IMG/VR virus record: IMGVR_UViG_3300042261_002269
Span: 62,001-126,000 of that record
DNA length: 64,000 bases
Reading direction: 5' to 3' (one strand)
Source: a virus
Numbering within the stretch: position 1 is the first letter of the stretch; the number at the start of each line of letters is the position of its first letter. Positions 1-64,000 of the stretch are shown one piece after another. Position numbers and translations under genes: made by a program. The notes under the pieces were generated by a model. That model saw only the letters and a list, made by a program, of their open reading frames with translations, did not search any database and was not told the origin of the DNA.

Positions 1-528
1 CTGAAAAGCTCTCAATTAATGAGCGATTATGACATTATGATCAAATTGTTAAAGTACTCAGAAGAAGAAGCAGAGAAAATGCTGGCCAGACTTAAGATTC
101 AGAAACTGGAAGATCTCAAACTGCAAATCATTGCTCAGAATCCAACCCTGTTGGGCGTAGGATTGCCAGGATCTGATGAAACCGAAGTCGGAACAGAACC
201 GACCGGACCCAGTCCTATGTTAGGCGGATCTATGGGAGCACCTCCAGGTGGACCTATGGGCGGGCCTATGGCAGCAGGACCTCCAATGGGGCCAGATATG
301 GGCGGGGCACCTCCAGGTGGACCAGAAATGGGTGGAGCACCTCCAGGAGGGCCACCTCCGATGGGCATGAGGAAATATATGGACGATGAAGAGGAAGAGG
401 ACGGCAGCAATGATATGTCTACAATTCCTGATGTTAATGAGGATGATGTCAAAAAATATGATCTAGAAATTAAAGATTATGCTCAAGAAATGGACGAAGA
501 AGAGATTGATGTATCAGAAGAAGATTAA
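1..528 (+). CDS. Probable portal protein (gp20-like), C-terminal end, truncated by window edge
   Basis: The frame is open from base 1; the first ATG is at 19, but nothing marks it as a true start. The segment with LLKYSEEEAEKMLARLKIQK resembles the acidic end of T4-type portal proteins (an 'LLK-S/T-EEE-E-M' pattern). It is followed by a Met/Gly/Pro-rich linker built from GGAPPGGPxMG units and a very acidic tail. Position just before protease, scaffold and capsid genes fits the T4 order 20-21-22-23. It could instead be a separate small Pro/Gly-rich head protein starting at 19. The stop overlaps the stop of the convergent gene. Confidence 0.5.
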   Translation: MKSSQLMSDYDIMIKLLKYSEEEAEKMLARLKIQKLEDLKLQIIAQNPTLLGVGLPGSDETEVGTEPTGPSPMLGGSMGAPPGGPMGGPMAAGPPMGPDMGGAPPGGPEMGGAPPGGPPPMGMRKYMDDEEEEDGSNDMSTIPDVNEDDVKKYDLEIKDYAQEMDEEEIDVSEED

Positions 529-1277
529 AAATTCTCAAATCGTTCTGTGTATTTTCTTTGACGATATGAACCGCCCCAGTAATGTTTGATATCTGGGGCT
601 TTTACTAATTTTGCCTTATTTTGCCTTGCTATTAAATACCATCCACGAAGTCCAGTGTCCCAATTGGTACGATTCCAAATATTATAAGGTTCTTCGTATG
701 GACCACAAACTTTATTAAATTCTTTAAGGTTTCTAATTTCACGATTCGGTTGAGCATGAAAACTAGTTGAAATTTTATCAATTCTCCAAATCGATCCAAA
801 AGGATGAATTGCATTATGAAAAGTAGTATGTGTTCCAGCCATCCAATAGCCTCTAAGTATTGCATCTTCTAAATTCTTCAGCCAAAGATCGCCTGTCATA
901 TTACAATCAGGCTCAATTAACGTAATAGTATGAAACTTATTCGCTTTGCACCATTCTAAAGCCCAATCAATGACATTTCCGTGATAAAGACGACGTTCTG
1001 TTTGAATAATAGCACCTCCAGTGCTTTCAATATAACTTCGTTGACTTTCAATAAAGTTTCTTTCGTCTTCACATTGAGGTTTCCAGCAAGATGCGGGATG
1101 ACATTCATAAGTACACCATCTTTCATATGAATCATCCCAAGAAGGATTGTTATCAATCATTAATAGCGGCTTATTGTAACAATATTTTTGTAAATCAGCA
1201 AAACATGGTTCAATCCAACCATAAGTGTGAAAAGAAATCACACAAATAATATTTTTAACTCTTTCTAATTTTAACAT
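525..1277 (-). CDS. Glycosyltransferase-like protein (GT-A/GT2 type)
   Basis: A 250-residue protein. The N-terminal 40 residues look like a GT-A beta strand set followed by IDNNPSW. An EPDCN motif at residues 122-126, after a hydrophobic strand (HTITLI), sits where GT-A enzymes have their DxD-type metal and sugar-nucleotide site. Many Trp and Cys residues follow. It would add a sugar to a virion or host component, but the acceptor is unknown. It lies on the strand opposite the head genes and overlaps the next minus-strand gene in a TAATG junction, so the two are probably co-transcribed. The family call rests on motif appearance only. Confidence 0.45.
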   Translation of the reverse strand: MLKLERVKNIICVISFHTYGWIEPCFADLQKYCYNKPLLMIDNNPSWDDSYERWCTYECHPASCWKPQCEDERNFIESQRSYIESTGGAIIQTERRLYHGNVIDWALEWCKANKFHTITLIEPDCNMTGDLWLKNLEDAILRGYWMAGTHTTFHNAIHPFGSIWRIDKISTSFHAQPNREIRNLKEFNKVCGPYEEPYNIWNRTNWDTGLRGWYLIARQNKAKLVKAPDIKHYWGGSYRQRKYTERFENF

Positions 1278-1630
1278 TAGTCCATTGGATTATGACCAGT
1301 ATCCGCAGTAGGTGGCTTTACTTCATCCCGTTCTCTTGGATGTCTTATATCTTGATTGTGAGGAGTATTTTTCTGTACTTTGCTTAATAAGAGCGAAACT
1401 TCTTCGTCTCCTCGTTGAGCGATTCCATTTAAAAATTCAATGGTTTCTGTGGGGTATTTGCTCATAACAACTTTAAAAAGTTCATCCCGAATATGATCGT
1501 GATCATCTGCATAATCGGTAGCTCCCATATCATCAGAATTTTCCAAGTCCTTATCTGAAAATTGAAATTTATCTTCTAGCCCACTTTCTATTAAGTTGCG
1601 TTTTTTGAGCCATTGTTGAAATAATGACAT
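1277..1630 (-). CDS. Hypothetical acidic protein
   Basis: 117 residues, first gene of a two-gene minus-strand unit with the glycosyltransferase-like gene. The N-terminus (MSLFQQWLKKRNLIESG) looks like a short amphipathic helix, followed by acidic, Asp-rich sequence and a polar C-terminus. An AAAGGGGATTCAG stretch just before the ATG can serve as ribosome binding site. No recognisable domain. Confidence 0.6.
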   Translation of the reverse strand: MSLFQQWLKKRNLIESGLEDKFQFSDKDLENSDDMGATDYADDHDHIRDELFKVVMSKYPTETIEFLNGIAQRGDEEVSLLLSKVQKNTPHNQDIRHPRERDEVKPPTADTGHNPMD

Positions 1631-1814
1631 CTGAATCCCCTTTAAAGTTGTTTCTATATATCTAATATTAGCGAATAGATAAACTATTTAGTAAGATTTT
1701 GTTTAAAATTACAACCAGCAGAGTATATAAAAATAACAAAAGCTGTAGTGCTAAGCAACAACATATTAAGGTTAGATGCCTACAAAGCAATAAACAATCG
1801 AGGAGTTATATATT
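1631..1814. promoter_or_regulatory. Divergent intergenic region
   Basis: 184 bases between divergently transcribed genes, very AT-rich, with several TATATA-like stretches on both strands. It must hold the promoters for both directions, but no single -35/-10 pair stands out. It ends with a clear GAGGAG ribosome binding site for the plus-strand gene. Confidence 0.35.
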
Positions 1815-3497
1815 ATGAGACGAAAACTCATTCAACAAGACGCCTTCGATAGAATTAAGCAAAATTCTGTTACTGTGGCAGAACGTGAATTAGTCGAGGC
1901 TGCACCAATTCTAGCAAAAACCCTGGAAACAAGCGATTTGGAGCTTCATTGCTTCACAGAAAACGCTGTTGTTTACAAGACAAAGGACGACAACTTTGTA
2001 CATGCTGGTTTTGATGTTAAGAAAGATCGTGTCAATTTTACTAACATCGAAGAATTAGTAATTGATGAATCAACTCGACAAAGCAAAATCAAGAGCCTGC
2101 TCTCTGAAATGATTGATGCTATTATTCAAGATGATTCCGCTAAAGCCGAAATTTTGTTTAATGAATATCTTGGCAATGTTCGTTGGAGTGATTATCGGGA
2201 AGCACGTAAATGCTGCTCCGAAAAACCCAAGAAGAAAACAAATTTAATGAAGGAAGCAAAAAAGGCAGGATTAGATGGAGTCTATTCTGTAGCTCAAAAC
2301 GTTCTAGAATATGTTGATTTTATGAAATTCGGTCCTACTTTGGCCGAATCAGAAATCAGAACCAATGATAAAGGTCAGGTTACTGATGTTAGCATCGGCA
2401 CTATTGAGGAACGCAATCGAAGCAGGATTCAACGTGCTGAATGGAGAGCACCTAATTTTGACCTTCATACCAATCGTGGAGAAGTAGCAAAGTTAACAGA
2501 AGATCAAGCTTTTTGTAAGGCTATTGCAAATCTGAAACGACAAAATAGCTTTTCTGATCCCCAAGGACTAGAAGAAGCTCTTGATAATGTTGTTAAAAAT
2601 TGGCCACAGTTGATCTATGTCACAGAAAATGAACTTTCTCAACTTATTAAGGAATCTTTGGAAGCTGTAGATGCAACTAACTATGATGATCAAACATGCG
2701 AATTTATGGCAGAAGGTATTCTCCGTAAAGCATGCTCTGCTTATCAAGAAAAAGTCGCTCAAATCCTACACTTAGCCAATGCTAAGCTTAGCAACGAAGA
2801 TGCTTATCTAGAATTTCAAAATGTTGTTGAACAATTCTATCCAGCTTTGGATGAAAAGTTCGGCCTTGAAAGAAAAGCTTTTGTTGATTTGTATGAATCA
2901 TTAGAAGCTATCTCTAAAAATTCTAAAGATAATGCCGTCAAACAATATGCTAATGCATATCTCGGTGAATTGGCTGATATCCTTAATGGACATGTAAACC
3001 CAGATCTCGCCGTTGCTGAAGAAGCTGCTAATTGGCTGTCCGAATTGGTCGAAGCCAATGTGCAAGGTGCTGGCAAGTGGAATGTCTCCAATAAACCACA
3101 CCAAACAGTTTCTGGCGATCATCCCAATATGGCCAAATTAGCTCAGGTTGATGGCACTCCCGCCAAACATAATGGCGATTGGGGAGCCGAACTTCCTAGT
3201 GTTAATGATGATGGCGGATATAAAGCTGGTGGCGTTAAATCAGCAGCCGCTGGAAAAAGCTGGGGTCAAGAAGGTGGCAGTGAAGTATTCCCGAAATTAA
3301 AGAATCCATACGTGCCCAAGCCCTTCGGTGATTACACCATGAAAGGCGAAAAAGGCGTCGATAAAGATTCTAAGGGACAATTCGGTGCTACTTGGAAGTC
3401 CAAGGACACTTATCCTTCCTTACAGAACCCCTATGTTCCTAAGGAAGCTGGTAAGAGTTACAAAATGAAAGAGAAAGATTTAGTAGTCGATAAATAA
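1815..3497 (+). CDS. Putative head or internal virion protein with NPYVPK repeats
   Basis: 560 residues, not matched to a known family. The first 400 residues look helical and charged; the last ~120 are Gly/Lys-rich and low in complexity. Two copies of an NPYVPK motif are each followed by a YKMK/YTMK-type sequence, an internal duplication about 50 residues apart. The place between portal and protease is where T4 keeps prohead core genes (67, 68), so a head-core or packaged internal protein is the simplest inference. A GAGGAG ribosome binding site lies 9-14 bases before the ATG. Confidence 0.55.
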   Translation: MRRKLIQQDAFDRIKQNSVTVAERELVEAAPILAKTLETSDLELHCFTENAVVYKTKDDNFVHAGFDVKKDRVNFTNIEELVIDESTRQSKIKSLLSEMIDAIIQDDSAKAEILFNEYLGNVRWSDYREARKCCSEKPKKKTNLMKEAKKAGLDGVYSVAQNVLEYVDFMKFGPTLAESEIRTNDKGQVTDVSIGTIEERNRSRIQRAEWRAPNFDLHTNRGEVAKLTEDQAFCKAIANLKRQNSFSDPQGLEEALDNVVKNWPQLIYVTENELSQLIKESLEAVDATNYDDQTCEFMAEGILRKACSAYQEKVAQILHLANAKLSNEDAYLEFQNVVEQFYPALDEKFGLERKAFVDLYESLEAISKNSKDNAVKQYANAYLGELADILNGHVNPDLAVAEEAANWLSELVEANVQGAGKWNVSNKPHQTVSGDHPNMAKLAQVDGTPAKHNGDWGAELPSVNDDGGYKAGGVKSAAAGKSWGQEGGSEVFPKLKNPYVPKPFGDYTMKGEKGVDKDSKGQFGATWKSKDTYPSLQNPYVPKEAGKSYKMKEKDLVVDK

Positions 3498-3517
3498 CTT
3501 CATTAAGGAGCAACAAC

Positions 3518-4198
3518 ATGGATCAAATGTTATTAATAGATTGTTGTTTAGGCTCTGGCTTTAATGAATTACAATTAAGCGAGTCCACCCACTCAGGTGG
3601 GCTCGTTAAATTCCGTGGTAAATTCCAAGAAGCCGAAGCTGTTAACAAAAATAAACGCATGTATCCGTTTGATGTTCTTAGTGAAAACGTTGAACGTCTT
3701 AATGAAGCTATTGCCGAACGAAGACTAATCGGTGAACTAGATCATCCAACTGATAGTATTATCCACTTCGCCAATGCCTCACATATTGTTACCAAACTAT
3801 GGTGGGATGGAAACATCCTTATGGGCGAAGGAGAAATTCTCAATACACCCCACGGTAAAGTTCTTAAAGCTCTTATCGAGGATAATGTTAGAGTAGGCAT
3901 TTCTTCCAGAGGTGTAGGAAATGGTAAGGTTAATGAGGACGGCATCCTCGTTATTGGTGAATCTTATAGATTAATTACCTTTGACGCTGTTGCTGATCCG
4001 AGTACGTTTGCCGCATTTCAAGATAAGGTTGTTTCGAAACCTAAAAGAGAAAGCGTAAATTTCTCTAAAATTCAGCCACTTTCTTCTGCTAAAAATGAAT
4101 CTAGCAGCATACATAAAGTTAATAAAGAGGCATTGATCGCTTGCTTGGGCGGCTTTGTAAGATCTAAAACTCAGAATTATAAATCGAGGTTGCAATAA
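3518..4198 (+). CDS. 21: Prohead core protein protease (T4 gp21-like, family S77)
   Basis: 226 residues. It carries the landmarks of T4-type prohead proteases: GELDHP at 72-77 (containing the putative catalytic His), GISSRG at 127-132 (putative catalytic Ser) and DAVADPS at 156-162. The enzyme matures the prohead by cleaving scaffold and capsid proteins and itself. The last ~60 residues are basic and poorly conserved, as expected of a self-cleaved tail. It ends in a TAATG overlap with the scaffold gene, so the two are translationally coupled. Family call is firm; catalytic residues are assigned by analogy. Confidence 0.9.
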   Translation: MDQMLLIDCCLGSGFNELQLSESTHSGGLVKFRGKFQEAEAVNKNKRMYPFDVLSENVERLNEAIAERRLIGELDHPTDSIIHFANASHIVTKLWWDGNILMGEGEILNTPHGKVLKALIEDNVRVGISSRGVGNGKVNEDGILVIGESYRLITFDAVADPSTFAAFQDKVVSKPKRESVNFSKIQPLSSAKNESSSIHKVNKEALIACLGGFVRSKTQNYKSRLQ

Positions 4199-5091
4199 TG
4201 GATAAAATCATTGAATCACTAAAGAAGATTCTTCCTGAAGAACAGGTTGGCGAAGTAGCTAGTGCAGTTGAAACTATGGTTGCTGAACAAGTTGAGGAAC
4301 TTGAAGCAGAATTTCAAGCTAAATTGAATGAAGCTTATGAGCAAATCACAGAAGAGAAAACGGCTAATGAAGCCATTGCTGAACAGGGGTATCAACAGGC
4401 TTATGAAATTATTGCCTCTCTTATGAACCGTCTTGATGAGCAACGTGAAGAATTAGAACACGCTCTAGAAGAAGGTTTTGAAGAGGCTTACCAAGAACTC
4501 CAAAAAGAAAAAGGTAAAAACGAAAATATCGAAGTCGAACTCTATGAAGAATTCGATAGCAAACTTAAGAATATGAAAGACTTCATCGTTGATAAAGTTG
4601 ATCAATTCTTAAATCTACAAGAATCCGAAATCTATGAACACGCTAAACGTGATGTTCTTAGTGACCCCCAACTCGCTGAACAGCGTGTTGTTGTCGAAAA
4701 AATGGCTGAACTACTCTCTCGATACGTAGAAGGTGATCAGCTATCTCAAGTTGCTACTTCTCGCTTAGAAGAAACAAATAAACAACTTGAACAACTTAAA
4801 GGTCAATTACGTATCGTGGAAGCCCGTAATGTTAAATTGTCTGCCCAAAATAACAAACTCAATGAGCAAGTTAAAGAAGCAAGCCAATTACTCACAGAAG
4901 CTTCTCAACTGAAAAAGCAAGAAAGAGAAAGTAAAGTAAAGAATGCAAGCGGGCGTGGTCAAAGAGTTGTTGCTGAGCAAATTATTGCTGAGTATGCAAC
5001 TGATCCATCGAGCAGCAGCAAAAATCCTCCAAAGGGCGAGGACGAACCGCTGAACGATCTGTTGGTTCTTTCAGGTATTGTACAAAGCTAA
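4198..5091 (+). CDS. 22: Prohead core scaffold protein (T4 gp22-like)
   Basis: 297 residues, almost wholly coiled coil, rich in Glu, Gln, Lys and Ala, with heptad patterns through about residue 240 and a polar, Ser-rich C-terminus. Identification rests on composition plus position between gp21-like and gp23-like genes. T4 gp22 forms the inner core on which the capsid assembles and is then degraded by gp21. The start overlaps the protease stop. Confidence 0.8.
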   Translation: MDKIIESLKKILPEEQVGEVASAVETMVAEQVEELEAEFQAKLNEAYEQITEEKTANEAIAEQGYQQAYEIIASLMNRLDEQREELEHALEEGFEEAYQELQKEKGKNENIEVELYEEFDSKLKNMKDFIVDKVDQFLNLQESEIYEHAKRDVLSDPQLAEQRVVVEKMAELLSRYVEGDQLSQVATSRLEETNKQLEQLKGQLRIVEARNVKLSAQNNKLNEQVKEASQLLTEASQLKKQERESKVKNASGRGQRVVAEQIIAEYATDPSSSSKNPPKGEDEPLNDLLVLSGIVQS

Positions 5092-5111
5092 TTGAATAAG
5101 AGGTAATTAAT

Positions 5112-6560
5112 ATGGTAAATTCACGCTTTCTAAACGAAGCACGAGAAATCGAAACAAAATGGTCTAAGCCTCTTTCCAATGGCAAATCTTTGCTCGACGG
5201 TATTAAGGATCGTTATGAACGAGCCACTACCGCTGTCATGTTGGAAAATCAGAGACTTATGAACGAAGCTATGACCGATACTGGAGATATTGCTCAATTC
5301 AAAAGAATTAGCATTCCTCTAGTTCGTCGTATCTATCCACAACTTATCGCTAACAAAATCGTAAGCGTTCAACCGTTGCTCGGCCCAACCGGCTTGGTCT
5401 ACTACTTGCGATTCCGCTACTCAAGCAATAAAGGTGCTATGCGTGGTGCTGACCTAAACAGCGGCTACCCCACAGATGATGCCACCTCATTGCAACAGCT
5501 AGCTAGCGGTGATGGAAATCTAGAAATCTATTACACATCACAGTTCGTTCAGAATGAGACCTCCTCAACTGACGCCGGTGCTGATGTAACCTCCGTTTTC
5601 GCACCACTAGAGCACACACCAGTCCTTGCTGGTACTCTTACTGGTACAATCTACGATGGCTCAGTCGCCGTTCAAACCTTCGTAGTTGCTGAAGCCGGAA
5701 CCTTCACCTTCAGTGATATTGGAACCCCAGCACCAAAGTGTACTGGCGGATCTATTGATACTGTGACCGGTGAACTAACCCTAACGTGGAATGGGGCTCC
5801 AGGTGCTAATCATGTTGTTATGTCCTATGAATATAACATGGAATGCAACCAGGATCTTCCTGAAGTCAACTTGCTCGTTGAATCAGAAGAAATCGCCGCC
5901 AAAACCCGTAAACTCAAGGCAGTTTGGTCCTATGAAGCTCAACAAGATCTTCGTAGCCAACATAACTTGGACGCTGAAGCTGAACTAACAGCAGTTCTCG
6001 CCCAAGAAATTAACCTTGAAATCGACCGTGAAGTTCTTACCGATCTTCGCAACAATGCTGGTACTGTAGCCGTTTGGGACTTTAATACAGCCCTCGGTGA
6101 TACCATTAAGGAAAAGTATGAAAGCCTCTATGTGAAAGTCGTTGAAGTTAGCAACGTCGTTCACCGTAAAACCCTCCGTGGTGGTTGTAACTGGCTAGTT
6201 ACTTCCCCCGAAGTTGCCTCAGTATTTGAGACAGCTACGGCTGGTTTTGCACCGGCTCCTTCGGAAACATTCACGAGTTCTTTGGGTATCCAATATGTTG
6301 GAACGATCAACAACAGATGGAGACTATATAAGGACCCATTGTTCCCACAAGGACAGATCCTCATGGGTTATAAGGGTGATAGCTATATGGATAGTGGATA
6401 CTTCTACTGCCCATACGTACCCCTAACACAGACCCCAGTTGTGTTAGATCCAGAGAGTTTTTGTCCCCGCAAAGGCATACTTACGAGATATGGAAAGAAG
6501 TTGTTACGTGAAGGGGCAAAATTTTACGCACGCATGAGTATAGCAAATTTCATCGTGTAG
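5112..6560 (+). CDS. 23: Major capsid protein (T4 gp23-like, HK97 fold)
   Basis: 482 residues. The region after residue ~250 (PEVNLLVESEEIAAKTRKL, then WSYEAQQDLRSQHNLDAEAE and REVLTDL) matches the conserved core of T4 gp23-type capsid proteins. Residues ~155-245 form a beta-rich, Thr/Gly-rich insertion (GTIYDG, GTFTFSD, GSIDTVTGELTLTW) placed where T4-type capsid proteins carry variable surface domains. The C-terminus (RKGILTRYGKKLLREGAKFY) is also typical. An AAGAGG ribosome binding site precedes the ATG and a strong terminator follows the gene. Confidence 0.93.
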   Translation: MVNSRFLNEAREIETKWSKPLSNGKSLLDGIKDRYERATTAVMLENQRLMNEAMTDTGDIAQFKRISIPLVRRIYPQLIANKIVSVQPLLGPTGLVYYLRFRYSSNKGAMRGADLNSGYPTDDATSLQQLASGDGNLEIYYTSQFVQNETSSTDAGADVTSVFAPLEHTPVLAGTLTGTIYDGSVAVQTFVVAEAGTFTFSDIGTPAPKCTGGSIDTVTGELTLTWNGAPGANHVVMSYEYNMECNQDLPEVNLLVESEEIAAKTRKLKAVWSYEAQQDLRSQHNLDAEAELTAVLAQEINLEIDREVLTDLRNNAGTVAVWDFNTALGDTIKEKYESLYVKVVEVSNVVHRKTLRGGCNWLVTSPEVASVFETATAGFAPAPSETFTSSLGIQYVGTINNRWRLYKDPLFPQGQILMGYKGDSYMDSGYFYCPYVPLTQTPVVLDPESFCPRKGILTRYGKKLLREGAKFYARMSIANFIV

Positions 6561-6598
6561 CGTAAATCCTTACTAGTTAAGGACTTAAGACAAACAGA

Positions 6599-6626
6599 AA
6601 GCCCGCAGAAATGCGGGCTTTTTTAT
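6599..6626 (+). terminator. Rho-independent terminator after the capsid gene
   Basis: A perfect nine-base stem (AAGCCCGCA / TGCGGGCTT) with a GAAA tetraloop is followed by a T-run. It closes the head operon. Confidence 0.9.
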
Positions 6627-6649
6627 TTTATAATTTTCTGCCTTTTCTA

Positions 6650-6678
6650 TTGTATTTTGATTAGTAATGTACTATATT
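6650..6678 (+). promoter_or_regulatory. Possible sigma70-like promoter for the accessory operon
   Basis: TTGTAT and TATATT are separated by 17 bases, directly downstream of the capsid terminator and upstream of the first accessory gene. The -35 match is weak (3 of 6); the -10 is 5 of 6. Confidence 0.3.
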
Positions 6679-6707
6679 AATATAACTTTCAATTAAAGGA
6701 AATATTT

Positions 6708-7481
6708 ATGAGTGAAAGTACATCTAATATGAAATATGTCAGAAGGCATTATCACAAGTCAGATAAAGCAGGAGTAGTTTATTGTTGTTCATCTTATGAA
6801 CTTAAAGCATGTTTAATGCTTGATGAAAATAATGATGTCGCATTTTATGAAACACAAATTCATTTTGAAATTAATGGAAACAAACGAATTATTGATTTTA
6901 TTGTGTATTTTAAAAATGGAACAAAGAAGATTATCGAGGTGAAACCTGTTCGTCGTCTTGGACAATTTTCAGAACAAATTGAAGACAATCGGCAATATGC
7001 TTTAGATCATGGTTATGATTTTATTATTTGGACAGAAACAGATCTTGGTTTTAAGAATGAATATTATGCTAAAAAATGGGCAGATAAATATATCAGTGAA
7101 CTTGTAGGTGTAGATTATGTTGCATATCGCAAAGAAATGGACTCAAAACGATCCAAAAAATATTATCACAAACACATAGCCACCGACAAAATTTTGGTCG
7201 AGTGTCAATTCTGTAATTGCACTCACGAAGCCCTTCGATTAACTCATGACAAAAATGTTGCCAAAAATGGCCGATACATTTGTGAGTGGGAAGGTGGTCA
7301 CATTGGCGGCAGTAAACCTAAACCAAAGAAAATTGATCCACTTGCAGAACAAGGGTTGAAAAAATGTAATACTTGTGGTAGAGTACTTTCTTTGGATGCT
7401 TTTAGTGTCAAAAAATGTATTTGCAAAGAATGTAGAGCGAAGATTTACAAGGGAAAATATCAACAGAAAAAAGGAATCTAA
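6708..7481 (+). CDS. PD-(D/E)XK nuclease (TnsA / T4 gp4-like) fused to zinc-binding domains
   Basis: 257 residues. The N-terminal ~125 residues have the order of a PD-(D/E)XK nuclease: SSYELK (Glu31), a beta strand with IIDF (Asp63), then EVKP (Glu77, Lys79). This arrangement, including 'YE-K ... DF ... EVKP', is shared by TnsA-like nucleases and myoviral gp4 head-completion proteins. The C-terminal half adds a CxxCxC segment near 165 and a CNTC...CICKEC ribbon near 225-245, as found in phage HNH/NUMOD-type proteins. It may trim packaged DNA ends (gp4-like) or act as a mobile nuclease. It is the first gene after the head operon and has a GGAAATATTT upstream. Confidence 0.6.
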   Translation: MSESTSNMKYVRRHYHKSDKAGVVYCCSSYELKACLMLDENNDVAFYETQIHFEINGNKRIIDFIVYFKNGTKKIIEVKPVRRLGQFSEQIEDNRQYALDHGYDFIIWTETDLGFKNEYYAKKWADKYISELVGVDYVAYRKEMDSKRSKKYYHKHIATDKILVECQFCNCTHEALRLTHDKNVAKNGRYICEWEGGHIGGSKPKPKKIDPLAEQGLKKCNTCGRVLSLDAFSVKKCICKECRAKIYKGKYQQKKGI

Positions 7482-7482
7482 G

Positions 7483-7902
7483 ATGGAAGAAAAAAGAATG
7501 TTAGATGAGTTGAAACAGGTTATTGCTCAAGCTGAAGCAGAGCAATGGAATGAATTTCGTGTCCATGACGCAGTAAATGGACTTGTAACAGAATATGATT
7601 ATTACGATGGTTCTTTTGAATGCTCACTATTTTCTGAAATTGAAAAACTGATCGAGCAATTTCCAGGCATTCAATTTTTAGATGCAACATTAAAGGGAAC
7701 ACTTGCTGAAGTGACATTCACATCAAAATGTAAAAATTCACTTAAAGCCCTGATTTCCTGTGAAAGTAGTAGTCCAGTTTGGACTACCATACATTGCTTT
7801 GATCATAAAAAATTCGAATATATCACAATGTTTGAATTAGAAGATTTAGACAAATATGTTTTAGCATTAAAATCGGCACTGTCAAAAATTACTAAAAATT
7901 AA
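7483..7902 (+). CDS. Hypothetical protein, FPGIQFL family
   Basis: 139 residues starting at the ATG right after the nuclease stop. It shares an FPGIQFL motif, a following beta-rich region and a C-terminal 'LDKYVLALKSAL' helix with the gene at 9530, so the two are paralogues. No known domain. Longer starts inside the nuclease gene were rejected. Confidence 0.65.
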   Translation: MEEKRMLDELKQVIAQAEAEQWNEFRVHDAVNGLVTEYDYYDGSFECSLFSEIEKLIEQFPGIQFLDATLKGTLAEVTFTSKCKNSLKALISCESSSPVWTTIHCFDHKKFEYITMFELEDLDKYVLALKSALSKITKN

Positions 7903-7935
7903 ATTTCAATCCAAAATTATAGAAAGGGATGACAT

Positions 7936-8268
7936 ATGGCTCACCCATGTTTAGTTTGCAAAAAACTGACCGATAAATGTCCCCCATCACCGTTTCTACC
8001 ATATTCAGGATGGAGATGTGAAGAATGTCAAAAAGCACATCGTATTCCTTATAACGATCTTCTAGGAATACTTTGGAGCGACGGTAAGGCAAATAATTAT
8101 AATGAAGCATTACAAATATTTCGAAAATGGTGGAAAGGTAGTGATGGCAATGGGCCTGACAATGGCGTAGAATATGCAGAAAAATACTGGTTGCCTACAA
8201 TGGAGTTTTTCCACAAAACAAAGGAAGAGGCATTTCAGGATGCTCGTGACCGTTTTAAGTATAAATAA
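7936..8268 (+). CDS. Cys-rich hypothetical protein
   Basis: 110 residues. CLVCKKLTDKC near the N-terminus and CEEC near residue 33 form a probable zinc ribbon; the rest is polar with several Trp residues. An AAAGGGATGAC ribosome binding site precedes the ATG. Function unknown. Confidence 0.65.
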   Translation: MAHPCLVCKKLTDKCPPSPFLPYSGWRCEECQKAHRIPYNDLLGILWSDGKANNYNEALQIFRKWWKGSDGNGPDNGVEYAEKYWLPTMEFFHKTKEEAFQDARDRFKYK

Positions 8269-8282
8269 GGCTAGGACGAAAA

Positions 8283-8462
8283 GTGGGAACTAAATTGAGA
8301 ATATGCCCTGAATGTGGTCACAAAACAAGAATTGGAATGTCAAAGAAAATATGTAAATCTTGTCGAATACAAAAACAGAACAAAATTAGACAAGAACCTG
8401 TTCTTGAACCTAAAGATGATTTAATTCCACCATGGATTGATTTGAAAGGAACTCCAGAATGA
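8283..8462 (+). CDS. Small zinc-ribbon protein (GTG start)
   Basis: 59 residues from a GTG preceded by AGGACGAAAA. It has a CPECGHKT and a CKSC pair spaced as a zinc ribbon. The stop overlaps the next ATG, supporting real translation. Confidence 0.5.
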   Translation: MGTKLRICPECGHKTRIGMSKKICKSCRIQKQNKIRQEPVLEPKDDLIPPWIDLKGTPE

Positions 8463-8818
8463 ATGCTAGACGCAATAGTCCTTGTCCGTGTGGTAGCGGC
8501 AGGAAATTTAAGGTTTGTTGTTTAAGAAACCCACAAAACGAGGCAATGGGAGATTTTTCACATGGATGTTTGTTATGTAACGGGCCATCTGCAATGCCTT
8601 CTGTTTATGTTCCTAGAGAGGATGATTACAAACGTTTAGGTGTTAGCGAAGATGATTGCAAACGTTTAGATGCAACCAATAAATTCAGAGTATTTGTCTA
8701 TACATTGTGTTATGATTGTAATACATTGCCAAATAGAGATGATTTGATTGATCAGAAAGTACTGAATAATCAAGTTCCATATACAGACATCGCAAGAGAC
8801 TCTATGAACATGAGATAA
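8459..8818 (+). CDS. SEC-C motif zinc-binding protein
   Basis: 119 residues. The N-terminus contains the SEC-C signature SPCPCGSGRKFKVCC (C-x-C-x(8)-CC here), the zinc site found at the end of SecA and in many small proteins. Further Cys pairs (CLLC, CYDC) suggest more metal sites. A DDYKRLGVSE / DDCKRLDATN internal duplication lies near residues 55-72. Role unknown. Confidence 0.65.
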   Translation: MNARRNSPCPCGSGRKFKVCCLRNPQNEAMGDFSHGCLLCNGPSAMPSVYVPREDDYKRLGVSEDDCKRLDATNKFRVFVYTLCYDCNTLPNRDDLIDQKVLNNQVPYTDIARDSMNMR

Positions 8819-8839
8819 ATTGATGAAGGAAGGATTTAA

Positions 8840-9151
8840 ATGGTTTACCACAATCGCAAAATTAAAGACAAAAAGCGGGTTGGCTTTAGAGGTCCCAAAA
8901 AGCGACAATCTGTGTTTCGTGCAGAATTAAATCGCAACTGGGAAATTGAATATGAAAAACTTGTAAAACAAATTTGCATTGATAATGATTTGAATATTAA
9001 TGATTTTATGTCAAATGATGAGCGTATTCCATGGGAACACACCTGGGACAATATTGAAAGTCAAGGTTATCGTTTGCGGTCTAGGTCTATTAAGGACAGG
9101 CTGTGGAATCATTCTTGGTTTAAGAAATGGCTTTGTCGAAGGTTTTGGTAA
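8840..9151 (+). CDS. Hypothetical basic protein
   Basis: 103 residues, strongly basic and Trp-rich, with an Arg/Lys-rich N-terminus (KIKDKKRVGFRGPKKRQ) that could bind nucleic acid. The GAAGGA ribosome binding site supports the start. Confidence 0.6.
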   Translation: MVYHNRKIKDKKRVGFRGPKKRQSVFRAELNRNWEIEYEKLVKQICIDNDLNINDFMSNDERIPWEHTWDNIESQGYRLRSRSIKDRLWNHSWFKKWLCRRFW

Positions 9152-9168
9152 TTTAGGACTTTAATCAC

Positions 9169-9516
9169 ATGAACGAAGAAAAACAGTACAGCACATTAAC
9201 AAAGTTGGCATTCAAGTTGTATGATAAACTGGAAGATTCTGACGAGGACGAGTGTTTCTATGAATTTGTGACAAACAACCTTCCCAAAGGATGGCAAATT
9301 GAGTGGTTTGATTGCGAAAGCGACGAAGATGATTTAGAACGAAATGAACTTTTGGTTGAACGTGCCATTTCTAAATCAAAGAAAAAACACAAGGTTTTCA
9401 CTTTCGCTTACAATGATAGTGGCTATCGTGACAACAGTCACATTATCATTGGTGCTCCATCATTTGAAAAGGTTGAAATGTTTTTGAAGGATTTATTGGC
9501 TAAGTTGAAAAATTAG
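9169..9516 (+). CDS. Hypothetical acidic protein
   Basis: 115 residues. A CFYEFV segment resembles the CFYEFVC / SFYKFVC motif of the minus-strand genes at 36892 and 37505, hinting at a shared small family. The centre is Asp/Glu-rich; the C-terminus is an amphipathic helix. Confidence 0.6.
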   Translation: MNEEKQYSTLTKLAFKLYDKLEDSDEDECFYEFVTNNLPKGWQIEWFDCESDEDDLERNELLVERAISKSKKKHKVFTFAYNDSGYRDNSHIIIGAPSFEKVEMFLKDLLAKLKN

Positions 9517-9529
9517 ACGGAGGAAAAGC

Positions 9530-10000
9530 ATGCACGATTTTTTTGATGACAAGGTTGAAGAGATTAAGGGTTTGTTTGGCAAATTTCCAGGCATTCAATT
9601 TTTAAATTCACAATTGGATGGGAAATCCATCCATATTTCGTTTACTATTGAGGATTTTTCTTCTCCAGTACAATTAGATTCTTTAAAAAGTATACTTTTT
9701 TGTTTAAATCACAGAACGATTTATTCTAGTGATCATACATGGTATTATGTATGTTATAACAAAACAGTTGATTATGTGATAGTAATCAAAGATATGGAAG
9801 AGTACATCAGAATGTTAAAAGAAGAATTATCTGATGTAGAATTTATAAATTCATTATCACAATTGGACCGTGAGCCATCAGAGTGGTGGATTGTAGACAC
9901 TGGGGATGTGGTAGGCACTGCCTATACAAAAGAGAATTTAGCAAGAGAGGCGGTTGAGGGATTTTCTGGCAGGAAGATGATACATGTAAAGAGGGTGTAA
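9530..10000 (+). CDS. Hypothetical protein, FPGIQFL family
   Basis: 156 residues, paralogue of the gene at 7483 (shared FPGIQFL and a C-terminal helix), with an extra ~45-residue C-terminal extension (WWIVDTGDVVGTAYTKENLA). An ACGGAGGAAAAGC ribosome binding site precedes the ATG. Confidence 0.65.
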   Translation: MHDFFDDKVEEIKGLFGKFPGIQFLNSQLDGKSIHISFTIEDFSSPVQLDSLKSILFCLNHRTIYSSDHTWYYVCYNKTVDYVIVIKDMEEYIRMLKEELSDVEFINSLSQLDREPSEWWIVDTGDVVGTAYTKENLAREAVEGFSGRKMIHVKRV

Positions 10001-10005
10001 TTGAG

Positions 10006-10281
10006 ATGAATGCTGAAGATAAGTTTGGTATAGAAGGAAATGGCCATGGTTGTAGTATAGGCGATAGTTTTGGAGATTGTGGTTATGGGTATGGTTTAGA
10101 AGATGGATGTGGTTTAGAAGGGGGTTATGGCAGCGGAGAAAGTGGGTGTAGTGGATTTAGCACAAAATACGGTTGTGGATTTGGACACAATCTCGATGAA
10201 TATAGTAGTGGAACTGGATATGGCGATGGTTGTGGGGATGGAAATCAAGGCGAAGACGATATAGATCGTTATTTGGATTGA
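10006..10281 (+). CDS. Glycine-rich GxGxG family protein (1)
   Basis: 91 residues, about one third Gly, with alternating Gly (CGYGYGLEDGCG, GTGYGDGCGDG), several Cys and an acidic end (EDDIDRYLD). No signal peptide. It is the first member of the plus-strand array. Alternating Gly of this kind can form polyglycine-II helices, as in phage S16 gp38 adhesin; here that is inference. Confidence 0.7.
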   Translation: MNAEDKFGIEGNGHGCSIGDSFGDCGYGYGLEDGCGLEGGYGSGESGCSGFSTKYGCGFGHNLDEYSSGTGYGDGCGDGNQGEDDIDRYLD

Positions 10282-10291
10282 AGGAGAATTT

Positions 10292-10861
10292 ATGACTCCA
10301 GAAGAGGCTTATTTCCATGCAAAAGACGTAGTTAAAGGTCGTTGGTTAGATGGAGAGGAGAAAATTGCTCAAGATGCAAGGCTTTCGTATTATTATGCCA
10401 AGGATATAATTAAAGGTCGTTGGTATGAAGGCGAAAAGGTAATTGCACAGAATGACCAATATTCTTGCTGGTATGCCATTAATGTGCTTAAGGCACGATT
10501 TCCATTTGGAGAGCCAGCAATTATGCGGGGCAATTTTTTCTATTATCGTATGTACATGAATTTTTTAAAAATTAAAGGAAAGCTTGTTATGGGTCACGAA
10601 CAGATGATTGAGCATAACGAAGAGGTATTTGAGGTTTTGAAGGTATATAAAGGGCATTATTTTACAGCCTTTTGGGTTTTGTTTCCAAATTGTCCGAGAG
10701 GCAGCAAGATTATGGTTTTTAGTAATGATGTTGCACCTCAGGAGCCATATACCAGAATTAAGCCTCATTTTGGGGAAGAGGGATCGCCTGTTGCTCGATA
10801 TGAGCCTACTGAAAATGGTTGGCATTGGGCTGTGATGTTTGCTAATCAGGAGGGATTTTGA
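10292..10861 (+). CDS. 26-residue repeat protein, 3 repeats plus C-terminal domain
   Basis: 189 residues. The first ~85 contain three units of the YA-x2-VIKGR-(F/W)xEGE-x2-IA family (VVKGRWLDGE, IIKGRWYEGE, VLKARFPFGE). The C-terminal ~100 residues are different: a beta-rich domain beginning near GHEQMIEHNEEVFEV, unique to this member. An AAGGAG ribosome binding site precedes the ATG. The repeats are predicted to form paired short helices. Confidence 0.7.
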   Translation: MTPEEAYFHAKDVVKGRWLDGEEKIAQDARLSYYYAKDIIKGRWYEGEKVIAQNDQYSCWYAINVLKARFPFGEPAIMRGNFFYYRMYMNFLKIKGKLVMGHEQMIEHNEEVFEVLKVYKGHYFTAFWVLFPNCPRGSKIMVFSNDVAPQEPYTRIKPHFGEEGSPVARYEPTENGWHWAVMFANQEGF

Positions 10862-11413
10862 ATGGAAGATATGTTTGATATATTGTTTGGCATTAGTCGT
10901 GAGCAGTTTATGGAAGATGTTAAATTACAAGTTATTATTCAAAACCCTGATTTGTTAGTTATGAAAAATTGTAAAATTTGTGGTGGTGACAGAACGATTG
11001 CTGGAGAGCCATGCCGTTGTTGCGAAGGCACTGGATTGCCGATTGAAATTAGCGACAGTGGCGAACAATATTTAGCATGGCGTGAACCAAGAAAAAATGA
11101 ATACTACTTGTTGATTCATTATAAACAAACAACAGCTACACTTGCATGTATGCAAAACATAAAAATTGAGAATGGTAAAATAACGCATTCTCCGCTTTCA
11201 CAAGAACAAATAGATAAAATTAAAGACGAAATTAATCGTGGTGTTGTGCGGGAAGTCGAGATGAACATTTGTGCTAATTCTCTTGAAGAGGCCAAGTTAG
11301 AGGCGATTGAAATCTTACAAAATTCAGGGGATATAGTGGTGAAGGTTGAGGAACGAGATTATGCTGGATGGGGTATTAAGAGTATAACTCAAAAAAAAGA
11401 GGAGGGATTTTGA
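10862..11413 (+). CDS. Protein with DnaJ-like Cys motif
   Basis: 183 residues. CKICGGDRTIAGEPCRCCEG (residues ~38-57) has CxxCxG-type spacing like the zinc-finger half-sites of DnaJ. A C-terminal segment (LEEAKLEAIEIL) is helical. The start abuts the previous stop (TGAATG). Role unknown. Confidence 0.6.
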   Translation: MEDMFDILFGISREQFMEDVKLQVIIQNPDLLVMKNCKICGGDRTIAGEPCRCCEGTGLPIEISDSGEQYLAWREPRKNEYYLLIHYKQTTATLACMQNIKIENGKITHSPLSQEQIDKIKDEINRGVVREVEMNICANSLEEAKLEAIEILQNSGDIVVKVEERDYAGWGIKSITQKKEEGF

Positions 11414-11414
11414 G

Positions 11415-11975
11415 ATGGAAACTACAGCTACATTTTTAAGAGCAAAAGTGGAACATTTTAGTTTTGTGACGGGGTTACTCCATGGTGGTCCAATTGATGT
11501 CAATGTAATTCTTGGCGTAACCATTTATAATGATCCAGATTATTACACAATGAATAGCGATTTGTTTCAATGTAATGATTTGATTTCATTTACTGAAGGC
11601 AAACAAGTTTTGGATCATGTTGTTACTGAAAGAGAGGCTTCTACTGGCAATATGGCAATTGTACAATTTCCAACAATTCCTGAGGAATTTGAAACAGAAA
11701 CTTGGGAATTGGATTGTAATGATGATCATAAATGGCAATTAAAGAAAAAAACTAAATATAGCGGAGTGAAATGGTTATCTAAAGAACACACTAATCCTTG
11801 GGACAGTCTATGTTGGGCAGTTATCAGATTTACATGTGATAATGTACAGGAAGAAAGCATAGAAAATGGCGAAATAGTACATGTTGAAGAAAAGCCTTAT
11901 CGATTTAGATTGAGGAAAGTTCTTCAGAAGATGTTGCCACAACCTAAGCATTTATCAGAGTATTGTGGAGCGTAA
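11415..11975 (+). CDS. Hypothetical protein
   Basis: 186 residues with mixed beta character and no recognised motif. The start follows the previous stop by one base and is preceded by GAGGGATTTTGAG, so translation is coupled. The end is joined to the next gene. Confidence 0.6.
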   Translation: METTATFLRAKVEHFSFVTGLLHGGPIDVNVILGVTIYNDPDYYTMNSDLFQCNDLISFTEGKQVLDHVVTEREASTGNMAIVQFPTIPEEFETETWELDCNDDHKWQLKKKTKYSGVKWLSKEHTNPWDSLCWAVIRFTCDNVQEESIENGEIVHVEEKPYRFRLRKVLQKMLPQPKHLSEYCGA

Positions 11976-12251
11976 ATGAAACAATTGACATTTTCTAAAC
12001 CTACGACATGCACTCACATCTATACTGATGGTCATGAGGAGCGAGTACGATACGGACAATATGAAGCAATACAGATAATTAAAGAAAATGGATGGGATGT
12101 CCACAGAACAAAGATTTTGACCGTTCCTACTTATTTGGTTACTGAAGTAACAAGATACGATGGTGTTAAAGTAATTTTTGATGAGCCATTTTATTGTATA
12201 GAGGCACAAGAATATGGTGATGGGAGCGGCAGATTAGCTAGGAGTATTTAA
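11976..12251 (+). CDS. Hypothetical protein
   Basis: 91 residues. It starts immediately after the previous stop (TAAATG) and ends right before a Gly-rich gene. A single-domain mixed alpha/beta protein; no motif recognised. Confidence 0.55.
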   Translation: MKQLTFSKPTTCTHIYTDGHEERVRYGQYEAIQIIKENGWDVHRTKILTVPTYLVTEVTRYDGVKVIFDEPFYCIEAQEYGDGSGRLARSI

Positions 12252-12545
12252 ATGAGTTGGACATACAGTTCTGGATGTGGTGAATATGGCAATGGACATG
12301 GAGAGGGATGTTGCAATGGAGCAGGATTAGATACTGGTCGTGGAAAAGGCGGTGGAACATATTGTGGAGATCAATTCTGTACCGGCTATGGCAATGGTTC
12401 TGCGGAAGGTTATGGTTATGGTGTTAGTGGCCATGGTTCAGGAGACGGGAGCGGTGCTGGTTCGTATTATTACTGTGGTGATTATGCAAATGGCATCGTA
12501 GTAGATGGTTTTGAAACTCCAAATGGAGAGGGGAAATATCGATGA
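12252..12545 (+). CDS. Glycine-rich GxGxG family protein (2)
   Basis: 97 residues. The segment EGYGYGVSGHGSGDGSGAGS is closely matched by the member at 15823, so the two are recent paralogues. Cys residues are scattered through the Gly-rich core; the short C-terminus is not Gly-rich. Confidence 0.7.
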   Translation: MSWTYSSGCGEYGNGHGEGCCNGAGLDTGRGKGGGTYCGDQFCTGYGNGSAEGYGYGVSGHGSGDGSGAGSYYYCGDYANGIVVDGFETPNGEGKYR

Positions 12546-12709
12546 AATACAAACCATGTCAGTGTTCGATTTGCGTTCAAAGAAGGCAGAAGTTTTCAAC
12601 TCTTTCAATGCAAGAAGTGATTTTTCGTCGCCAGAACATACTTAAAAGGATATGTTTGCCCGAATTGAACAAACCGTTTCCAAGTTTAAGAGGAAGTGAT
12701 GAACATTAA
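12542..12709 (+). CDS. Small Cys-rich basic protein
   Basis: 55 residues starting in an ATGA overlap with the Gly-rich gene. The N-terminus has CQCSIC, a compact metal-type motif; the remainder is Arg/Lys-rich. It overlaps the next gene by 11 bases. Confidence 0.5.
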   Translation: MKYKPCQCSICVQRRQKFSTLSMQEVIFRRQNILKRICLPELNKPFPSLRGSDEH

Positions 12710-12911
12710 AGAATTTAGAGAAAAACACAAAAAAGTCAGTTCACAACACAAGATTAAAATGCGTTGTGACATTTGTGGCAATGAGGGGTGGATAAGCAAA
12801 GGAGGTGCAGAGCGAAATATATTAAGAAACAGGCATTACATTGACAGAAGTTGTGCAATGACTTCTGTGGTGAAAATTGGTTTAGATTTGGTTAAAAAAT
12901 CAAAAATCTAA
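12699..12911 (+). CDS. Small zinc-finger-like protein
   Basis: 70 residues with a CDICGNEGW motif and a later Cys (RSCAM), suggesting one zinc site. An AAGAGGAAG ribosome binding site precedes the ATG; a GTG three bases earlier is possible. Confidence 0.55.
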   Translation: MNIKEFREKHKKVSSQHKIKMRCDICGNEGWISKGGAERNILRNRHYIDRSCAMTSVVKIGLDLVKKSKI

Positions 12912-12965
12912 ACCTTCTCCTTTGTGTTTTTCCATGAGTTCTTCAGCTTTTTTCATTGCTTTTTA

Positions 12966-12974
12966 TGTTATAAT
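12966..12974 (+). promoter_or_regulatory. Extended -10 promoter
   Basis: TGTTATAAT is a perfect -10 (TATAAT) with the extended TGn motif, 22 bases before the ATG of a Gly-rich gene and after a 54-base gap without a gene. No good -35, as is normal for extended -10 promoters. Confidence 0.55.
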
Positions 12975-12995
12975 AGAGTAAAGGTGGAAAAATTT

Positions 12996-13280
12996 ATGTC
13001 TGAAATTGAGGTGGATGGATTTGGTTGTGGTTTAGGAGATATTGACGATTTTAGTGGTGGATTTGGATCAAAATGTGGCTGCGGATTCGGGTATGGCATT
13101 GCTTCAGGATATGGCAATGACAATTACAATGGATCGAGTGAAAACTTTTATAAATACCATTCTACTAATGGTTCAGAAAATGGGTCTGGTTATGGTAGTG
13201 ATGAAGGATGGGCACAGGGGCAAGGTGCCCCATGCGGTGGTAGATGTCATGGAAGCACCAAAAAGTATATGTGGGTATGA
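12996..13280 (+). CDS. Glycine-rich GxGxG family protein (3)
   Basis: 94 residues. The N-terminus DGFGCGLGDIDDFSGGFGS is nearly shared with the member at 14030. The start was chosen at the ATG after AAAGGTGG; an upstream in-frame ATG lies before the promoter and was rejected. The C-terminus is Cys/basic (GGRCHGSTKKY). Confidence 0.7.
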   Translation: MSEIEVDGFGCGLGDIDDFSGGFGSKCGCGFGYGIASGYGNDNYNGSSENFYKYHSTNGSENGSGYGSDEGWAQGQGAPCGGRCHGSTKKYMWV

Positions 13281-13295
13281 AAGGAATTATTTACA

Positions 13296-13490
13296 ATGTT
13301 TACTTTAACAGATACTACTCAAATTGCGTGCTATGGAACTTCTTTTAAAAGTTTGGCAGACGCTAAGAATTGTGCTATTTCTTTGCAAGAATCAGGTTTA
13401 TGCAAATCATATAGTATTGGGAAGTATACCGAAGAAGGCCATGTAGAAGTTTACAATTCAAATAAGGAATACACACATGAGTTATTCTGA
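13296..13490 (+). CDS. Small hypothetical protein
   Basis: 64 residues, not Gly-rich; an alpha/beta pattern with an AKNCAISLQESG helix. It overlaps the next Gly-rich gene by 14 bases and has an AAAGGAATT ribosome binding site. Confidence 0.55.
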   Translation: MFTLTDTTQIACYGTSFKSLADAKNCAISLQESGLCKSYSIGKYTEEGHVEVYNSNKEYTHELF

Positions 13491-13755
13491 TTTAGAAAGT
13501 GGTCACAGAAATGGAAATGGTCATGGGAATGGCATTTTCGCAAATGGTCATGGTTATAGAGATGGGTCAGGTTATGGAAATATCGAGGATTATGACGGAA
13601 CCATAGGTCATGGAGAGGAAGATGCAGATGCATCAATGCTAAATCATGGTTATGGATTTGGTAACCCTGAAGGTTCTGGTCTAGAAAGTACTAAAAATAA
13701 ATGTTGTGGTCATGGAGATTATAATGAATATGAATGCACAAGGAGTATTGAATGA
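13477..13755 (+). CDS. Glycine-rich GxGxG family protein (4)
   Basis: 92 residues; tandem duplicate of the next gene. Shared landmarks are LESGHRNG, FANGHGY, an LNHGYGFG segment and a KCCGHGDY end. Confidence 0.7.
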   Translation: MSYSDLESGHRNGNGHGNGIFANGHGYRDGSGYGNIEDYDGTIGHGEEDADASMLNHGYGFGNPEGSGLESTKNKCCGHGDYNEYECTRSIE

Positions 13756-14033
13756 CGAAAAATTGTGGTTATCCTGAAAGTGTTGGTCTAGAAAGCGGTC
13801 ATAGAAATGGATATGGCTATGGAATTGGCGTTTTCGCAAACGGTTATGGTTATAAAGACGGAACGGGCCATGGACTTCATTATGTACAAAATTACGATTT
13901 AGGCATAGGTTATGGAGAAGGAGATGAATATGCAGACTTCCTGCTAAATCATGGTTATGGATTTGGTATTCCTTCAGGTTCTGGTGGCGAAAGTACTAAA
14001 GATAAATGTTGTGGTCATGGAGATTATACATGA
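13752..14033 (+). CDS. Glycine-rich GxGxG family protein (5)
   Basis: 93 residues, tandem copy of the preceding gene with the same landmarks (LESGHRNG, FANGYGYKDG, LNHGYGFG, CCGHGDY). It begins in an ATGA overlap, showing duplication with translational coupling kept. Confidence 0.7.
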   Translation: MTKNCGYPESVGLESGHRNGYGYGIGVFANGYGYKDGTGHGLHYVQNYDLGIGYGEGDEYADFLLNHGYGFGIPSGSGGESTKDKCCGHGDYT

Positions 14034-14353
14034 ACAGTGATAGTAATGGATTTGGTTGTGGTTTAAGTGATATTGATGATTTTAGTAGTGGATTTGGATC
14101 AGAATATGAATTTGGATTTGGATATGGTATTGGCAATGGATTTGGGAGCGAAGATTGTGGCGGGTCAAGTGGAAATTTTTGCGACTATGTTTCAAGTCAT
14201 GGTTTAGAGGATGGGTCTGGTTATGGTGATGATGATGAAAAACATCTTGTACAAGATTTACATTATGACACTCCAAGATTCACTTGTTCTATGATTGGAA
14301 CAGGCTATGGACTTCTACACAAGAGGAATTTAATTAATGAAACACACAATTGA
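14030..14353 (+). CDS. Glycine-rich GxGxG family protein (6)
   Basis: 107 residues, paralogue of the 12996 gene (NGFGCGLSDIDDFSSGFGS). It starts in an ATGA overlap; a longer start within the previous gene was rejected. The last ~35 residues (HYDTPRFTCSMIGTGYGLL) are less Gly-rich. Confidence 0.7.
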   Translation: MNSDSNGFGCGLSDIDDFSSGFGSEYEFGFGYGIGNGFGSEDCGGSSGNFCDYVSSHGLEDGSGYGDDDEKHLVQDLHYDTPRFTCSMIGTGYGLLHKRNLINETHN

Positions 14354-14648
14354 CCTGAAACAGTTGGAAGAAAAATTAGCATTTGTACCATCGTTGCCGA
14401 AGATGCTTGCCGCTAGTTCTGGCATAGCAAGTGGTTTTGGACATAAAGATGGCAAGGGTTTTGGAGAATCTTTTTTAGTAAGCGGTTTTGGGCGAAAAGA
14501 AGGAGTAGGTCATAGTTGTAGCTACGGCGAATGCTCTGATGGATATGGCACTGGCACTGGCCATGGCGAAGGCTTACATATTGATTTAGGTCGTGGAATT
14601 TGTGGAGAGGGAGCGGGAGTAATTCAAGATTGCACTGGAAATGGATAA
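14337..14648 (+). CDS. Glycine-rich GxGxG family protein (7) with helical leader
   Basis: 103 residues. A non-Gly N-terminal leader of ~27 residues (MKHTIDLKQLEEKLAF) precedes the Gly-rich core. The minus-strand member at 57043 also begins with a short Lys/Leu helix, so these leaders may be a docking element. Overlaps the previous gene by 17 bases. Confidence 0.68.
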   Translation: MKHTIDLKQLEEKLAFVPSLPKMLAASSGIASGFGHKDGKGFGESFLVSGFGRKEGVGHSCSYGECSDGYGTGTGHGEGLHIDLGRGICGEGAGVIQDCTGNG

Positions 14649-14676
14649 AAATTTTGTTTAATAATGGAGAATATTG

Positions 14677-15087
14677 ATGCGTAAATTCCGATGGACATTT
14701 GAAGCGAGTGATAAAAACAGCAACATAGTATTTCGAGAAAGTTTTGTAAGACTGGATGAACGTCCAGTTGCCGAAGAAAATAATGGCGAGTTAAAGTTTT
14801 TAGACGGAAAAATCAAGATAATACAGTATTTTACGATGTATGAAGAAAAAGACAAAGCAAAAGAAGAATTTGATAAATTCAGCAATGCATCTCAGGCAAT
14901 AACGGCAACTCTTAGATTATATGATGGAATTGGAGATCTTCTTGAAGAATGGAAGTTTGAAGATGTTGAAATGGAATTAGATCGAGAGAATTCTATTTTT
15001 GAAGAGGGAAATATTATACCCACCTGGATAGTTTCTTATAAAAAAGCTAGTTACAGCAGTTTTTCTTATTGTGTGAAAAAATCATGA
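14677..15087 (+). CDS. Tail-tube-like (gp19-type) structural protein, tentative
   Basis: 136 residues, the only long non-Gly-rich protein within the array. It begins RKFRWTFEA and has ATLRLYDGIGDLLEEWKFED followed by a WIVSYKKASYS end. That strand pattern ('LYD-x-G-x2-EEW-x-F') resembles T4-type tail tube proteins. An AATGGAGA ribosome binding site precedes the ATG. It may be a tube or tail-completion protein, or a fold relative with another role. Confidence 0.42.
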   Translation: MRKFRWTFEASDKNSNIVFRESFVRLDERPVAEENNGELKFLDGKIKIIQYFTMYEEKDKAKEEFDKFSNASQAITATLRLYDGIGDLLEEWKFEDVEMELDRENSIFEEGNIIPTWIVSYKKASYSSFSYCVKKS

Positions 15088-15437
15088 ATAATATTGGCAA
15101 ATTTGGTTGTGGTCGTAGTTCGGGTTCTGGCTATATGTTTACTGAGGCAGGAACAGGCAATGGAGATGGTTTGTTTTTTGTTAGCGGTTTTTGTTCTAAA
15201 AGGGGAACAGGATATGGGCTTACCAGCAGATGGTATTCTGATAAAGGCACAGGTAATACTGTAGGTCATACTGGTTTTAATTATTCAGGTTGTGGAACAG
15301 GTTCTGGAGTAAGAACAGGCTCTGGCACTGGTAAGGGCGATGGGTATGGTTATGGCGAAAGTTATCTTTATAGCGAACATGATGGAGCAGGAACAGGAAG
15401 GGACTATAGTAATGGAAATGAATTGTTTATTGTATAG
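15084..15437 (+). CDS. Glycine-rich GxGxG family protein (8)
   Basis: 117 residues, starting in an ATGA overlap with the tail-tube-like gene, which ties the array to that gene's translation. Begins with GKFGCGRSSGSGYMF, shared with the next gene; Thr/Ser-rich variant (GTGSGVRTGSGTGKG). Confidence 0.7.
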   Translation: MNNIGKFGCGRSSGSGYMFTEAGTGNGDGLFFVSGFCSKRGTGYGLTSRWYSDKGTGNTVGHTGFNYSGCGTGSGVRTGSGTGKGDGYGYGESYLYSEHDGAGTGRDYSNGNELFIV

Positions 15438-15450
15438 GTGAGGAAAAATC

Positions 15451-15813
15451 ATGAAGATTAATGGTAAATTTGGTTGTGGTCGTAGTTCAGGTTTTGGTTA
15501 TATGTTCAATGCAGGAGTGGGCTCTGGAGATGGCTGGCATGCTGGCGGTTCTTGTTCTGTGAGTGGAACAGGCTATGGACTTCACGGCCACATGGATTCT
15601 GAAGCAGGAACAGGCAATGCTGAAGGACATACTGGATTTGATTATACAGGTTGTGGAACAGGCTTTGGAATTAATCCTGGCTCTGGTTCTGGTGTATTTT
15701 CTGGCAAAGGATATGGCTCAGGCGACAGTTTTACTTATAGTAAACATGATGGGACAGGAGAGGAACACTGTTTCGATCATTGTTATGGAAAAAAGGAATT
15801 ATTAATTGTATAG
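15451..15813 (+). CDS. Glycine-rich GxGxG family protein (9)
   Basis: 120 residues, tandem duplicate of the preceding gene: both have GKFGCGRSSG-x-GYMF, GHTGF-x-Y-x-GCGTG and an end in E/K-LLIV or LFIV. The pair shows gene-scale duplication inside the array. Confidence 0.7.
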   Translation: MKINGKFGCGRSSGFGYMFNAGVGSGDGWHAGGSCSVSGTGYGLHGHMDSEAGTGNAEGHTGFDYTGCGTGFGINPGSGSGVFSGKGYGSGDSFTYSKHDGTGEEHCFDHCYGKKELLIV

Positions 15814-15822
15814 GTGATTCTA

Positions 15823-16125
15823 ATGAATAATGGAAGCGGAATGGGCTATCTCGATGGTTCAGGATGTGCCCAACACAGTTGCGATACAGAGATTGGCAGC
15901 GGAAAAGGTGCTGGAATATATTGCGAAGGTGATAATATCGGCAATGGCTATGGCAATGGCTGTACAGATGGGTACGGTTATGGCAGTGATGGTCATGGCT
16001 CAGGAATAGGCACTGGTTCTGGTTCGTATTATAATGATGGCTATGGACATGGACTTGAACTTGAGCGAGTGGTTCGATTAGGCCAAAGAGGTCATGAAAC
16101 TGCAATTGGAATTGGAGAATATTAA
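15823..16125 (+). CDS. Glycine-rich GxGxG family protein (10)
   Basis: 100 residues, paralogue of the 12252 gene (TDGYGYGSDGHGSGIGTGSG). The ATG nine bases after an in-frame GTG was chosen as start. The end (VRLGQRGHETAIGIGEY) is basic. Confidence 0.68.
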   Translation: MNNGSGMGYLDGSGCAQHSCDTEIGSGKGAGIYCEGDNIGNGYGNGCTDGYGYGSDGHGSGIGTGSGSYYNDGYGHGLELERVVRLGQRGHETAIGIGEY

Positions 16126-16364
16126 TGGAAGAATGTTTAAATAGTTTTGCTGGTCATGGTTCAGAGGATGGCACCGGTTGTGGTGGTGGTGACGATTTAT
16201 GGATCTACACAAAAAGCGGTCATGGCTGCGGCCATGAAGATTGTTGTGGATTTGGCAGTATGAGAGGCACAGGTTATGGAGAAGGATGTGGCGACGGGTG
16301 GGGTTATGGAAAAGGATCTGGAAATGGAAATCAGAATTACAACTACGAAACTAGTGGTCCATAG
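16125..16364 (+). CDS. Glycine-rich GxGxG family protein (11)
   Basis: 79 residues, shortest array member. It starts in a TAATG overlap. It contains HGCGHEDCCGFGSMRG and a GDGWGYGKGSGNGN run. Confidence 0.66.
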   Translation: MEECLNSFAGHGSEDGTGCGGGDDLWIYTKSGHGCGHEDCCGFGSMRGTGYGEGCGDGWGYGKGSGNGNQNYNYETSGP

Positions 16365-16366
16365 AT

Positions 16367-16642
16367 TTGGAGACGGAAATGGAAACCCATGCATTTCTTG
16401 AATGTATTTCTAGTGGTCCAGGCTGCATTCCTAGTATTGACATGGAAACAGAAACAGGTCGAGGTCATGGCTATGGAGACGGAGATGGATCTGGTACGTT
16501 TTTGTGTAGTGGCTATGGCAATCAGAGCGATGTAAGTGACCAAGATGATGGGCGTGGCGGTGGAAGTGAAAGTGAATATGGACTAGATGGCGAATTTGGA
16601 TGTGATGAGGATGGAACTGGATTTGGAGGTGGTGATTTATGA
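16367..16642 (+). CDS. Glycine-rich GxGxG family protein (12)
   Basis: 91 residues; Gly plus Asp/Glu-rich, with a non-Gly N-terminal 22 residues (METEMETHAFLECISSG). The stop overlaps the next start. Confidence 0.64.
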   Translation: METEMETHAFLECISSGPGCIPSIDMETETGRGHGYGDGDGSGTFLCSGYGNQSDVSDQDDGRGGGSESEYGLDGEFGCDEDGTGFGGGDL

Positions 16643-16935
16643 GCGAACCTGATGGTTGTGGCTGGGGTCATGGCATTAGCCCTGGAATAGATTCTTCAGA
16701 TCATGGTTGGGCTTTTGGCCGTGTATCAAATCTTGATTATTGCGATTGTATTACTGGTTGTGGATACAATTGGGGAGATGGCTCTGGTGCAGGAAATATT
16801 TGGGGAGATGGCTCTGGTGCAGGAATTCTTCAGGAATTACAATATTACGATATTATTGATTTAGATACTATTGAGTGGTGTGGGCGTGGCATTGGTGCTG
16901 GAGAGGGAAATGGGAATGGAAAGGATTGTTTATGA
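16639..16935 (+). CDS. Glycine-rich GxGxG family protein (13)
   Basis: 98 residues. It contains a 30-base tandem duplication encoding WGDGSGAGNI then WGDGSGAGIL, direct evidence that members grow by unit duplication. Starts in an ATGA overlap. Confidence 0.68.
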   Translation: MSEPDGCGWGHGISPGIDSSDHGWAFGRVSNLDYCDCITGCGYNWGDGSGAGNIWGDGSGAGILQELQYYDIIDLDTIEWCGRGIGAGEGNGNGKDCL

Positions 16936-17207
16936 ATGATATTGAACTTTATGAATTACTTGGCGGAAGTCACGGCTGTGGATCAGCTACAGGTCAGGGA
17001 AATAACTGGAGTACTGGTTTTGGATGCGGTCGTGGCGTCGAATCAGGATTTTGTGGCGGCATGGATGCTGGATATGGTCCTAATTCTGACATCGGACATG
17101 GTCTAGGATATGGATCAGGTTCAGGTGGTGGATTAGAAGCTGGTTATGGTTGTGGATGTATTGAGGATGACGCTTATGGTTGTGGAACATGTCCTTTTTT
17201 AGATTAA
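16932..17207 (+). CDS. Glycine-rich GxGxG family protein (14)
   Basis: 91 residues, start in an ATGA overlap with the previous gene; a longer start within that gene was rejected. Gly/Cys-rich with GLGYGSGSGGGLEAGYGCG. Confidence 0.68.
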   Translation: MNDIELYELLGGSHGCGSATGQGNNWSTGFGCGRGVESGFCGGMDAGYGPNSDIGHGLGYGSGSGGGLEAGYGCGCIEDDAYGCGTCPFLD

Positions 17208-17217
17208 TGGGAGAATT

Positions 17218-17517
17218 ATGGATTCAATATTAAGCGGTCGTGTTAAGTTCGATAGCGAAAGAGGATGTGGATTTGGAGAGGGAAACATTATATGTGGCGA
17301 TGTAAGTGGAGTAGGTTTTGGCTGTGGTTATGGCTCAGGACACAAGGACGGGAGCGGATATGTGTTTTTTGATGTAATTAATGGTGAAGGGTGTGGAACG
17401 GGGATGGGGGAATGGCACAATGTAGATATGGATAAAACATATGTTTCTAGATATTATTTCTATGTCAGAGGGCCAAAGAACCAATTAATAGAGACAAAAC
17501 TTGTAAGAACAAAGTAA
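17218..17517 (+). CDS. Glycine-rich family protein (15) with non-Gly C-terminus
   Basis: 99 residues. The first ~65 are Gly-rich (GFGCGYGSGHKDGSGY); the last ~33 (VSRYYFYVRGPKNQL) form a basic beta-like tail. A GGGAGAATT ribosome binding site precedes the ATG. Last gene of the main array; it meets a convergent gene end to end. Confidence 0.65.
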   Translation: MDSILSGRVKFDSERGCGFGEGNIICGDVSGVGFGCGYGSGHKDGSGYVFFDVINGEGCGTGMGEWHNVDMDKTYVSRYYFYVRGPKNQLIETKLVRTK

Positions 17518-17799
17518 TTAAGCTGTGCCTTTAATGAATTTGTGATATCTGCTGATAGCACCTTTTAGAGTGGGTCGAACATTATAAGCTCGATGAGTAT
17601 TTGTAACGTACCAAATTTTACCATCGACTTCTGATTTCCACACAGCCGCAGTCGGTTCTCCATTCGACCCATGATGCCAGACTGCATCTGATTTCATCAC
17701 CTCTTTTCGTTCTTCGTCTGTTAATTTGACTTTGTTTTTCTTGAGGGTGTTGAAATCGGGCTCTTTGCAGCTTTCAATTAAAAAATCTTTGAATTTCAT
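17518..17799 (-). CDS. Conserved phage-type protein (VWHHG...TNTHRAY family)
   Basis: 93 residues, isolated on the minus strand. The sequence LTDEERKEVMKSDAVWHHG, then VWKSEV, WYVTNTHRAY and a basic end (AISRYHKFIKGTA) is a pattern I associate with small proteins and C-terminal domains in phage genomes, function unknown. It shares a divergent promoter region with the next plus-strand gene. Confidence 0.65.
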   Translation of the reverse strand: MKFKDFLIESCKEPDFNTLKKNKVKLTDEERKEVMKSDAVWHHGSNGEPTAAVWKSEVDGKIWYVTNTHRAYNVRPTLKGAISRYHKFIKGTA

Positions 17800-17819
17800 G
17801 TATTATTTACGTTTTGGAA

Positions 17820-17848
17820 TTGAAATTAGTATTCAAAATTGATACATT
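17820..17848 (+). promoter_or_regulatory. Possible sigma70-like promoter
   Basis: TTGAAA and TACATT are 17 bases apart (5 of 6 and 4 of 6 matches), about 40 bases before the next plus-strand start, in the gap between divergent genes. Confidence 0.35.
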
Positions 17849-17888
17849 TCAAGCATAACTAGTTTAAAGCTTACACAAGAGGTTAAAA

Positions 17889-18053
17889 ATGTTATTAAAT
17901 TGGGATAAAAATCATATTTTAATTTTGGCATTTTTATTTCTTATTTCTTGTATTGCAAGTTTCGGTACGTTTTTTGAATTTATACAAGAGACAGGACTAG
18001 CCGTAGCATTAGGCTGTAAATTATGTTTATTTTCTTCTTCAAATAGAAAGTGA
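17889..18053 (+). CDS. Small membrane protein
   Basis: 54 residues with one or two hydrophobic segments (HILILAFLFLISCIASFGTF, then a weaker one) and a short basic end. An AAGAGG ribosome binding site precedes the ATG. Confidence 0.55.
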   Translation: MLLNWDKNHILILAFLFLISCIASFGTFFEFIQETGLAVALGCKLCLFSSSNRK

Positions 18054-18059
18054 TTTAAC

Positions 18060-18341
18060 ATGTTTGGCTGGTTAAAAAACTACTGGCATGACAGAAATTA
18101 TAGAAAACGTCAAAAAGAATTCGCAAAAACTGGCACACGATATTACGGTGATGGGGGTACAGTCCATAGTTCGACACATCTAGATGTGGAAACTTATAAT
18201 GGACAAGTGGTGTCGGTTTGGTTTAGATGCATGCCATTACCGTTTGAACAACATGAAATTGACACTCATCGTGCCAATGACCTAACTAGCATGTACGAAG
18301 GAATAAATTCAGAATTACATGGCTTGGAGGTAAAAGTATGA
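18060..18341 (+). CDS. Hypothetical protein
   Basis: 93 residues; basic N-terminus (HDRNYRKRQKEF), then a beta-rich region (YYGDGGTVHSSTHLDVE). No known family. The next ATG overlaps its stop. Confidence 0.55.
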   Translation: MFGWLKNYWHDRNYRKRQKEFAKTGTRYYGDGGTVHSSTHLDVETYNGQVVSVWFRCMPLPFEQHEIDTHRANDLTSMYEGINSELHGLEVKV

Positions 18342-18556
18342 CAATTAAAATTGTTAATCGAGATGAACCGCTTGAATATCCAGATAGATGTCAGTATGAT
18401 GACTGTCAAAACCCTGTAGAAGCAATTGCTTATGACAGAGAAGCTGGAGAAATAGGCTTTTACTGCCATGAACATTGTGATACGATTGTTTCAAAAGAAG
18501 ACCCAGAATATATAGAAGGTTGTCCAAATTGTGGTTGTAAATTTGGAGTAAATTAG
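18338..18556 (+). CDS. Zinc-ribbon protein
   Basis: 72 residues with several Cys/His ligands: CQYDDC, CHEHC and CPNCGC. Probably binds two zinc ions. Starts in an ATGA overlap. Confidence 0.6.
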   Translation: MTIKIVNRDEPLEYPDRCQYDDCQNPVEAIAYDREAGEIGFYCHEHCDTIVSKEDPEYIEGCPNCGCKFGVN

Positions 18557-18558
18557 GT

Positions 18559-18942
18559 ATGAAATCTAATGATGGTTTCGGTGACGGCAAAGGGCTTGGA
18601 GATCACAACTGCAATACTCCAGGGAGAGGTTTTGACAATGGAGATGGGCATGGCGATGATGATGTTCAGATACTAAGCATTAAATTATATAATGACAAAT
18701 GGCTTGGCCGTAACGAAGACGCTGTGTGTTGTGGCAATGGGTTTGGTTTAGGAAATTGCCATGGGTTTGGATATGGCGGCATGCCTGGATACTGTGGCAT
18801 ACCTGGACACGATGGATTAAATTTTAGTTCTGATCAATTGGGTTCAGGACAAGGAAGTTATGATGGTGATGGTCGTGGATATGGTTGTGGATATATGACA
18901 AACGATTTTTTTGGTTTCCCTTTTATGAATTTGGAGGAATGA
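18559..18942 (+). CDS. Glycine-rich GxGxG family protein (16)
   Basis: 127 residues, the longest Gly-rich member, separated from the main array by three genes. A non-Gly stretch (LYNDKWLGRNEDAVC) splits the Gly-rich parts; ends in a hydrophobic FFGFPFMNLEE. Confidence 0.68.
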   Translation: MKSNDGFGDGKGLGDHNCNTPGRGFDNGDGHGDDDVQILSIKLYNDKWLGRNEDAVCCGNGFGLGNCHGFGYGGMPGYCGIPGHDGLNFSSDQLGSGQGSYDGDGRGYGCGYMTNDFFGFPFMNLEE

Positions 18943-18943
18943 A

Positions 18944-19114
18944 ATGGATGTGCCTATCCCAGAAGACATGCGATGTAAAGATTTGGAAGAAAACTTGGCT
19001 AAAGAAGGCATTGGATGCTCTGCTGTTGTGAGTATTCGTGACCTTTTGCTTTTGCTTGGAAAGCCTAAAGAAAAGCCAGAGGAAAAGCCAGAAGAAAAAA
19101 CAGAAGATTTTTAG
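18944..19114 (+). CDS. Small Pro/Glu/Lys-tailed protein
   Basis: 56 residues preceded by a strong GGAGG. The C-terminus is a KPKEKPEEKPEEKTED charged repeat. A strong terminator follows directly. Confidence 0.6.
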   Translation: MDVPIPEDMRCKDLEENLAKEGIGCSAVVSIRDLLLLLGKPKEKPEEKPEEKTEDF

Positions 19115-19126
19115 TAAAAATTTTTC

Positions 19127-19174
19127 CAAAAAGCCCATTTCAAGCGATAGTTTTTGTTCGAAATGGGCTTTTTT
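19127..19174 (+). terminator. Rho-independent terminator
   Basis: Inverted repeat AAAAAGCCCATTTC / GAAATGGGCTTTTT with an 18-base loop and a T-run. It ends the operon that began with the divergent promoter region near 17.8 kb. Confidence 0.8.
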
Positions 19175-19210
19175 AAATAGTTGAAATTTTGTATACTAAA
19201 GGAGTCTTTT

Positions 19211-19399
19211 ATGTTAAGAGTTTTTAATTCAATTCAGATCGTAGGAGTTTTCGTAGCTTGGCCTTTTTTGGTAGAATGGCTAAGCAAAGCTGCATTTACT
19301 GGAGCTACATTGGCTTTCTGGTCGGCAATTGTTTTGTATGCTGTAGGTTTTTTGGCGATAACAACGTGTGTATATGATGCTATTGGAAAGGAATGGTAA
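19211..19399 (+). CDS. Small two-span membrane protein
   Basis: 62 residues with hydrophobic segments at about 9-24 and 32-54. The GGAG-preceded ATG was chosen over an upstream TTG. Confidence 0.6.
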   Translation: MLRVFNSIQIVGVFVAWPFLVEWLSKAAFTGATLAFWSAIVLYAVGFLAITTCVYDAIGKEW

Positions 19400-19813
19400 A
19401 TGAATACAGAAAAAGCAAGACAGATGTTACGGGCAGCAGGAGTTTTCTATTTCGATGAGGAATCAGAATTGTTGGAAGATGAAGGGCCAAAGTGGTTGCA
19501 AACCCTCAATATGAATGATACTTGGGGTTGGGCACTTGCTGATTGCGAATATGTCTCTGATGAAGAATTAAGCGAGGTAGGAGATTTATTCTTTAAATAT
19601 GGTTGGTGCGGGATTTTGTATTGGGTTAGCGAAAAAAGAGGCGGTATGAAATCCGAATTCGCTGACATCAACAGATTTATTGAATTTGTCAGGAATGAAG
19701 AAAACATCATTAAGGAAATTCCCAGTAGTAGTAAACGTGCTTATATAGCCATGGTGTACACAATTGGAAATGATGAAAAAGGCAAAAATAATGACAAAGA
19801 AAGTCAGATTTAA
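19400..19813 (+). CDS. Hypothetical acidic protein
   Basis: 137 residues, immediately after the previous stop (TAAATG). Rich in Glu and Trp (WLQTLNMNDTWGWALADCEY); ends polar. No domain recognised. Confidence 0.6.
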   Translation: MNTEKARQMLRAAGVFYFDEESELLEDEGPKWLQTLNMNDTWGWALADCEYVSDEELSEVGDLFFKYGWCGILYWVSEKRGGMKSEFADINRFIEFVRNEENIIKEIPSSSKRAYIAMVYTIGNDEKGKNNDKESQI

Positions 19814-20027
19814 ATCCAGTTTAACGATCACTGGTTGGTTTGAAACAGAAGTAGCAGATTATGGCGTAAAAAACTTGAGTGCTAAACAATTGCTATCTTC
19901 GGAGATTGATAATTTAGAATATATTGCGGAAATTTTAACTGAAGCTGGTGGTTTTAGTGATGATGATGGATGTGTAAAGACAGAAGTTAAAACAAGCGTC
20001 ACTGACATAGAATTCTTTGAGGAATAG
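19791..20027 (+). CDS. Hypothetical protein
   Basis: 78 residues. The start ATG after AAAGGCAAAAATA overlaps the previous gene by 23 bases. A basic beta N-terminus is followed by a helical middle and acidic end. Two alternative ATGs lie a few codons upstream. Confidence 0.5.
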   Translation: MTKKVRFKSSLTITGWFETEVADYGVKNLSAKQLLSSEIDNLEYIAEILTEAGGFSDDDGCVKTEVKTSVTDIEFFEE

Positions 20028-20033
20028 TTTAAC

Positions 20034-20141
20034 ATGCATGATCGAATTTGGAAAACTCTGGCAATTATAGTGAGTTTTTTGATATTTGCTGATGTGTGTC
20101 TCTTGTTGTACATACTAAAGAGAGTCTTTTTAGAAGGATAA
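20034..20141 (+). CDS. Very small single-span membrane protein
   Basis: 35 residues, nearly all one hydrophobic helix (TLAIIVSFLIFADVCLLLYI) with Lys-Arg after it. It fits between two genes with no overlap, but support is limited to position and composition. Confidence 0.4.
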   Translation: MHDRIWKTLAIIVSFLIFADVCLLLYILKRVFLEG

Positions 20142-20145
20142 TTTA

Positions 20146-20487
20146 ATGTGGTTTCCAGTATTATTATTGAGTATTGGTTTTATACTTTTGTTATTGTTTT
20201 TCTTGTACATGCACAATGATGTCGGCACTATAAAATTATTTTTGGAAAATGATCATTTCCTTACAGTTCGACAAGAACTAGATTCTCTCAAAGCATTAAC
20301 TACAACATTAGAATCAAGAATCAGACTATTGGACAAACAACCAATTCATCGTTCGGATTTAGATAAAAAATGTATCAAAGCAGCACAAACCTTGGTCTTA
20401 CAAGGATATGTTAAATTTGATCAAATTTGTGATAGAGATAGGGAAGAAATTTGGCGAGTAATCAGGGGTTGTTTCGATGATGAATGA
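20146..20487 (+). CDS. Membrane-anchored coiled-coil protein
   Basis: 113 residues: an N-terminal membrane span (residues 2-21) then a soluble helical region with coiled-coil features and a charged end. AGAAGGATAA precedes the ATG. Confidence 0.6.
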   Translation: MWFPVLLLSIGFILLLLFFLYMHNDVGTIKLFLENDHFLTVRQELDSLKALTTTLESRIRLLDKQPIHRSDLDKKCIKAAQTLVLQGYVKFDQICDRDREEIWRVIRGCFDDE

Positions 20488-20508
20488 AAAAATAACGAAA
20501 GAATAATC

Positions 20509-20748
20509 ATGTTTTTGCCATGTTTACTGAGTTTTTTGTTTGGTTTGATTGTCGTATTGATATACCACATACATTCTTTGGAATCAAAATTTGATTTAAT
20601 AATCAAACAACATCAAAATATAAAAGATTTAACTTCTGATATCATCGCATTGCGAGAACGAATTTTCGAAATACGAAATTTGTGTGACGAAACTCGCATT
20701 CCCATAGCAGGCAAAATAGTTTTAATAAAAGGGATTTGTGATGAGTGA
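20509..20748 (+). CDS. Membrane-anchored coiled-coil protein
   Basis: 79 residues with the same plan as the preceding gene: a hydrophobic N-terminal span (LLSFLFGLIVVLIYHI) then a helical soluble part. Likely a paralogue. Confidence 0.55.
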   Translation: MFLPCLLSFLFGLIVVLIYHIHSLESKFDLIIKQHQNIKDLTSDIIALRERIFEIRNLCDETRIPIAGKIVLIKGICDE

Positions 20749-20905
20749 AAAATACATTGCAGCAAGTCTTCAGCGTATTCGTGATTGGTGCAAATCAAAT
20801 TGCGTAGAAATCCCAGATGTAGCCTGGGTTGCTATTTACAGTGAATTAAAAACTATGTTTAATGCAGGCTGTGAGAAAGAAGGAGAAAATCATGAGTCTT
20901 CGTAA
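20741..20905 (+). CDS. Small hypothetical protein
   Basis: 54 residues, preceded by AAAGGGATTTGTG, overlapping both neighbours. Helical, with three Cys. Confidence 0.45.
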   Translation: MSEKYIAASLQRIRDWCKSNCVEIPDVAWVAIYSELKTMFNAGCEKEGENHESS

Positions 20906-21038
20906 ACAATTAACAAAAATCCAAAAAGGCATTGACAACTTACAAAAGTCAATACAGCAATTATATAAAGAACAGGAAAAACAAGAGTCAGAAAGTTGGA
21001 TTTATTTGTCCAGATTATTAAAGAAGAGCAACTTTTAG
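20892..21038 (+). CDS. Small coiled-coil protein
   Basis: 48 residues starting 14 bases inside the previous gene, after GAAGGAG. Helical with heptads (LTKIQKGIDNLQKSIQQLY). Confidence 0.45.
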   Translation: MSLRKQLTKIQKGIDNLQKSIQQLYKEQEKQESESWIYLSRLLKKSNF

Positions 21039-21418
21039 CTGCAAGTCCTTGGGCATATTGTAGAATTGAACTACCAAGAGCCAGCACTTTCAAGTTGGCT
21101 GCTAGACGTAATGGTTTCTCACAATTGGAAGAATTGCTTTGTCCAAGTTGTCACGAACATTATTTTTTGGCATGTGAAAAACGAATTCGAAAAAAATCTG
21201 GGAAAGAAATAGTCTATGATTATCACACAGTTGAATTGCTTTATGCTGATGATTTTATGTATTTGATTTTTGACAACGATGAAGCTGCAATGACATTTAT
21301 TCACGAACATGGAATTACTATTGATTATTCTGCTCTTCAGAAACAACAGGAGGCAATTGCCATACAAATGGAATCTTTAAATAAAATTGCCAAATCTTTG
21401 GAAGAAAAAAAGCCATGA
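20996..21418 (+). CDS. Hypothetical protein with Cys pair (TTG start)
   Basis: 140 residues. No ATG occurs in the first 90 codons, so a TTG start is assigned; it overlaps the previous gene by 43 bases. A CPSCHEHY motif near residue 50 and a C-terminal coiled coil (ALQKQQEAIAIQMESLNKIA) are visible. Confidence 0.5.
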   Translation: MDLFVQIIKEEQLLAASPWAYCRIELPRASTFKLAARRNGFSQLEELLCPSCHEHYFLACEKRIRKKSGKEIVYDYHTVELLYADDFMYLIFDNDEAAMTFIHEHGITIDYSALQKQQEAIAIQMESLNKIAKSLEEKKP

Positions 21419-21666
21419 AATTGAATGGCAAAAAGCCCAAAATGCGTCGAGTAATCGACCAATTACGAAAACAATTCCCTGGCAAATGGGTCTGGGAAGG
21501 CCCAGATGCTCCTTATAGATGGCATAGCGAAACAATGACGGTCACATGTTATTCGAAGTTTGTACCGTCTTGTCCTAATGACGATAATACTTTTTGTAGC
21601 GAATACATGGATCAGGATGGCAATGTAATTTTCTTAGATCAATCTTATAGAACTTATCACTGTTGA
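21415..21666 (+). CDS. Hypothetical protein
   Basis: 83 residues, basic N-terminus then a Trp/Tyr/Cys-rich beta region (WVWEGPDAPYRWHSETMTVT). Starts in an ATGA overlap. Confidence 0.6.
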   Translation: MKLNGKKPKMRRVIDQLRKQFPGKWVWEGPDAPYRWHSETMTVTCYSKFVPSCPNDDNTFCSEYMDQDGNVIFLDQSYRTYHC

Positions 21667-21677
21667 AAGGAAAAATT

Positions 21678-22028
21678 ATGTGGATGGAATTAGCTAGACA
21701 AATCGCTGCACAGTGTTGGTGTGATGAGGAAACTTCTAAAATAGAAATGGATTCTGTTTTAGCTGAAGCAATTGCTAAAAGAATCAATTCTTGGATGACT
21801 ATTGCTGCACAAAATGAAAGAAATGCTGATTTTTACAGGGGTTTGCTCGATGAATGTGCAAATAATCTTGGCGTTTTAAAAGAAGAGGCATATAAAAGCG
21901 ATGATGGCTTTACACATGACTCGCCAATACGATTAAAAATTCCCGAATTGGTAAGGCAATTAGCAGAAACAGTTGTTGATTTGAAAGATGAAGTAGATTT
22001 TCTCAGAACGTCAAAGGAAATGAAATAA
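21678..22028 (+). CDS. Hypothetical helical protein
   Basis: 116 residues; AAAGGA precedes the ATG. The last part (IPELVRQLAETVVDLKDEVD) is amphipathic helix. It resembles small phage proteins that pair a helical N-terminus with a coiled coil, but no family is recognised. Confidence 0.55.
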   Translation: MWMELARQIAAQCWCDEETSKIEMDSVLAEAIAKRINSWMTIAAQNERNADFYRGLLDECANNLGVLKEEAYKSDDGFTHDSPIRLKIPELVRQLAETVVDLKDEVDFLRTSKEMK

Positions 22029-22258
22029 TGCCAGTGATTATTGGTGGAGCGTTCATGCTTGGGTGTGCCATAACAGGAATAACAATTGGAACCCTGAGTA
22101 TGTATATCATACACAGAAGAGCCGTTCAAAATGCATGTGATTTGGAGCATCAGCGTTGTGAAGCCTTTAGGTTTCAACGTGAGGCAGGCGAATTTATAAT
22201 AGAAAACTGCAAATTAAAGCGGAAAATTAGCGAAGCTCAAAAAACACTATTAAACTAA
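22028..22258 (+). CDS. Membrane-anchored coiled-coil protein, AQKTLLN family (a)
   Basis: 76 residues: an N-terminal GGAFMLGCAITGITIG span and a helical tail ending SEAQKTLLN. Shares GG-x-FMLGCA and EAQKTL-x-N with the next gene; TAATG start. Confidence 0.6.
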   Translation: MPVIIGGAFMLGCAITGITIGTLSMYIIHRRAVQNACDLEHQRCEAFRFQREAGEFIIENCKLKRKISEAQKTLLN

Positions 22259-22267
22259 GGAGATGCT

Positions 22268-22486
22268 ATGTGGATTGCTATGGGCGGAAGTTTTATGCTT
22301 GGTTGTGCTGTGATGGCAATTATTGATGCATTTATATTGCACAAAAGAGATATTCGACATACACAAAATAGGCAATATTACTATGACGAAACCATCAGAC
22401 TTGGAGACGATGTGCGTAAACTTGAAAATGAAAATTTTCAATTGAGAAAGACGATCAAAGAAGCTCAAAAGACATTGTGCAACTGA
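22268..22486 (+). CDS. Membrane-anchored coiled-coil protein, AQKTLLN family (b)
   Basis: 72 residues, tandem paralogue of the preceding gene (GGSFMLGCAVMAI, KEAQKTLCN). AAGGAG precedes the ATG. Confidence 0.6.
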   Translation: MWIAMGGSFMLGCAVMAIIDAFILHKRDIRHTQNRQYYYDETIRLGDDVRKLENENFQLRKTIKEAQKTLCN

Positions 22487-22495
22487 AAGGTAGTC

Positions 22496-22681
22496 ATGGA
22501 TTACTTGTTTGGCATGTGGACTGGCGTTATTTTGATGGGCATGGTCAATTTTCTGGTCAATATGATCAGAATTAACTGTCAATATAAAGTCAATTTAATT
22601 TTGCTGGAACAAAATGAGAGGTTGCAAAAAGAAATAAAAAGAAGAATTATAAATGAGCAAAACCTCCAAAGAAATATTTGA
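22496..22681 (+). CDS. Membrane-anchored coiled-coil protein, probable family member (c)
   Basis: 61 residues with an N-terminal hydrophobic span (LFGMWTGVILMGMVNFLV) and a Gln/Lys/Glu-rich helix; same layout as the two genes upstream but more diverged. Confidence 0.55.
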   Translation: MDYLFGMWTGVILMGMVNFLVNMIRINCQYKVNLILLEQNERLQKEIKRRIINEQNLQRNI

Positions 22682-22835
22682 ATTTCAGTACCTTCAAGAT
22701 TATAAAGACGAGGACATGTTTCCAATTTTGCGTGTTTTTATCCACAGCGAGTATGAACATGATCCAACTATTCTTGAACGTCTAAAATCTTGGTTGTCAG
22801 AGATGAAAAGAGCTAAGGAAAATTTAAATGACTAA
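22653..22835 (+). CDS. Small hypothetical protein
   Basis: 60 residues, overlapping the previous gene by 29 bases and the next by 8. Helical and charged; no motif. Confidence 0.5.
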   Translation: MSKTSKEIFEFQYLQDYKDEDMFPILRVFIHSEYEHDPTILERLKSWLSEMKRAKENLND

Positions 22836-23382
22836 ATCGTCTCAATTTAAAACAGCATGGGAAGCTTACACACACGTTTTATATGAAGTCAAGGGACGTT
22901 GTCCTGAACTTGAGTCAAAAATTGCTAGAGATGCTAAAAGTGCTTATGAGTATGCCAAGAATATACTTAAAGGTAGATTTCCTAAGGGCGAAAAGGCAAT
23001 TGCTAAAGACCCACAATATGCTTATTGGTATGCCGTTGACATAATTAAAGGCAGATATTATGAAGGCGAATATGCAATTGGCCAAGATGCTTGGTATGCT
23101 TACTGTTATGCTATAGAAATAATGAGAGGACACTTCCCAGAAGGCGAAAACGCAATTGCTAAAGATGCAGGGAAGAGTTATGCATATGCGACCGAAATTA
23201 CAAAGAGACGTTTTCCTGAAGGCGAAGCAGCAATTAATACGGAACCAGATTTAGCTGCTAAATATTCGTTGTTTTTGCTGCGGATTTTATGTGATCAAAT
23301 GAACGATTTTCAAAATGATATAGAGAGAATTCATGAAGAAATTAATTATCTTCGTGACAATGTTCATGTTAGATGGGGGTAA
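22828..23382 (+). CDS. 26-residue repeat protein, 5 repeats
   Basis: 184 residues. An N-terminal cap (FKTAWEAYTHVLYEVKGRCPE) leads into units with ILKGRFPKGE, IIKGRYYEGE, IMRGHFPEGE and ITKRRFPEGE. After the repeats comes a coiled coil (DQMNDFQNDIERIHEEINYL), also present in the 23865 paralogue. It directly precedes a Tat-signal gene, an order repeated at 25337-25889. Confidence 0.75.
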   Translation: MTKSSQFKTAWEAYTHVLYEVKGRCPELESKIARDAKSAYEYAKNILKGRFPKGEKAIAKDPQYAYWYAVDIIKGRYYEGEYAIGQDAWYAYCYAIEIMRGHFPEGENAIAKDAGKSYAYATEITKRRFPEGEAAINTEPDLAAKYSLFLLRILCDQMNDFQNDIERIHEEINYLRDNVHVRWG

Positions 23383-23384
23383 AA

Positions 23385-23864
23385 ATGAATCGTAGAAATC
23401 TTCTGAAAACAGTATTGGGTGGTTTGGCATCTTTGTTGTTGCCGATCAAGTTCGCACAGGCAAGACCAGTAGCTTTAAAAGGAAGAATAATATGCTATTA
23501 TTCTCAAGGACATTATCTTAAGGACGGCGAGGTAGTCTGGTGTGCTAAAGATTTTCATGTAATAAGTGATTGCACACATAATGATCTCGCATCATTCTTT
23601 AAAAAAGCCATGGAAGACTGCTATCTTGCCCATACGTTTCGTGTTGTAATACTGGAAGTACCTTTAAATCAGGTGAATAGATTAAAAGAAGAAGGAAAAA
23701 ATCTAAAAACTGATTGTTTTGATGCCCAGCTTTCACAACAACAGTCCATCACATTTACAAAGAAAAACGAAAACTGTCGTCGTGTAGAATTTCAAGAAGC
23801 TGCACGGTTCACACATCCAGGCAGGATGTATGAATGGCCAAAACAAACTAATGGGGCAATTTAA
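23385..23864 (+). CDS. Exported protein with twin-arginine-like signal
   Basis: 159 residues. The N-terminus MNRRNLLKTVLGG is followed by a hydrophobic stretch and an AQA end: a Tat-like signal with RR, moderate hydrophobicity and an Ala-x-Ala cleavage site near residue 26. The mature part has a DLASFFKKAMEDC helix like its paralogue at 25578. The signal is nearly identical in the two genes while the mature parts differ. The ATG after GGGGGT was chosen. Confidence 0.7.
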   Translation: MNRRNLLKTVLGGLASLLLPIKFAQARPVALKGRIICYYSQGHYLKDGEVVWCAKDFHVISDCTHNDLASFFKKAMEDCYLAHTFRVVILEVPLNQVNRLKEEGKNLKTDCFDAQLSQQQSITFTKKNENCRRVEFQEAARFTHPGRMYEWPKQTNGAI

Positions 23865-24371
23865 ATGAGCGAAGTACCTGAATTTGAAACAGCAAAAGAA
23901 GCTTACATATACGTTTTAAATGAAGTTAAGGGATGTTGTCCCGAACTTGAGTCCAAAATTGCCACTGATCCAGAATACTCCTTTCGATATGCAGGTGAAA
24001 TACTTAAAGGCCGATTCCCTGAAGGCGAAGCAGCGATTGCTCAAAATGTTGTGCTTGCTTATTATTATGCAAAAAAAATACTTAAAGGCCGATTCCCTGA
24101 AGGCGAGGCAGTAATTGCCACTCATCCAGATTATTCTTGTCTATACGCAATAGAAGTAATAAAAGGACGTTGGCCAGAAGGGGAGGAGGCAATTCTCAAA
24201 CATGGACAATTTAATTTTGTTGCCAGATACACTCTCTTATTACATAGAGATTTAAACACTCAAATAAATAATATTCGTAATGAGGTTCATGAAAAAACCA
24301 AGGAACTTATTATGGATATAAATTCTCTTCGTATAGAAGTAGATCTTTTAAGGGGTTGGGTCAGTAAATGA
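23865..24371 (+). CDS. 26-residue repeat protein, 4 repeats
   Basis: 168 residues, paralogue of the 22828 gene with the same cap (ETAKEAYIYVLNEVKGCCPE) and C-terminal coiled coil. Two adjacent units carry identical ILKGRFPEGEA cores and nearly identical DNA, showing recent unit duplication. It starts directly after the Tat gene stop (TAAATG). Confidence 0.75.
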   Translation: MSEVPEFETAKEAYIYVLNEVKGCCPELESKIATDPEYSFRYAGEILKGRFPEGEAAIAQNVVLAYYYAKKILKGRFPEGEAVIATHPDYSCLYAIEVIKGRWPEGEEAILKHGQFNFVARYTLLLHRDLNTQINNIRNEVHEKTKELIMDINSLRIEVDLLRGWVSK

Positions 24372-24664
24372 CTTCTGAATTTTATTGGATGTATTGGGTT
24401 TTAGAAAAAATTGAATCCTTAGAAGGAAAAAGTAGCGGACGCAAAGACATTTATCGTGGCAGTTACGATGTATGGTTCTGTGAACAAGACCAAATTGATG
24501 CTTTTGCCATGCAGGAACATCAATTAACAGAAGCAGAAAAACATGGTTTCATTGAACAATTTCCTGATCCTAGAAACGACAAATGGGCATGTCACTGGAA
24601 ATTAACCGAAAGCGGCAAACAATTACTGTCAGAATTGAGGCAATCCGATGGGAAAATGTCCTAA
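24368..24664 (+). CDS. Possible winged-helix protein
   Basis: 98 residues. The order helix-helix-WHWKLTESGKQLLSEL at the end recalls the wing of winged-helix DNA-binding proteins. ATGA overlap with the repeat gene. Tentative. Confidence 0.45.
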   Translation: MTSEFYWMYWVLEKIESLEGKSSGRKDIYRGSYDVWFCEQDQIDAFAMQEHQLTEAEKHGFIEQFPDPRNDKWACHWKLTESGKQLLSELRQSDGKMS

Positions 24665-24869
24665 ATGCGGTAGTAATTCTGTACTCGTAAACGAAAAATT
24701 TTGTGTTTACAAATGTAAAACCAAGCGGTATACTACTTCTGGTAGGGTGACACAATCGGAAAAATGTCGAATCATCTGCCTGGAAAATGAGATAGCAAAT
24801 CTCAAGAAAAAACTTACATTACTTGGTGAACGAGTAGAACTTGGAACATATTACTTCGATTACTACTAA
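24648..24869 (+). CDS. Zinc-ribbon plus coiled-coil protein
   Basis: 73 residues with CPKCGS...CVYKC at the N-terminus (zinc ribbon) and a coiled coil (CLENEIANLKKKLTLLGE). Overlaps the previous gene by 17 bases. Confidence 0.6.
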   Translation: MGKCPKCGSNSVLVNEKFCVYKCKTKRYTTSGRVTQSEKCRIICLENEIANLKKKLTLLGERVELGTYYFDYY

Positions 24870-24894
24870 AGGAATTTTCTGATGAAAATACAAA

Positions 24895-25000
24895 AATTGT
24901 ATCACGAGGGAGATATTAGGGAACGCCGTCACGCCCCCTAAGTACACGGGGAAACCTCTGTCGGATGCAGTTGTAACGAAATCTCCCTCGTGATACAATT
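24895..25000. repeat. 20-bp perfect inverted repeat (including target duplication)
   Basis: The two 20-base arms pair without mismatch around a 66-base loop. As RNA this is a very stable stem; as DNA it is a cruciform candidate. Confidence 0.9.
24899..24996. mobile_element. 98-bp MITE-like element with 16-bp perfect terminal inverted repeats
   Basis: GTATCACGAGGGAGAT at the left is mirrored exactly by ATCTCCCTCGTGATAC at the right, and AATT flanks both sides as a 4-bp target-site duplication, so the palindrome totals 20 bp per arm. The 66-bp interior is more GC-rich than its surroundings and can fold further (TTAGGG with CCCTAA; CCCC with GGGG). No coding capacity, so it would need a transposase in trans. 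Alternatives are a structured RNA or a translational bypass element. Confidence 0.75.
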
Positions 25001-25113
25001 CTCTTGCTGGGAAGCAGTTATTGCGACTAATGCAAGACATGCTTGTGAGTATGCTATAAATGTTCTTGATGCTCGTTTTCTAAGTCGTTTTCTAAGAGCA
25101 GAAAAAATAATCA

Positions 25114-25353
25114 ATGGCTGTTACACAAGTAAGTGAAATTTGTCTGATCTGTAAAGAAAAAATTGAAGGACAAGCAACATTTGTCGGACAAGTGACGACA
25201 ACAAACGAACCTCTTCCTGGCTGGTATACCAAAGATAAGCCGATCAAGGAAGGCAAGTTGAGAATCCGCCATTTAACTGGTGGAAAACCTCGTGGCTTGA
25301 TTTGTCAAAAATGTACCGTAGAAAGAATATTAAGTAATGACAAAAAAATTTGA
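25114..25353 (+). CDS. Zinc-ribbon protein
   Basis: 79 residues with CLICKEKIEG and a later CQKC, spaced as a zinc ribbon. It overlaps the tail of the disrupted repeat gene and the next repeat gene. Possible alternative starts; no strong ribosome binding site. Confidence 0.55.
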   Translation: MAVTQVSEICLICKEKIEGQATFVGQVTTTNEPLPGWYTKDKPIKEGKLRIRHLTGGKPRGLICQKCTVERILSNDKKI

Positions 25354-25588
25354 AACAGCAATGGAAGCCTATGATTATGCTTACAAGTATGGACGTTGTG
25401 CGGAAGCAGAAAAGATGATTCTAGAGGACAGAGGATGGATATACATGTATGCCAGACATGTAATCAAAGATCGTTGGCCTGAAGGCGAATTATTGCTTCC
25501 TTACATGTATGCCGGTCTTTATGCTGAAGAATTCAATCTGGATATCAACATCAAATTTTCAGAAAGAAAAAAATCAAATGAATCGTAG
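25337..25588 (+). CDS. Short 26-residue repeat protein, 2 repeats
   Basis: 83 residues: cap (FETAMEAYDYAYKYGRCAEAE), one full unit (VIKDRWPEGE) and an end piece (YAEEFNLDINIKF) like the C-terminal caps of larger members. Overlaps the Tat-signal gene by 11 bases. Confidence 0.65.
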   Translation: MTKKFETAMEAYDYAYKYGRCAEAEKMILEDRGWIYMYARHVIKDRWPEGELLLPYMYAGLYAEEFNLDINIKFSERKKSNES

Positions 25589-25889
25589 AAATCTTCTGAA
25601 AACAGTGTTGGGCGGTTTGGCATCTTTGTTACTACCAGTCAAGTTTACGCAGGCAAAGGTCTTAGAAGAAGCAACGCTTTTAAGAGCAACAGTAACCGCT
25701 TATTTATGTAATTATGCTGTTGTGTATGATTCTGTTCAAAAAGATCTTATATCATTTTACAAAGAAGCCATTGCTCTTCATCCTTACGCCAGAACATACA
25801 AGATTGTAATAAACGAGAAAAGTCATCATGGAAGAACTTATTATTTTGGACAGCAAGGATTAAATTGTGAAAATTCACGAACAATTTAG
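25578..25889 (+). CDS. Exported protein with twin-arginine-like signal
   Basis: 103 residues. The signal (MNRRNLLKTVLGG..., ending TQA) is almost identical to that of the 23385 gene. The mature part is short, with a DLISFYKEAIALHPYARTYK helix aligned to the same place in the paralogue. It is likely a shortened copy. Confidence 0.65.
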   Translation: MNRRNLLKTVLGGLASLLLPVKFTQAKVLEEATLLRATVTAYLCNYAVVYDSVQKDLISFYKEAIALHPYARTYKIVINEKSHHGRTYYFGQQGLNCENSRTI

Positions 25890-26865
25890 TGTTCCCACTG
25901 GCGATATTCTTGTCATTCAAGGAAAGTATGGTCTATTGGAGTGCCTGTCAATTGGTGATTATGGCAAAGAAGTCAATCTGAAGTGTGACGCTATGGGCCT
26001 AACTCGTAGCCCAAAACCTGTTTTGCACACCCAAATGCTTCCTTTGGAAGAGAAATGGGTCGTGACCATTAGCACACAATATGGATGCTCAATTGGTTGT
26101 AGATTTTGTGACGTTCCACATGTCGGGCCAGGAAGAAATGCCACTGGTTCTGATATGATCGAACAAGTGAGTGCTGGTCTTAGTTTACATCCTGATGTAA
26201 ATCATGGAAAACGGCTCAACATTCATTATGCCAGAATGGGGGAGCCCACCTTTAATCCATCAGTGCTTGCTGTAGCCAAACATATGAATGTAATGTTGAG
26301 CTACAAATTCGATGTAGTTCACCAAGTGGTATCTACGATGATGCCAAAGAACAATCGCAACCTCAGTTCTTTTATTCACGAGTGGATGCAGTTTAAGAAT
26401 ACTGTCATGAGTGGCGATGCAGGATTGCAATTAAGCATCAATTCCACGAATGAAAAAGAACGAGAGGAGATGTTTAACGGAAACGCTTGTAGTCTAGAAG
26501 ACATAGCCAAGATTGTTGAAGATTTGGACGTTCTTGGCCGCAAGATTACCTTGAATTTTGCAGTTGCGGGTTATGAAATTGATCCATATATCCTACTGAA
26601 ATACTTTGATCCTGATAAGTTTATTTGCAAATTAACTCCCATGCACAAGACATTTTCATGTAATTCATGGGGTATTGAAACATGTGGAGATTATACAACA
26701 TACCATCCGTACACAGAACATGAGGAAGCACTGAAAAAGGCAGGATACGATGTATTAGTATTTATTGCTTCTCGTGCTGAAGATGAAGGAAGAATTACCT
26801 GTGGGAATGCACTTCTTTCTGGAACCCGTCCGTTTGACACAATTCCTATTGAAGAATGTATTTAG
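25867..26865 (+). CDS. RlmN-like radical SAM enzyme (GTG start)
   Basis: 332 residues. CSIGCRFCD gives the radical SAM CxxxCxxC cluster (Cys74, 78, 81). GRNATGSDMIEQV, ARMGEPTFN, VSTMMPKN and LSINSTNEKEREEMF follow the order seen in RlmN/Cfr RNA-adenine C2/C8 methylases. RITCGNALL near the end carries Cys312, placed like the methyl-carrying Cys of RlmN. It may methylate rRNA or tRNA, or a phage-specific nucleic acid target. AAGGAT precedes the GTG; it overlaps the Tat gene by 23 bases. Confidence 0.75.
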   Translation: MKIHEQFSVPTGDILVIQGKYGLLECLSIGDYGKEVNLKCDAMGLTRSPKPVLHTQMLPLEEKWVVTISTQYGCSIGCRFCDVPHVGPGRNATGSDMIEQVSAGLSLHPDVNHGKRLNIHYARMGEPTFNPSVLAVAKHMNVMLSYKFDVVHQVVSTMMPKNNRNLSSFIHEWMQFKNTVMSGDAGLQLSINSTNEKEREEMFNGNACSLEDIAKIVEDLDVLGRKITLNFAVAGYEIDPYILLKYFDPDKFICKLTPMHKTFSCNSWGIETCGDYTTYHPYTEHEEALKKAGYDVLVFIASRAEDEGRITCGNALLSGTRPFDTIPIEECI

Positions 26866-26879
26866 AAAAGAGTCAAATC

Positions 26880-27179
26880 ATGGCTAAGATTAAAGCAAAA
26901 CAAGCAAAGCCAATTAAAACACCAAAAGCAGAAAAATACAAAGAGCCTTCTTTAGGGGATCTTATAGAAGATGGGGAAGATGTAATAGGATTATCTTATT
27001 ATTATATTGATCTGCAATACCCAAAAGTTTGTTTGGGATATATTGTAAACCATGGCAATGGCATAGTATTCATTCTGGATTATAGACAAAATTGCCTAGT
27101 GGCGGTCGATATAAAATACGTATCCAAAAAATCTCAAGAACTTCAAGATCTTATTGATAGTGGCGATTTGTACAAATAA
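26880..27179 (+). CDS. Hypothetical protein with Lys-rich N-terminus
   Basis: 99 residues. AKIKAKQAKPIKTPKAEKYK at the start is basic and probably unstructured; a beta-rich domain follows (CLGYIVNHGNGIVFILDY). An ATG eight codons upstream, overlapping the radical SAM gene, is an alternative start. Confidence 0.55.
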   Translation: MAKIKAKQAKPIKTPKAEKYKEPSLGDLIEDGEDVIGLSYYYIDLQYPKVCLGYIVNHGNGIVFILDYRQNCLVAVDIKYVSKKSQELQDLIDSGDLYK

Positions 27180-27208
27180 GTGAGTTTATCCTTGAAAGGG
27201 ACAACAAC

Positions 27209-27811
27209 ATGAAAATTAGCGAAGTGATTGCTCTTCTGGTTAAGAGGCTTGCTGAAGATGGAGATCAGGATCTGGGTCGGCAGTTCGATAATATACTCGG
27301 TGATATACTCGGTGTCAGTAGAATTGAATTTGCAACGGCATATGAGGCTTATAATTACATAATCAAAAATGGCACTCATTTTCGTGAAATTATTGAAGCA
27401 GAAGAGCTTATTGCGAAAAATCCGCAATATGCTTTTTTTTATGCCAAGAATATTGTGCGAGGACGTTGGCTCACAGGCGAACCAGCAATCCTAAAAAATC
27501 CAGAATGGTGTTATAATTACGTCAAAGAAGTAGTTCAAGAACGTTTGCCTAAGTGCGAAGCAGTAATTGCCACCAGTGCATATTATGCTTGTGAATATGC
27601 GATTAAGATAATAAAAGATCGATTTCCTGAAGGCGAAGCGGCAATTGCGAAAGATCCACATTGTGCCGTCAGATATGCCAAAGAAATAATTAAAGCACGT
27701 TGGCCTGAAGCAGAAAAGGTAATTTTTACAAGTGATGATTGTACTCGTTGTTACGCCAAGCAATTTAACTTGGATGTTATCAGGAAGTTTGCGGAAAGAA
27801 TAACAACATGA
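27209..27811 (+). CDS. 26-residue repeat protein with N-terminal LLVKRL domain, 5 repeats
   Basis: 200 residues. The first ~40 (KISEVIALLVKRLAEDGDQD) match the stand-alone 55-residue protein at 49099, so here a separate small protein is fused to the repeats. Units follow with IVRGRWLTGE, VVQERLPKCE, IIKDRFPEGE and IIKARWPEAE, then a C-terminal cap (YAKQFNLDVIRKF). AAAGGGACAAC precedes the ATG. Confidence 0.72.
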   Translation: MKISEVIALLVKRLAEDGDQDLGRQFDNILGDILGVSRIEFATAYEAYNYIIKNGTHFREIIEAEELIAKNPQYAFFYAKNIVRGRWLTGEPAILKNPEWCYNYVKEVVQERLPKCEAVIATSAYYACEYAIKIIKDRFPEGEAAIAKDPHCAVRYAKEIIKARWPEAEKVIFTSDDCTRCYAKQFNLDVIRKFAERITT

Positions 27812-28031
27812 CAGAATTTTTTACGCTAGAGATGTGTTGTTTGGCAGATTTCCTGAAGGTGAAGCGATAATTGCTTCAAGTCCAACTTATGCTTATCTGT
27901 ATGCTAAAAACACACTTAAAAGACGTTGGCTTGAAGCTGAAGCAACGATTCTTTCGGATTCAATACCTTCACAAAATTATGCTGATATATTCAACTTAGA
28001 TATTATTAGAAAGTTTAAGGAAAGGAATTAA
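27808..28031 (+). pseudogene. Frameshifted 26-residue repeat gene
   Basis: An ATGA overlap start gives MTEFFTLEM, which ends early. The repeat frame (YARDVLFGRFPEGEA, then TLKRRWLEAEA and a NYADIFNLDIIRKF cap) lies one base away. The switch point is a run of six T at 27817-27822; seven T would make a single open frame MTEFFYARDVLF. It could be a real mutation, a slippage-controlled gene or a sequencing error. Confidence 0.6.
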
Positions 28032-28054
28032 GTACTAGAAATTGCAGATTAAAG

Positions 28055-28213
28055 ATGATGATATTATATTATATTAGTGTTGTATGCGGCCTAATATGTT
28101 TAAGCATAAGCATATCAAAAGGTCGCTTTCACGAAACCTTAGCCTGGATTACAGCAATAATTGCTATTTTGACCATCATTGTAATGGAAAAAAGTCTTAG
28201 GAAACAATCATGA
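28055..28213 (+). CDS. Small membrane protein
   Basis: 52 residues with two hydrophobic spans (ILYYISVVCGLICLSISI and AWITAIIAILTIIVM). Its stop overlaps the next start (ATGA). No strong ribosome binding site is visible. Confidence 0.5.
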   Translation: MMILYYISVVCGLICLSISISKGRFHETLAWITAIIAILTIIVMEKSLRKQS

Positions 28214-28998
28214 CAAAGAAAAAAATCAGTGGCACCTTGGAGTGGGCAAAAGTTTCACTCAACATTCATTTGGGGTGCGTTCATCGTTGTCGATACTGCT
28301 ATGCTCGTGAACGTACAGTTCGATTAGGCAAATGTGATTCAGAAACATGGGGAACAACTTATAATCAACTCAAGGAAAGACCTTTTACTGGATTCAGTAA
28401 AAAATATGATGGCGTGGTAATGTTTCCCACGGCCCATGATCTTACACCAGACATACTGCCCGAAACTCTAGAAGCCATTCAGCGATTAACAAAAGCAGGC
28501 AATAACATCCTGTTAGTTTCTAAACCGTACATGGAAGTGATTAAAGCTATTTGTGAAAAATTCGCTGAACAAAAAGATCAAATTCAATTCCGATTCACCA
28601 TCGGAGCTTATGATGATAATATTTTAGCCTATTGGGAGCCAGGGGCACCTACTTATGCTGAACGTTTCAATTGTCTAAAATATGCTTGGGAGCAGGGGTT
28701 TCAGACAAGTGTCAGCGTGGAACCAATGCTAGACAGCAAGAATGTCGTTGAATTGTTTCACAAACTAGAACCATGGATTACAGGCACTTTCTGGATCGGC
28801 AAAATGAACCATGTTCGAACCAGAGTACAACCAGACACTGATCCTCAAGAAATTGCTCGTATTGAAATGGGACAGACTGACGAACGTGTTCATGAGATTT
28901 ACAATATTCTCAAGGACGAACCTAAGATAAGATGGAAAGAATCGTTCAAATCAGTCCTTGGCTTGCCATTGGCAACCGAAGCAGGAACAGATATATGA
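28210..28998 (+). CDS. Radical SAM protein, spore-photoproduct-lyase (SplB)-like
   Basis: 262 residues. CVHRCRYCYA gives Cys23, 27 and 30 of the 4Fe-4S cluster. The plan (early cluster, then a ~200-residue partial barrel with ILLVSKPYMEVI and SVSVEPMLDS) is like the SplB-type COG1533 family. It lacks the extra domains needed to predict a substrate. ATGA overlap with the small membrane protein. Confidence 0.7.
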   Translation: MTKKKISGTLEWAKVSLNIHLGCVHRCRYCYARERTVRLGKCDSETWGTTYNQLKERPFTGFSKKYDGVVMFPTAHDLTPDILPETLEAIQRLTKAGNNILLVSKPYMEVIKAICEKFAEQKDQIQFRFTIGAYDDNILAYWEPGAPTYAERFNCLKYAWEQGFQTSVSVEPMLDSKNVVELFHKLEPWITGTFWIGKMNHVRTRVQPDTDPQEIARIEMGQTDERVHEIYNILKDEPKIRWKESFKSVLGLPLATEAGTDI

Positions 28999-29026
28999 GA
29001 ATGTTTGAAAATGAAAGGAATTAATT

Positions 29027-29215
29027 ATGAAAATTGAAGTTAAAAATGCAGATGACGCAACTAAAACAGTTGCTCCGGTAAGATTTATGAAAATTGAAGT
29101 TAAAAATGCAGATGGCACAACTAAAACAGTAGAAGTGCCAGTGTATAAATCGACTGATATTCCTGATCAACTGGGACCGGTTTACGATTTCAAGATCAGA
29201 GTAGAAGGGTTTTGA
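29027..29215 (+). CDS. Small protein with internal duplication
   Basis: 62 residues. MKIEVKNADDATKTV and MKIEVKNADGTTKTV lie 20 residues apart, encoded by a nearly perfect 60-base direct repeat. AAAGGAATTAATT precedes the first ATG; the second ATG could act as an alternative start. Confidence 0.6.
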   Translation: MKIEVKNADDATKTVAPVRFMKIEVKNADGTTKTVEVPVYKSTDIPDQLGPVYDFKIRVEGF

Positions 29216-29307
29216 GATGTTATCAACGAGTTGAATGTTTTGATGATGGTGGCAATCGTGTTTTTGTTAATATTTAAAAGTAGAGGTTCCAAGGAGCGTT
29301 CTTAAAA
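29216..29307. other. Gap without a convincing gene
   Basis: 92 bases. A short hydrophobic frame (MMVAIVFLLIFKSRG) is present but has no ribosome binding site and only 20 codons. AAGGAGCG before the next ATG is that gene's ribosome binding site. Confidence 0.4.
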
Positions 29308-29517
29308 ATGGTTATTCATACTCAACCAATTCTCTCTGTCATTTTCTGGCTACTACTATTTGTAGTGCTTTTTGTAGTAATGATGTTAGTTACAGCAGTT
29401 ATTGCATATCCGTATCATCCAAGAACCAAACACACAATCGCAGTTTTTATTATATCGGCTACAATTATATTTGTTAGTATGTTGACTTATTACGATTTTA
29501 TTGTTTTTGTGCCTTAG
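29308..29517 (+). CDS. Two-span membrane protein
   Basis: 69 residues: spans at about 8-32 and 45-66, separated by a short basic loop (YPYHPRTKH). AAGGAG precedes the ATG. Confidence 0.6.
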   Translation: MVIHTQPILSVIFWLLLFVVLFVVMMLVTAVIAYPYHPRTKHTIAVFIISATIIFVSMLTYYDFIVFVP

Positions 29518-29532
29518 AAAGAGAGCGGAATA

Positions 29533-30048
29533 GTGAACCCTGAAGAATATAAAGAATGTTTAGATTTGCTTAATGCTTGGTTTGAATATGACTATCAGGA
29601 CTATGCAGGACAGGGTTCCTTTGCCAGAGCCAGATGGGCTATTAAAAAATTAGCCAAATGTCTAGACTTAGAAGTAATATCAGTCAAATACAATAGAGAA
29701 GAAAAGATTTATGTCGAAGACTACATTAAACAACTAGAACATATTATTGAAGTTGCGGAAAAGCTAGACGGCGAAGAAGAAATATCCGAACCACAACCCC
29801 ATCATCGATTGTGGTCAATAGTTGCTGGCAATCGGGCAACTATGAAACAAATGGCAGAGGATAATAAACAATTGCGAGAACAACTTGAAAAAACACAGAT
29901 GGATATGCATGCAAATGCTCATGTGGTTCTTGAATCGGGTATAATGCCAGGAGAAACTTGTCGTTGTGAAGAGTGCAAGATTGTAGCAAAAGCGATGGAC
30001 GAGGCAGGATATTACTCTGGAAAACGTTGGTGGGATGAGAAAGAATGA
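29533..30048 (+). CDS. Hypothetical protein with C-terminal coiled coil (GTG start)
   Basis: 171 residues. GAGAGCGG precedes the GTG. A helical N-terminal half, a coiled coil (MKQMAEDNKQLREQLEKTQM) and a CRCEEC pair near the end. Role unknown. Confidence 0.6.
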   Translation: MNPEEYKECLDLLNAWFEYDYQDYAGQGSFARARWAIKKLAKCLDLEVISVKYNREEKIYVEDYIKQLEHIIEVAEKLDGEEEISEPQPHHRLWSIVAGNRATMKQMAEDNKQLREQLEKTQMDMHANAHVVLESGIMPGETCRCEECKIVAKAMDEAGYYSGKRWWDEKE

Positions 30049-30049
30049 T

Positions 30050-30748
30050 ATGTCGGCTGAAACACCAAAAAAAATAACAATTAAAACCACTAAGCCAGAT
30101 GAATCGATTTGTCTTTTATCGGACCATGTCAGCGGATATCATTGTCCCTTTCATCATCAATATCAAAGAAGAAAAAAAGAGACCAATATGGATGAAATTT
30201 TTGAAAATGATTTATTGACACACATGGCAGAACATGATCAAATTTGTGTTGCTGACGAGTCTGGCAATCAAATAATTGTGCCAGTGGAACGATATGTGGG
30301 AACACCTGTCATTCACAAAACTCTGTGTTTGACTCCAAAACAAACCAAAGAATTTAAATGTGATAAACCTTGGGCACACATCAATATGCGATTTTGGCAT
30401 GAGGATGCAGATCCGCACGAGGTAGCAAGAATATATTTTGGTTACAATTTAAGTGCAGATAATAATTTTGATACACTAAAGTTTTGTGTTACTGGTGCCA
30501 GAGAATTCGCTGGACCGAATCCGTTTTCTGAACATCATGCATCCCTAATCAAAAAATTCTTGGACAAAAACTGGGAAAAAATCGATGTTTTGCTAATAAC
30601 TCATGCTTTCCTTAACGTTTCGCTGGGAGTTGCTAGAGCAATCTGTGAATTTTATGGTTATGGGTCAAAAGAACCGAAATGTGCTCCTGGCAATGAACAT
30701 GTTTACAAAGTGCTACTAAATGAATTATTAAAATGTGAGGAAAAATAA
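30050..30748 (+). CDS. Tyrosine-phosphatase-like protein lacking catalytic residues
   Basis: 232 residues. The C-terminal ~130 residues (ARIYFGYNL..., EHHASLIKKFLDKNWEKIDV then LLITHAFLNVSLGVARAICE, and GNEHVYKVLLNEL) follow the layout of small predicted protein-tyrosine phosphatases, where the strand ends in HC-x2-G-x-SR. Here the positions read HA and SL, so both the nucleophilic Cys and the Arg are absent. It may bind phosphate-like ligands without hydrolysis. Start is uncertain (ATG at 30035, 30050 or 30188). Confidence 0.5.
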   Translation: MSAETPKKITIKTTKPDESICLLSDHVSGYHCPFHHQYQRRKKETNMDEIFENDLLTHMAEHDQICVADESGNQIIVPVERYVGTPVIHKTLCLTPKQTKEFKCDKPWAHINMRFWHEDADPHEVARIYFGYNLSADNNFDTLKFCVTGAREFAGPNPFSEHHASLIKKFLDKNWEKIDVLLITHAFLNVSLGVARAICEFYGYGSKEPKCAPGNEHVYKVLLNELLKCEEK

Positions 30749-31215
30749 TGTTGAAAAAAGTAATATCAGGCGGTCAGACAGGCAGTGATTTTGCTGGATT
30801 AGAAACAGCCAAAGAATTTGGATTTAGAACCGGAGGATTAATGCCTTATGGTTTTAAAACCTTAGATGGTTGTAAACCAGAATACAAAGACCTATTCGGA
30901 TGCACCACCCATACATCCAGCAGCTATGTTCCTAGAACAAAGCTAAATGTTAAAAATAGTGATGGAACAATCCGTTTGGCTTTTGATTTCTCAAGCCCTG
31001 GAGAAATCTGCACATTTGAAGCCATTAAATACTATAAAAAACCTTACATTGATGTAGATCTGGCAAATCCCAGACCTGTAGAAGATGTGGTCAACTGGCT
31101 AAACGAAAACAACATTAAAACACTAAATGTCGCAGGAAACTCTGAAAAAACTGCTCCTGGCAGTTACGAAGCAGCAAAAGGCTATTTGAAAGAATTGTTT
31201 ACACAATTAAGCTAG
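30748..31215 (+). CDS. Circularly permuted YpsA / SLOG-family protein (putative molybdenum carrier type)
   Basis: 155 residues. GGQTGSD at 8-14 is the nucleotide-binding loop of the SLOG superfamily, and the order ...GLMPYGFKT..., LNVAGNSEKTAPG fits the circularly permuted YpsA group often labelled 'putative molybdenum carrier'. Members bind nucleotide-related ligands and often sit in phage and defence contexts. It overlaps the previous stop (TAATG). Confidence 0.75.
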   Translation: MLKKVISGGQTGSDFAGLETAKEFGFRTGGLMPYGFKTLDGCKPEYKDLFGCTTHTSSSYVPRTKLNVKNSDGTIRLAFDFSSPGEICTFEAIKYYKKPYIDVDLANPRPVEDVVNWLNENNIKTLNVAGNSEKTAPGSYEAAKGYLKELFTQLS

Positions 31216-32182
31216 GTAAGATTTTGTCGCCATGGTAATGAATAGATTGGTTGTGTAGAGCATTTACTCCACAGCCACAAAACTTTACATCAACATCTGT
31301 CTCTTTAAATAAATCTCTCAAATATTCCATTGCATCTATATGCTCTTGGGTTGCATTTATTGTTGAATCTAAATCGATATAAAGATTTTTGACCCCTGTC
31401 TCCAAAACTCTTCTAAAAAATTCTTCTAGTTCAGGAATGCTATGATTAATATCTGTTATAATATATTTCGCTACAATGATTGAATCGCCATGTACACTAA
31501 CATATCTTTTTAAATTCTCAAACACTTGATCTAGAAAGTCTTTGCCTTTCATTTGTTTGTATGTCTCATTTAGTCCACTGTCAATTCCATATATTATGTG
31601 CAGATTGTCTTGTCCTAATTTATCAAATATTGCTTGAGAAAATACCGTTCCATTGGTGTTCAAGAAGTTGTATGTTCCATAATCCAAAAGAAGACCCAGA
31701 ATCTCATCAAATCTACGCAATAATGTTGGCTCTCCACCACCCCAATAAATAGCAGATCGAGGGTCCAACCAGTTGTTTTTTGTCAATTGTTCTAAAGCTG
31801 GCATTACATCGTAATAGTTTTTCCTCAACCCAAGGTTTCCACCTTTATTCCAGTCAATCCCTATGTAGCAGTACTTGCATCTAAGATTGCAAAGCGTATA
31901 ATGAGAAAAATTCAACTGATCAAATAGATATTCTGACTTGAATGGCTCAGCATTTTGAAAAATACATCCCTTACAGGAATCATATCCATCAATTACGTTT
32001 TGCACCAATAATTCTTGTCTTTTAAGCATTATTTTGTCAATTGGCAAATCTCCACCATGATATTCGCAAATCGGAACAAAACCTAGATTTGTATGATGAG
32101 TTATACAGCAAACATGTAGTTTATCTATTCCGAAGGTCAATCCGCTTCTTACCCAACGACATGTGAGTTTTTGAACTTCCAT
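31199..32182 (-). CDS. Radical SAM protein with auxiliary Cys clusters
   Basis: 327 residues on the minus strand between plus-strand genes. CNLRCKYCY (Cys98, 102, 105) is the radical SAM cluster; GGGEP at 148-152 is the SAM-binding motif. Upstream Cys groups (CC at 25-26, C39, CKGC at 70-73) could bind a second cluster, and CGCG lies near the C-terminus. This recalls peptide- or RNA-modifying radical SAM enzymes. Its 3' end overlaps the convergent SLOG gene by 17 bases. Confidence 0.75.
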   Translation of the reverse strand: MEVQKLTCRWVRSGLTFGIDKLHVCCITHHTNLGFVPICEYHGGDLPIDKIMLKRQELLVQNVIDGYDSCKGCIFQNAEPFKSEYLFDQLNFSHYTLCNLRCKYCYIGIDWNKGGNLGLRKNYYDVMPALEQLTKNNWLDPRSAIYWGGGEPTLLRRFDEILGLLLDYGTYNFLNTNGTVFSQAIFDKLGQDNLHIIYGIDSGLNETYKQMKGKDFLDQVFENLKRYVSVHGDSIIVAKYIITDINHSIPELEEFFRRVLETGVKNLYIDLDSTINATQEHIDAMEYLRDLFKETDVDVKFCGCGVNALHNQSIHYHGDKILPSLIV

Positions 32183-32198
32183 ACTCTATATATTACAT

Positions 32199-33008
32199 AT
32201 GAAATTTAAAAACTGGCTATTACAAGAAAGTATTGATATTTCCCAATTGGGGGGTAAATTTCTCCAATTGTTGGACAATATCAAACAAGACGCAAAACAC
32301 CATAAAGAAGGGGATGTACTCACCCACACCAAAATGGTTGTTGCTGCTTTAGAGCCAGTAAGGTTGAAGCTGCAAAATATTCAAAAAGACCCCAATCATC
32401 CATTGTGTCCTGTTATTTCAGATATAGACTTCAATATATCTGATGAAGAAAAAGACATATTGACCCTGGCTGCTTTCTTGCATGATATTGCCAAAGCTAC
32501 TCGTACAGAAGAACGAGATGGCAAAATTACCTCTTATGGACATCAAGAATCTAAGCATTTCAAGCCTCTTATTGCGTATGTTTCAGAGGATTTTGATCCA
32601 GCGGTCAAGCAAATTTATCACCAGCATGAAGCCCTAATTGATTGGCTAGTAGAAAACCACATGCATCTTTGTGGCAATATTTTCTCCAAAAAGTTCCTTA
32701 AAGACTTTTTTGTCAATGGAAAGATTATCAATAATCAAAGAATTAAGCTGCTTCTGATTATTATGTGGGCAGATCAATCTGGAAGACATCAAGATCATGT
32801 TGAGGCAAATATCGCCCAAACAACTCAGAGAATTGTAGATTCTGCCAAAAAACAGGCAAGCAAACCACTGTCTAAACCAAAACAAGAGTTTACACCACAA
32901 GAATTCATTCAATTGCTTAGAAAACAAGGACTATCTGACCAAGCCATCAAAGGCCATTTAATGAAGAAATTTACATTAGACAACAAACAAGCTGACGAAC
33001 TGCTATGA
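32199..33008 (+). CDS. HD-domain phosphohydrolase (tRNA nucleotidyltransferase HD-like)
   Basis: 269 residues. The metal-site order is present: EGDVLTHTKMV (His43), FLHDIAK (His95-Asp96), GHQESKH (His115) and a later HQHEALIDWL region; an Asp in WADQSGR may complete it. This pattern matches HD domains linked to tRNA nucleotidyltransferase or poly(A) polymerase, here without the polymerase. A C-terminal helical tail (QEFIQLLRKQGLSDQAI) is extra. Its end overlaps the carbamoyltransferase start, so they are coupled. Confidence 0.75.
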   Translation: MKFKNWLLQESIDISQLGGKFLQLLDNIKQDAKHHKEGDVLTHTKMVVAALEPVRLKLQNIQKDPNHPLCPVISDIDFNISDEEKDILTLAAFLHDIAKATRTEERDGKITSYGHQESKHFKPLIAYVSEDFDPAVKQIYHQHEALIDWLVENHMHLCGNIFSKKFLKDFFVNGKIINNQRIKLLLIIMWADQSGRHQDHVEANIAQTTQRIVDSAKKQASKPLSKPKQEFTPQEFIQLLRKQGLSDQAIKGHLMKKFTLDNKQADELL

Positions 33009-34486
33009 GATTTATAGGATATCACGGTAAACATGACGTTTCCATTGCTATTTTTAACGATTCGGAGTTAGAATTTTACGCTCAAGCTGAAAGATTCTTT
33101 CCAAGAAATAAAAACCATTACCATACCCCCGATCCCATTCTCAACGCTTTTCCAGATTTATTAAACGGAAACTATGTTACTGCTATCACTTCTTTAGGCG
33201 AAGAGAATTATCCAACTCCTAAATACGATCCATCTTTAATTAGATACCTAAAATCTCCTCACCATCTTTTTCCTGACTCCAAATTCAATCTTGTCGTAGA
33301 TCATCATCTAGCACATGCTGTTTCTTCTTGGCTTTATCGACCAGATGACAAAGAAAGGCTTTTTTTAGCCTATGATGGCTGTGGATATGGCATCGATCCT
33401 ACTCAACCCAATAAAGCTTCTCTTGTAGGCGTAATAAACAAAAAAGGCTTTTACAAAATAGAAGATGCCCTTCCTGTCCCTTCAAGTGTTCCAATTTGCA
33501 CTCTTCTAGGACATAATTCGGCAGGAAAAGCCATGGGATTGGCTGGTTATTTGCCACACATCCCCCCAATTGAGTGGGATGCAAAAAATGTCATGAAGTT
33601 ATTGAATGTTTCTTATGATTGGAACAGTATAGTTCCGTGTTATATTGAGTTCAAAAATCCAAATTCAAACGATATGGAGTTTATTGCTGGTTTTTACAAG
33701 TTCCTTATTGAGCAAATCTGGGTCAATATCAAAGAAAACATAGAAAAATTTGGCAGCAATCGTGGAGTGGTTGTTGGTGGAGGTACTGCATTAGCTTTGG
33801 AGCTAAACACCAGGATTTACAATATGACTCAAGACTTGGTCTTTGGACCGCCAATTAATGATAGTGGTCTTGCTTTAGGTGCTGCTGCTCTTGCTTATTT
33901 CCATGTTTATAAGAAGTGGCCCAAAATCAATTCTGCGGCCATTAATGCCCTTCAGACGCCTTTGCCTCAAATAGGGGCACAGGAACCCCAAGAGATCGCC
34001 AAACTCATTGCTAGGGGCAAAATTGTAGCTTTAATGAGGGGTAAAAGCGAAGCAGGGCCAAGAGCTTTGGGATTTAGATCTATTTTCGCTTCTGCCAAGG
34101 CAGAAAACCTCAAAATTGTTTCAGAAGGCATAAAAGGGAGAGAGTTTTATCGTCCTTTGGCTCCTGTAGTGACATCAGAAGCTTTTGATCAATATTTCAT
34201 TGGTCCCAAAGGCGAATACATGCAATATCGTTGTATTTGTACTGATATGGCCAAGCAATATTTACCAGCCATAGTGCATCGTGATTTTTCATCAAGGCCA
34301 CAGGTCGTTTATAAAGAAAAAGACCCTTGGCTACATGAACTTTTGGTTGAATACGGCAAATTAACTGGACATGAGTGTTTTATCAACACTTCTTTAAATC
34401 GAGCAGGAAAGCCGATTTGTAACAGTTATGAGGATGCTCAAGAGGACATGCAGGGCAAAGATGTAACATTTGTGGTATTAAAATAA
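33005..34486 (+). CDS. Carbamoyltransferase, NodU/TobZ/CmcH family
   Basis: 493 residues, close to family length. Kae1-like domain: GYHGKHDVSIAIF at the start, HHLAH at 100-104 (metal ligands), LAYDGCGYG near 124, VVVGGGTALA near 260. YrdC-like C-terminal part: KSEAGPRALGFRSIFA near 345-360, KGREFYRPLAPVV and FINTSLNRAGKPI. The family moves a carbamoyl group from carbamoyl phosphate via ATP to a hydroxyl. Phage members have been linked to carbamoylation of hydroxymethylcytosine in DNA; the substrate here is unknown. Confidence 0.88.
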   Translation: MRFIGYHGKHDVSIAIFNDSELEFYAQAERFFPRNKNHYHTPDPILNAFPDLLNGNYVTAITSLGEENYPTPKYDPSLIRYLKSPHHLFPDSKFNLVVDHHLAHAVSSWLYRPDDKERLFLAYDGCGYGIDPTQPNKASLVGVINKKGFYKIEDALPVPSSVPICTLLGHNSAGKAMGLAGYLPHIPPIEWDAKNVMKLLNVSYDWNSIVPCYIEFKNPNSNDMEFIAGFYKFLIEQIWVNIKENIEKFGSNRGVVVGGGTALALELNTRIYNMTQDLVFGPPINDSGLALGAAALAYFHVYKKWPKINSAAINALQTPLPQIGAQEPQEIAKLIARGKIVALMRGKSEAGPRALGFRSIFASAKAENLKIVSEGIKGREFYRPLAPVVTSEAFDQYFIGPKGEYMQYRCICTDMAKQYLPAIVHRDFSSRPQVVYKEKDPWLHELLVEYGKLTGHECFINTSLNRAGKPICNSYEDAQEDMQGKDVTFVVLK

Positions 34487-34489
34487 CAA

Positions 34490-34511
34490 TCGCCGCTCCA
34501 AGGAACGGCGA
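34490..34511. terminator. Hairpin between convergent genes, possible terminator
   Basis: TCGCCG...CGGCGA with an inner TCC/GGA stem follows the carbamoyltransferase stop by two bases. No T-run follows, so termination strength is uncertain. Confidence 0.45.
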
Positions 34512-34549
34512 AAGATCCTTTTCCACACATGGCGGATAGGTCAGTTTAT

Positions 34550-34798
34550 TTATGTATCAGTATTTATTCCTGCTTTAATTTCCGCAGATCTTTTCATGGC
34601 ACGTTCATAGAAATATCCTGTATTTGGCAATGTCATTTTTGTTTCAGGATCTTCTATTTTATCGCCAATAGCATCTAAGTGCTGATCGCTCCAAGCACAA
34701 TCATCACCAATAATAAGCCAATGTTCTGTATCATCGAAAAATTCGCCTATTGACCAATGTTCATGAATTTTCACCCAATAAAATCCAGATTCTCTCAT
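34550..34798 (-). CDS. Small phage protein (GFYWVKIH...WSIGEF type)
   Basis: 82 residues. GFYWVK plus W-x-IGEF and a WLIIGDD strand is a pattern common to many small phage proteins of unknown role. Last gene of the long minus-strand block in its reading direction. Confidence 0.6.
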   Translation of the reverse strand: MRESGFYWVKIHEHWSIGEFFDDTEHWLIIGDDCAWSDQHLDAIGDKIEDPETKMTLPNTGYFYERAMKRSAEIKAGINTDT

Positions 34799-34799
34799 A

Positions 34800-35279
34800 T
34801 TATTTTCCTGTGAATTTAACGATTTTAAGTTCCTTTGGTGTTAATTTGCTCTTAATACTGGCCTTCAAGGCTTCTACTTCTTTTTTTCGTGTTTCTTTCT
34901 TTTCTTTGGCTTTCTTTTTCTTTAATTCAAGAGCTTCTGTGTATTCTTTGCTTACTTTTTGCATTTCTTCTTGCCAGTTTTCTTCCCACAACCAACGAGT
35001 GGGAAATTCATAATCATAACCAGCAGGAGGATTTGTGCAATCACAATCACAACCTATTCTAATGTTTTCTCTATATTCTTCAGGATCAAAATACCCTTCA
35101 TCATCTTGATCGTCCCAACTTGCATTGCCATAAGAGAACCAAAAATTAGCATTTTTATTTACAAGAAATTTACTGCAAATTTCTCCAAATCGCTCATCGA
35201 TTAATTCAATGATGGCGTCATATTGTTTTTTAGTAATATCATCACTGTACAGTGACTCAAATTGTTCTTTCGTGATCAT
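34800..35279 (-). CDS. Hypothetical protein with Lys/Glu coiled coil
   Basis: 159 residues. A CDCDC motif and Trp-rich acidic middle lead into a long charged helix (YTEALELKKKKAKEKKETRK). Its first codons overlap the next minus-strand gene. Confidence 0.6.
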   Translation of the reverse strand: MITKEQFESLYSDDITKKQYDAIIELIDERFGEICSKFLVNKNANFWFSYGNASWDDQDDEGYFDPEEYRENIRIGCDCDCTNPPAGYDYEFPTRWLWEENWQEEMQKVSKEYTEALELKKKKAKEKKETRKKEVEALKASIKSKLTPKELKIVKFTGK

Positions 35280-35439
35280 CCTTCAATTTCCTTTCTGTTT
35301 CAATTTTCAATTCATCTTCTGATAGACATTCTTCTTCCTCAATTGGTTCAGGAATAACATATCCTAACAATGATTCTCTAGATGGCAAATAATCTTGACA
35401 ATCTTTCCAAAAGGGATTTTCCTTTGAGGGACCGCCCAT
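35257..35439 (-). CDS. Small acidic protein
   Basis: 60 residues, Pro/Glu-rich (VIPEPIEEEECLSEDELK). It overlaps its downstream neighbour by 23 bases. Confidence 0.5.
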   Translation of the reverse strand: MGGPSKENPFWKDCQDYLPSRESLLGYVIPEPIEEEECLSEDELKIETERKLKDDHERTI

Positions 35440-35441
35440 GT

Positions 35442-35708
35442 TTATTTTTCCTTTTTGCCTTGTGCTTCTAGTTCTTTGAGGAAAGTGAGAGTATCATTTT
35501 TCCAAATTTCATCTGTAAATATCGCATACCAACCCGCAACCCATCCAGTGGGCTTAATAACATTTGCTGCATCTGCCAATAATCCAACAGCTTTTTCTAG
35601 ATGTTCAGCCATACATGATGAGCAGAAATATCCAAGTCTGGTATTTTGAACCAGATCTTCATCAATACGTTGCTTGCATTTTCCACACAATCTTGTAACA
35701 GGCGACAT
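35442..35708 (-). CDS. Zinc-ribbon protein
   Basis: 88 residues with CGKC and CSSC pairs about 19 residues apart, a typical zinc ribbon, then a helical C-terminus. Confidence 0.6.
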   Translation of the reverse strand: MSPVTRLCGKCKQRIDEDLVQNTRLGYFCSSCMAEHLEKAVGLLADAANVIKPTGWVAGWYAIFTDEIWKNDTLTFLKELEAQGKKEK

Positions 35709-35888
35709 TTATTTGCTTTCCTTTTGTTTTGCAGCGTATTTGTTCAGTTTGTTCAGTTTGTTCAGTTCATGGGCACATTTGTTCAGTTCATCGGTTGTTC
35801 TAAAAATACAACCAATACACCATACAGTGCCTATAGTGGCAAAAAAGGCAAAAACGACTTGAATCCCTACGATAAACTCAGTACTCAT
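35709..35888 (-). CDS. Single-span membrane protein with ELNKLNKLNK repeat
   Basis: 59 residues: an N-terminal span (FIVGIQVVFAFFATIGTVWC) then a coiled-coil tail. The tail holds a 9-base tandem repeat encoding LNK triplets (KLNKLNKLNK). It fits the gap between two genes exactly. Confidence 0.55.
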   Translation of the reverse strand: MSTEFIVGIQVVFAFFATIGTVWCIGCIFRTTDELNKCAHELNKLNKLNKYAAKQKESK

Positions 35889-35891
35889 AGT

Positions 35892-36164
35892 TCACCAGTA
35901 AATTACGGTATACGACTTCGAATTAGCAAAGCTGCATTCGTTAAAATCGACGGCAAAACCTAAATTTGAAAGATGATCACGAGCTTTTTTCCATTCACGG
36001 CTTGTTGTCTCGGACCAAAAGCCTCTGTCTTTTTTGTAATCTCTTTCAGTTTGCAGTTCAAAATTGCCATTTTTTGCTTCTTCTTCAATGGCTAGAAGAA
36101 TATCGTTAATTATCTGGTCAAATGTTCTTTGAGCCAATTCTCTGGCTTGTTTTCCTGTAATCAT
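35892..36164 (-). CDS. Phage 'AxELxxxxxxxI...LGFxV' family protein
   Basis: 90 residues. TGKQARELAQRTFDQIINDI, then a helical middle, LSNLGFAVDF and an end YTVIYW: the same plan as the next gene and as the C-terminus of the 39150 gene. Known among phages, role unknown. Confidence 0.6.
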   Translation of the reverse strand: MITGKQARELAQRTFDQIINDILLAIEEEAKNGNFELQTERDYKKDRGFWSETTSREWKKARDHLSNLGFAVDFNECSFANSKSYTVIYW

Positions 36165-36173
36165 ATTGTTTTC

Positions 36174-36398
36174 CTACCAAGAAATTTCAGCATCACTAAA
36201 AGCTTCTTGAACCACGAATCCTAGTTCTTCAAGTTTTTCTCTGATCATTGTCCTGTATGCATTTTGATCAAAATCCTCCAATTTGATTTTACGATCCCCT
36301 TTTGTTGCTGCTTTTTCAATACGTCCCATAATATTTCCGAACTTATAAGCAAAAGTTTCATCCATTTCTCTAGCTTCTTTGGCCGTAAACTGTTTCAT
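36174..36398 (-). CDS. Phage 'KEARE...LGFVV...ISW' family protein
   Basis: 74 residues, paralogue of its neighbour (TAKEAREMDETFAYKFGNIM, LEELGFVVQ, ending ISW). The family is frequent in phage genomes; function unknown. Confidence 0.6.
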   Translation of the reverse strand: MKQFTAKEAREMDETFAYKFGNIMGRIEKAATKGDRKIKLEDFDQNAYRTMIREKLEELGFVVQEAFSDAEISW

Positions 36399-36895
36399 AC
36401 ATTTTCCTTTACTTTAGGGAGTTGAGCCTTTCGTTCAATAAGCCAATCAATAATTGCTTCAATGGCTTGTTTTTCTGTTATTTTAACACGGTATCGAGTA
36501 ATATAAGTATTTCCATCATTAAAAGTCATGCCGCAAAATTGCAAGCTATAGTATCCATCATTTAAAGAGATAGTGGCTGTATCTGGATCATAAGTAACAC
36601 AATGCTTGAATTTCTTTCCTGTATCAGGCTTTGTTGCCATGGGGTGTACTGCCATCTTGGAATATATGGTTACATCTCCCACCTGTTTAATAAATTCAAA
36701 AATTCCAGCTAAAACCCTTTCTGTACTTTCTTTATTTCGCTGTCTTTCTTCCATGCTTTCCTTTAAAAGCTCAAGCCCTGCGTTCATTTCTTGAACGGGC
36801 TCTTCTTTAGGAGGTTTCCAATTTTTAAGAACTTCTACCAATTCCAAAAATGCTTCATGGCATTTATCAGAAATGCTTCCAATTCTCCAATTCAT
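36395..36895 (-). CDS. Hypothetical protein, paralogue of the 58603 and 59040 genes
   Basis: 166 residues. RVLAGIFEFIKQVGDVTIYS and a C-terminal TEKQAIEAIIDWLIERK align with the two genes near 59 kb (GIIDFLKDVAGLRI; EEEAIKQIMDVLL). The middle is a beta sandwich-like region with TGKKFKHCVTYD. Probably a three-member family. Confidence 0.6.
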   Translation of the reverse strand: MNWRIGSISDKCHEAFLELVEVLKNWKPPKEEPVQEMNAGLELLKESMEERQRNKESTERVLAGIFEFIKQVGDVTIYSKMAVHPMATKPDTGKKFKHCVTYDPDTATISLNDGYYSLQFCGMTFNDGNTYITRYRVKITEKQAIEAIIDWLIERKAQLPKVKENV

Positions 36896-37197
36896 TTTTG
36901 ATGCTCCTGCAACATTAATTTAAAATCTTGTTTAAATTGTTCGTATAAACGTCTACGTTTTTCCTGTTTTTCCTGTTGTTCGTTTATTTCCTCTGGAGAT
37001 ATTCCGACAACTTTTGACACATCACGAAATCTATCATAAACTTCTTTATGTGTGTTTTGCAAATCTTCTGGCGGAAAATCTAGAACGTTACATACAAACT
37101 CATAAAAACAAAGACCTTCTGGGAAGGAAGGCCCTAACGAATCATATTGCAAAGCAAGTTTTTTAATTAAATCCAGAAATTGTGTGTTAGTCATCAT
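36892..37197 (-). CDS. Hypothetical protein, CFYEFVC family
   Basis: 101 residues. KLALQYDSLGPSFPEGLCFY followed by EFVCNVLD resembles the 37505 gene (VVQYDALLGG...LSFYKFVCEKLD). Ends in a charged helix. AAAGGAAA precedes the ATG. Confidence 0.6.
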   Translation of the reverse strand: MMTNTQFLDLIKKLALQYDSLGPSFPEGLCFYEFVCNVLDFPPEDLQNTHKEVYDRFRDVSKVVGISPEEINEQQEKQEKRRRLYEQFKQDFKLMLQEHQK

Positions 37198-37351
37198 TTT
37201 CCTTTACTGGAAACATGAAATTGGATATTTCTTCTATGATTTCTTCTGGGGTTTTAGTTGGATGGCAATTTTTGCACAAATATATCTCACCCCAGCCCAA
37301 ATTCATCCCATAGGACAGTTCATCATACAAATCACATTTCTCGCACTTCAT
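37187..37351 (-). CDS. Small zinc-ribbon protein
   Basis: 54 residues: CEKC and CKNC pairs about 22 residues apart. Overlaps neighbours on both sides (11 and 20 bases), as is usual here. Confidence 0.5.
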   Translation of the reverse strand: MKCEKCDLYDELSYGMNLGWGEIYLCKNCHPTKTPEEIIEEISNFMFPVKENDD

Positions 37352-37508
37352 TTAATTCTGTCCATTCTATCTGTGATTTAACCCATTCGCCCCATTCTTG
37401 ATCATTCATTTCAGGATGTTTAGTGCGTTCTTTTTTCAGATCTTCAGCCATCTGCAAAAGAACTTTTTGAGCATATGGACTACAAGAAACACTCCAATTT
37501 TCACTCAT
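37332..37508 (-). CDS. Small helical protein
   Basis: 58 residues (SCSPYAQKVLLQMAEDLKKE, then a Trp-rich end). Its start overlaps the previous stop by four bases. Confidence 0.5.
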   Translation of the reverse strand: MSENWSVSCSPYAQKVLLQMAEDLKKERTKHPEMNDQEWGEWVKSQIEWTELNEVREM

Positions 37509-37831
37509 TCGTCTTTTCCAAACAACCAGGAATAGGTTTTTTGGTGCATGTTTACTAAGTCATTTGGGATAACACCTAATGCATTTTCAACATCTAGCTT
37601 TTCACAAACAAATTTATAAAAACTTAATCCTTCATAGCAATTTTCAGGATGTCCCCCTAGAAGTGCATCATATTGCACAACAAGTTCTGCGATAATCTTC
37701 AACAATTCATGTTTAATTGCCGCTTCTTTGTTATGTTCGTCTTCTAACGGACAGAACATCCCACGAGAAACTTCCTCTTTTTCCAAAGTGATGTTGGTTT
37801 CAAACCAGTCTTTACCTAAGCGAATTTGCAT
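37505..37831 (-). CDS. Hypothetical protein, SFYKFVC family
   Basis: 108 residues, paralogue of the 36892 gene in its C-terminal half. The N-terminal 40 residues are different (IRLGKDWFETNITLEKEEVS). Confidence 0.6.
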   Translation of the reverse strand: MQIRLGKDWFETNITLEKEEVSRGMFCPLEDEHNKEAAIKHELLKIIAELVVQYDALLGGHPENCYEGLSFYKFVCEKLDVENALGVIPNDLVNMHQKTYSWLFGKDE

Positions 37832-37834
37832 TGT

Positions 37835-38398
37835 TTAAACCTCGGGACTTTCGGGCAGATTTTTTAGAAAAATAGCAGCTTCTTCAGAGTCACTGATTTC
37901 CCAATCATCAATTGTATCAGGAACATCTATGCCCACATCATCAAATGTATTTTCAATATTTTCTATCCAATTGATGTATTTTGCTCCTTCTTCACTTCCC
38001 CTCCATGTTCTTGAGCTACTTCTATAACAATCATTAAGTTCATCTGTAACACTATCTAACCAATTATTAACATCCCAAATCAATACATTCACAGCTTCCT
38101 GTTTGCTCTCTAATTCCACAACAATTTCATTAAATTTTTTAACAGATTCCCTTAATTCTCCACAAGCTTTTTCTAGATTTTTTGCAATCTCATTCTTTGT
38201 TTCAATTTGCTCATCAGAAAGCTTAACCAATTCAGGCTTTGCATCATCCTCATCTTCCACAATATCTTCTATAATTTCAAGATCGGGTTTAACTTCCTGC
38301 AAGATGCTCACCACCTCATCTGGTGTCATTACCGTGCCTTTTTGGGCCATTAGACTTACGACTTTCAACAAGTCAGATTTCAACATTTCCATTTTCAT
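37835..38398 (-). CDS. Hypothetical acidic coiled-coil protein
   Basis: 187 residues. A helical N-terminus, an acidic linker (IIEDIVEDEDDAKPE), a coiled coil (KNEIAKNLEKACGELRESVK) and an acidic end. GAAAGGAAATG provides the ribosome binding site. Confidence 0.6.
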   Translation of the reverse strand: MKMEMLKSDLLKVVSLMAQKGTVMTPDEVVSILQEVKPDLEIIEDIVEDEDDAKPELVKLSDEQIETKNEIAKNLEKACGELRESVKKFNEIVVELESKQEAVNVLIWDVNNWLDSVTDELNDCYRSSSRTWRGSEEGAKYINWIENIENTFDDVGIDVPDTIDDWEISDSEEAAIFLKNLPESPEV

Positions 38399-38404
38399 TT
38401 CCTT

Positions 38405-38536
38405 TCAAAAGCTAAAAATACAAAGTAAACAAAAAATTACTAGTATAACAAGGCCAATCAGTTCTCCAGTAATCCAATACGGTCGCAGCCAAGTATGTTT
38501 AAGCCATAATCGTTCCCACCACTTAAGTTTTAGCAT
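38405..38536 (-). CDS. Very small membrane protein
   Basis: 43 residues: a basic, Trp-rich start (KLKWWERLWLKHTWLRPYW) and one hydrophobic span at the end. Fits the gap between two genes. Confidence 0.45.
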   Translation of the reverse strand: MLKLKWWERLWLKHTWLRPYWITGELIGLVILVIFCLLCIFSF

Positions 38537-38804
38537 CTTTTTCCTCTTTCATGGCTTTTTTAAGTAATTCAAAGCCTTTTTCACATATTGGGGGAGGACC
38601 GTTATCTACTTCTTTATTACACTCTGGACATGTTTTCATGTGTTCTTCAAGTGCTTGAACAGCAATTGATTTTTGTTGTTCTGAATGTTTTTTTGAATAT
38701 ATTATTGGTATTATTTTAGCCATTATATAACTTCCCCATAACAATCCCAATACAAATAATACCAAACATAACAAATCTCGTTTAAAAGGTGATGCGTATT
38801 TCAT
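38523..38804 (-). CDS. Membrane-anchored zinc-binding protein
   Basis: 93 residues: one membrane span (LLCLVLFVLGLLWGSYI), then a cytosolic part with CPEC and a later Cys, ending in a charged helix. Confidence 0.55.
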   Translation of the reverse strand: MKYASPFKRDLLCLVLFVLGLLWGSYIMAKIIPIIYSKKHSEQQKSIAVQALEEHMKTCPECNKEVDNGPPPICEKGFELLKKAMKEEKDAKT

Positions 38805-38805
38805 G

Positions 38806-39150
38806 TTATTCTTTTCTTTCTACAAAATCGCAGCCGAAAAAATCCGAAAGATCGACCCCCATGCCCTCTAAATTACATCGAATAACATCCACATCATCGC
38901 TCGGTATTGAGTCATCTTTGACAGTAATAACCAGATCTACAAATTTAGTAACAACAACTGAGCAATTGGGAGAGTTCCAAAAACGCCTGGGATCTTCAGC
39001 AAGAAATATTCCAGTAAGTCCAATAATATAAAGACTGGCTGGACCATTGCCGCATCGACCAATAAATGCATTCTTATCAGAACTTTTCCCAAGCAATTCC
39101 CTTAAAGAATAACTTTTAGTCGGTTCCACATCAATCTTTACAGTAATCAT
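38806..39150 (-). CDS. Hypothetical beta-rich protein
   Basis: 114 residues, strand-rich (FVDLVITVKDDSIPSDDVDV). No family recognised. TAATG overlap with the gene upstream. Confidence 0.55.
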   Translation of the reverse strand: MITVKIDVEPTKSYSLRELLGKSSDKNAFIGRCGNGPASLYIIGLTGIFLAEDPRRFWNSPNCSVVVTKFVDLVITVKDDSIPSDDVDVIRCNLEGMGVDLSDFFGCDFVERKE

Positions 39151-39449
39151 TATTTTTCCTTTTTTTCGAAAACAAACTTAAATCCCAACTCATCCATCTT
39201 TTCTCTTATCACTGTTTCAACTGCTTTGGTGATATCAGCCCGAATTACATCCTCAAATGTACTGGAGCGATATTTGGCAAGTGTTGCCGTAATTTGGCCG
39301 AGAAATGAACGAGATTTAAAATAGTTTCGTATTTCTTCTTCAACCATACTTTGGATGATTGTCTTGACCATTTCATGAATTTCAGCCTTATTCAATCCAC
39401 AAGTATTTTTGATAAAATTGTTAAAAGCCTTGTACTCAGCACTTCCCAT
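39150..39449 (-). CDS. Hypothetical protein with 'REKMDELGF' end
   Basis: 99 residues. The start at ATG after GGGAAGAGAAA is preferred to a longer frame inside the upstream gene. The C-terminal half (TKAVETVIREKMDELGFKFV) resembles the 36174 family. Confidence 0.55.
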   Translation of the reverse strand: MGSAEYKAFNNFIKNTCGLNKAEIHEMVKTIIQSMVEEEIRNYFKSRSFLGQITATLAKYRSSTFEDVIRADITKAVETVIREKMDELGFKFVFEKKEK

Positions 39450-39729
39450 TTTCTCTTCCCTTCTTTGCTGCTTTGATAAGACCTTCAATGTATTCATCAC
39501 GATCTATGGGCTCATCCAAACACCAACTTGTTTCTCTTTCATCTAAGAAAGAAAGTGCATCAGCGATTAAAAATTCGTACAATTGTCCATACTTACAGAC
39601 ATAATTCTCAAACTCTAAAGGTTTTAATCGTTTCAATTGTTTCTCCAGCAAATCTGCTCTTTGTCTTTGTCTCCATGCTTCATCCCAGGCTATACCTTCG
39701 GGATAAGGTCGTTTTGGATCATTTGGCAT
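39436..39729 (-). CDS. Hypothetical protein
   Basis: 97 residues, start after AAAGGAATAAAC. KRPYPEGIAWDEAWRQRQRA is a notable N-terminal motif. Helical, acidic C-terminus. Confidence 0.55.
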   Translation of the reverse strand: MPNDPKRPYPEGIAWDEAWRQRQRADLLEKQLKRLKPLEFENYVCKYGQLYEFLIADALSFLDERETSWCLDEPIDRDEYIEGLIKAAKKGRENGKC

Positions 39730-39970
39730 TTTGTTTATTCCTTTGATAGTATTCAAAATTTCTATCAACAATTAATCGACCGATCCAACAAAACGGATCG
39801 ATTGCCTTGCCCCAGACCCAACCAGTAATTTTACCTTTTCTATCTCCACAAACCATACAAAAAGTGCGATTTGCAGGATCAGGGTTGCCTCCTGTCCAGG
39901 CACTGTCGCAATTAGGACAATAATCCACAACATGAAGAAACTTCAATGCTGAAAACACTTTAGGTGACAT
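39719..39970 (-). CDS. Zinc-ribbon protein
   Basis: 83 residues: CPNCDSAW and CMVCGD about 20 residues apart form a zinc ribbon. Basic C-terminus. Confidence 0.6.
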   Translation of the reverse strand: MSPKVFSALKFLHVVDYCPNCDSAWTGGNPDPANRTFCMVCGDRKGKITGWVWGKAIDPFCWIGRLIVDRNFEYYQRNKQNAK

Positions 39971-39971
39971 T

Positions 39972-40169
39972 TTAGTCTCCAGTTAGCTCGTGATTTTTAG
40001 TCTCTGCATATATGGAAAGTTCTTCTATTGCTATCAGTGCGTAATCATCATCAGGATTTTTGCCGTCAAGTAATTCAATCATCAGTTTGAGATCAAATTC
40101 CTCTGGCTCGTCTATCAGTTTTGAAAAAATTTCAAAAAATTGCAAAGTATTTTCTTGTTTTGTCGTCAT
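39972..40169 (-). CDS. Small acidic helical protein
   Basis: 65 residues (FFEIFSKLIDEPEEFDLKLM). Lies directly downstream of a large repeat gene. No motif. Confidence 0.5.
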   Translation of the reverse strand: MTTKQENTLQFFEIFSKLIDEPEEFDLKLMIELLDGKNPDDDYALIAIEELSIYAETKNHELTGD

Positions 40170-41510
40170 TTATTGTTCTTCCAAATTAGAAAGTCTTTTT
40201 TCCAAACTTGCTATTTGTTTTTCTATGGTGTCAATTTTATCAATTGCAGAACTTAGTGTCAATTCGGATTTCGGTTTCGGCATGAAACTAGAGAATGTCA
40301 ATTTAAAATGTTCAGCATATTTATAAGCATGAACAGGATCAGAATGTTTCAAAATTCCTTCTTCTGCTTCAGGCCAACGAGCCTTTAGAACATTTATCGC
40401 ATATAGGCAAGCATATTCTGGGTTTTGAACAATCGCTGCTTCAGCTTCAAACCAACGACCCTTGATTATATTTACAACATAAAGATAAGCATATTGTACA
40501 TTTTTAGCAAGTTCTGCTTCACATTCAGGCCAACGTCCACCAATCACTTCGTTGGCATAATAATAAGCAGAAGAGGGGTTTCTTGCAATTGTTACTTCGC
40601 CTTCTGGAAAACGCTTTCTAATCACATATCTAGCATACAAATAAGAAGTTGAAGCATCTTGAGCGATCATCTTTTCTGCTTCAGGACAATGTTCTCTTGG
40701 ATGATTCTGAGCATAACTATAAGCTTCTTTTATTGTTGCAAATTTCAACGGTGTGTCAGCAAGTGTCACCGCCAATTTAAACTGATCTGCATATTTACTG
40801 ACAAGGTTAGTAGACCTTGAAATCGTCGCCTCTGCTTCAGGCCAACGATCTTTCATAACATTTACTGCATAGTAACATGCATAAAATGGATCTTGAATAA
40901 TTACTGCTTCGCCCAACGGAAATCGCCCATTCAAAACATAAAGAGCATAATGATAAGACCATTGTGCATCCTGAGCAATTGTTGCTTCGCCTTCAGGAAA
41001 GCGAGACTTCAAAACATTTGTTGCATAATAATAAGAATATTCTGCACTTTTAATAATTTCTACTTCTGCTTCAGGACAACGACCTTTTACCACATCTTTA
41101 GCATGATCGTAAGCTTCTGCTGGTTTCATAAATTTCAATTCCGGTTTGAGCAAGCCAACACTTCTAGAATAAAGCCAAGCATAAACACTACTTGCAGCAA
41201 TTTCCGGTTCGCCTTCAGGAAATCTGCCTTTAATCACATTGAGAGCATATTCATATGACCACCGTGGATTTGTGGCAATTATTTTCTCGCCTTCAGGAAA
41301 TCTACCTTTAAGCACATTGAGAGCGTATTCATAAGATCTGATTGTATCTGTGGCAATCGCTGCCTCGCCCAAAGGGAATCTGCCTTTAATTATATCACGA
41401 GCATAAACATAAGACCATGCTGAATTTGTAGCAATGACAGATTCTGCTTCAGGAGAAGGCCCATAAACAAGAACATGATTATAAGCTTCTTGTAGTGATT
41501 TAAATTTCAT
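40170..41510 (-). CDS. Large 26-residue repeat protein, about 13 repeats
   Basis: 446 residues. Units occur in three blocks, each opened by a cap (LQEAYNHVLVYGPSPEAE; PAEAYDHAKDVVKGRCPEAE; IKEAYSYAQNHPREHCPEAE) and closed by a KYA-x2-FKL segment. The C-terminus is a coiled coil (DKIDTIEKQIASLEKRLSNL). The start after GGAG was chosen over a longer one overlapping the upstream gene. Predicted alpha-solenoid; ligand unknown. Confidence 0.75.
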   Translation of the reverse strand: MKFKSLQEAYNHVLVYGPSPEAESVIATNSAWSYVYARDIIKGRFPLGEAAIATDTIRSYEYALNVLKGRFPEGEKIIATNPRWSYEYALNVIKGRFPEGEPEIAASSVYAWLYSRSVGLLKPELKFMKPAEAYDHAKDVVKGRCPEAEVEIIKSAEYSYYYATNVLKSRFPEGEATIAQDAQWSYHYALYVLNGRFPLGEAVIIQDPFYACYYAVNVMKDRWPEAEATISRSTNLVSKYADQFKLAVTLADTPLKFATIKEAYSYAQNHPREHCPEAEKMIAQDASTSYLYARYVIRKRFPEGEVTIARNPSSAYYYANEVIGGRWPECEAELAKNVQYAYLYVVNIIKGRWFEAEAAIVQNPEYACLYAINVLKARWPEAEEGILKHSDPVHAYKYAEHFKLTFSSFMPKPKSELTLSSAIDKIDTIEKQIASLEKRLSNLEEQ

Positions 41511-41523
41511 GACTTCAACTCCT

Positions 41524-41706
41524 TTAGATGACACGATTTCCCTTCCATTTCATGGAATTAATTTGAGAAATGTCTTGTTTTTTTAGCCACTGTTCAAAAT
41601 CTGCTCGATATTTCACACAAACATAACAATTACAGCTACCTAAGTAGGATTTCCATTCTACAGGATGAAGATGGGCGTATTCCAACCATTTCTTTTCTTT
41701 GGACAT
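41524..41706 (-). CDS. Small Cys-containing protein
   Basis: 60 residues with CNCYVC, and a Trp/Lys-rich composition. ATGA overlap with the gene upstream. Confidence 0.5.
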   Translation of the reverse strand: MSKEKKWLEYAHLHPVEWKSYLGSCNCYVCVKYRADFEQWLKKQDISQINSMKWKGNRVI

Positions 41707-41927
41707 CAATCACCACCCTGATATATACTAAAAAGTCTTAATGCTTGTTGGTATTCATATTCACGAATACGCTCTCTTCTTTTAGCGTCTTCCGCTTCTT
41801 CCCTGGCTTTTTGTCTAGCTTCCTCTCCCTCTCTCATTAAACGATAAGCAATATCTCGCTTAATATTTCGTCTAAATACAAATCGATCAGTAAAATCTTT
41901 CCATCTTCTATGCACAGTCTCTCTCAT
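41706..41927 (-). CDS. Small basic coiled-coil protein
   Basis: 73 residues, Arg/Glu-rich helix (REGEEARQKAREEAEDAKRR). Could bind nucleic acid or a partner; no family. Confidence 0.55.
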   Translation of the reverse strand: MRETVHRRWKDFTDRFVFRRNIKRDIAYRLMREGEEARQKAREEAEDAKRRERIREYEYQQALRLFSIYQGGD

Positions 41928-41930
41928 AAA

Positions 41931-42209
41931 TCACCATTGACTAATTGAGTCGAATAAATTATCCAACCCAGCATTATATTCTCTACGCAGCCATTCAAGC
42001 CGATCTAATGCTGCTTGTTTTAGTTCTTTAGGATCAATTTTTACATCTGCCTTGGGAACCCATCTGGTGACTTTCCCGTTATCAGGCTCACAAATATAGC
42101 CATCTTCTAAAGGAGATTCTCCAACACATGTGCCATAAAAAACAGTATAGCCGTAGTCGGTTGATGAATTAAGATGAAGCTGAAACCAACAAACCCTTTC
42201 GCCAATCAT
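41931..42209 (-). CDS. Hypothetical protein
   Basis: 92 residues. Beta-rich first half (DYGYTVFYGTCVGESPLEDG) and helical end. Overlaps the gene downstream by the usual few bases. Confidence 0.55.
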   Translation of the reverse strand: MIGERVCWFQLHLNSSTDYGYTVFYGTCVGESPLEDGYICEPDNGKVTRWVPKADVKIDPKELKQAALDRLEWLRREYNAGLDNLFDSISQW

Positions 42210-42448
42210 TCCTCGTCCTTTATTTGGATATTATGTTTAGCTGCATAGAGAAAATCTGTGGGCATTTTCGCTAGAATCTTGGCAGCTTTTTTAAATACCG
42301 TCATAGGTGAATCGCACCAATCTGACTGCCAAATGTCAGATGTAGATTTAGGATCTCTAATAACACTTCGATATTCGTCGTAACCGCCATTATAATTTTC
42401 ATGATTTTTTTCAACTATAATGGTAATTTCAATTTCTTTTTCAGCCAT
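42206..42448 (-). CDS. Hypothetical protein
   Basis: 80 residues. The ATG right after the upstream stop was used instead of a longer frame that reads across the upstream gene. IEITIIVEKNHENYNGGYDE suggests a beta hairpin; no family. Confidence 0.5.
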   Translation of the reverse strand: MAEKEIEITIIVEKNHENYNGGYDEYRSVIRDPKSTSDIWQSDWCDSPMTVFKKAAKILAKMPTDFLYAAKHNIQIKDEE

Positions 42449-42449
42449 T

Positions 42450-42683
42450 CTACGCCGATCCATATCTGAACGATTTGAAACACTCGCACTCGTCATCCTC
42501 ATTGCTGACAATGAACCCTAGTTTATCGAGACTAGCCTTGTCCTCATCACTAACCTGCTCAGGCGTAATGCCAACGATGATCAACTCATCGAATCGGCAG
42601 GCGGTTGGATACGGTGGGTTCCCATACTTTCGAAAGATTTTCAATGCCTCGATCAGGCCGTCAATTCCAGTGGATGCCGCCAT
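42450..42683 (-). CDS. Conserved phage protein (FRYGSA family)
   Basis: 77 residues. ALKIFRKYGNPPYPTACRFD, ITPEQVSDEDKASLDKLGF and the end SFRYGSA match a small protein type seen in many phages and prophages, role unknown. The DNA is visibly more GC-rich, with different codon choice from its neighbours, which suggests recent acquisition. Confidence 0.65.
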   Translation of the reverse strand: MAASTGIDGLIEALKIFRKYGNPPYPTACRFDELIIVGITPEQVSDEDKASLDKLGFIVSNEDDECECFKSFRYGSA

Positions 42684-42685
42684 GT

Positions 42686-42898
42686 TTATAAATCCATAAA
42701 AATTTGTTTAAGAGCCAACATTTGTTCACGATTTCTTACTTTGAATGCAGCCCCCAGATGGGTGGTCCCTAAAAATTCTGTCCAAATGGGAAACTGATAT
42801 TCCATATCTTCCATTTGCCAATGGGTATCAACATCATAAGGACGATGTTTAGATCTCAAAAATAAGTCTAATTCCTCTTTTGAATCAAATTTTTTCAT
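42686..42898 (-). CDS. Hypothetical protein downstream of tRNA-like gene
   Basis: 70 residues. A GGAGG ribosome binding site sits seven bases before this ATG, just past the tRNA 3' end, so this start is preferred to the longer frame that runs through the tRNA. No domain recognised. Confidence 0.7.
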   Translation of the reverse strand: MKKFDSKEELDLFLRSKHRPYDVDTHWQMEDMEYQFPIWTEFLGTTHLGAAFKVRNREQMLALKQIFMDL

Positions 42899-42910
42899 TT
42901 TTTCCTCCAA

Positions 42911-42984
42911 GCCAGTGGTTGGATTCGAACCAACATCTCCCATGCCACAATGACACGAGACTCTTCCATTTGAGCTACACTGGC
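42911..42984 (-). tRNA. tRNA-like gene, isotype unresolved
   Basis: A seven-base acceptor stem (GCCAGTG / CACTGGC), a D arm (GCTC/GAGT with GG in the loop) and a canonical T arm (GTTGG TTCGAAT CCAAC) are present; no CCA is encoded. The anticodon arm is ambiguous. A paired stem (CGTGT/GCATG) gives loop CATTGTG with TTG (Gln) but lacks U33. The loop TTGTGGC would give GTG (His) but its stem does not pair. It may be degenerate. Confidence 0.65.
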
Positions 42985-43168
42985 TTATTTTTCTTCTCCA
43001 AACACCCCAAGGCTGATCAGTCATAAAACCGATATGCAGAGGATATTGTATCCATTCCTGTTTTTCGCCACATTTCAAGCAGGTTCTTTCTTTATTTTCT
43101 GGTTCAAGTGATACGCTTAAACTAGGCCAGCGACAATCATTATTATCCCATTTATGAAATAAACACAT
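42985..43168 (-). CDS. Zinc-ribbon segment whose frame runs into the tRNA
   Basis: About 61 residues (MCLFHKWDNNDCRWPS; CLKCGEKQEW) precede the tRNA and have no own stop: the frame stays open through the tRNA (giving GSNPTTG) and on to 42686. Either the gene lost its end when the tRNA arrived or a 160-residue read-through protein is made. Confidence 0.45.
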
Positions 43169-43171
43169 TGT

Positions 43172-43435
43172 TTACCTTTCCGCTGATTTCAACTTTTCCC
43201 TCAATCTGGCAGAAGCAAGTGCCAAAGCAATCATTTCGGAATCCACCATCCCAAGTGTAGCCAGAGATAATAGAGCCTGTGCTTGCAGCAAATCTTCTTC
43301 TTCAAAATTCAGACCTTCGGTACATTCTTCGTATTTTTTACTCAAGTCTTTGAAGAAAAGGGTGTATTTCTCATTTTCACGAGTTAACTTTTCGACTTGT
43401 GCTTCAAGTTCAGCAATTCGTTCGTCTGGTGTCAT
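43172..43435 (-). CDS. Coiled-coil protein
   Basis: 87 residues. Starts in an ATGA overlap after GGGGAG. Heptads at the N-terminus (DERIAELEAQVEKLTRENEK) and an Ala/Leu-rich C-terminal helix. Confidence 0.6.
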   Translation of the reverse strand: MTPDERIAELEAQVEKLTRENEKYTLFFKDLSKKYEECTEGLNFEEEDLLQAQALLSLATLGMVDSEMIALALASARLREKLKSAER

Positions 43436-43872
43436 GAAATGTCTCCCCAAGAAAGTTTTTTACAAGGATTCATCTGATCCCAATCTGCAAATACAAATTG
43501 TCGATCAGGCCAAGTCTTCAAAGCGTGTCGAAGTGCTGGCACAAAACCCTTTGAAGTAAGAACAGATCCAAAAAATTCACTTCCATCTTCTGTCCAAAGA
43601 TTATAGAAAATCTCTTCGCCTTTTTGACCATTGTCCTTATTGTTTTGTGAATCAAGTGGACAACAATGACTTAAGAAATGGAAGTCTGGAAATTGCTTCA
43701 AAGCGATTTTCCACGCTTCATTTGGATTATATCCAACAATTGCCCCAATATAGTCTCCCTTGTAAACAACATAACACACATGCCGACTGTCAGTTTTTTG
43801 GGCATTTAAACCTGTTACGCCTAAAGTTGCACCCAAAGCGGTTGTTACCAAAAATTCTCTTCGTGAAATCAT
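43432..43872 (-). CDS. Exported protein with twin-arginine signal
   Basis: 146 residues. The start MISRREFLVTTALGATLG is a near-consensus Tat signal (SRREFL), cleaved probably after LNA. The mature part shares GAIVGY and a 'LRHALKTWPDRQFVF' strand-helix with the 56292 gene. A longer frame upstream was rejected. Its stop overlaps the next start. Confidence 0.72.
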   Translation of the reverse strand: MISRREFLVTTALGATLGVTGLNAQKTDSRHVCYVVYKGDYIGAIVGYNPNEAWKIALKQFPDFHFLSHCCPLDSQNNKDNGQKGEEIFYNLWTEDGSEFFGSVLTSKGFVPALRHALKTWPDRQFVFADWDQMNPCKKLSWGDIS

Positions 43873-43912
43873 CCGTGCCCTTTCCCTTGTAGTGCCTGGA
43901 ATATATAACATA

Positions 43913-44467
43913 TTATCTTAAACCTAAATAACCAAGACAAAAATAGACTCCATAACCGAAGCAGCCTAAACTAAAACCCAATATGGCCAAAGCAATTAAG
44001 ATACACACTACGGAAAAAGTGGTCTCGACTATATTTTTTAGAAAAAAATCTAATTTACTATTGAAAAGACTCCACTGATAGTGATCTGGCAACCATCTTT
44101 TTTTCGATGCTGTTTTGGATTCAAATCTTTCAAATTTAAAATTAATTTCCGCCAAATTCGCATTTGATCGTCTTAGTTCTTCATTTTCAGCCACAAGTCC
44201 TTCATTTTTGTTTGTCAGTTCATTTAATCGTCTAACTAATTCACTGCATGCATCCTCCAATTTTATATTTTTGGTTTTTAATTCAGAATTCTCATCTTCA
44301 AATTTTGAATATTTGCCCAGATATTGATGTTGGCTAGCACTTTTTCTTCGCAGTTTTTTGAGTTTCCGTTCCAATTTGTCGATAGTTTTACCTCTGGCTA
44401 ATAATTTAGCATAGATAGTTTTAATTTCGATATTTAATTGCTGCCAAGTAAGTGCTAATGTTTTCAT
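43913..44467 (-). CDS. RKSASQH-family coiled-coil membrane protein
   Basis: 184 residues: a basic coiled coil containing RGKTIDKLERKLKKLRRKSA (shared by three other genes), a long second coil (NELTNKNEGLVAENEELRRS) and a C-terminal membrane span pair. Likely tail-anchored. Confidence 0.65.
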   Translation of the reverse strand: MKTLALTWQQLNIEIKTIYAKLLARGKTIDKLERKLKKLRRKSASQHQYLGKYSKFEDENSELKTKNIKLEDACSELVRRLNELTNKNEGLVAENEELRRSNANLAEINFKFERFESKTASKKRWLPDHYQWSLFNSKLDFFLKNIVETTFSVVCILIALAILGFSLGCFGYGVYFCLGYLGLR

Positions 44468-44631
44468 GTTTTATCCTTCAAATTTTGACGTAGATTTCTG
44501 ATCTTTTTTCGCATTCTTCGGATCTGTTTTTCTAATTTGTGAATGGTTTTACCTCGACTGGTAACCCATTCACACAAACCTTTAACTTCTTTATTCAGAC
44601 ATTCGATGTATTCTTGATCAGATAAAGTCAT
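44464..44631 (-). CDS. RKSASQH-family short coiled-coil protein
   Basis: 55 residues ending in RGKTIHKLEKQIRRMRKKIR, the basic coil of the family, without a membrane span. The ATG after TAGGAGTAAA was chosen; a longer frame would start within the 19-base tandem repeats. Overlaps the next gene's start. Confidence 0.55.
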   Translation of the reverse strand: MTLSDQEYIECLNKEVKGLCEWVTSRGKTIHKLEKQIRRMRKKIRNLRQNLKDKT

Positions 44632-44646
44632 TTTACTCCTACCTTG

Positions 44647-44703
44647 ATTTCTAGTTGCAACCTTCATTTCTAGTTGCAACCTTCATTTCTAGTTGCAACC
44701 TTC
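44647..44703. repeat. Three perfect 19-base tandem repeats
   Basis: The unit ATTTCTAGTTGCAACCTTC occurs three times in the gap between two genes. On the minus strand each copy holds GAAGG and an ATG junction. A unit length of 19 shifts the frame at each copy, so it is not a coding repeat. Confidence 0.9.
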
Positions 44704-44713
44704 ATTTAAAGAT

Positions 44714-46945
44714 TTAGCATAAAAACATATTGTGCAATTTTGATTCCAAATTTTCAAGTCTTGTCAGAATTTCATCCAAAGTAACAGATTCTTTACTTTT
44801 TGTCAATTCTGGTTTAAAACCAGCAAATTCCAATCCAAAAAGAGCAGCATATTTGGAGGCAAATACAGATCGTGAAATTTCTACTTCTGCCTCAGGAAAT
44901 CTTCCTCTAATTATCTTGTCTGCATAGAGATATGCAATGCCAGGATCAGTAGCGATTACTGGTTCTGCCTCAATCCAGCGACCTTTTAACACATCTTGAG
45001 CATAACGATATGCAAAAATTGGACTTTGAATAATTGTTGCTTCGCATTCGGAACAACGACCTTTTAACACATCTTTAGCGTAACTATAAGCTTCTACTGG
45101 AGTCATTAATTTCGGGTTATAACCTTCTGCTATTGAAAATTCCTTGCAATATTTCTTGTAAAGATACGAATCTGTAGCAATTGCCTCTTCACCTTCAGGC
45201 CAACGGCTTTTGATTGTATTCATAGCATAAAAACAAGCGTAATATGCATCCTGAGCAATCATCGGCTCTGCTTCAGGCCAACGATCTTTTATCACATATT
45301 TAATATATCTATAAGCATAATGTGCATCCTGAGCAATTGCTTTTTCGCCCTCAGGCCAACGAGCTTTGATTACATTTATAGCATAAAAACAAGCCCAATG
45401 TGCATCCTGAGCAATCACCTTTTCGCCTTCAGGCCAACGACCCTGAATTATGCTCTTGGCATAAAGAGCAGCAAACTGTGCATCCTGAGCAATCATCGGC
45501 TCTGCTTCAGGACAACGACCTTTCACTATATCTCTAGCATAGCCATAAGCTTCTACTGGCGTTGTAAATTTCGGTTTTTCCAGCGTAATTGTTAATTTAA
45601 AGTTATTGGCATATTTGGATGCATCTGCTGATGCTAGGATCGTAGATTCTGCCTCAGGCCAACGATCCTTAATCATATCTACGGCATAATTATAAGCCCA
45701 AGGTGAGCTTTTAGCAATTACTGCTTCTGCCTCAGGCCAACGTGCCTTTATTATTTTTTCGGCATAACGATAAGCCCATTCCGCATTTTTGATAATTGTT
45801 GGCTCTGCTTCGGGCCAACGTCCTTTAATTATCTGCAAAGCATAAAGAAATGCATAATATGCATCTTTAGCAATAGCAGGTTCTGCCTCAGGAAACCTAC
45901 CTTTAATAATGTCTTTGGCATAAATATAAGCAGTTGGTGCTGCTTGAGCAATTGCTTTCTCTCCCTTAAGAAATCGAGATTTTAAAACATGAAGAGCATA
46001 AAGATATGACATGTAGGCATTTTCTGCTATTTTATCTTCTACTTCAGGACAACATTGCTTTGGGTGGGCAATAGCATAACGATAAGCACTTGATGGACTA
46101 TCAAATTTCAACGGGAATTTATCACAATATTCCCTATTAATAGATTTAACCTGAGCAATTGCTTTTTCTGCTTCAGGAAATCTTCTCTTAATTACGCTCT
46201 TAGCATAAAGCCAAGCCCAATCTGCACTCTGAGCAATAGCTGGTTCGCCTTCAGCAAAACGCCCTTTAATTACATCCATAGCATACAAACAGGCGTATTT
46301 TGCATCTGTAGCAATTGCCTCTTCTGCTTCAGGCCAGCGTCCGCCAATCACATCTCTAGCATAAAAAAAGGCATTTTGTGCGTTTTTTGCAATTACCGCT
46401 TCACCTTCTGCCCAACGCCTTTTCAGAACATTGCAGACATAAAGATATGATACATATGCATTTGTTACTATTACCTCTTCCGCTTCAGGATAACGCTTAT
46501 CTGGATGATTGAAAGCATAACGATAAGCATCTGCTGGATTAGCAAACTTAAGTTTTTCAACAAAAGTAATATCCATTCCTGTGAATTTAGCATATAAAAA
46601 AGCAAGATGACCATCAGTGGCAATTGCCTTTTCGCCTTCTGGAAATCTACCCTTAATCACATTACGAGCATAATAAAAGGCATATTGTACATCTGTAGCA
46701 ATTGCCTCTTCTGCTTCAGGCCAGCGTCCACCAATCACATCTCTAGCATAAAAAAAGGCACATTGTGCGTCTTTTGCAATTACCGCTTCGCCTTCTAGAA
46801 AACGACGACCTTCAAGATGATTAAGAGCATATTTATAAGAGTGAGATGCATCAGTAGCAATGATTGCTTCCCATTCAGGACAACGATTGTCAGAACTCAC
46901 AGCACAATTGTAAGCTTTTCGTACTATTTCAGGATTCACGTTCAT
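44714..46945 (-). CDS. Giant 26-residue repeat protein, about 23 repeats
   Basis: 743 residues, the largest protein here. Some 23 units of the form YA-x2-VIKGR-(F/W)PE-(A/G)E-x2-IA are arranged in blocks of four to six. Each block opens with an 'x-EAYxYA...RCPEAE' cap and ends with KYA-x2-FKL-like segments. A short coiled coil ends the protein (LDEILTRLENLESKL). Paired short helices stacked as an alpha-solenoid are likely. Trp/Phe alternation in GRWPE/GRFPE and the loop residues vary most. Near-identical neighbouring DNA shows unit duplication. Confidence 0.78.
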   Translation of the reverse strand: MNVNPEIVRKAYNCAVSSDNRCPEWEAIIATDASHSYKYALNHLEGRRFLEGEAVIAKDAQCAFFYARDVIGGRWPEAEEAIATDVQYAFYYARNVIKGRFPEGEKAIATDGHLAFLYAKFTGMDITFVEKLKFANPADAYRYAFNHPDKRYPEAEEVIVTNAYVSYLYVCNVLKRRWAEGEAVIAKNAQNAFFYARDVIGGRWPEAEEAIATDAKYACLYAMDVIKGRFAEGEPAIAQSADWAWLYAKSVIKRRFPEAEKAIAQVKSINREYCDKFPLKFDSPSSAYRYAIAHPKQCCPEVEDKIAENAYMSYLYALHVLKSRFLKGEKAIAQAAPTAYIYAKDIIKGRFPEAEPAIAKDAYYAFLYALQIIKGRWPEAEPTIIKNAEWAYRYAEKIIKARWPEAEAVIAKSSPWAYNYAVDMIKDRWPEAESTILASADASKYANNFKLTITLEKPKFTTPVEAYGYARDIVKGRCPEAEPMIAQDAQFAALYAKSIIQGRWPEGEKVIAQDAHWACFYAINVIKARWPEGEKAIAQDAHYAYRYIKYVIKDRWPEAEPMIAQDAYYACFYAMNTIKSRWPEGEEAIATDSYLYKKYCKEFSIAEGYNPKLMTPVEAYSYAKDVLKGRCSECEATIIQSPIFAYRYAQDVLKGRWIEAEPVIATDPGIAYLYADKIIRGRFPEAEVEISRSVFASKYAALFGLEFAGFKPELTKSKESVTLDEILTRLENLESKLHNMFLC

Positions 46946-46947
46946 GT

Positions 46948-47340
46948 TTATTTTCCTTTCTCAATAAAAATCATTTCCAAACCAAACGCATCTGCATAAA
47001 TCTGAGCAAATTCAGGATTGCGAATAATCGTTGGTTCTCCTGCCAAAAATCTTTCCCCAAGGGCGTTTAAAGCGTAATAACAGGCAAGATATGCGTCACT
47101 GGAAATAGCCTCCTCGCCTTCAGGAAATCTTCCTTTGATTATTCCACAAGCATAATCATAAGCATATTGTGTCTTAGCAATTGCCGGTTCGCCCTTGGGA
47201 AAACGTTCACCAAGAACTTCTGCGGCATATTCATAAGAAAAGTAGGCATCAGTAGCGATAATATCTGCTAATTCTGGACAAGGTTGCATCCTAGATTTGG
47301 CAATCCTAAAAGCTTCTGCTGGCGTCAGTGTCAGTGTCAT
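46948..47340 (-). CDS. Short 26-residue repeat protein, 4 repeats
   Basis: 130 residues: cap (PAEAFRIAKSRMQPCPELA) and units VLGERFPKGE, IIKGRFPEGE, ALGERFLAGE, then a YADAFGLEMIF end. It sits between the two largest repeat genes and overlaps the upstream one in an ATGA junction. Confidence 0.7.
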   Translation of the reverse strand: MTLTLTPAEAFRIAKSRMQPCPELADIIATDAYFSYEYAAEVLGERFPKGEPAIAKTQYAYDYACGIIKGRFPEGEEAISSDAYLACYYALNALGERFLAGEPTIIRNPEFAQIYADAFGLEMIFIEKGK

Positions 47341-49097
47341 TTCGATTCTTTCTCTGTAAAACCAGTGGTAACTTCCAAATTGAAAAATCGAGCATAGCCT
47401 AGTGCAAAATAACGATCCTTAACAATCATTGGCTCTGCTTTTCTCCAACGCCCCTTTAGTGCATTCAAGGCATATTTGTAGATGTATTCCACACTTCCAA
47501 GAATTGCCTGCTCTCCTGCTGGAAATGGTCCATTGAGTACATCGCAAGCATAATAACATGCATATAGTGGACTTTTGGCAATTGCTGCTTCGCCTTCAGC
47601 AAAACGCCCTTTTATTACTTCATTGGCGTATTTGTAAGCCCATTCCGCATCTTCTTTGATTATTGGCTCTAATTTCGGACAACGTACTTTAGCTACTTCA
47701 CGAGCATGCCTATATGCTTTTTCAGGAGATGAAAAAGCTTCGGCTGGGATCTGCTGTTCGTCTTCTAGAAAACCAAGCTTTAATTTGAAAACGTTTCGAT
47801 ATTCCCTAGAATACCAGAGGTTTCCCATAATGATTGGTTCACCAGCAGGAAAACGATCATGAATTACGTCTCTAGCGTATTCAAAGGAACATAATACATT
47901 TTTAGCAATAGCTGGTTCGCCTTCTGGCCAACGCCCTTTTATTACATATTTGGCATATTTGTAAGCATGATCAGTATTTTTAGCAATTGCTGGTTCACCT
48001 TCAGCAAAACGCCCTTTTATTACATTTATTGCATATGCGTAAGAATAACTGGCACTTTGAGCAATTACTGGTTCTCCAGCGGGAAATCGTCCATGAATAA
48101 TATCATAAGCATACAAATGCGACCATTTGGCATCTTGAGCAATTACCGCTTCACACTCAGGAGATGGCTGGTTTTTACTCAAAGCATAACTATAAGCTTC
48201 TTCAGCAGTTGTGAAACGTGGTTTTTCTGCAACAATCTGCTGTTCCTCGAAAGAACAATCATCTTCTAGAAAACTACTAACAAGATTTAATTTGAAAGTT
48301 TTTATATATCCTTTTATCCATTCTGAATCACCTTTAAGAATTGCCGGTTCTCCAGCAGGAAATCTACCTTTTATTACATCCTTGGCATACAAATAAGAAA
48401 GATATCCGTGCTGTGCAATTGCTTTTTCGCCCTCAGGCCAACGAGCTTTGATTACATTTTTAGCATACATATAAGAATAATTGGCAATTTGAGCAATTGC
48501 TGCTTCACCTTCAGCAAAACGCCCTTTTATTACTTCATTGGCATACATATAAGCACATTGTGCATCGGTGGCAATTGCTGCTTCGCCTTCAGCAAAACGA
48601 CCATGAATTACTTCATTGGCATACATATAAGCATATTGTGCGTCCTGTGCAATTACCTCCTCTCGAAATCTGCCCTTAATTACATCCTTGGCAGTCATTG
48701 TTGGTTTTTCCACAATTGCAATATCCAATCCCAAAAAATCAACATACTGGCCTAAATAGTACGAATTAGACACCATTGCTTTTTCACATTCAGGGAATCT
48801 ACGCTTAATTATATCTCTGGTATAATAAAAAGCGTAGATTGGACTTTTAGCAATTGTTGCTTCGGCTTCAGGAAATCTGCCTTTAATTACATGATTGGCA
48901 TACATATAAGCATAATATGCATCGGTGGCAATTGCTGGTTCTCCCAAAGGAAAACGTCCCTTAAAATCATTCGCAGCACAAAGATAAGAACATTCTGCAC
49001 TTGTTGCAATTTCATTGAGTGCGTCAGTTCCATCACGACCGCCTGTTCCATTTTTCATCACATACTTAAGAGCTTCAGATGCACTTGTAAATTCCAT
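47337..49097 (-). CDS. Large 26-residue repeat protein, about 17 repeats
   Basis: 586 residues in three blocks, each beginning with an EALKYV / EEAYSYA / EKAYRHA cap. Two neighbouring units (VIHGRFAEGE, VIKGRFAEGE) are nearly identical. One unit is shortened by several residues (VIKGRFREEVIAQDA), an in-frame deletion. Preceded by the small 49099 gene, whose homologue is fused to repeats at 27209. Confidence 0.75.
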   Translation of the reverse strand: MEFTSASEALKYVMKNGTGGRDGTDALNEIATSAECSYLCAANDFKGRFPLGEPAIATDAYYAYMYANHVIKGRFPEAEATIAKSPIYAFYYTRDIIKRRFPECEKAMVSNSYYLGQYVDFLGLDIAIVEKPTMTAKDVIKGRFREEVIAQDAQYAYMYANEVIHGRFAEGEAAIATDAQCAYMYANEVIKGRFAEGEAAIAQIANYSYMYAKNVIKARWPEGEKAIAQHGYLSYLYAKDVIKGRFPAGEPAILKGDSEWIKGYIKTFKLNLVSSFLEDDCSFEEQQIVAEKPRFTTAEEAYSYALSKNQPSPECEAVIAQDAKWSHLYAYDIIHGRFPAGEPVIAQSASYSYAYAINVIKGRFAEGEPAIAKNTDHAYKYAKYVIKGRWPEGEPAIAKNVLCSFEYARDVIHDRFPAGEPIIMGNLWYSREYRNVFKLKLGFLEDEQQIPAEAFSSPEKAYRHAREVAKVRCPKLEPIIKEDAEWAYKYANEVIKGRFAEGEAAIAKSPLYACYYACDVLNGPFPAGEQAILGSVEYIYKYALNALKGRWRKAEPMIVKDRYFALGYARFFNLEVTTGFTEKESK

Positions 49098-49098
49098 T

Positions 49099-49266
49099 TC
49101 AGTTCCCCTTTGGTGTCAATTTTTTAGGCTCATACTCAAAAATAATATCCCGCTTTGGAATATTATTTTCGCTTATTGTGTCTTCTAATCTCAAAAATTT
49201 AACATCTTGATTACCATCGTTAGCGAGTCTTTCGACTAACAAGACGATAATATCACTGATCATCAT
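49099..49266 (-). CDS. Small LLVERL-domain protein
   Basis: 55 residues (ISDIIVLLVERLANDGNQDV), homologous to the first ~40 residues of the 27209 repeat protein. Its stop lies one base before the repeat gene start, so both are made together. Confidence 0.6.
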   Translation of the reverse strand: MMISDIIVLLVERLANDGNQDVKFLRLEDTISENNIPKRDIIFEYEPKKLTPKGN

Positions 49267-49859
49267 GACTCTTCCTCCGGTGTCAATTCTCCTGCTTCAA
49301 TTAAAAGCTGTTTAGCTTGAGCTACTTCCTTGGCTTTTTTCTCAGCTTTCTTTTTCTCCGCAGACAATTTTTTCTTCAGATCCTTTTCCTCTTTCTTCTT
49401 TTTAGCAGCCAAATATCGCTTGTATGCCTTTTCAGGCAAAACACTTTTTACTGACACTTTTTGAACAATATCTCCATTTCGTTCTACTAATTTTTCAATC
49501 TGATAATCAGAAATGTTGTCTAAATCTAACTTTTCAAATGTCGGATAAGAACCATAATTGCCACTTGCAACCAAAAGCCAAAAATGCTGTTCTAATTCTT
49601 TACGTTCATTACGGCTTTTAACTGTGCTAGGATGAACCCAGCCCATTTCCTTCAATGCATCAATGCTTTCTTTGCTCAAGCCTTTAGGATCAACCTTAAT
49701 TAGTCCATGCAAAGATAAATCATAAGCATTTAATGTTTCCAGAATCGATCCCACAGTCGTCGGCTCAAGAGTGATATCATGAGAATAGTCCAACGCCTCA
49801 TAGGGATCACGATCACATGAAGCCACAGCCCAGAACAATTTTGATACTAAGTGATGCAT
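49263..49859 (-). CDS. Hypothetical protein with Lys/Glu-rich tail
   Basis: 198 residues. A mixed N-terminal region is followed by a long charged helix (YLAAKKKKEEKDLKKKLSAE). No known family. Confidence 0.6.
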   Translation of the reverse strand: MHHLVSKLFWAVASCDRDPYEALDYSHDITLEPTTVGSILETLNAYDLSLHGLIKVDPKGLSKESIDALKEMGWVHPSTVKSRNERKELEQHFWLLVASGNYGSYPTFEKLDLDNISDYQIEKLVERNGDIVQKVSVKSVLPEKAYKRYLAAKKKKEEKDLKKKLSAEKKKAEKKAKEVAQAKQLLIEAGELTPEEES

Positions 49860-49862
49860 AAT

Positions 49863-50063
49863 TTAATTCTTTCTTTTTCCAAGGAGGGTTTTGACAATTG
49901 ACTTGATTTCTTCAAATTGAATGTTTTGCAACTTGGGAACCAACTCATTCAGCCAATCGCACAGTGCTTTGGCGTTCGACTTGGACAAAACCCCTTCATG
50001 GATTATACCACATTTTCCAGTTACGACAAAATCCTCATCTTCCCAATGTTCAACTTTGAACAT
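49863..50063 (-). CDS. Small hypothetical protein
   Basis: 66 residues. A beta start (FKVEHWEDEDFVVTG) and helical end (LVPKLQNIQFEEIKSIVKTL). AAGGTTG precedes the ATG. Confidence 0.55.
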   Translation of the reverse strand: MFKVEHWEDEDFVVTGKCGIIHEGVLSKSNAKALCDWLNELVPKLQNIQFEEIKSIVKTLLGKRKN

Positions 50064-50069
50064 AAAAAT

Positions 50070-50651
50070 TCAACCTTTCCTGAATTTTTCGAGTTCTTTT
50101 TTTAATTTAACATTTTCTTCCCTAAGCAATTTAAGCTCAATTCCCGCTGACAAACAATCTTCCACGGCTGTGATGGGGTGATTCCACTCACAATCCATTA
50201 GCGATTCAGACAGTACTCGTAATTGTTCCGAAATATCTTCTTTTGAGTCAAATTTTCTTCGGCCAAATTCCCCACCTTCACAAAACCAATTATTCGCCCA
50301 ATATGGCAAAAAGGCATCTGGCATAACTTTCAACAAAATTGGCTGTCTGCCTAAACTTGAATCCCATTGTAAATACCCATCAAAATCATCTATGAATATA
50401 TCCAATCCTAATTCTTTGATCAAAATAGACTTGCACATGTTTCCATGCTGTTCATAATTGGCACAGAAAACATTATTCACTCCAAACCAACGATCAAATT
50501 TATTCTCTCGTAATGTTTTAATGACTTCTTCTTTAGGGTGTTGATCTGTAATGCAAAAAATACTACAAGCACTTAAAGATGAGATTAATTGTTCAAATGT
50601 ATCGGGATATTTACTTAAAACACCGCCAATATCAAAGCCAATTTTTAGCAT
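50070..50651 (-). CDS. HAD-like protein with DxGG motif
   Basis: 193 residues. FDIGGVLS at 6-13 aligns with HAD motif I: the first Asp (nucleophile, Asp7) is present, but the second, the usual acid/base Asp, is Gly. FIDDFDG near 86-92 matches motif IV. A coiled coil ends the protein. Phosphatase activity is therefore doubtful; it may be a ligand-binding or transferase variant. Confidence 0.55.
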   Translation of the reverse strand: MLKIGFDIGGVLSKYPDTFEQLISSLSACSIFCITDQHPKEEVIKTLRENKFDRWFGVNNVFCANYEQHGNMCKSILIKELGLDIFIDDFDGYLQWDSSLGRQPILLKVMPDAFLPYWANNWFCEGGEFGRRKFDSKEDISEQLRVLSESLMDCEWNHPITAVEDCLSAGIELKLLREENVKLKKELEKFRKG

Positions 50652-51097
50652 GATTTACTCCACACATAATGTGCTCTTAAATAATAGCATTGATCTCTCA
50701 GATCTTGATTTTTTTCCTCAAGTTCTTTAATTCTAGATTTTAACAACCAAACTTCATATTCATGTTTTGTGAAACATTGATATTCGCATTCGGCATAATA
50801 GAATCTTTGTCTTTTAGCTAATTCTTGCAATCTTTCTTGGGACATAAAATGATGATCTGCGGAAATACGCATATTGCCAATAGCGATTTCCCAATAACGC
50901 AAATTTATATTTTCAACAATTTTAATTCTTGTGCTTTTTGCAGTAGGCTCATCATAGATGTAAAATCTAATTTTTCTAGTATTTTCTGGAAGTCTAAATA
51001 TTTTCCTGGGACCGTCAGCACATACCCAGAAATTTTCTTTTTTATTGATGAAATTTATATCTCTTAATTCAAGCCAGTCAGTTTTTTTAATTAACAT
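50645..51097 (-). CDS. Hypothetical protein, KKTxWLELR family (a)
   Basis: 150 residues, start chosen at MLIKKTDWLELRD. It shares KKT-x-WLELR, NFINKK, RIRFYIYDEPT-like and C-E-Y-x-C segments with the 51319 gene. A C-terminal coil (KSRIKELEEKNQDLRDQ) is specific to this copy. Confidence 0.6.
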   Translation of the reverse strand: MLIKKTDWLELRDINFINKKENFWVCADGPRKIFRLPENTRKIRFYIYDEPTAKSTRIKIVENINLRYWEIAIGNMRISADHHFMSQERLQELAKRQRFYYAECEYQCFTKHEYEVWLLKSRIKELEEKNQDLRDQCYYLRAHYVWSKSC

Positions 51098-51338
51098 TTT
51101 TGTGTGCCCGTATATTTGCAATATGTATTGATGGATCAATGGTATTGACCAAGCTTCCTTTATTGGCCAGCAATTTCAACAATTCCTCGCCAAGAGCAGA
51201 AGCCATAAATGCTCTTCCGTTTATTGCAATTCCATCAATAATATTTTCCACGTTAACAGTTGCTACTATTTGCATTCCTGTTTGTAAATTTCCCAATAAA
51301 ACCTGTTGAGGATCTGCGTCAAATTGAATTAGCATCAT
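51087..51338 (-). CDS. Hypothetical protein
   Basis: 83 residues, strand then helix (VATVNVENIIDGIAINGRAF). It lies between the two KKTxWLELR paralogues and overlaps both. Confidence 0.5.
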   Translation of the reverse strand: MMLIQFDADPQQVLLGNLQTGMQIVATVNVENIIDGIAINGRAFMASALGEELLKLLANKGSLVNTIDPSIHIANIRAHKNVN

Positions 51339-51744
51339 GTTCAAAAACCGAGTTAAATAGCTTTAAAAAGAAAATCTGAAAAATTTCGTATTCCCGCTCA
51401 GAATAACATTCGTACTCACATTCAATGTGATAATTTTTGCCTCCTAATTGTCGCAATGTCTTATCAGACAGATATTTGTCTATTTCAACAGCATAATTGG
51501 CAGAAGTAATCATATATCCATCATTTCCGCCTGAATACACCTGTGTTCTGCCCAGATATATTTCATGACTAATCTTGGTAGGCTTATTGTAAACAATAAA
51601 CCTGATTCTCTTAACATCCTTGGGAAGATCAAAAAAAGCTACAACGCCACCGAAACATATTAAAAGAGTATTTTTTTTATTGATAAAATACAGGTTTTTA
51701 TGTCGCACTCGCAACTCAAGCCACTCAGTCTTTTTGACAATCAT
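51319..51744 (-). CDS. Hypothetical protein, KKTxWLELR family (b)
   Basis: 141 residues, paralogue of the 50645 gene (KKTEWLELR, YFINKKN, RIRFIVYNKPT, IECEYECYSEREYE). ATGA overlap with its upstream neighbour supports the start. Confidence 0.6.
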   Translation of the reverse strand: MIVKKTEWLELRVRHKNLYFINKKNTLLICFGGVVAFFDLPKDVKRIRFIVYNKPTKISHEIYLGRTQVYSGGNDGYMITSANYAVEIDKYLSDKTLRQLGGKNYHIECEYECYSEREYEIFQIFFLKLFNSVFEHDANSI

Positions 51745-52058
51745 CAATGCATCTCCATCCAACCTTCGTAATCCTTCTCAAATTGTTGAAATCGCTGATA
51801 ATCTTCGGCAATTAAACGAAAAGCATATTCGTCTGTCTTATCTGCAAAACAAGCATTGTGTGCAATCCTGTTGGGAATGTTTGCTTGATTGGAGACTATC
51901 AAAGTAATATCGCCAGAATCAATATGTTGTCGGCATAATGGACAAATGTCTTTTTTGCCAAAAATCCGAATCCTGCTCTGGATGAATTTCTCGCTGTCTT
52001 CAATGGCTCTAATAGAAACAGTTTTGCCATTATAAAGAATTGAACGGACTGGATTCAT
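51744..52058 (-). CDS. Zinc-binding hypothetical protein
   Basis: 104 residues. CPLCRQHIDSG is a single CxxC with a His, and HNACF lies downstream, together a possible zinc site. A longer frame upstream was rejected because AAAGG precedes this ATG. Confidence 0.55.
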   Translation of the reverse strand: MNPVRSILYNGKTVSIRAIEDSEKFIQSRIRIFGKKDICPLCRQHIDSGDITLIVSNQANIPNRIAHNACFADKTDEYAFRLIAEDYQRFQQFEKDYEGWMEMH

Positions 52059-52069
52059 GGATCTGCCTT

Positions 52070-52354
52070 TCAACCTTGGAAGGGATAGCCTGGATGAAAA
52101 TAGCCATACGCCCAATACCCAATCACATTACCTTTACAATCTTTGTATTCAATTTCTGCGGGAACTCTATCACCAGCGGTTGCAACGATAGTTCCTGTGA
52201 TCTCCCCCCACTGCAATTTTTGCACCTGTTCTTTCAATTTCACATTTTCTGCTTGCAAATCTTCAATTTTAGCTTCTACTACAGCTAATCTCGATTTTAA
52301 TTGACCATTCTTCCAGCGAAGCATCATATTAGCACAAAAATCAAAACATCTCAT
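52070..52354 (-). CDS. Coiled-coil hypothetical protein
   Basis: 94 residues: a coil (EAKIEDLQAENVKLKEQVQK) followed by a small beta domain (ECGD-like KDCKGNVIGYWAYGY). Lies just past the terminator of the PspA-like gene, so it has its own or a read-through promoter. Confidence 0.55.
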   Translation of the reverse strand: MRCFDFCANMMLRWKNGQLKSRLAVVEAKIEDLQAENVKLKEQVQKLQWGEITGTIVATAGDRVPAEIEYKDCKGNVIGYWAYGYFHPGYPFQG

Positions 52355-52374
52355 TTATTCACCAAAAAATAAAA

Positions 52375-52404
52375 AAACCCTACCCCACTTCTGGGGTAGG
52401 GTTT
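52375..52404 (-). terminator. Strong Rho-independent terminator after the PspA-like gene
   Basis: A perfect 13-base stem (AAACCCTACCCCA / TGGGGTAGGGTTT) with a 4-base loop is followed on the minus strand by a long T-run. Confidence 0.9.
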
Positions 52405-52413
52405 ATAAAGACC

Positions 52414-53163
52414 TTATTCTGTTACGGGTTTTTGGAACCTAGCCAGAACAGCTTCTGCCGCAGCAGATCGCTCCAATTCCTCATCTTCTTCTTCAGCCAG
52501 AGCAACTCGATTTAGATCACGAGATGCCTTGGAGGCTCCTCGATTCTCATTAATTTGGTCCTTAACTCTCTGGCGTGCCGCAGCCAAATCGCCAACATTA
52601 AGCCGATCCTTGAGGGCAGCAGACATTTGATTCAAATTCTTTTCTGCCTCAGATTGCTGCAATTGAGCCCCAAGAGCAGCCGCATCCTTTCGGGCTTCTT
52701 GAATCTCCCGTTCAAATCGTTCAACCAACTTCAGATTGTCATCATATTGCTGTTGAGCGATTGCCTTCTGTTCTTCATTGGCTTTCAGATTTTCTTCAAC
52801 CCGAGCCAAATCAGCAGCGTACTTTGCGGCATTCTTATTGGGATCGCCTTTAGCCAAAACCGATTCAATACGAGTGGTAAGTCGTTGCTGTTCCTTTAGG
52901 TCATCGGCAATTTGATTTTCCAAAGAAACCAACTGTTTAGCAGCAGCCACTACCACAGCATTAGCTTGCTTGCCATTTTCAGCAGCATTTTTGATTTGGG
53001 TTTTTAGGACGCCAAGAGGATCAGCATTCAGAACTGCCTCTGCTCCTTTATCCGCTTGTGCCCCACCCCATAGTCCAATTGCCTTGAAAAAACGACGAGC
53101 AGGAGGACTAATCGCAGCCAAACAAACCACCACAACCACAGCAATCAAAATTGTCGTAAACAT
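52414..53163 (-). CDS. PspA/Vipp1-like coiled-coil protein with N-terminal membrane span
   Basis: 249 residues. A membrane span (TILIAVVVVVCLAAI) is followed by ADPLGVLKTQIKNAAENGKQ and a long Gln/Ala/Glu-rich coil that matches PspA-type proteins in layout (start 'DP...', then coil to the end). Typical PspA has no span, so this one is membrane-anchored. Ala-rich, Gln-rich composition differs from neighbours. Closed by a strong terminator. Confidence 0.55.
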   Translation of the reverse strand: MFTTILIAVVVVVCLAAISPPARRFFKAIGLWGGAQADKGAEAVLNADPLGVLKTQIKNAAENGKQANAVVVAAAKQLVSLENQIADDLKEQQRLTTRIESVLAKGDPNKNAAKYAADLARVEENLKANEEQKAIAQQQYDDNLKLVERFEREIQEARKDAAALGAQLQQSEAEKNLNQMSAALKDRLNVGDLAAARQRVKDQINENRGASKASRDLNRVALAEEEDEELERSAAAEAVLARFQKPVTE

Positions 53164-53187
53164 AATTCCCTCTCTCAAGTTAAAGAA

Positions 53188-53877
53188 CTAAAATACACTA
53201 ATCCGTTCAGGGTTAACTTCTGAACCTCGCCACAGAGTAAAATATCCCGTTTCATCCATCTCAACTATCATAAACTCTTCAATTTCCACACCCTCTACGT
53301 TAGTCATTCGGGAATAATCCCAAAATTCAACTGAAGATGCTTTTACCTCTTCTTCGCTTATTTTGCCATCGCCATCAATATCAACAAGTTTTTTAACATC
53401 GGCTTTATAAGAAGAACCTACATCATTTACTCGCCAAAATTCTTCATGAATAGCATTATCAGGGTTGGTCTCGTCATCAATAACGAGCTTTTTTGTATCA
53501 TCTTGAACTACAGCGTGTAGATCTTCATTATAAACAAATTCATCATATAATGATAGTAACAAAGCTCCATAAATTGCTTGACTTTTACTGTCTGGATCGG
53601 GAGCAATACGAAGCTTACGCTTGTCAGCATGATTTATATCCAAAATATAATCGACCATCCGATGTTTATTGCCACAAAGGACAATCGAATATTCCAGAAT
53701 TTCTCTCACTGTGAAGCGGCAATCTCTCAGATCCAAAACACCTATCTTTAATACATCCCCGACTTTACATCCAATTGGATTATAAATCATATCTTCTTGT
53801 GGTTTCTCTGGTTTATCAGCAGGATCTTTCCACAAACCAATCTTCCTCAGAAGAACTTCATACAACTTCATTTTCAA
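53188..53877 (-). CDS. DUF4178-like protein with an EF-hand loop
   Basis: 229 residues. VGDVLKIGVLDLRDCRFTVR then the ILEYS...YILDI strands resemble DUF4178 domains, which in bacteria are often encoded beside pspA-like genes. A canonical EF-hand loop, DIDGDGKISEEE (166-177; Asp1, 3, 5, Gly6, Ile8, Glu12), lies in the second half and should bind calcium. Sits between the PspA-like and Ser-Gly-repeat genes. Confidence 0.55.
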   Translation of the reverse strand: MKMKLYEVLLRKIGLWKDPADKPEKPQEDMIYNPIGCKVGDVLKIGVLDLRDCRFTVREILEYSIVLCGNKHRMVDYILDINHADKRKLRIAPDPDSKSQAIYGALLLSLYDEFVYNEDLHAVVQDDTKKLVIDDETNPDNAIHEEFWRVNDVGSSYKADVKKLVDIDGDGKISEEEVKASSVEFWDYSRMTNVEGVEIEEFMIVEMDETGYFTLWRGSEVNPERISVF

Positions 53878-54947
53878 TATTCCTTAATAAAGAAGAGATA
53901 AGCCATACCACCCAAGAAAAATAGAATAATTGCCCAGAATATGATTGTGCCTGCTATGTTGGCTCTTTCTTGGGCATCATTTGGCACTTCTACAGGATTG
54001 TACGAGGCATTAACGAATTCTTTATTATACATCAAATCTGGATTACTAGCCATTTCAGGTGGAACATAGCTTGCATCTTGAGGCGTATTTTTGGCTTTTA
54101 GCTGATCAATTTCTGCCTGAAGTTTTGCATCCTTGGCAAGCATCTCTTTATATCTTGCTGCATCCATGTCACTCTGATGATTGTACATCCATAATGCCCG
54201 CTGGTGAGTATTAATGGCATCCGAAAACAACCAGCCCATCAAAAATGGCGAAAATGGGTCGTGATAATAAACTGGCGACCCATAAAATCCACCATAAAAA
54301 GTGCTAGCACGGTTATCATAGGTGACATATCGCTCATGGGTAACGTATTTTCGCACCGTTTGAACCGAAGGTGAGTCTGGTTTAATTGTCTGTTGAACAA
54401 CTTTACCGTCTGAACCTTTGGAGGTATAAGTGGATTTTGGCGTCGTCGCTGCTTTAAATATTTTCTGACTTTCTGCACGTTTTGCAGAATTGCTCATAGA
54501 GCTATTAAATCCACTGCTAATTGGTTTTCTGCTATTGCTGGCAGATGATCCTGAACTAGAAGAATATGTCTTGCTGCCAGAACTTTTTGTCGAGCTTGAA
54601 CTACCTGAAGAAAATGATTTTCCACTTCCTGAAGAAAATGATTTTCCACTACTACCCGATGGCTTACTTCCTGAAGAAAACGATGATCGACCACTACTTC
54701 CTGAAGAAAACGATGATCGACCACTACTTCCTGAAGAAAACGATGATCGACCACTACTTCCTGAAGAAAATGATCGACCACTACTTCCTGAAGAAAACGA
54801 TGATCGACCTGAGGAGAAAGATCGACTACCTCCTGAGGAGAAAGATCGACCGCCCGATCCGCCTTTTGCAAAAATTTGTGGAGTATCGGTCAAAAAGACC
54901 ATACTTGCCATCAAAAAGACATACATCAAACTACGCATCTTAACCAT
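53874..54947 (-). CDS. Secreted/membrane protein with Ser-Gly repeats
   Basis: 357 residues. Signal peptide (MVKMRSLMYVFLMASMVFLT), about 120 residues of (S/F)SSGSSGRS repeats, a helical region, and a C-terminal membrane span (IIFWAIILFFLGGMAYLFFI). Likely anchored with the repeats outside the cytoplasm. A longer start overlapping the upstream gene was rejected because AAAGG precedes this ATG. Confidence 0.65.
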   Translation of the reverse strand: MVKMRSLMYVFLMASMVFLTDTPQIFAKGGSGGRSFSSGGSRSFSSGRSSFSSGSSGRSFSSGSSGRSSFSSGSSGRSSFSSGSSGRSSFSSGSKPSGSSGKSFSSGSGKSFSSGSSSSTKSSGSKTYSSSSGSSASNSRKPISSGFNSSMSNSAKRAESQKIFKAATTPKSTYTSKGSDGKVVQQTIKPDSPSVQTVRKYVTHERYVTYDNRASTFYGGFYGSPVYYHDPFSPFLMGWLFSDAINTHQRALWMYNHQSDMDAARYKEMLAKDAKLQAEIDQLKAKNTPQDASYVPPEMASNPDLMYNKEFVNASYNPVEVPNDAQERANIAGTIIFWAIILFFLGGMAYLFFIKEY

Positions 54948-54957
54948 TTTAAACCTT

Positions 54958-55176
54958 TCAATTTTCTGAATTTTTTTCCCATGGGTTAATCCACGGAGAT
55001 TTTTCACATTTGCAATTTTTGGAATCACAATTCTCCGTGTCTTCCGACATAGCAATTATACCACCTTTGGAAATTACCAGCAACAAAATATAAAAAAATC
55101 CTGATGCAATAGCAATCCCAAATATCACTGCAACTGGAATTATCAGCAGTAGCCATAATGGATTCATAATTGGCAT
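54958..55176 (-). CDS. Small membrane protein with Cys-rich tail
   Basis: 72 residues: one or two membrane spans (PLWLLLIIPVAVIFGIAIAS; ILLLVISKGGIIA) and a CDSKNCKCEK tail. Confidence 0.55.
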   Translation of the reverse strand: MPIMNPLWLLLIIPVAVIFGIAIASGFFYILLLVISKGGIIAMSEDTENCDSKNCKCEKSPWINPWEKNSEN

Positions 55177-55180
55177 TCCT

Positions 55181-55444
55181 TCAGACTTGTGATTTCTTTA
55201 TACGTTTTACATACTTCAAAGCTTCTATTGCAATGTCTTTCTGTTCTCGCCAATATGCAATCGCTTCACGTTTAGCTTGGCTAAATGTTGTCCACCAACA
55301 GCCATCAGTCTCATCATCCTCGCTATTATAAAGCAAAAAGACTCTGCCTTCTTCATCAATCTTATTGATATTTTTCGGTTTGACATCTTTTGAGACAATG
55401 CACCATGAAATGGTGTTCATTTCATGCCAGCCATAGATTTTCAT
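55181..55444 (-). CDS. Hypothetical protein
   Basis: 87 residues, Trp/Asp-rich with a helical basic end (AIEALKYVKRIKKSQ). ATTCCTG-type gaps surround it; no family. Confidence 0.55.
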   Translation of the reverse strand: MKIYGWHEMNTISWCIVSKDVKPKNINKIDEEGRVFLLYNSEDDETDGCWWTTFSQAKREAIAYWREQKDIAIEALKYVKRIKKSQV

Positions 55445-55489
55445 TTGTCATTCCTGTAAATTGATTGAAATTCTAATCCAGATCCTGAG

Positions 55490-55822
55490 CTACTTACGAA
55501 CATCTCCGCATTTTGGACATACAGTCCCATCTTTTGCTTCAAATTGATGTTTACAAGCTTTGCATTCCCAAAAAGACATTTGGCTATCGCCAGTAATGTC
55601 GTACACATTTTCATGTGTTAAACATGTTGGGCATACATCGGAAGTTTCTGACTCCCAAACATTCATACAACTTATGCATTTATAACTTCTCACTTTTTTA
55701 TAAGTTGAATGAAGTGCAGTATGACCAAAATAAAACATACGAGGTATAGCAGATTCAGGCAGCACTCCTGATTCTACTAAATCGAACAATTTGTCTAATT
55801 CTTTGAGAAAACTATCGTTCAT
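55490..55822 (-). CDS. Double zinc-ribbon protein
   Basis: 110 residues: CISC...CPTC and CKAC...CPKC ribbons fill the C-terminal two thirds. The ATG was chosen over an upstream GTG. Confidence 0.6.
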   Translation of the reverse strand: MNDSFLKELDKLFDLVESGVLPESAIPRMFYFGHTALHSTYKKVRSYKCISCMNVWESETSDVCPTCLTHENVYDITGDSQMSFWECKACKHQFEAKDGTVCPKCGDVRK

Positions 55823-55857
55823 GGTTGTTCCCACTCATTGATTCCACATCCAATCTA

Positions 55858-56295
55858 CTAAACTAACAAATCATATGGTTTAGTCATAACCACTTTCAAT
55901 AATTTCTGCTCCTTAATCTTCTGAATGCCCAACATAAGTGGCTCAGGAAGATTGTCATAATCAAACCATAGCCATTCCTCACATTTATCTGGCTCAGTAA
56001 CTTTTGGCTCTCCGCTTATCCAATCAGATACCAAAAAGATGGTAATACTATGTTTGTCTTCGGACTTAAACATGGTATTACACACAGTAAGTAAAACTGG
56101 TTCCGTAACTTCTACGGGACCAGCTTCTTCTTTCAATTCTCTCAAAGCGGCTTCTGCAAATTCTTCCCACATTTCCAGATGACCACCTGGGCAAGACCAA
56201 GTGCCAGGAGCATGTTTTCCTATTCGCTTATGGAGCAAAATCTGATAATTTTTTCGAACGATTAATGCTACGCCAACAACAGGTCTGTTGATCAT
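55858..56295 (-). CDS. Nudix hydrolase (NUDT15/MTH2-like)
   Basis: 145 residues. The full Nudix box is present at 37-59: GGHLEMWEEFAEAALRELKE then EAG. The region before it (GVALIVRKNYQILLHKR and TWSCPGG) is like NUDT15-type enzymes that clean nucleoside triphosphates. The start is fixed by an ATGA overlap with the Tat-signal gene. It may shape the phage nucleotide pool. Confidence 0.85.
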   Translation of the reverse strand: MINRPVVGVALIVRKNYQILLHKRIGKHAPGTWSCPGGHLEMWEEFAEAALRELKEEAGPVEVTEPVLLTVCNTMFKSEDKHSITIFLVSDWISGEPKVTEPDKCEEWLWFDYDNLPEPLMLGIQKIKEQKLLKVVMTKPYDLLV

Positions 56296-56741
56296 TCCCT
56301 TTCCTTCCAAGAGCGACGGATCAAAACAAATTGTTTTGGATATGTTTTTAAAGCATGTTCAAGTACTGATTGGAAATCTCCCGACATCATATCCATCAGC
56401 ACTAATGCAGGACGAAGACTAAGATCATGCATAGCCCAAAGATAATATACATTTTGACTATTTTCGGACTTTATCTTTGAAATATCAGTAACAAAAGGAT
56501 AACGGATAAGCTTATAGACAGAATTAAACATAGTAGTAGCTTTAATTATTTTATCTATAATGTCATATCCAACAATTGCCCCAGTGAAAACCATGTCCTG
56601 GCAACTCTCCACAACAAGCCAAACAGTTCTATTACGGAGATAAGTCTTATCATCCAAATTTTGTGTAGACGCTAAAGATGTTGTGCCTAAGGATGTTACG
56701 CCCAACGCTGTTGTTGTCAAAAATTGTCTTCGTGAAAACAT
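56292..56741 (-). CDS. Exported protein with twin-arginine signal
   Basis: 149 residues. MFSRRQFLTTTALGVTSLG is a near-consensus Tat signal (SRRQFL). The mature part shares GAIVGYD, YYLWA and LEHALKTYPKQFVL with the 43432 gene. Four such proteins in one phage is unusual. Confidence 0.72.
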   Translation of the reverse strand: MFSRRQFLTTTALGVTSLGTTSLASTQNLDDKTYLRNRTVWLVVESCQDMVFTGAIVGYDIIDKIIKATTMFNSVYKLIRYPFVTDISKIKSENSQNVYYLWAMHDLSLRPALVLMDMMSGDFQSVLEHALKTYPKQFVLIRRSWKERE

Positions 56742-56755
56742 TTCTGTTTCCTTGT

Positions 56756-57046
56756 TTAAGAATGACCTGTGCCTATAGACAAACCCAAACCACCCGACCC
56801 ATCTCCCCTGCCATTATTATCTCCACTACCAAAAGCTTCGCCACTGCCAATGCCTTTTTTATCTATAAACCAAGATTTACCTACAAACCAATCATCACCT
56901 GAACCATGCCCATGTCCATTCTCGCTTCCAAGCGGAACACCATGGGAATAACCATAAGAAATTATATCCCCACTTGCATCATAACCTCTTCCTTCCAGAT
57001 CGCCCCTACCAGAAAGACAGCCGCTACCAAAATCTCTGTAAATCAT
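56756..57046 (-). CDS. Glycine-rich GxGxG family protein (17)
   Basis: 96 residues on the minus strand, next to member 18. FGSGCLSGRGDLEGRGYD and a GSGEAFGSGDNNGRGDGSGG run. It shows that the family is not confined to the plus-strand array. Confidence 0.65.
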   Translation of the reverse strand: MIYRDFGSGCLSGRGDLEGRGYDASGDIISYGYSHGVPLGSENGHGHGSGDDWFVGKSWFIDKKGIGSGEAFGSGDNNGRGDGSGGLGLSIGTGHS

Positions 57047-57372
57047 CCTATGCCTCTGCCATCTTCCGTTCCGAAAAGTCCTGTTCTCTGTCCATAGCCA
57101 AAATAATCAAATGAGTCTTGACCATTGTGGTTTCCAAACCCTTCAATTCCTCCATAACCTCCTCCATAACCTCCTCCATTATAAATATCATCTCTGAAAG
57201 TGGCAGAATTTTGATCAGATATTGTGCCAGCACCTACAGCAAAACCACATCCTTTACCAGTACCCTTTTTATCGCCACCACAAGCAGAATCATCACCAAA
57301 ACCAAAACCTGATCTACAAGTAAAATCATGTCCATGTTTTTTCAACAAATCTTCCATTTTTAATTTGGTCAT
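57043..57372 (-). CDS. Glycine-rich GxGxG family protein (18)
   Basis: 109 residues. A short helical leader (MTKLKMEDLLKKHG), a Gly core with a 12-base tandem repeat coding GGGYGGGYGG, and an aromatic end. ATGA overlap with member 17. Confidence 0.65.
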   Translation of the reverse strand: MTKLKMEDLLKKHGHDFTCRSGFGFGDDSACGGDKKGTGKGCGFAVGAGTISDQNSATFRDDIYNGGGYGGGYGGIEGFGNHNGQDSFDYFGYGQRTGLFGTEDGRGIG

Positions 57373-57537
57373 TTATTGCTTCTTTTCTTTTGGCTTGATT
57401 TCCGATTCGGAAAACTCATGCATGGGACCGTCTGGTGTCATTTTGCGAGTGACACGAGTGGTCTTGATGGGTTTGCCACTCTTCAATTTATCCAGAAATT
57501 CTTCCAATCCTTCAAGAAGATCTTTGGCAATGCTCAT
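57373..57537 (-). CDS. Small protein, possibly antitoxin-like N-terminus
   Basis: 54 residues after GGAGGAAGA. SIAKDLLEGLEEFLDKLKSG looks like the start of HigA-type antitoxins, but no helix-turn-helix follows. Family call weak. Confidence 0.4.
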   Translation of the reverse strand: MSIAKDLLEGLEEFLDKLKSGKPIKTTRVTRKMTPDGPMHEFSESEIKPKEKKQ

Positions 57538-57954
57538 TCTTCCTCCGAATTGAACATACATGAAATGATCTTAGAATGTTCATTTTCTAATTCATATTCA
57601 GCATGACAATCTTCACACAAACCAAATTTTGAGTCTTCTATATGTTCTGTTTGTCGATTCAGGTCTTCATCTACTTTTACAGTCTCTACTTTTGTTATTC
57701 TTGGCAAAATGATATTTTTTCGTCCACATTCACAATGCCACTCCAATGCTCCTGCAAACAATTTGTCTCTTGGCGGAACTGGAGTGCCATCAAAATATTC
57801 ACGGCACAACTTGATATAAGTCCAAACTGACTCACAACCACTAACATTTAAATCCTGAGCACAACGCAGGATTATTTAAAATGTTTACTGTGTTTTCTGT
57901 GCCGCATTCTGGACACACATACCATAGGCAATTAAACGATGTTGTAGTTTTCAT
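57534..57954 (-). pseudogene. Frameshifted double zinc-ribbon gene, paralogue of the 57951 gene
   Basis: The first 37 codons (CLWYVCPECGTENTV ... GFKC) end at TAG. In another frame the protein resumes as SGCESVWTYIKLCREYFDG and runs to an acidic end, matching the intact neighbour throughout. One extra T after the GFKC codons (near 57843) is enough to explain it. Both pieces keep their zinc ligands. ATGA overlap start with the upstream gene. Confidence 0.7.
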
Positions 57955-58325
57955 TTTTCCTCACTTGTAGTTAAATCATATTCAGCAAAACAGTCTTCAC
58001 ACAAACCGTATTTTGGAATTTCCACGTATTCAATGCAGCATCTGTCACTATCGCTATATTTTACAATTTTTTCTGTTCGGGGTAAAATTAAATTTTTGCG
58101 TCCACATTCACAGTACCATATCCCAGCCACTGCCATTTTATCTTTTGGTGGAACTGGAGTGCCATCATAACACAAGGTAAAAAGCCCATCACAAGTCCAA
58201 GTCGATTGACAGCCAGAGCATTTAAATCCTTTGTTAAAAAGCGGATCTGTACAGCAAACAGTATTTTCCACACCACACTGAGGGCATATATACCACACGC
58301 TTTGAAACAGATTAGCAGTTTTCAT
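57951..58325 (-). CDS. Double zinc-ribbon protein
   Basis: 124 residues: CPQCGVENTVCC, FKCSGCQSTW, WYCECGRKN and CEDCFAEY ligand sets, i.e. two to three zinc sites. Intact paralogue of the frameshifted copy next to it. Confidence 0.65.
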   Translation of the reverse strand: MKTANLFQSVWYICPQCGVENTVCCTDPLFNKGFKCSGCQSTWTCDGLFTLCYDGTPVPPKDKMAVAGIWYCECGRKNLILPRTEKIVKYSDSDRCCIEYVEIPKYGLCEDCFAEYDLTTSEEK

Positions 58326-58343
58326 GCTGCTCCATCTCCTGGG

Positions 58344-58598
58344 TCAATGCTTGTATTCATTCCATTCTTCTTTACACATTTGTTGGTAATGTTCTATAAA
58401 ATACTGAGCAGTAGCCAGTATTTCATCTCGATCATCGATATAAAGTCGATATTCAACTATTTCGTCGCCAAAATCAAAGCTCAAAGTACCAAAATCATGA
58501 TTTTCGCCCACTAATTCTACTTTTGGCGAACCTTCAAACCAATGAGGATGACGGCGAACTAAACGAGCAAATATATCTTGAGGAGTAATGTACGTCAT
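58344..58598 (-). CDS. Hypothetical acidic protein
   Basis: 84 residues (ITPQDIFARLVRRHPHWFEG at the start, beta middle, helical end). No family. Confidence 0.55.
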   Translation of the reverse strand: MTYITPQDIFARLVRRHPHWFEGSPKVELVGENHDFGTLSFDFGDEIVEYRLYIDDRDEILATAQYFIEHYQQMCKEEWNEYKH

Positions 58599-58602
58599 TT
58601 TT

Positions 58603-59040
58603 CTAAGGGATTACTACATGATGCTTCAAAAGTACATCCATAATTTGTTTTATAGCTTCTTCTTCGGTTACTGTTCCTTTTCCATTAGTAATTTGATAGT
58701 GATTTGGATAAGACCAAGTGCTATAAAAAATTAAAGGCTTTGCAATGCTATCAACAGAAATTGTAACTCTGTCTGTGTCGATAGAGAAAAAATCTCTCAC
58801 CGTTCCTTTATGTATACGCAATCCAGCAACATCTTTAAGAAAATCTATAATTCCTTTTAAAGCTGCCTTTTGTCTTTCTAAGTCTTCTTTTTTTCTTTGT
58901 TTGTGTTGTTTTAGAAGTTCAATGCTTTTGTTGGTCATGCTTTCATCCTCTTTCCAAAATTTATCATCACACTTTTGACAATGGTAAACACTAGTCCTCA
59001 AAGGGGGCAAATTTGTTCCGCATTCAAGACAAGCGGCCAT
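58603..59040 (-). CDS. Zinc-ribbon plus GIIDFL-family protein
   Basis: 145 residues. N-terminal CLECGTN...CQKCDDKF ribbon, then a helix and the domain shared with the 59040 and 36395 genes (KGIIDFLKDVAGLRIHKGTV; EEEAIKQIMDVLL). Overlaps the next gene in an ATG/TAA junction. Confidence 0.62.
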   Translation of the reverse strand: MAACLECGTNLPPLRTSVYHCQKCDDKFWKEDESMTNKSIELLKQHKQRKKEDLERQKAALKGIIDFLKDVAGLRIHKGTVRDFFSIDTDRVTISVDSIAKPLIFYSTWSYPNHYQITNGKGTVTEEEAIKQIMDVLLKHHVVIP

Positions 59041-59393
59041 TACAGTTCAACTCCGCTTCTATAAAGCAATTCCATAATAGATTTAATTGCTTCTTCTTCA
59101 GAGACCTTTGCCATAGTCTCCAAATCAAGCAAACGATTTGCATGTCGTTGAACGATATACGAGTTTCCATCATCGTCACAAACAGCAGCAAAATCTAATA
59201 TTATTGTAAGTATATCAATCCTTATATTGCCTGCTGAAAACTTTACATAATCTTTAACTCTTTTACTTTTTATACGCAAATGACTAACTTCGTCAAGAAA
59301 TTTAATAATTCCATCCAACACAGCGTTGGTGTCATTCTTTTTGCGTTGTTTTTCTTCAATAAATTTTGTTAAAAGTTCAATACTCTGATTCAT
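59040..59393 (-). CDS. GIIKFL-family protein
   Basis: 117 residues, paralogue of its downstream neighbour without the zinc ribbon (DGIIKFLDEVSHLRI; EEEAIKSIMELLY). Tandem duplication with gain or loss of the ribbon. Confidence 0.6.
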   Translation of the reverse strand: MNQSIELLTKFIEEKQRKKNDTNAVLDGIIKFLDEVSHLRIKSKRVKDYVKFSAGNIRIDILTIILDFAAVCDDDGNSYIVQRHANRLLDLETMAKVSEEEAIKSIMELLYRSGVEL

Positions 59394-59400
59394 TTTTACC

Positions 59401-59679
59401 TCAAGCTTGACGAAATCCCATTTTTTTCAAAATATCTACATTCACTTTTTCTAGAGAAATGATTTGAATAAAGTGTTGTACAGCATGTCCTCTTTCGGCA
59501 TATGTAAAATCTTTTTCCAACCCATAATCATCATCTCCCCAAGCACAAACTCGAAAACCAGATTTGTGTGGACCTTTAAGCAGACTGACTTCCACGAATT
59601 TAAGGTGGGCACCTTCAACTTTAAATGAAGGTCCCCAATTGTCATCAGTCTGTTTCAGAACGTGAATAGGGAATTTCAT
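59401..59679 (-). CDS. Hypothetical protein
   Basis: 92 residues. The ATG after CAGGAGGTTAAC has the best ribosome binding site in this area and was chosen over a longer frame. FKVEGAHLKFVEVSLLKGPH is strand-rich; no family. Confidence 0.6.
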   Translation of the reverse strand: MKFPIHVLKQTDDNWGPSFKVEGAHLKFVEVSLLKGPHKSGFRVCAWGDDDYGLEKDFTYAERGHAVQHFIQIISLEKVNVDILKKMGFRQA

Positions 59680-59680
59680 G

Positions 59681-59875
59681 TTAACCTCCTGATTCCATTT
59701 CCCACTCATCACAAATGCCGAATTGAGGATCTGGCGTAATTCGATCACATAATCTGCATCGTGGCGATTGTGCCGACCAATCCACATAATAATGAGAACA
59801 ATTCCCACAACGATTAGTGTCTCTGACTCGAAATGTCAATTTAACCACCTGGGAACGCTCATTGTTCACTTTCAT
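59681..59875 (-). CDS. Zinc-binding protein
   Basis: 64 residues: CGNC, CRLCDR and a later CDEW form one or two metal sites. The start is placed inside the gene upstream (overlap 17 bases) because the longer frame is a shadow of that gene. Confidence 0.55.
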   Translation of the reverse strand: MKVNNERSQVVKLTFRVRDTNRCGNCSHYYVDWSAQSPRCRLCDRITPDPQFGICDEWEMESGG

Positions 59876-60101
59876 GTTCCTCATCATACCCACATTCATC
59901 ACAAATAGAATCATCAGCAGGAATATGCCCACCACCACGATGTCCACATTTTGGACAAGATCTGCATAATGGCAGTCCCATCCGAGCATACTCTGGATCT
60001 TCGCAGATATAACATCCTTTTCGAAAAACAGTAGGAATTGAAATAAAATCATCTTTTAATAATCGTATTGCTGGATCATCGGATTTTATTGGTTGACTCA
60101 T
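59859..60101 (-). CDS. Zinc-ribbon protein
   Basis: 80 residues with CYICED, CRSCPKCG and CDECGYD ligand groups. Overlaps the lipoprotein gene in an ATGA junction. Confidence 0.6.
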   Translation of the reverse strand: MSQPIKSDDPAIRLLKDDFISIPTVFRKGCYICEDPEYARMGLPLCRSCPKCGHRGGGHIPADDSICDECGYDEEHESEQ

Positions 60102-60337
60102 GGTGTTTTCCCATTTGATTTTTCCTTAAAACAAGGACAATCAGGATTATGAACTGTACCTGTGTCGGCAAGATGTTCTGGAAAATAAAACTTCAGATAT
60201 TGATGTCCATTATGGGAAAATTCCAAGACTTCAATATTATTTTCGTATGATGTCTCAGTAAAATCACAACTAGTAAATGTCAATGGAATTAATACAAACG
60301 CTAGTAACGGCAAAATGCCAAATATCCATTTTTTCAT
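60098..60337 (-). CDS. Putative lipoprotein
   Basis: 79 residues. Signal peptide MKKWIFGILPLLAFVLIPLT and a lipobox-like FTSC put the mature N-terminal Cys at residue 24. The mature part has further Cys (CPCF). Phage lipoproteins often act in superinfection exclusion or lysis; which applies here is unknown. Confidence 0.6.
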   Translation of the reverse strand: MKKWIFGILPLLAFVLIPLTFTSCDFTETSYENNIEVLEFSHNGHQYLKFYFPEHLADTGTVHNPDCPCFKEKSNGKTP

Positions 60338-60552
60338 AATTTTTTTCCTTGAAAGTCTACTTGATCTTCAATTGTTCTATGCAATTTAACAAGAGTTCGA
60401 TGCTGGGATGCACTTTTCCTGTTTTTCTTTGAAAGCTTCCTCTGAAGTCTATTGATTAATTTACCTAACCGTTTTATTTCTGTGGATTTTGTATCTTTTT
60501 TGGATTCGTCTAAGCCTGCTTGAGCCACTTCCAATTTTTCATAAAGACTCAT
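60334..60552 (-). CDS. RKSASQH-family coiled-coil protein
   Basis: 72 residues with the family motif (LSKKNRKSASQHRTLVKLHR). GGAGTGAAAAA precedes the chosen ATG. ATGA overlap with the lipoprotein gene. Confidence 0.55.
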   Translation of the reverse strand: MSLYEKLEVAQAGLDESKKDTKSTEIKRLGKLINRLQRKLSKKNRKSASQHRTLVKLHRTIEDQVDFQGKKL

Positions 60553-60573
60553 TTTTTCACTCCAAAAACGAAG

Positions 60574-60609
60574 TGGCGGATTTGCCCCCAAAAAAGAACA
60601 AATCCGCCA
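60574..60609 (-). terminator. Rho-independent terminator after the DUF6948-like gene
   Basis: An 11-base stem (TGGCGGATTTG / CAAATCCGCCA), 14-base loop, then a GTTTTTGG T-run on the minus strand. Confidence 0.7.
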
Positions 60610-60624
60610 GAGACAAACCGAAAA

Positions 60625-60939
60625 TCATGCAGACCAAACTGGCACGCTCTCAATATTAGCACGAGCCTCAGGAGTGCAATCCAGAATTTCAATTGCTTCC
60701 AGAAGTTCCACTCTGTCTACTGGACAGGGAAACTTACACTTGTCAGGCTTGCTCGTGCCTCTCTGGGCCAATTCAGAAAGAGAAGCAGCACCTTCCCAGT
60801 ACCAAATTCTCCTGGCATTTGTCATCACGACTTCTCGTCCTGAACGAGATTCTAGAATGCCTGCAAATACTCCAGCAGAGTAGGTGCGGACGATGACATA
60901 ACGCTTCGCAACTTTCTTCGACGCAACTTTTTTAGCCAT
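60625..60939 (-). CDS. DUF6948-like protein
   Basis: 104 residues. YVIVRTYSAGVFAGILESR, VVMTNARRIWYWEGAASL, GTSKPDKCKFPCPVDRV and an end VPVWSA follow the pattern of DUF6948 proteins found in phages and plasmids. A basic Lys/Ala N-terminus (AKKVASKKVAKR) is added. It has its own promoter, a strong AGGAAGGAG ribosome binding site and a terminator: a single-gene unit, likely well expressed, and with more GC than its neighbours. Confidence 0.65.
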   Translation of the reverse strand: MAKKVASKKVAKRYVIVRTYSAGVFAGILESRSGREVVMTNARRIWYWEGAASLSELAQRGTSKPDKCKFPCPVDRVELLEAIEILDCTPEARANIESVPVWSA

Positions 60940-60983
60940 AATGGCTCCTTCCTAAAAATTGTGAACCAAAATCGATTTCAAAG

Positions 60984-61012
60984 ATAATACCAGAATGCAA
61001 TTTTCAAGGCAA
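60984..61012 (-). promoter_or_regulatory. Sigma70-like promoter for the DUF6948-like gene
   Basis: On the minus strand TTGCCT and TATTAT are 17 bases apart and TGG precedes the -10, giving an extended -10. It is about 45 bases before the ATG. Confidence 0.55.
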
Positions 61013-61030
61013 TACTAATTTGGCGATTTT

Positions 61031-61666
61031 TCAACCCTTATTGAGCAAAAAAACCCTAACTTCTCCCAAGGCTTCAGATGGCTTCTTCCCAGTGATTTCT
61101 ATATATTTCACAAAAGCATTTAGTGCTCTGTGAAAGGCACACTTACAAGTTTTATAAAGACTTCCACATTCGTAATTTGTTTTTGCCGTACAATCGCCTA
61201 CAAAATAATCTCCAAATTGTTTAATAACCTCAAATGTTGAGAGGTAATTTTGACTCATATATTCTCTTATGGCATCTATTGCCTGACAAAAAGCTTCATC
61301 TGGATCTATCTTGTCGTCAGCTTTCATTTTCTCCACAAAAGCATCTGCAACAGTACATTCAGCTTTCATTTCAGGCCACAATAACAAATACGTATGAGGG
61401 AAAAGCAGTTTTCTTAATTCGTTATAAACCGCATCTTTTGTGGTGGCTTTTAATCGAGTTAATTCTTCTAAATTTTGATTAATATTTTGAATCAAAAGAT
61501 TTGTCAAAATTTCTAAATTTGGCTCTAGCGAACCAAGAACAAAATTGCCATTTTCAAAAACCGGCACTTCAGTCCTTACTTTTCCTAAAGCATCTTCTAG
61601 ATTTTCTGCTTCTACTGAGACGTTCCCAGACATTTTCCAAGTTGCATCAAATTCAAATCTAGGCAT
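61031..61666 (-). CDS. Hypothetical helical protein
   Basis: 211 residues. A small beta N-terminus (PRFEFDATWKMSGNVSVEAE) and long helical region; Cys-rich C-terminal third (CTAK, CGSLYKTCKC). AAAGGAAAAAAT precedes the ATG. Confidence 0.6.
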   Translation of the reverse strand: MPRFEFDATWKMSGNVSVEAENLEDALGKVRTEVPVFENGNFVLGSLEPNLEILTNLLIQNINQNLEELTRLKATTKDAVYNELRKLLFPHTYLLLWPEMKAECTVADAFVEKMKADDKIDPDEAFCQAIDAIREYMSQNYLSTFEVIKQFGDYFVGDCTAKTNYECGSLYKTCKCAFHRALNAFVKYIEITGKKPSEALGEVRVFLLNKG

Positions 61667-61676
61667 ATTTTTTCCT

Positions 61677-62012
61677 TTATCGACAACAAATGTATACTGC
61701 AACTGCAACCAAGGATATCATACAGAATCTAATCAAATATAGATCCATTTTACTCATGCGATGACTTTTCAGTTCTTCGACCTGTTTTTTCAAAACTTTA
61801 TTGGCATTTTCCAATTGTGCAATTTGCATTTGCAAAACAACATTTTCTTCTTCTGCATTGGCAATTGTTACTTTAACTCTTGGTTTGCTCAAATAACGAT
61901 GCTGACTAGCACTTTTACGGCGAAGTTTGCTAATCCGTTTCTCTAATTTTTTTATTGTTTTGCCTCTGGCAACAACAGAATCATAACATTCTTTGAATAA
62001 TTTTTCTTTCAT
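61677..62012 (-). CDS. RKSASQH-family membrane-anchored coiled-coil protein
   Basis: 111 residues: RGKTIKKLEKRISKLRRKSA, a second coil (NVVLQMQIAQLENANKVLKK) and a C-terminal membrane span. Same plan as the 43913 gene, shorter. Confidence 0.62.
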   Translation of the reverse strand: MKEKLFKECYDSVVARGKTIKKLEKRISKLRRKSASQHRYLSKPRVKVTIANAEEENVVLQMQIAQLENANKVLKKQVEELKSHRMSKMDLYLIRFCMISLVAVAVYICCR

Positions 62013-62021
62013 TATTTTTCC

Positions 62022-62300
62022 TCAATCATATACTTCTAAACCGAAAGTTCCAGCCAATTTGGGAATTTCAAAGATTTTATTGCAACTTTCGGGAAATCCA
62101 TAATTAGTTTCATACATGCCGTTTCCATGTCCACGGCCACATACGTCACCAAGCCCATTGCAATCTGACAATATTCCATCACAAGGACCGCCGCCATTGC
62201 CTCGGCCATAACCTGTGCCTGTGCCAAACTCTGTATCATAGCCAAAACCATGCGTTCCTTTCATCTTTTCTTGGTCTTGGTCACAGTCAAAAATACGCAT
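62022..62300 (-). CDS. Glycine-rich GxGxG family protein (19)
   Basis: 92 residues. GFGYDTEFGTGTGYGRGNGG core, then a non-Gly C-terminal third (NKIFEIPKLAGTFGLEVYD). An isolated family member 5 kb from the nearest other. Confidence 0.64.
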   Translation of the reverse strand: MRIFDCDQDQEKMKGTHGFGYDTEFGTGTGYGRGNGGGPCDGILSDCNGLGDVCGRGHGNGMYETNYGFPESCNKIFEIPKLAGTFGLEVYD

Positions 62301-62581
62301 TATCCCGATTCCTTCTCATTCTGCAAATTGAAAAACCAAATCGTATCAGCATCCATTTCTGCTACAATTTCTATAGCAAATTTTGTACGCCAAATTTCTG
62401 TTTCATCATCACTTGCTGCCAATTTCCTAACACGATCTGGCTCAAGATAGACAGATTTTAGCATTTCAAATATCTGTTGTTTACTTAGTGACTTATCAAA
62501 ACACTCTACCGGTATCGGACCATGATTCCAATCAGTAGGCGGCATCATCCTACTGATAAACCCCCCTTCTCCAGTAATCAT
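62300..62581 (-). CDS. Hypothetical protein
   Basis: 93 residues; AAGGAG precedes the chosen ATG. MMPPTDWNHGPIPVECFDKS then a helix-rich end. No family. Confidence 0.55.
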   Translation of the reverse strand: MITGEGGFISRMMPPTDWNHGPIPVECFDKSLSKQQIFEMLKSVYLEPDRVRKLAASDDETEIWRTKFAIEIVAEMDADTIWFFNLQNEKESG

Positions 62582-62591
62582 GTAAATCTCC

Positions 62592-62894
62592 TTATAAACA
62601 CGTAAAACATATTTCTTTAATGATTTCATTATTTCGTACTAAACAAAGTATTTCTACATCATTGCCATACAACCAAACCTCGTCTCCTTCTTGCATACTT
62701 GCCTTCATTTTTTCCCACTCATCGCTAAACGACAAGTTATTCCTTCGCTCTACCTCTTCAATGGTTTTATATTGATAAAAACGACCTCTTCGGTTAAATC
62801 TAACTTCCCATCCTGGCGGCAAAGTACTTGGGTCGTTTGGATCATAAGGATTATCCACAAGATATTGTTTGATAATTTCGTTTTCTTCTGTCAT
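62592..62894 (-). CDS. Hypothetical protein with WW-like segment
   Basis: 100 residues. LPPGWEVRFNRRGRFYQY resembles the first two strands of WW domains (LPxGWE...GRxYY), but the expected second Trp-Pro is absent, so a complete WW fold is not supported. The C-terminal half is beta-rich. Confidence 0.5.
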   Translation of the reverse strand: MTEENEIIKQYLVDNPYDPNDPSTLPPGWEVRFNRRGRFYQYKTIEEVERRNNLSFSDEWEKMKASMQEGDEVWLYGNDVEILCLVRNNEIIKEICFTCL

Positions 62895-63085
62895 TATTTC
62901 TCCACTAACATTACAATGTATGGTGTATCAGATTTTCTTTTGGCAGAATTTTTATGAAAAAACACACATTCTCCACATGTGAGTTCGCCATCAGGCATGA
63001 TAAAGTGACCTACAAGACCATTTTCAGTCCATCGTTCTTTATCAACTGTAAATTCTGCTCCATTGCTGAGTGTAATTTTAAGCAT
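62894..63085 (-). CDS. Small hypothetical protein
   Basis: 63 residues, strand-rich with CGEC in the middle. TAATG overlap with the next gene. Confidence 0.55.
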   Translation of the reverse strand: MLKITLSNGAEFTVDKERWTENGLVGHFIMPDGELTCGECVFFHKNSAKRKSDTPYIVMLVEK

Positions 63086-63086
63086 A

Positions 63087-64000
63087 TTATCCTACTTCCT
63101 TTCCCTCTGGATTATCCCAAGTTAATGTCTTATTTGGTGCATATCTTGCCTTAATCAAATAAGGCGTAGGATCAAGCAAATCAGGATTTTTGGCAGGATC
63201 TTCCCAACCTGTAAAATCCCTAACCCCATGCTTATACAATTCTATATGTAGCATACTGCATGAATGACCTGGGATATCAGGACGTAACCGATCAGGAAAC
63301 AAAACCCGTTTCACACTACCAATATATTGTCCTTTGATGACTTTATCACCTACATTAATCCACGAAGGCGGCATGCTGATTTCGCCATAATTTACTACTC
63401 CAGACGGTCCTTCAATCATCAATCCCCAGGTTTTCTCCCACCATTCATGACCTACTTCTGGGCCAGTAAATTGCTCCAATTTTACTATTCTGCCATTTTC
63501 TACCGCACTCACTGAAGCCTTGTCTTCAGTATAAAGGTCAACGCCTGTATGGAAATTGTGTTTTCGGTGAAACCCAAAAGCCCCTGGATGATGATTGATA
63601 GGAATTCCATTGCAAGTTGGAACTCCATAGATAGTTTTTAACGGGAAATCCCAAACCAAACTAGCGGCAGTTACTTCCACTATTTTAGAAATATCTGCCA
63701 TAGCACCTATGCCCTCGTCTCCACAGGCTAAAACTTTAGATTGTGGAGACACAACCTTAATACCCCAATTCTTCAAAATTTCTACTTGATTTCCTGTAGG
63801 ATTATTCTCCCACATAATGGAATTCATGGCAGGAGCCACAATTACGGGTCTTTGGTGATCCCAAGCACGAAAAACACTTGTTAGCAAATTATCGCAAATT
63901 CCATGAACCATTTTTGCCATTGTATTGGCGGATAATGGAGCAATTACTAAAGCACTTGCCCACTTACGCAGTTCAATGTGCATGACGGGATCATCTTTTT
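63087..64000 (-). CDS. PPC decarboxylase-like (CoaC/HFCD flavoprotein) fused to M23-like domain, N-terminus beyond window
   Basis: The frame is open to the window edge (DDPVMHIELRKWA), so the flavin-binding N-terminus is missing. HIELRKWA has the catalytic His of HAL3-type enzymes. Then come APLSANTMAK, GICDNLLTSV, RAWD, PAMN and the substrate-clamp Cys in LACGDEGIGAM, closest in style to eukaryotic PPCDC/HAL3. After it, FHTGVDLYTEDKASVSAVEN...MLHIELYKHG has the H-x3-D and final His of M23 peptidases, but the first His of HxH is Met, so hydrolysis is doubtful. Confidence 0.75.
   Translation of the reverse strand, partial: KDDPVMHIELRKWASALVIAPLSANTMAKMVHGICDNLLTSVFRAWDHQRPVIVAPAMNSIMWENNPTGNQVEILKNWGIKVVSPQSKVLACGDEGIGAMADISKIVEVTAASLVWDFPLKTIYGVPTCNGIPINHHPGAFGFHRKHNFHTGVDLYTEDKASVSAVENGRIVKLEQFTGPEVGHEWWEKTWGLMIEGPSGVVNYGEISMPPSWINVGDKVIKGQYIGSVKRVLFPDRLRPDIPGHSCSMLHIELYKHGVRDFTGWEDPAKNPDLLDPTPYLIKARYAPNKTLTWDNPEGKEVG

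Follow-up and report, generated by a model that had tools for sequence, protein, structure and literature searches.

Repeat genes in the window

The stretch of DNA analyzed here (the window) covers 64,000 nucleotides of the genome of a large uncultivated phage from the IMG/VR collection and contains ten open reading frames, six on the plus strand and four on the minus strand, that encode tandem copies of a 26-residue unit. The units were counted with a 26-residue PSSM that was trained on the units of the window and scanned over every window ORF; at a strict cutoff of at least 20 bits it identified 74 units, the weakest scoring 21 bits, compared to a maximum of 3.0 bits for the same PSSM on 5,580 shuffled ORFs. 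Counting by eye adds about five degenerate N-cap units for a total of ~79, in line with the original prediction of more than 75 units in about ten genes on both strands. That prediction had located the repeats at 40170 to 49097, a range that holds just four minus-strand genes with 54 strict units; the remainder lie at 10.3 kb and 22.8 to 28.0 kb. An eleventh repeat gene, with 7 units plus caps, is found shortly beyond the window edge (G000:127420-128280).

The unit consensus is (A/P)-x-Y-A-Y-x-Y-A-x-(N/D)-V-I-K-G-R-(F/W)-P-E-(G/A)-E-x-x-I-A-x-D. Units are grouped in blocks, mostly of 3 to 6, and the blocks have distinct capping segments, as had been noticed initially: each starts with a variant unit (9 of 20 of these have Cys at position 16, versus 0 of 51 internal units) and ends with a half unit, YxxxFxL. 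The proteins are mostly acidic (pI 4.6 to 6.3), the exception being one short protein with a pI of 8.25.

On the plus strand, the first gene (10292 to 10861) encodes 3 units and a C-terminal domain of ~90 residues that matches phrog_13501, a family of unknown function. Two genes encode a single block followed by a tail that looks like a coiled coil on inspection, with 5 units at 22828 to 23382 and 4 units at 23865 to 24371. A short protein (25334 to 25588) has two weak units of 21 and 37 bits. The gene at 27209 to 27811 begins with an N-terminal segment of ~70 residues starting MKISEVIALLVKRLAED, which resembles a head-packaging signal, followed by 4 units, and the gene at 27804 to 28031 encodes 2 units and a C-cap. 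On the minus strand, the gene at 40170 to 41534 encodes 13 units in three blocks (4, 4, and 5), and its alpha-solenoid model has a mean pLDDT of 87. The longest member (44714 to 46945) has 22 units in five blocks (3, 5, 6, 5, and 3) plus a degenerate N-cap, which accounts for the 23 units per protein claimed at the outset. The other two minus-strand genes encode a single 3-unit block with N- and C-caps (46948 to 47340) and 16 units with linkers between blocks (47337 to 49097). C-terminal coiled coils had also been proposed for the family; one is clear in the modeled helix of the 13-unit protein (residues 427 to 453, positions 40176 to 40256 on the minus strand) and may mediate oligomerization, and three more are likely by inspection; the feature is not general.

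The repeat genes sit among small ORFs, away from the block of head genes at 3.5 to 7.5 kb. The latter includes a head maturation protease (3518 to 4198, plus strand; phrog_207, 3e-49) and a major head protein of the gp23 type (5112 to 6560, plus strand; phrog_138, 8.5e-84), neither of which belongs to the repeat family. The head protein shares 77% identity with its counterpart in the 595-kb phage LR756511.1, and since this closest relative by capsid lacks the repeat family, the repeats are an accessory trait.

The family is widespread in large phages. Searches with alignments of repeat units and of consensus-like rows retrieved related repeats from at least 74 IMG/VR loci, most of which belong to big phages of the gp23 type. 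Among 50,697 annotated phages the family is essentially absent: tblastn against annotated phages found none with the 22-unit protein or the consensus, and only a weak Salicola phage match with the 13-unit protein. A search of plasmids gave one weak Rhizobium match, with a single recognizable unit.

Predicted fold and relation to known repeats

AlphaFold2 predicts two helices per unit and a confident alpha-solenoid, with most block segments at pLDDT 90 to 98. The models thus support the alpha-solenoid of the original prediction; the "scaffold" that it was taken to be has no specific support. Each unit would contribute a helix A (positions 1 to 12) and a helix B (positions 17 to 23), and cap-closed blocks of mostly 3 to 6 units would stack into the solenoid, with several blocks in series in the large proteins. 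A conserved core of A4, Y7, A8, V11, I12, R15, E20, and I23 probably holds the stack together, and the C-terminal coiled coil found in some proteins probably gives oligomers. Foldseek comparison with the PDB, using the three-block model and that of a relative in which the repeats are joined to a WCT domain, gave nothing at E ≤ 0.001, with the proviso that flexible linkers in multi-block models depress TM-scores.

No entry in Pfam, NCBIfam, or the PDB describes the repeat, and its only good PHROG match is of unknown function; the family is therefore unnamed. A PDB sequence search gave no credible match, and we found nothing relevant in the literature on the motif or on phage solenoids. Matches in Pfam, NCBIfam, and PADLOC were weak or covered short parts of models and were treated as repeat artifacts. 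The 22-unit protein does exceed the cutoff for HTH_35 (PF13693; 37.3 versus 25 bits), but the best-matching stretch spans 17 of 75 positions; because of this short coverage and because the repeat is modeled as a solenoid rather than a winged helix, we regard the match as a repeat-driven false positive. Both this match and one to phrog_769 seem due to a short similarity near R-x-W-P-x-G-E.

The family had been called new, which holds for its name and less so for its ancestry, as it is probably a distant cousin of DUF4116 (PF13475). Profile comparison with hhalign aligned the two over 87 columns in exact register (probability 84%, P = 7e-6, score 34.9), compared to a maximum of 14.8 for 60 column-permuted profiles and at most 9 for TPR, ANK, PPR, Sel1, LRV, HEAT, and ARM; a profile built on units of the window only matched DUF4116 weakly (probability 12%). 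The two share A4, Y7, A8, a hydrophobic residue at position 12, variable positions 3 and 6, an arrangement in tandem, and their presence in viral contigs. DUF4116 has also been modeled as an alpha-solenoid, by trRosetta (PMC8078820); the agreement is one of fold type between two separate models. DUF4116 units differ in having 25 (or 22) residues and in lacking both the (K)GR(F/W)PE(G/A)E segment and the invariant E20. Furthermore, the PF13475 model (cutoff, 24.9 bits) matched neither the window genome nor the repeat consensus, while true DUF4116 proteins score 102 to 161 bits.

Other helical repeats fit less well. For TPR, PPR, Sel1, HEAT, ARM, and ankyrin there was no credible Pfam match, and the hhalign scores (≤9.0) refer to single consensus sequences. 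The unit is indeed shorter than those of TPR, HEAT, PPR, or Sel1, as first remarked, but this is not distinctive, DUF4116 units being equally short. The leucine-rich repeat variant (LRV, PF01816) likewise has a short helical solenoid unit, and phage proteins annotated as "Leucine rich repeat variant" were weak matches in BFVD; E-values there were 0.3 and above, TM-scores were low, and hhalign scored 7.3 against the LRV consensus.

Variable positions and selection

Per-position variability identifies positions 2, 3, 6, 9, and 10 as hypervariable. These positions lead nonsynonymous variation in 13 contig groups, with four or five of them among the top seven in nearly all; the set was chosen from the same data that it describes, and it recurs in independent contigs. 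Core positions are conserved, with pN/pS of 0.08 to 0.28 across contig groups. On a helical wheel of helix A the variable positions center at 240° and the core at 47°, that is, on opposite sides. Frequent residues at the variable positions are W, Y, R, D, N, and E, which are common on protein-binding surfaces.

The strongest signal comes from a 28-gene tandem array in a related phage (L012/L013), whose paralogs carry 2 to 11 units. Its nearly identical genes were assembled from a metagenome, and the assembly may contain errors. In this array the variable positions have a pN/pS of 3.29 (bootstrap, 2.95 to 3.71), a value obtained at a low synonymous divergence of the units (0.13, compared to 0.40 for the caps) and that becomes only ~1 when calculated on the cap value. 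Core positions in the array are at 0.28 (0.21 to 0.35) and the N-terminal caps at 0.10. Units are nearly as alike between paralogs (0.825) as within one paralog (0.830), which indicates exchange of units across the array, with the face remaining diverse. An excess of amino acid change at the face is thus shown for a single array, a young one from a related phage, and pN/pS above 1 depends mainly on it. Older arrays have face ratios of ~0.7 to 1.6 and the window itself ~0.7 to 1.2 at single face positions, values that relaxed constraint could yield.

As a whole explanation, we lean toward cytoplasmic modular binders, solenoids held by their core with a helix-A face under diversifying selection. 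The five positions would form a presumably exposed stripe along helix A, a paratope-like surface, and the phages would maintain several, in some cases many, paralogs and versions of the unit whose stripe is diversified by selection. The ligands are likely proteins with variation of their own, for instance host defense or takeover targets or rival-phage factors, as in an arms race. As far as sequence can tell, this agrees with the earlier suggestion that variable positions set specificity: the same five, on one helix face, are the hypervariable positions across 13 contig groups, and in the youngest array they outpace synonymous change.

A structural scaffold, with the solenoids as building blocks of the virion or some intracellular phage assembly and an exposed face that varies for lack of constraint, would also be in keeping with long multi-block rods that carry coiled coils, and relaxed constraint alone would give a face pN/pS near 1, as in most groups. 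We nevertheless consider a scaffold unlikely: the genes are separate from the head block, the closest capsid relative does without them, the youngest array is above neutrality, and a structural part has no need of 28 tandem paralogs of 2 to 11 units. It is improbable that the repeats read nucleic acids, each unit recognizing one base or step in the manner of PUF, PPR, and TALE proteins, with positions 2, 3, 6, 9, and 10 as the code. Modular units with a few variable, often aromatic positions on one helix face are formally code-like, but the units are near-neutral to acidic (median charge per unit, -0.19; median pI, 6.0), each of the five positions accepts many residue types, unlike a small code, and hhalign finds no likeness to the PPR consensus. 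Neutral expansion, in which unequal recombination multiplies units that have no selected binding role, would explain unit numbers from 2 to 22 and free exchange between paralogs; strong purifying selection on core and caps, together with the recurrence of the face in 13 groups, makes it very improbable. Targeted mutagenesis by a diversity-generating retroelement would focus change on fixed codons, as seen here, but is scarcely credible, since the PF00078 reverse transcriptase is absent from six repeat-bearing records (possibly fragments) while control genomes were positive, and the variable codons are mixed (e.g., TGG, GAG, TTG, and TAT at position 6) rather than adenine templated.

Domain fusions and possible wider roles

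In 37 of 170 relatives the solenoid is joined to a WCT domain, and such fusions to other domains fit a targeting module. A search of the window genome, run without a positive control, found no WCT domain. A relation of WCT to PcfJ-like domains was considered and had no Pfam support. Similarly, the N-terminal domain of another relative (L070) resembles an ADP-ribosyltransferase by eye only (YHGT...SLSR...TEYEEY), with no Pfam or PHROG match.

One of the closest known counterparts is gp435 of Salicola phage SCTP-2 (phrog_28193), which combines a WCT domain with one or two recognizable units. Both the WCT domain and the 22-unit protein of the window match phrog_28193, the latter at 3e-20, and the top BFVD match, of 648 residues, was taken to be gp435 because it has the same length. 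Apart from its one or two units, gp435 consists of unrelated helical sequence, and its function is unknown.

An N-terminal M(K/R)-hydrophobic...(L/I)xE motif, defined post hoc, occurs in 16 of 29 WCT-repeat proteins versus 11 of 365 control ORFs and resembles what we take to be the capsid-targeting sequence of the T4 internal proteins (IPI-III and Alt), which is cleaved by the head protease. Of the ten window repeat proteins, just that at 27209 has the motif. T-even phages carry diverse counter-defense proteins that have only an N-terminal capsid-targeting sequence of ~10 residues in common (PMC3012670, PMC7697877). These likenesses might point to phage-wide programmable targeting, in which a code at positions 2, 3, 6, 9, and 10 would let the face pick a host or rival protein, a fused WCT domain (in many large phages) or the ADP-ribosyltransferase-like domain of L070 would act on it, and some proteins of gp23-type phages would be packed into the head by T4-like N-terminal signals and delivered to the cell along with the DNA. 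We give this extended version only a small chance of being correct.

The binders that we favor have consequences of their own. Among large phages, this unnamed family is common in those that are uncultivated and nearly unseen in cultured ones, and standard annotation mislabels its members, for example as HTH_35. Its core is fixed, one face is hypervariable, paralogs occur in tandem and exchange units, and in a young array nonsynonymous change exceeds synonymous change; together these make up the signature of a natural repertoire of binding proteins. The family may therefore consist of binders made to vary, phage tools against changing intracellular partners. If the ligands are host defense proteins, the repeats would offer a readable record of phage-host conflict and might provide a novel scaffold for protein binding, similar to the designed alphaRep libraries.

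Repeat units and their predicted fold

Scored with a 26-residue matrix, ten window ORFs contain 74 units at 21-77 bits against a best score of 3.0 bits among 5,580 shuffled ORFs, so the repeat first noticed by eye is real. A hidden Markov model of two-unit stretches gave 55 matches across the whole parent IMG/VR record (190,199 bases, of which the window is bases 62001-126000). The original prediction placed the family at 40170-49097; units do lie there, but only four of the ten genes fall within those coordinates, and an eleventh is found about 1.4 kb beyond the window end. The figure of up to 23 units in one protein corresponds to gene 44714-46945, with 22 units and one degenerate unit at its start. 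The units form blocks mostly 3-6 long, and these blocks have the distinct caps that had been described: Cys occupies position 16 in 9 of 20 block-first units and in 0 of 51 internal units, and a YxxxFxL half unit closes each block. Gene 44714-46945 passes the gathering cut-off of HTH_35 (PF13693) through the likeness of just 17 residues; we rejected this assignment, by which automatic annotation would wrongly call the protein DNA-binding.

An AlphaFold2 model of 40170-41534, calculated with 46 relatives, has a mean pLDDT of 87, with most block segments at 90-98 and linkers near 50. In almost all units a helix of 12 residues precedes one of 7, and a 27-residue helix forms the C-terminus; the alpha-solenoid suggested earlier is thus also the predicted fold. 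No solved structure matched the model at E ≤ 0.001. The top viral-model match was A0A248SK38 (648 residues, E 3e-3), equal in length to gp435 of Salicola phage SCTP-2 and assumed here to be the same protein, and lower-ranked matches (E 0.3 and above) were phage proteins named "Leucine rich repeat variant."

Four-unit profiles of the relatives align in exact register with viral DUF4116 repeats over 87 columns (hhalign probability 84%, score 34.9, P 7e-6, a single-comparison value of a kind that repeats inflate); the DUF4116 identity of the compared loci was confirmed by Pfam on two, at 102-161 bits. Sixty column-permuted profiles reached at most 14.8, a reversed profile 9.2, and consensus sequences of TPR, ankyrin, PPR, Sel1, LRV, HEAT, and ARM repeats no more than 9.0. 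Both families have A4, Y7, and A8, and in both positions 3 and 6 vary; a profile of window units only matched more weakly (probability 12%). Common descent is likely, though short of proof because P comes from one comparison and repeats inflate the score. Since the PF13475 model itself matches neither the window genome nor the consensus, we do not file the family under DUF4116. Some DUF4116 proteins (L151, L157-L159) have 22-residue units, compared to the usual 25. The family announced as new is real, unnamed, and distinctive, and takes its place close to DUF4116 among the short alpha-solenoid repeats.

Source phage and distribution

The window phage is tailed; at 3.5-6.6 kb it encodes a head maturation protease and a major head protein of gp23 type. 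The latter shares 77% identity with its counterpart in the uncultured 595-kb phage LR756511.1, and the neighboring head genes are collinear (41-77% identity), so the record may be a fragment of a far bigger genome. The two-unit model found zero matches in LR756511.1 and LR756508.1; as the former is a capsid relative without the family, the repeats are, as judged from gene content, dispensable across the wider lineage, as a conflict gene would be.

A strict ten-residue pattern run against IMG/VR picked up 195 stretches, from which 74 loci were kept (a few overlapping or near-identical); they encode 160 repeat proteins and 790 units, spaced at 26 residues in nearly all. Seven loci are of MAG origin. 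Repeat genes on short contigs of the Lokiarchaeota MAG RBin_111 (L087-L090) are probably viral and mis-binned. A gp23-type head protein was found in 12 of 34 repeat-bearing records and the matching protease in 11, many of the records lacking them being short fragments. Annotated phages gave no match to 44714-46945 or to the consensus and a sole, weak match, in Salicola, to 40170-41534; the family is thus essentially absent from them.

Other features of the window include a tRNA-Gln(TTG) at 42909-42985 (-), within the span of ORF 42686-43168, and, between repeat genes, a small protein (43432-43911, -) with a twin-arginine-like leader, SRREFLVTTALGATLGV. A radical SAM protein (31199-32182) and a Nol-like carbamoyltransferase (33005-34486, 2e-71) flank a protein at 32199-33008 (+) that begins MKFKNWLLQES, resembling a T4 capsid-targeting sequence, and weakly matches phrog_6931. 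There are also a PspA/IM30-like protein slightly under the Pfam cut-off (52414-53178, -), tandem DNA repeats of 24- and 30-bp period (54600-54809; consensus, e.g., TACTTCCTGAAGAAAACGATGATCGACCAC), and a single ORF (63087-63983, -) with a flavoprotein domain and then a weak M23 peptidase match.

Fused domains and possible N-terminal signals

Of 170 relatives, 37 have at the N-terminus a domain in which a W-C pair is invariant (WCT; consensus GTKWCTA...PLYI...KYQFH...QFMD); this domain has no match in Pfam. Salicola phage SCTP-2 (MF360958.1), with six places encoding WCT-domain proteins, is the only annotated phage in which we found it. A motif, M(K/R)-hydrophobic...(L/I)xE, picked after inspecting the sequences, is present in 16 of 29 WCT N-termini, compared to 11 of 365 control ORFs; of the other repeat proteins, 3 of 90 have it. 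Counted by independent lineage, with an estimate of 7 of 11, the enrichment still has p 5e-8. Among window repeat proteins only 27209-27811 has the motif. This motif on the WCT-repeat N-termini resembles the capsid-targeting sequence carried by T4 internal proteins; examples are L014, L018, L022, L027, L035, L061, L082, and L085, among others. The T4 internal proteins have been described as a varied group of defense proteins with the targeting signal alone in common (PMC3012670, PMC7697877). Two further observations are leads only: the N-terminal domain of a repeat protein at L070 (5407-6423), without a match in Pfam or PHROG, looks by eye like an ADP-ribosyltransferase (YHGT...SLSRD...TEYEEY), and in L081 the W-C motif takes an HCG form.

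Variation on the unit face

Per-position Nei-Gojobori counts in the 13 contig groups with enough units place the nonsynonymous variability mostly at positions 2, 3, 6, 9, and 10 (the face), with pN/pS of 0.08-0.28 in the core (4, 7, 8, 11, 12, 15, 20, and 23). On helix A (positions 1-12), the variable side points to 240 degrees and the core to 47 degrees, i.e., they are opposed. In one young array (L012/L013; IMGVR_UViG_3300035181_001867, about 0.35-19 kb), 28 head-to-tail paralogs with near-identical 60-residue N-caps and 2-11 units apiece occupy most of about 19 kb. There the face has a pN/pS of 3.29 (bootstrap 2.95-3.71), compared to 0.28 for the core and 0.10 for the caps; the face value above 1 depends on unit synonymous sites as the yardstick, since synonymous divergence is lower in units (0.13) than in caps (0.40). 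Unit similarity between paralogs equals that within one (0.825 and 0.830), from which we infer that units are swapped among paralogs while face diversity is retained. A diversity-generating retroelement could be proposed as the source of variation, but a reverse transcriptase, looked for in six repeat-bearing records, was missing from all, which speaks against this source.

Inspection of the repeat proteins showed no evident signal peptide, so they likely act inside the cell. Reading of nucleic acids is disfavored because the proteins are mostly acidic. We suggest that the face would be exposed on the solenoid and bind proteins, that the C-terminal coiled coils would make oligomers, and that binding partners would change. 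The earlier guess that variable positions set specificity now has a measured hypervariable face behind it, and the pattern of substitutions is evidence for a natural hypervariable binding face in this repeat family.
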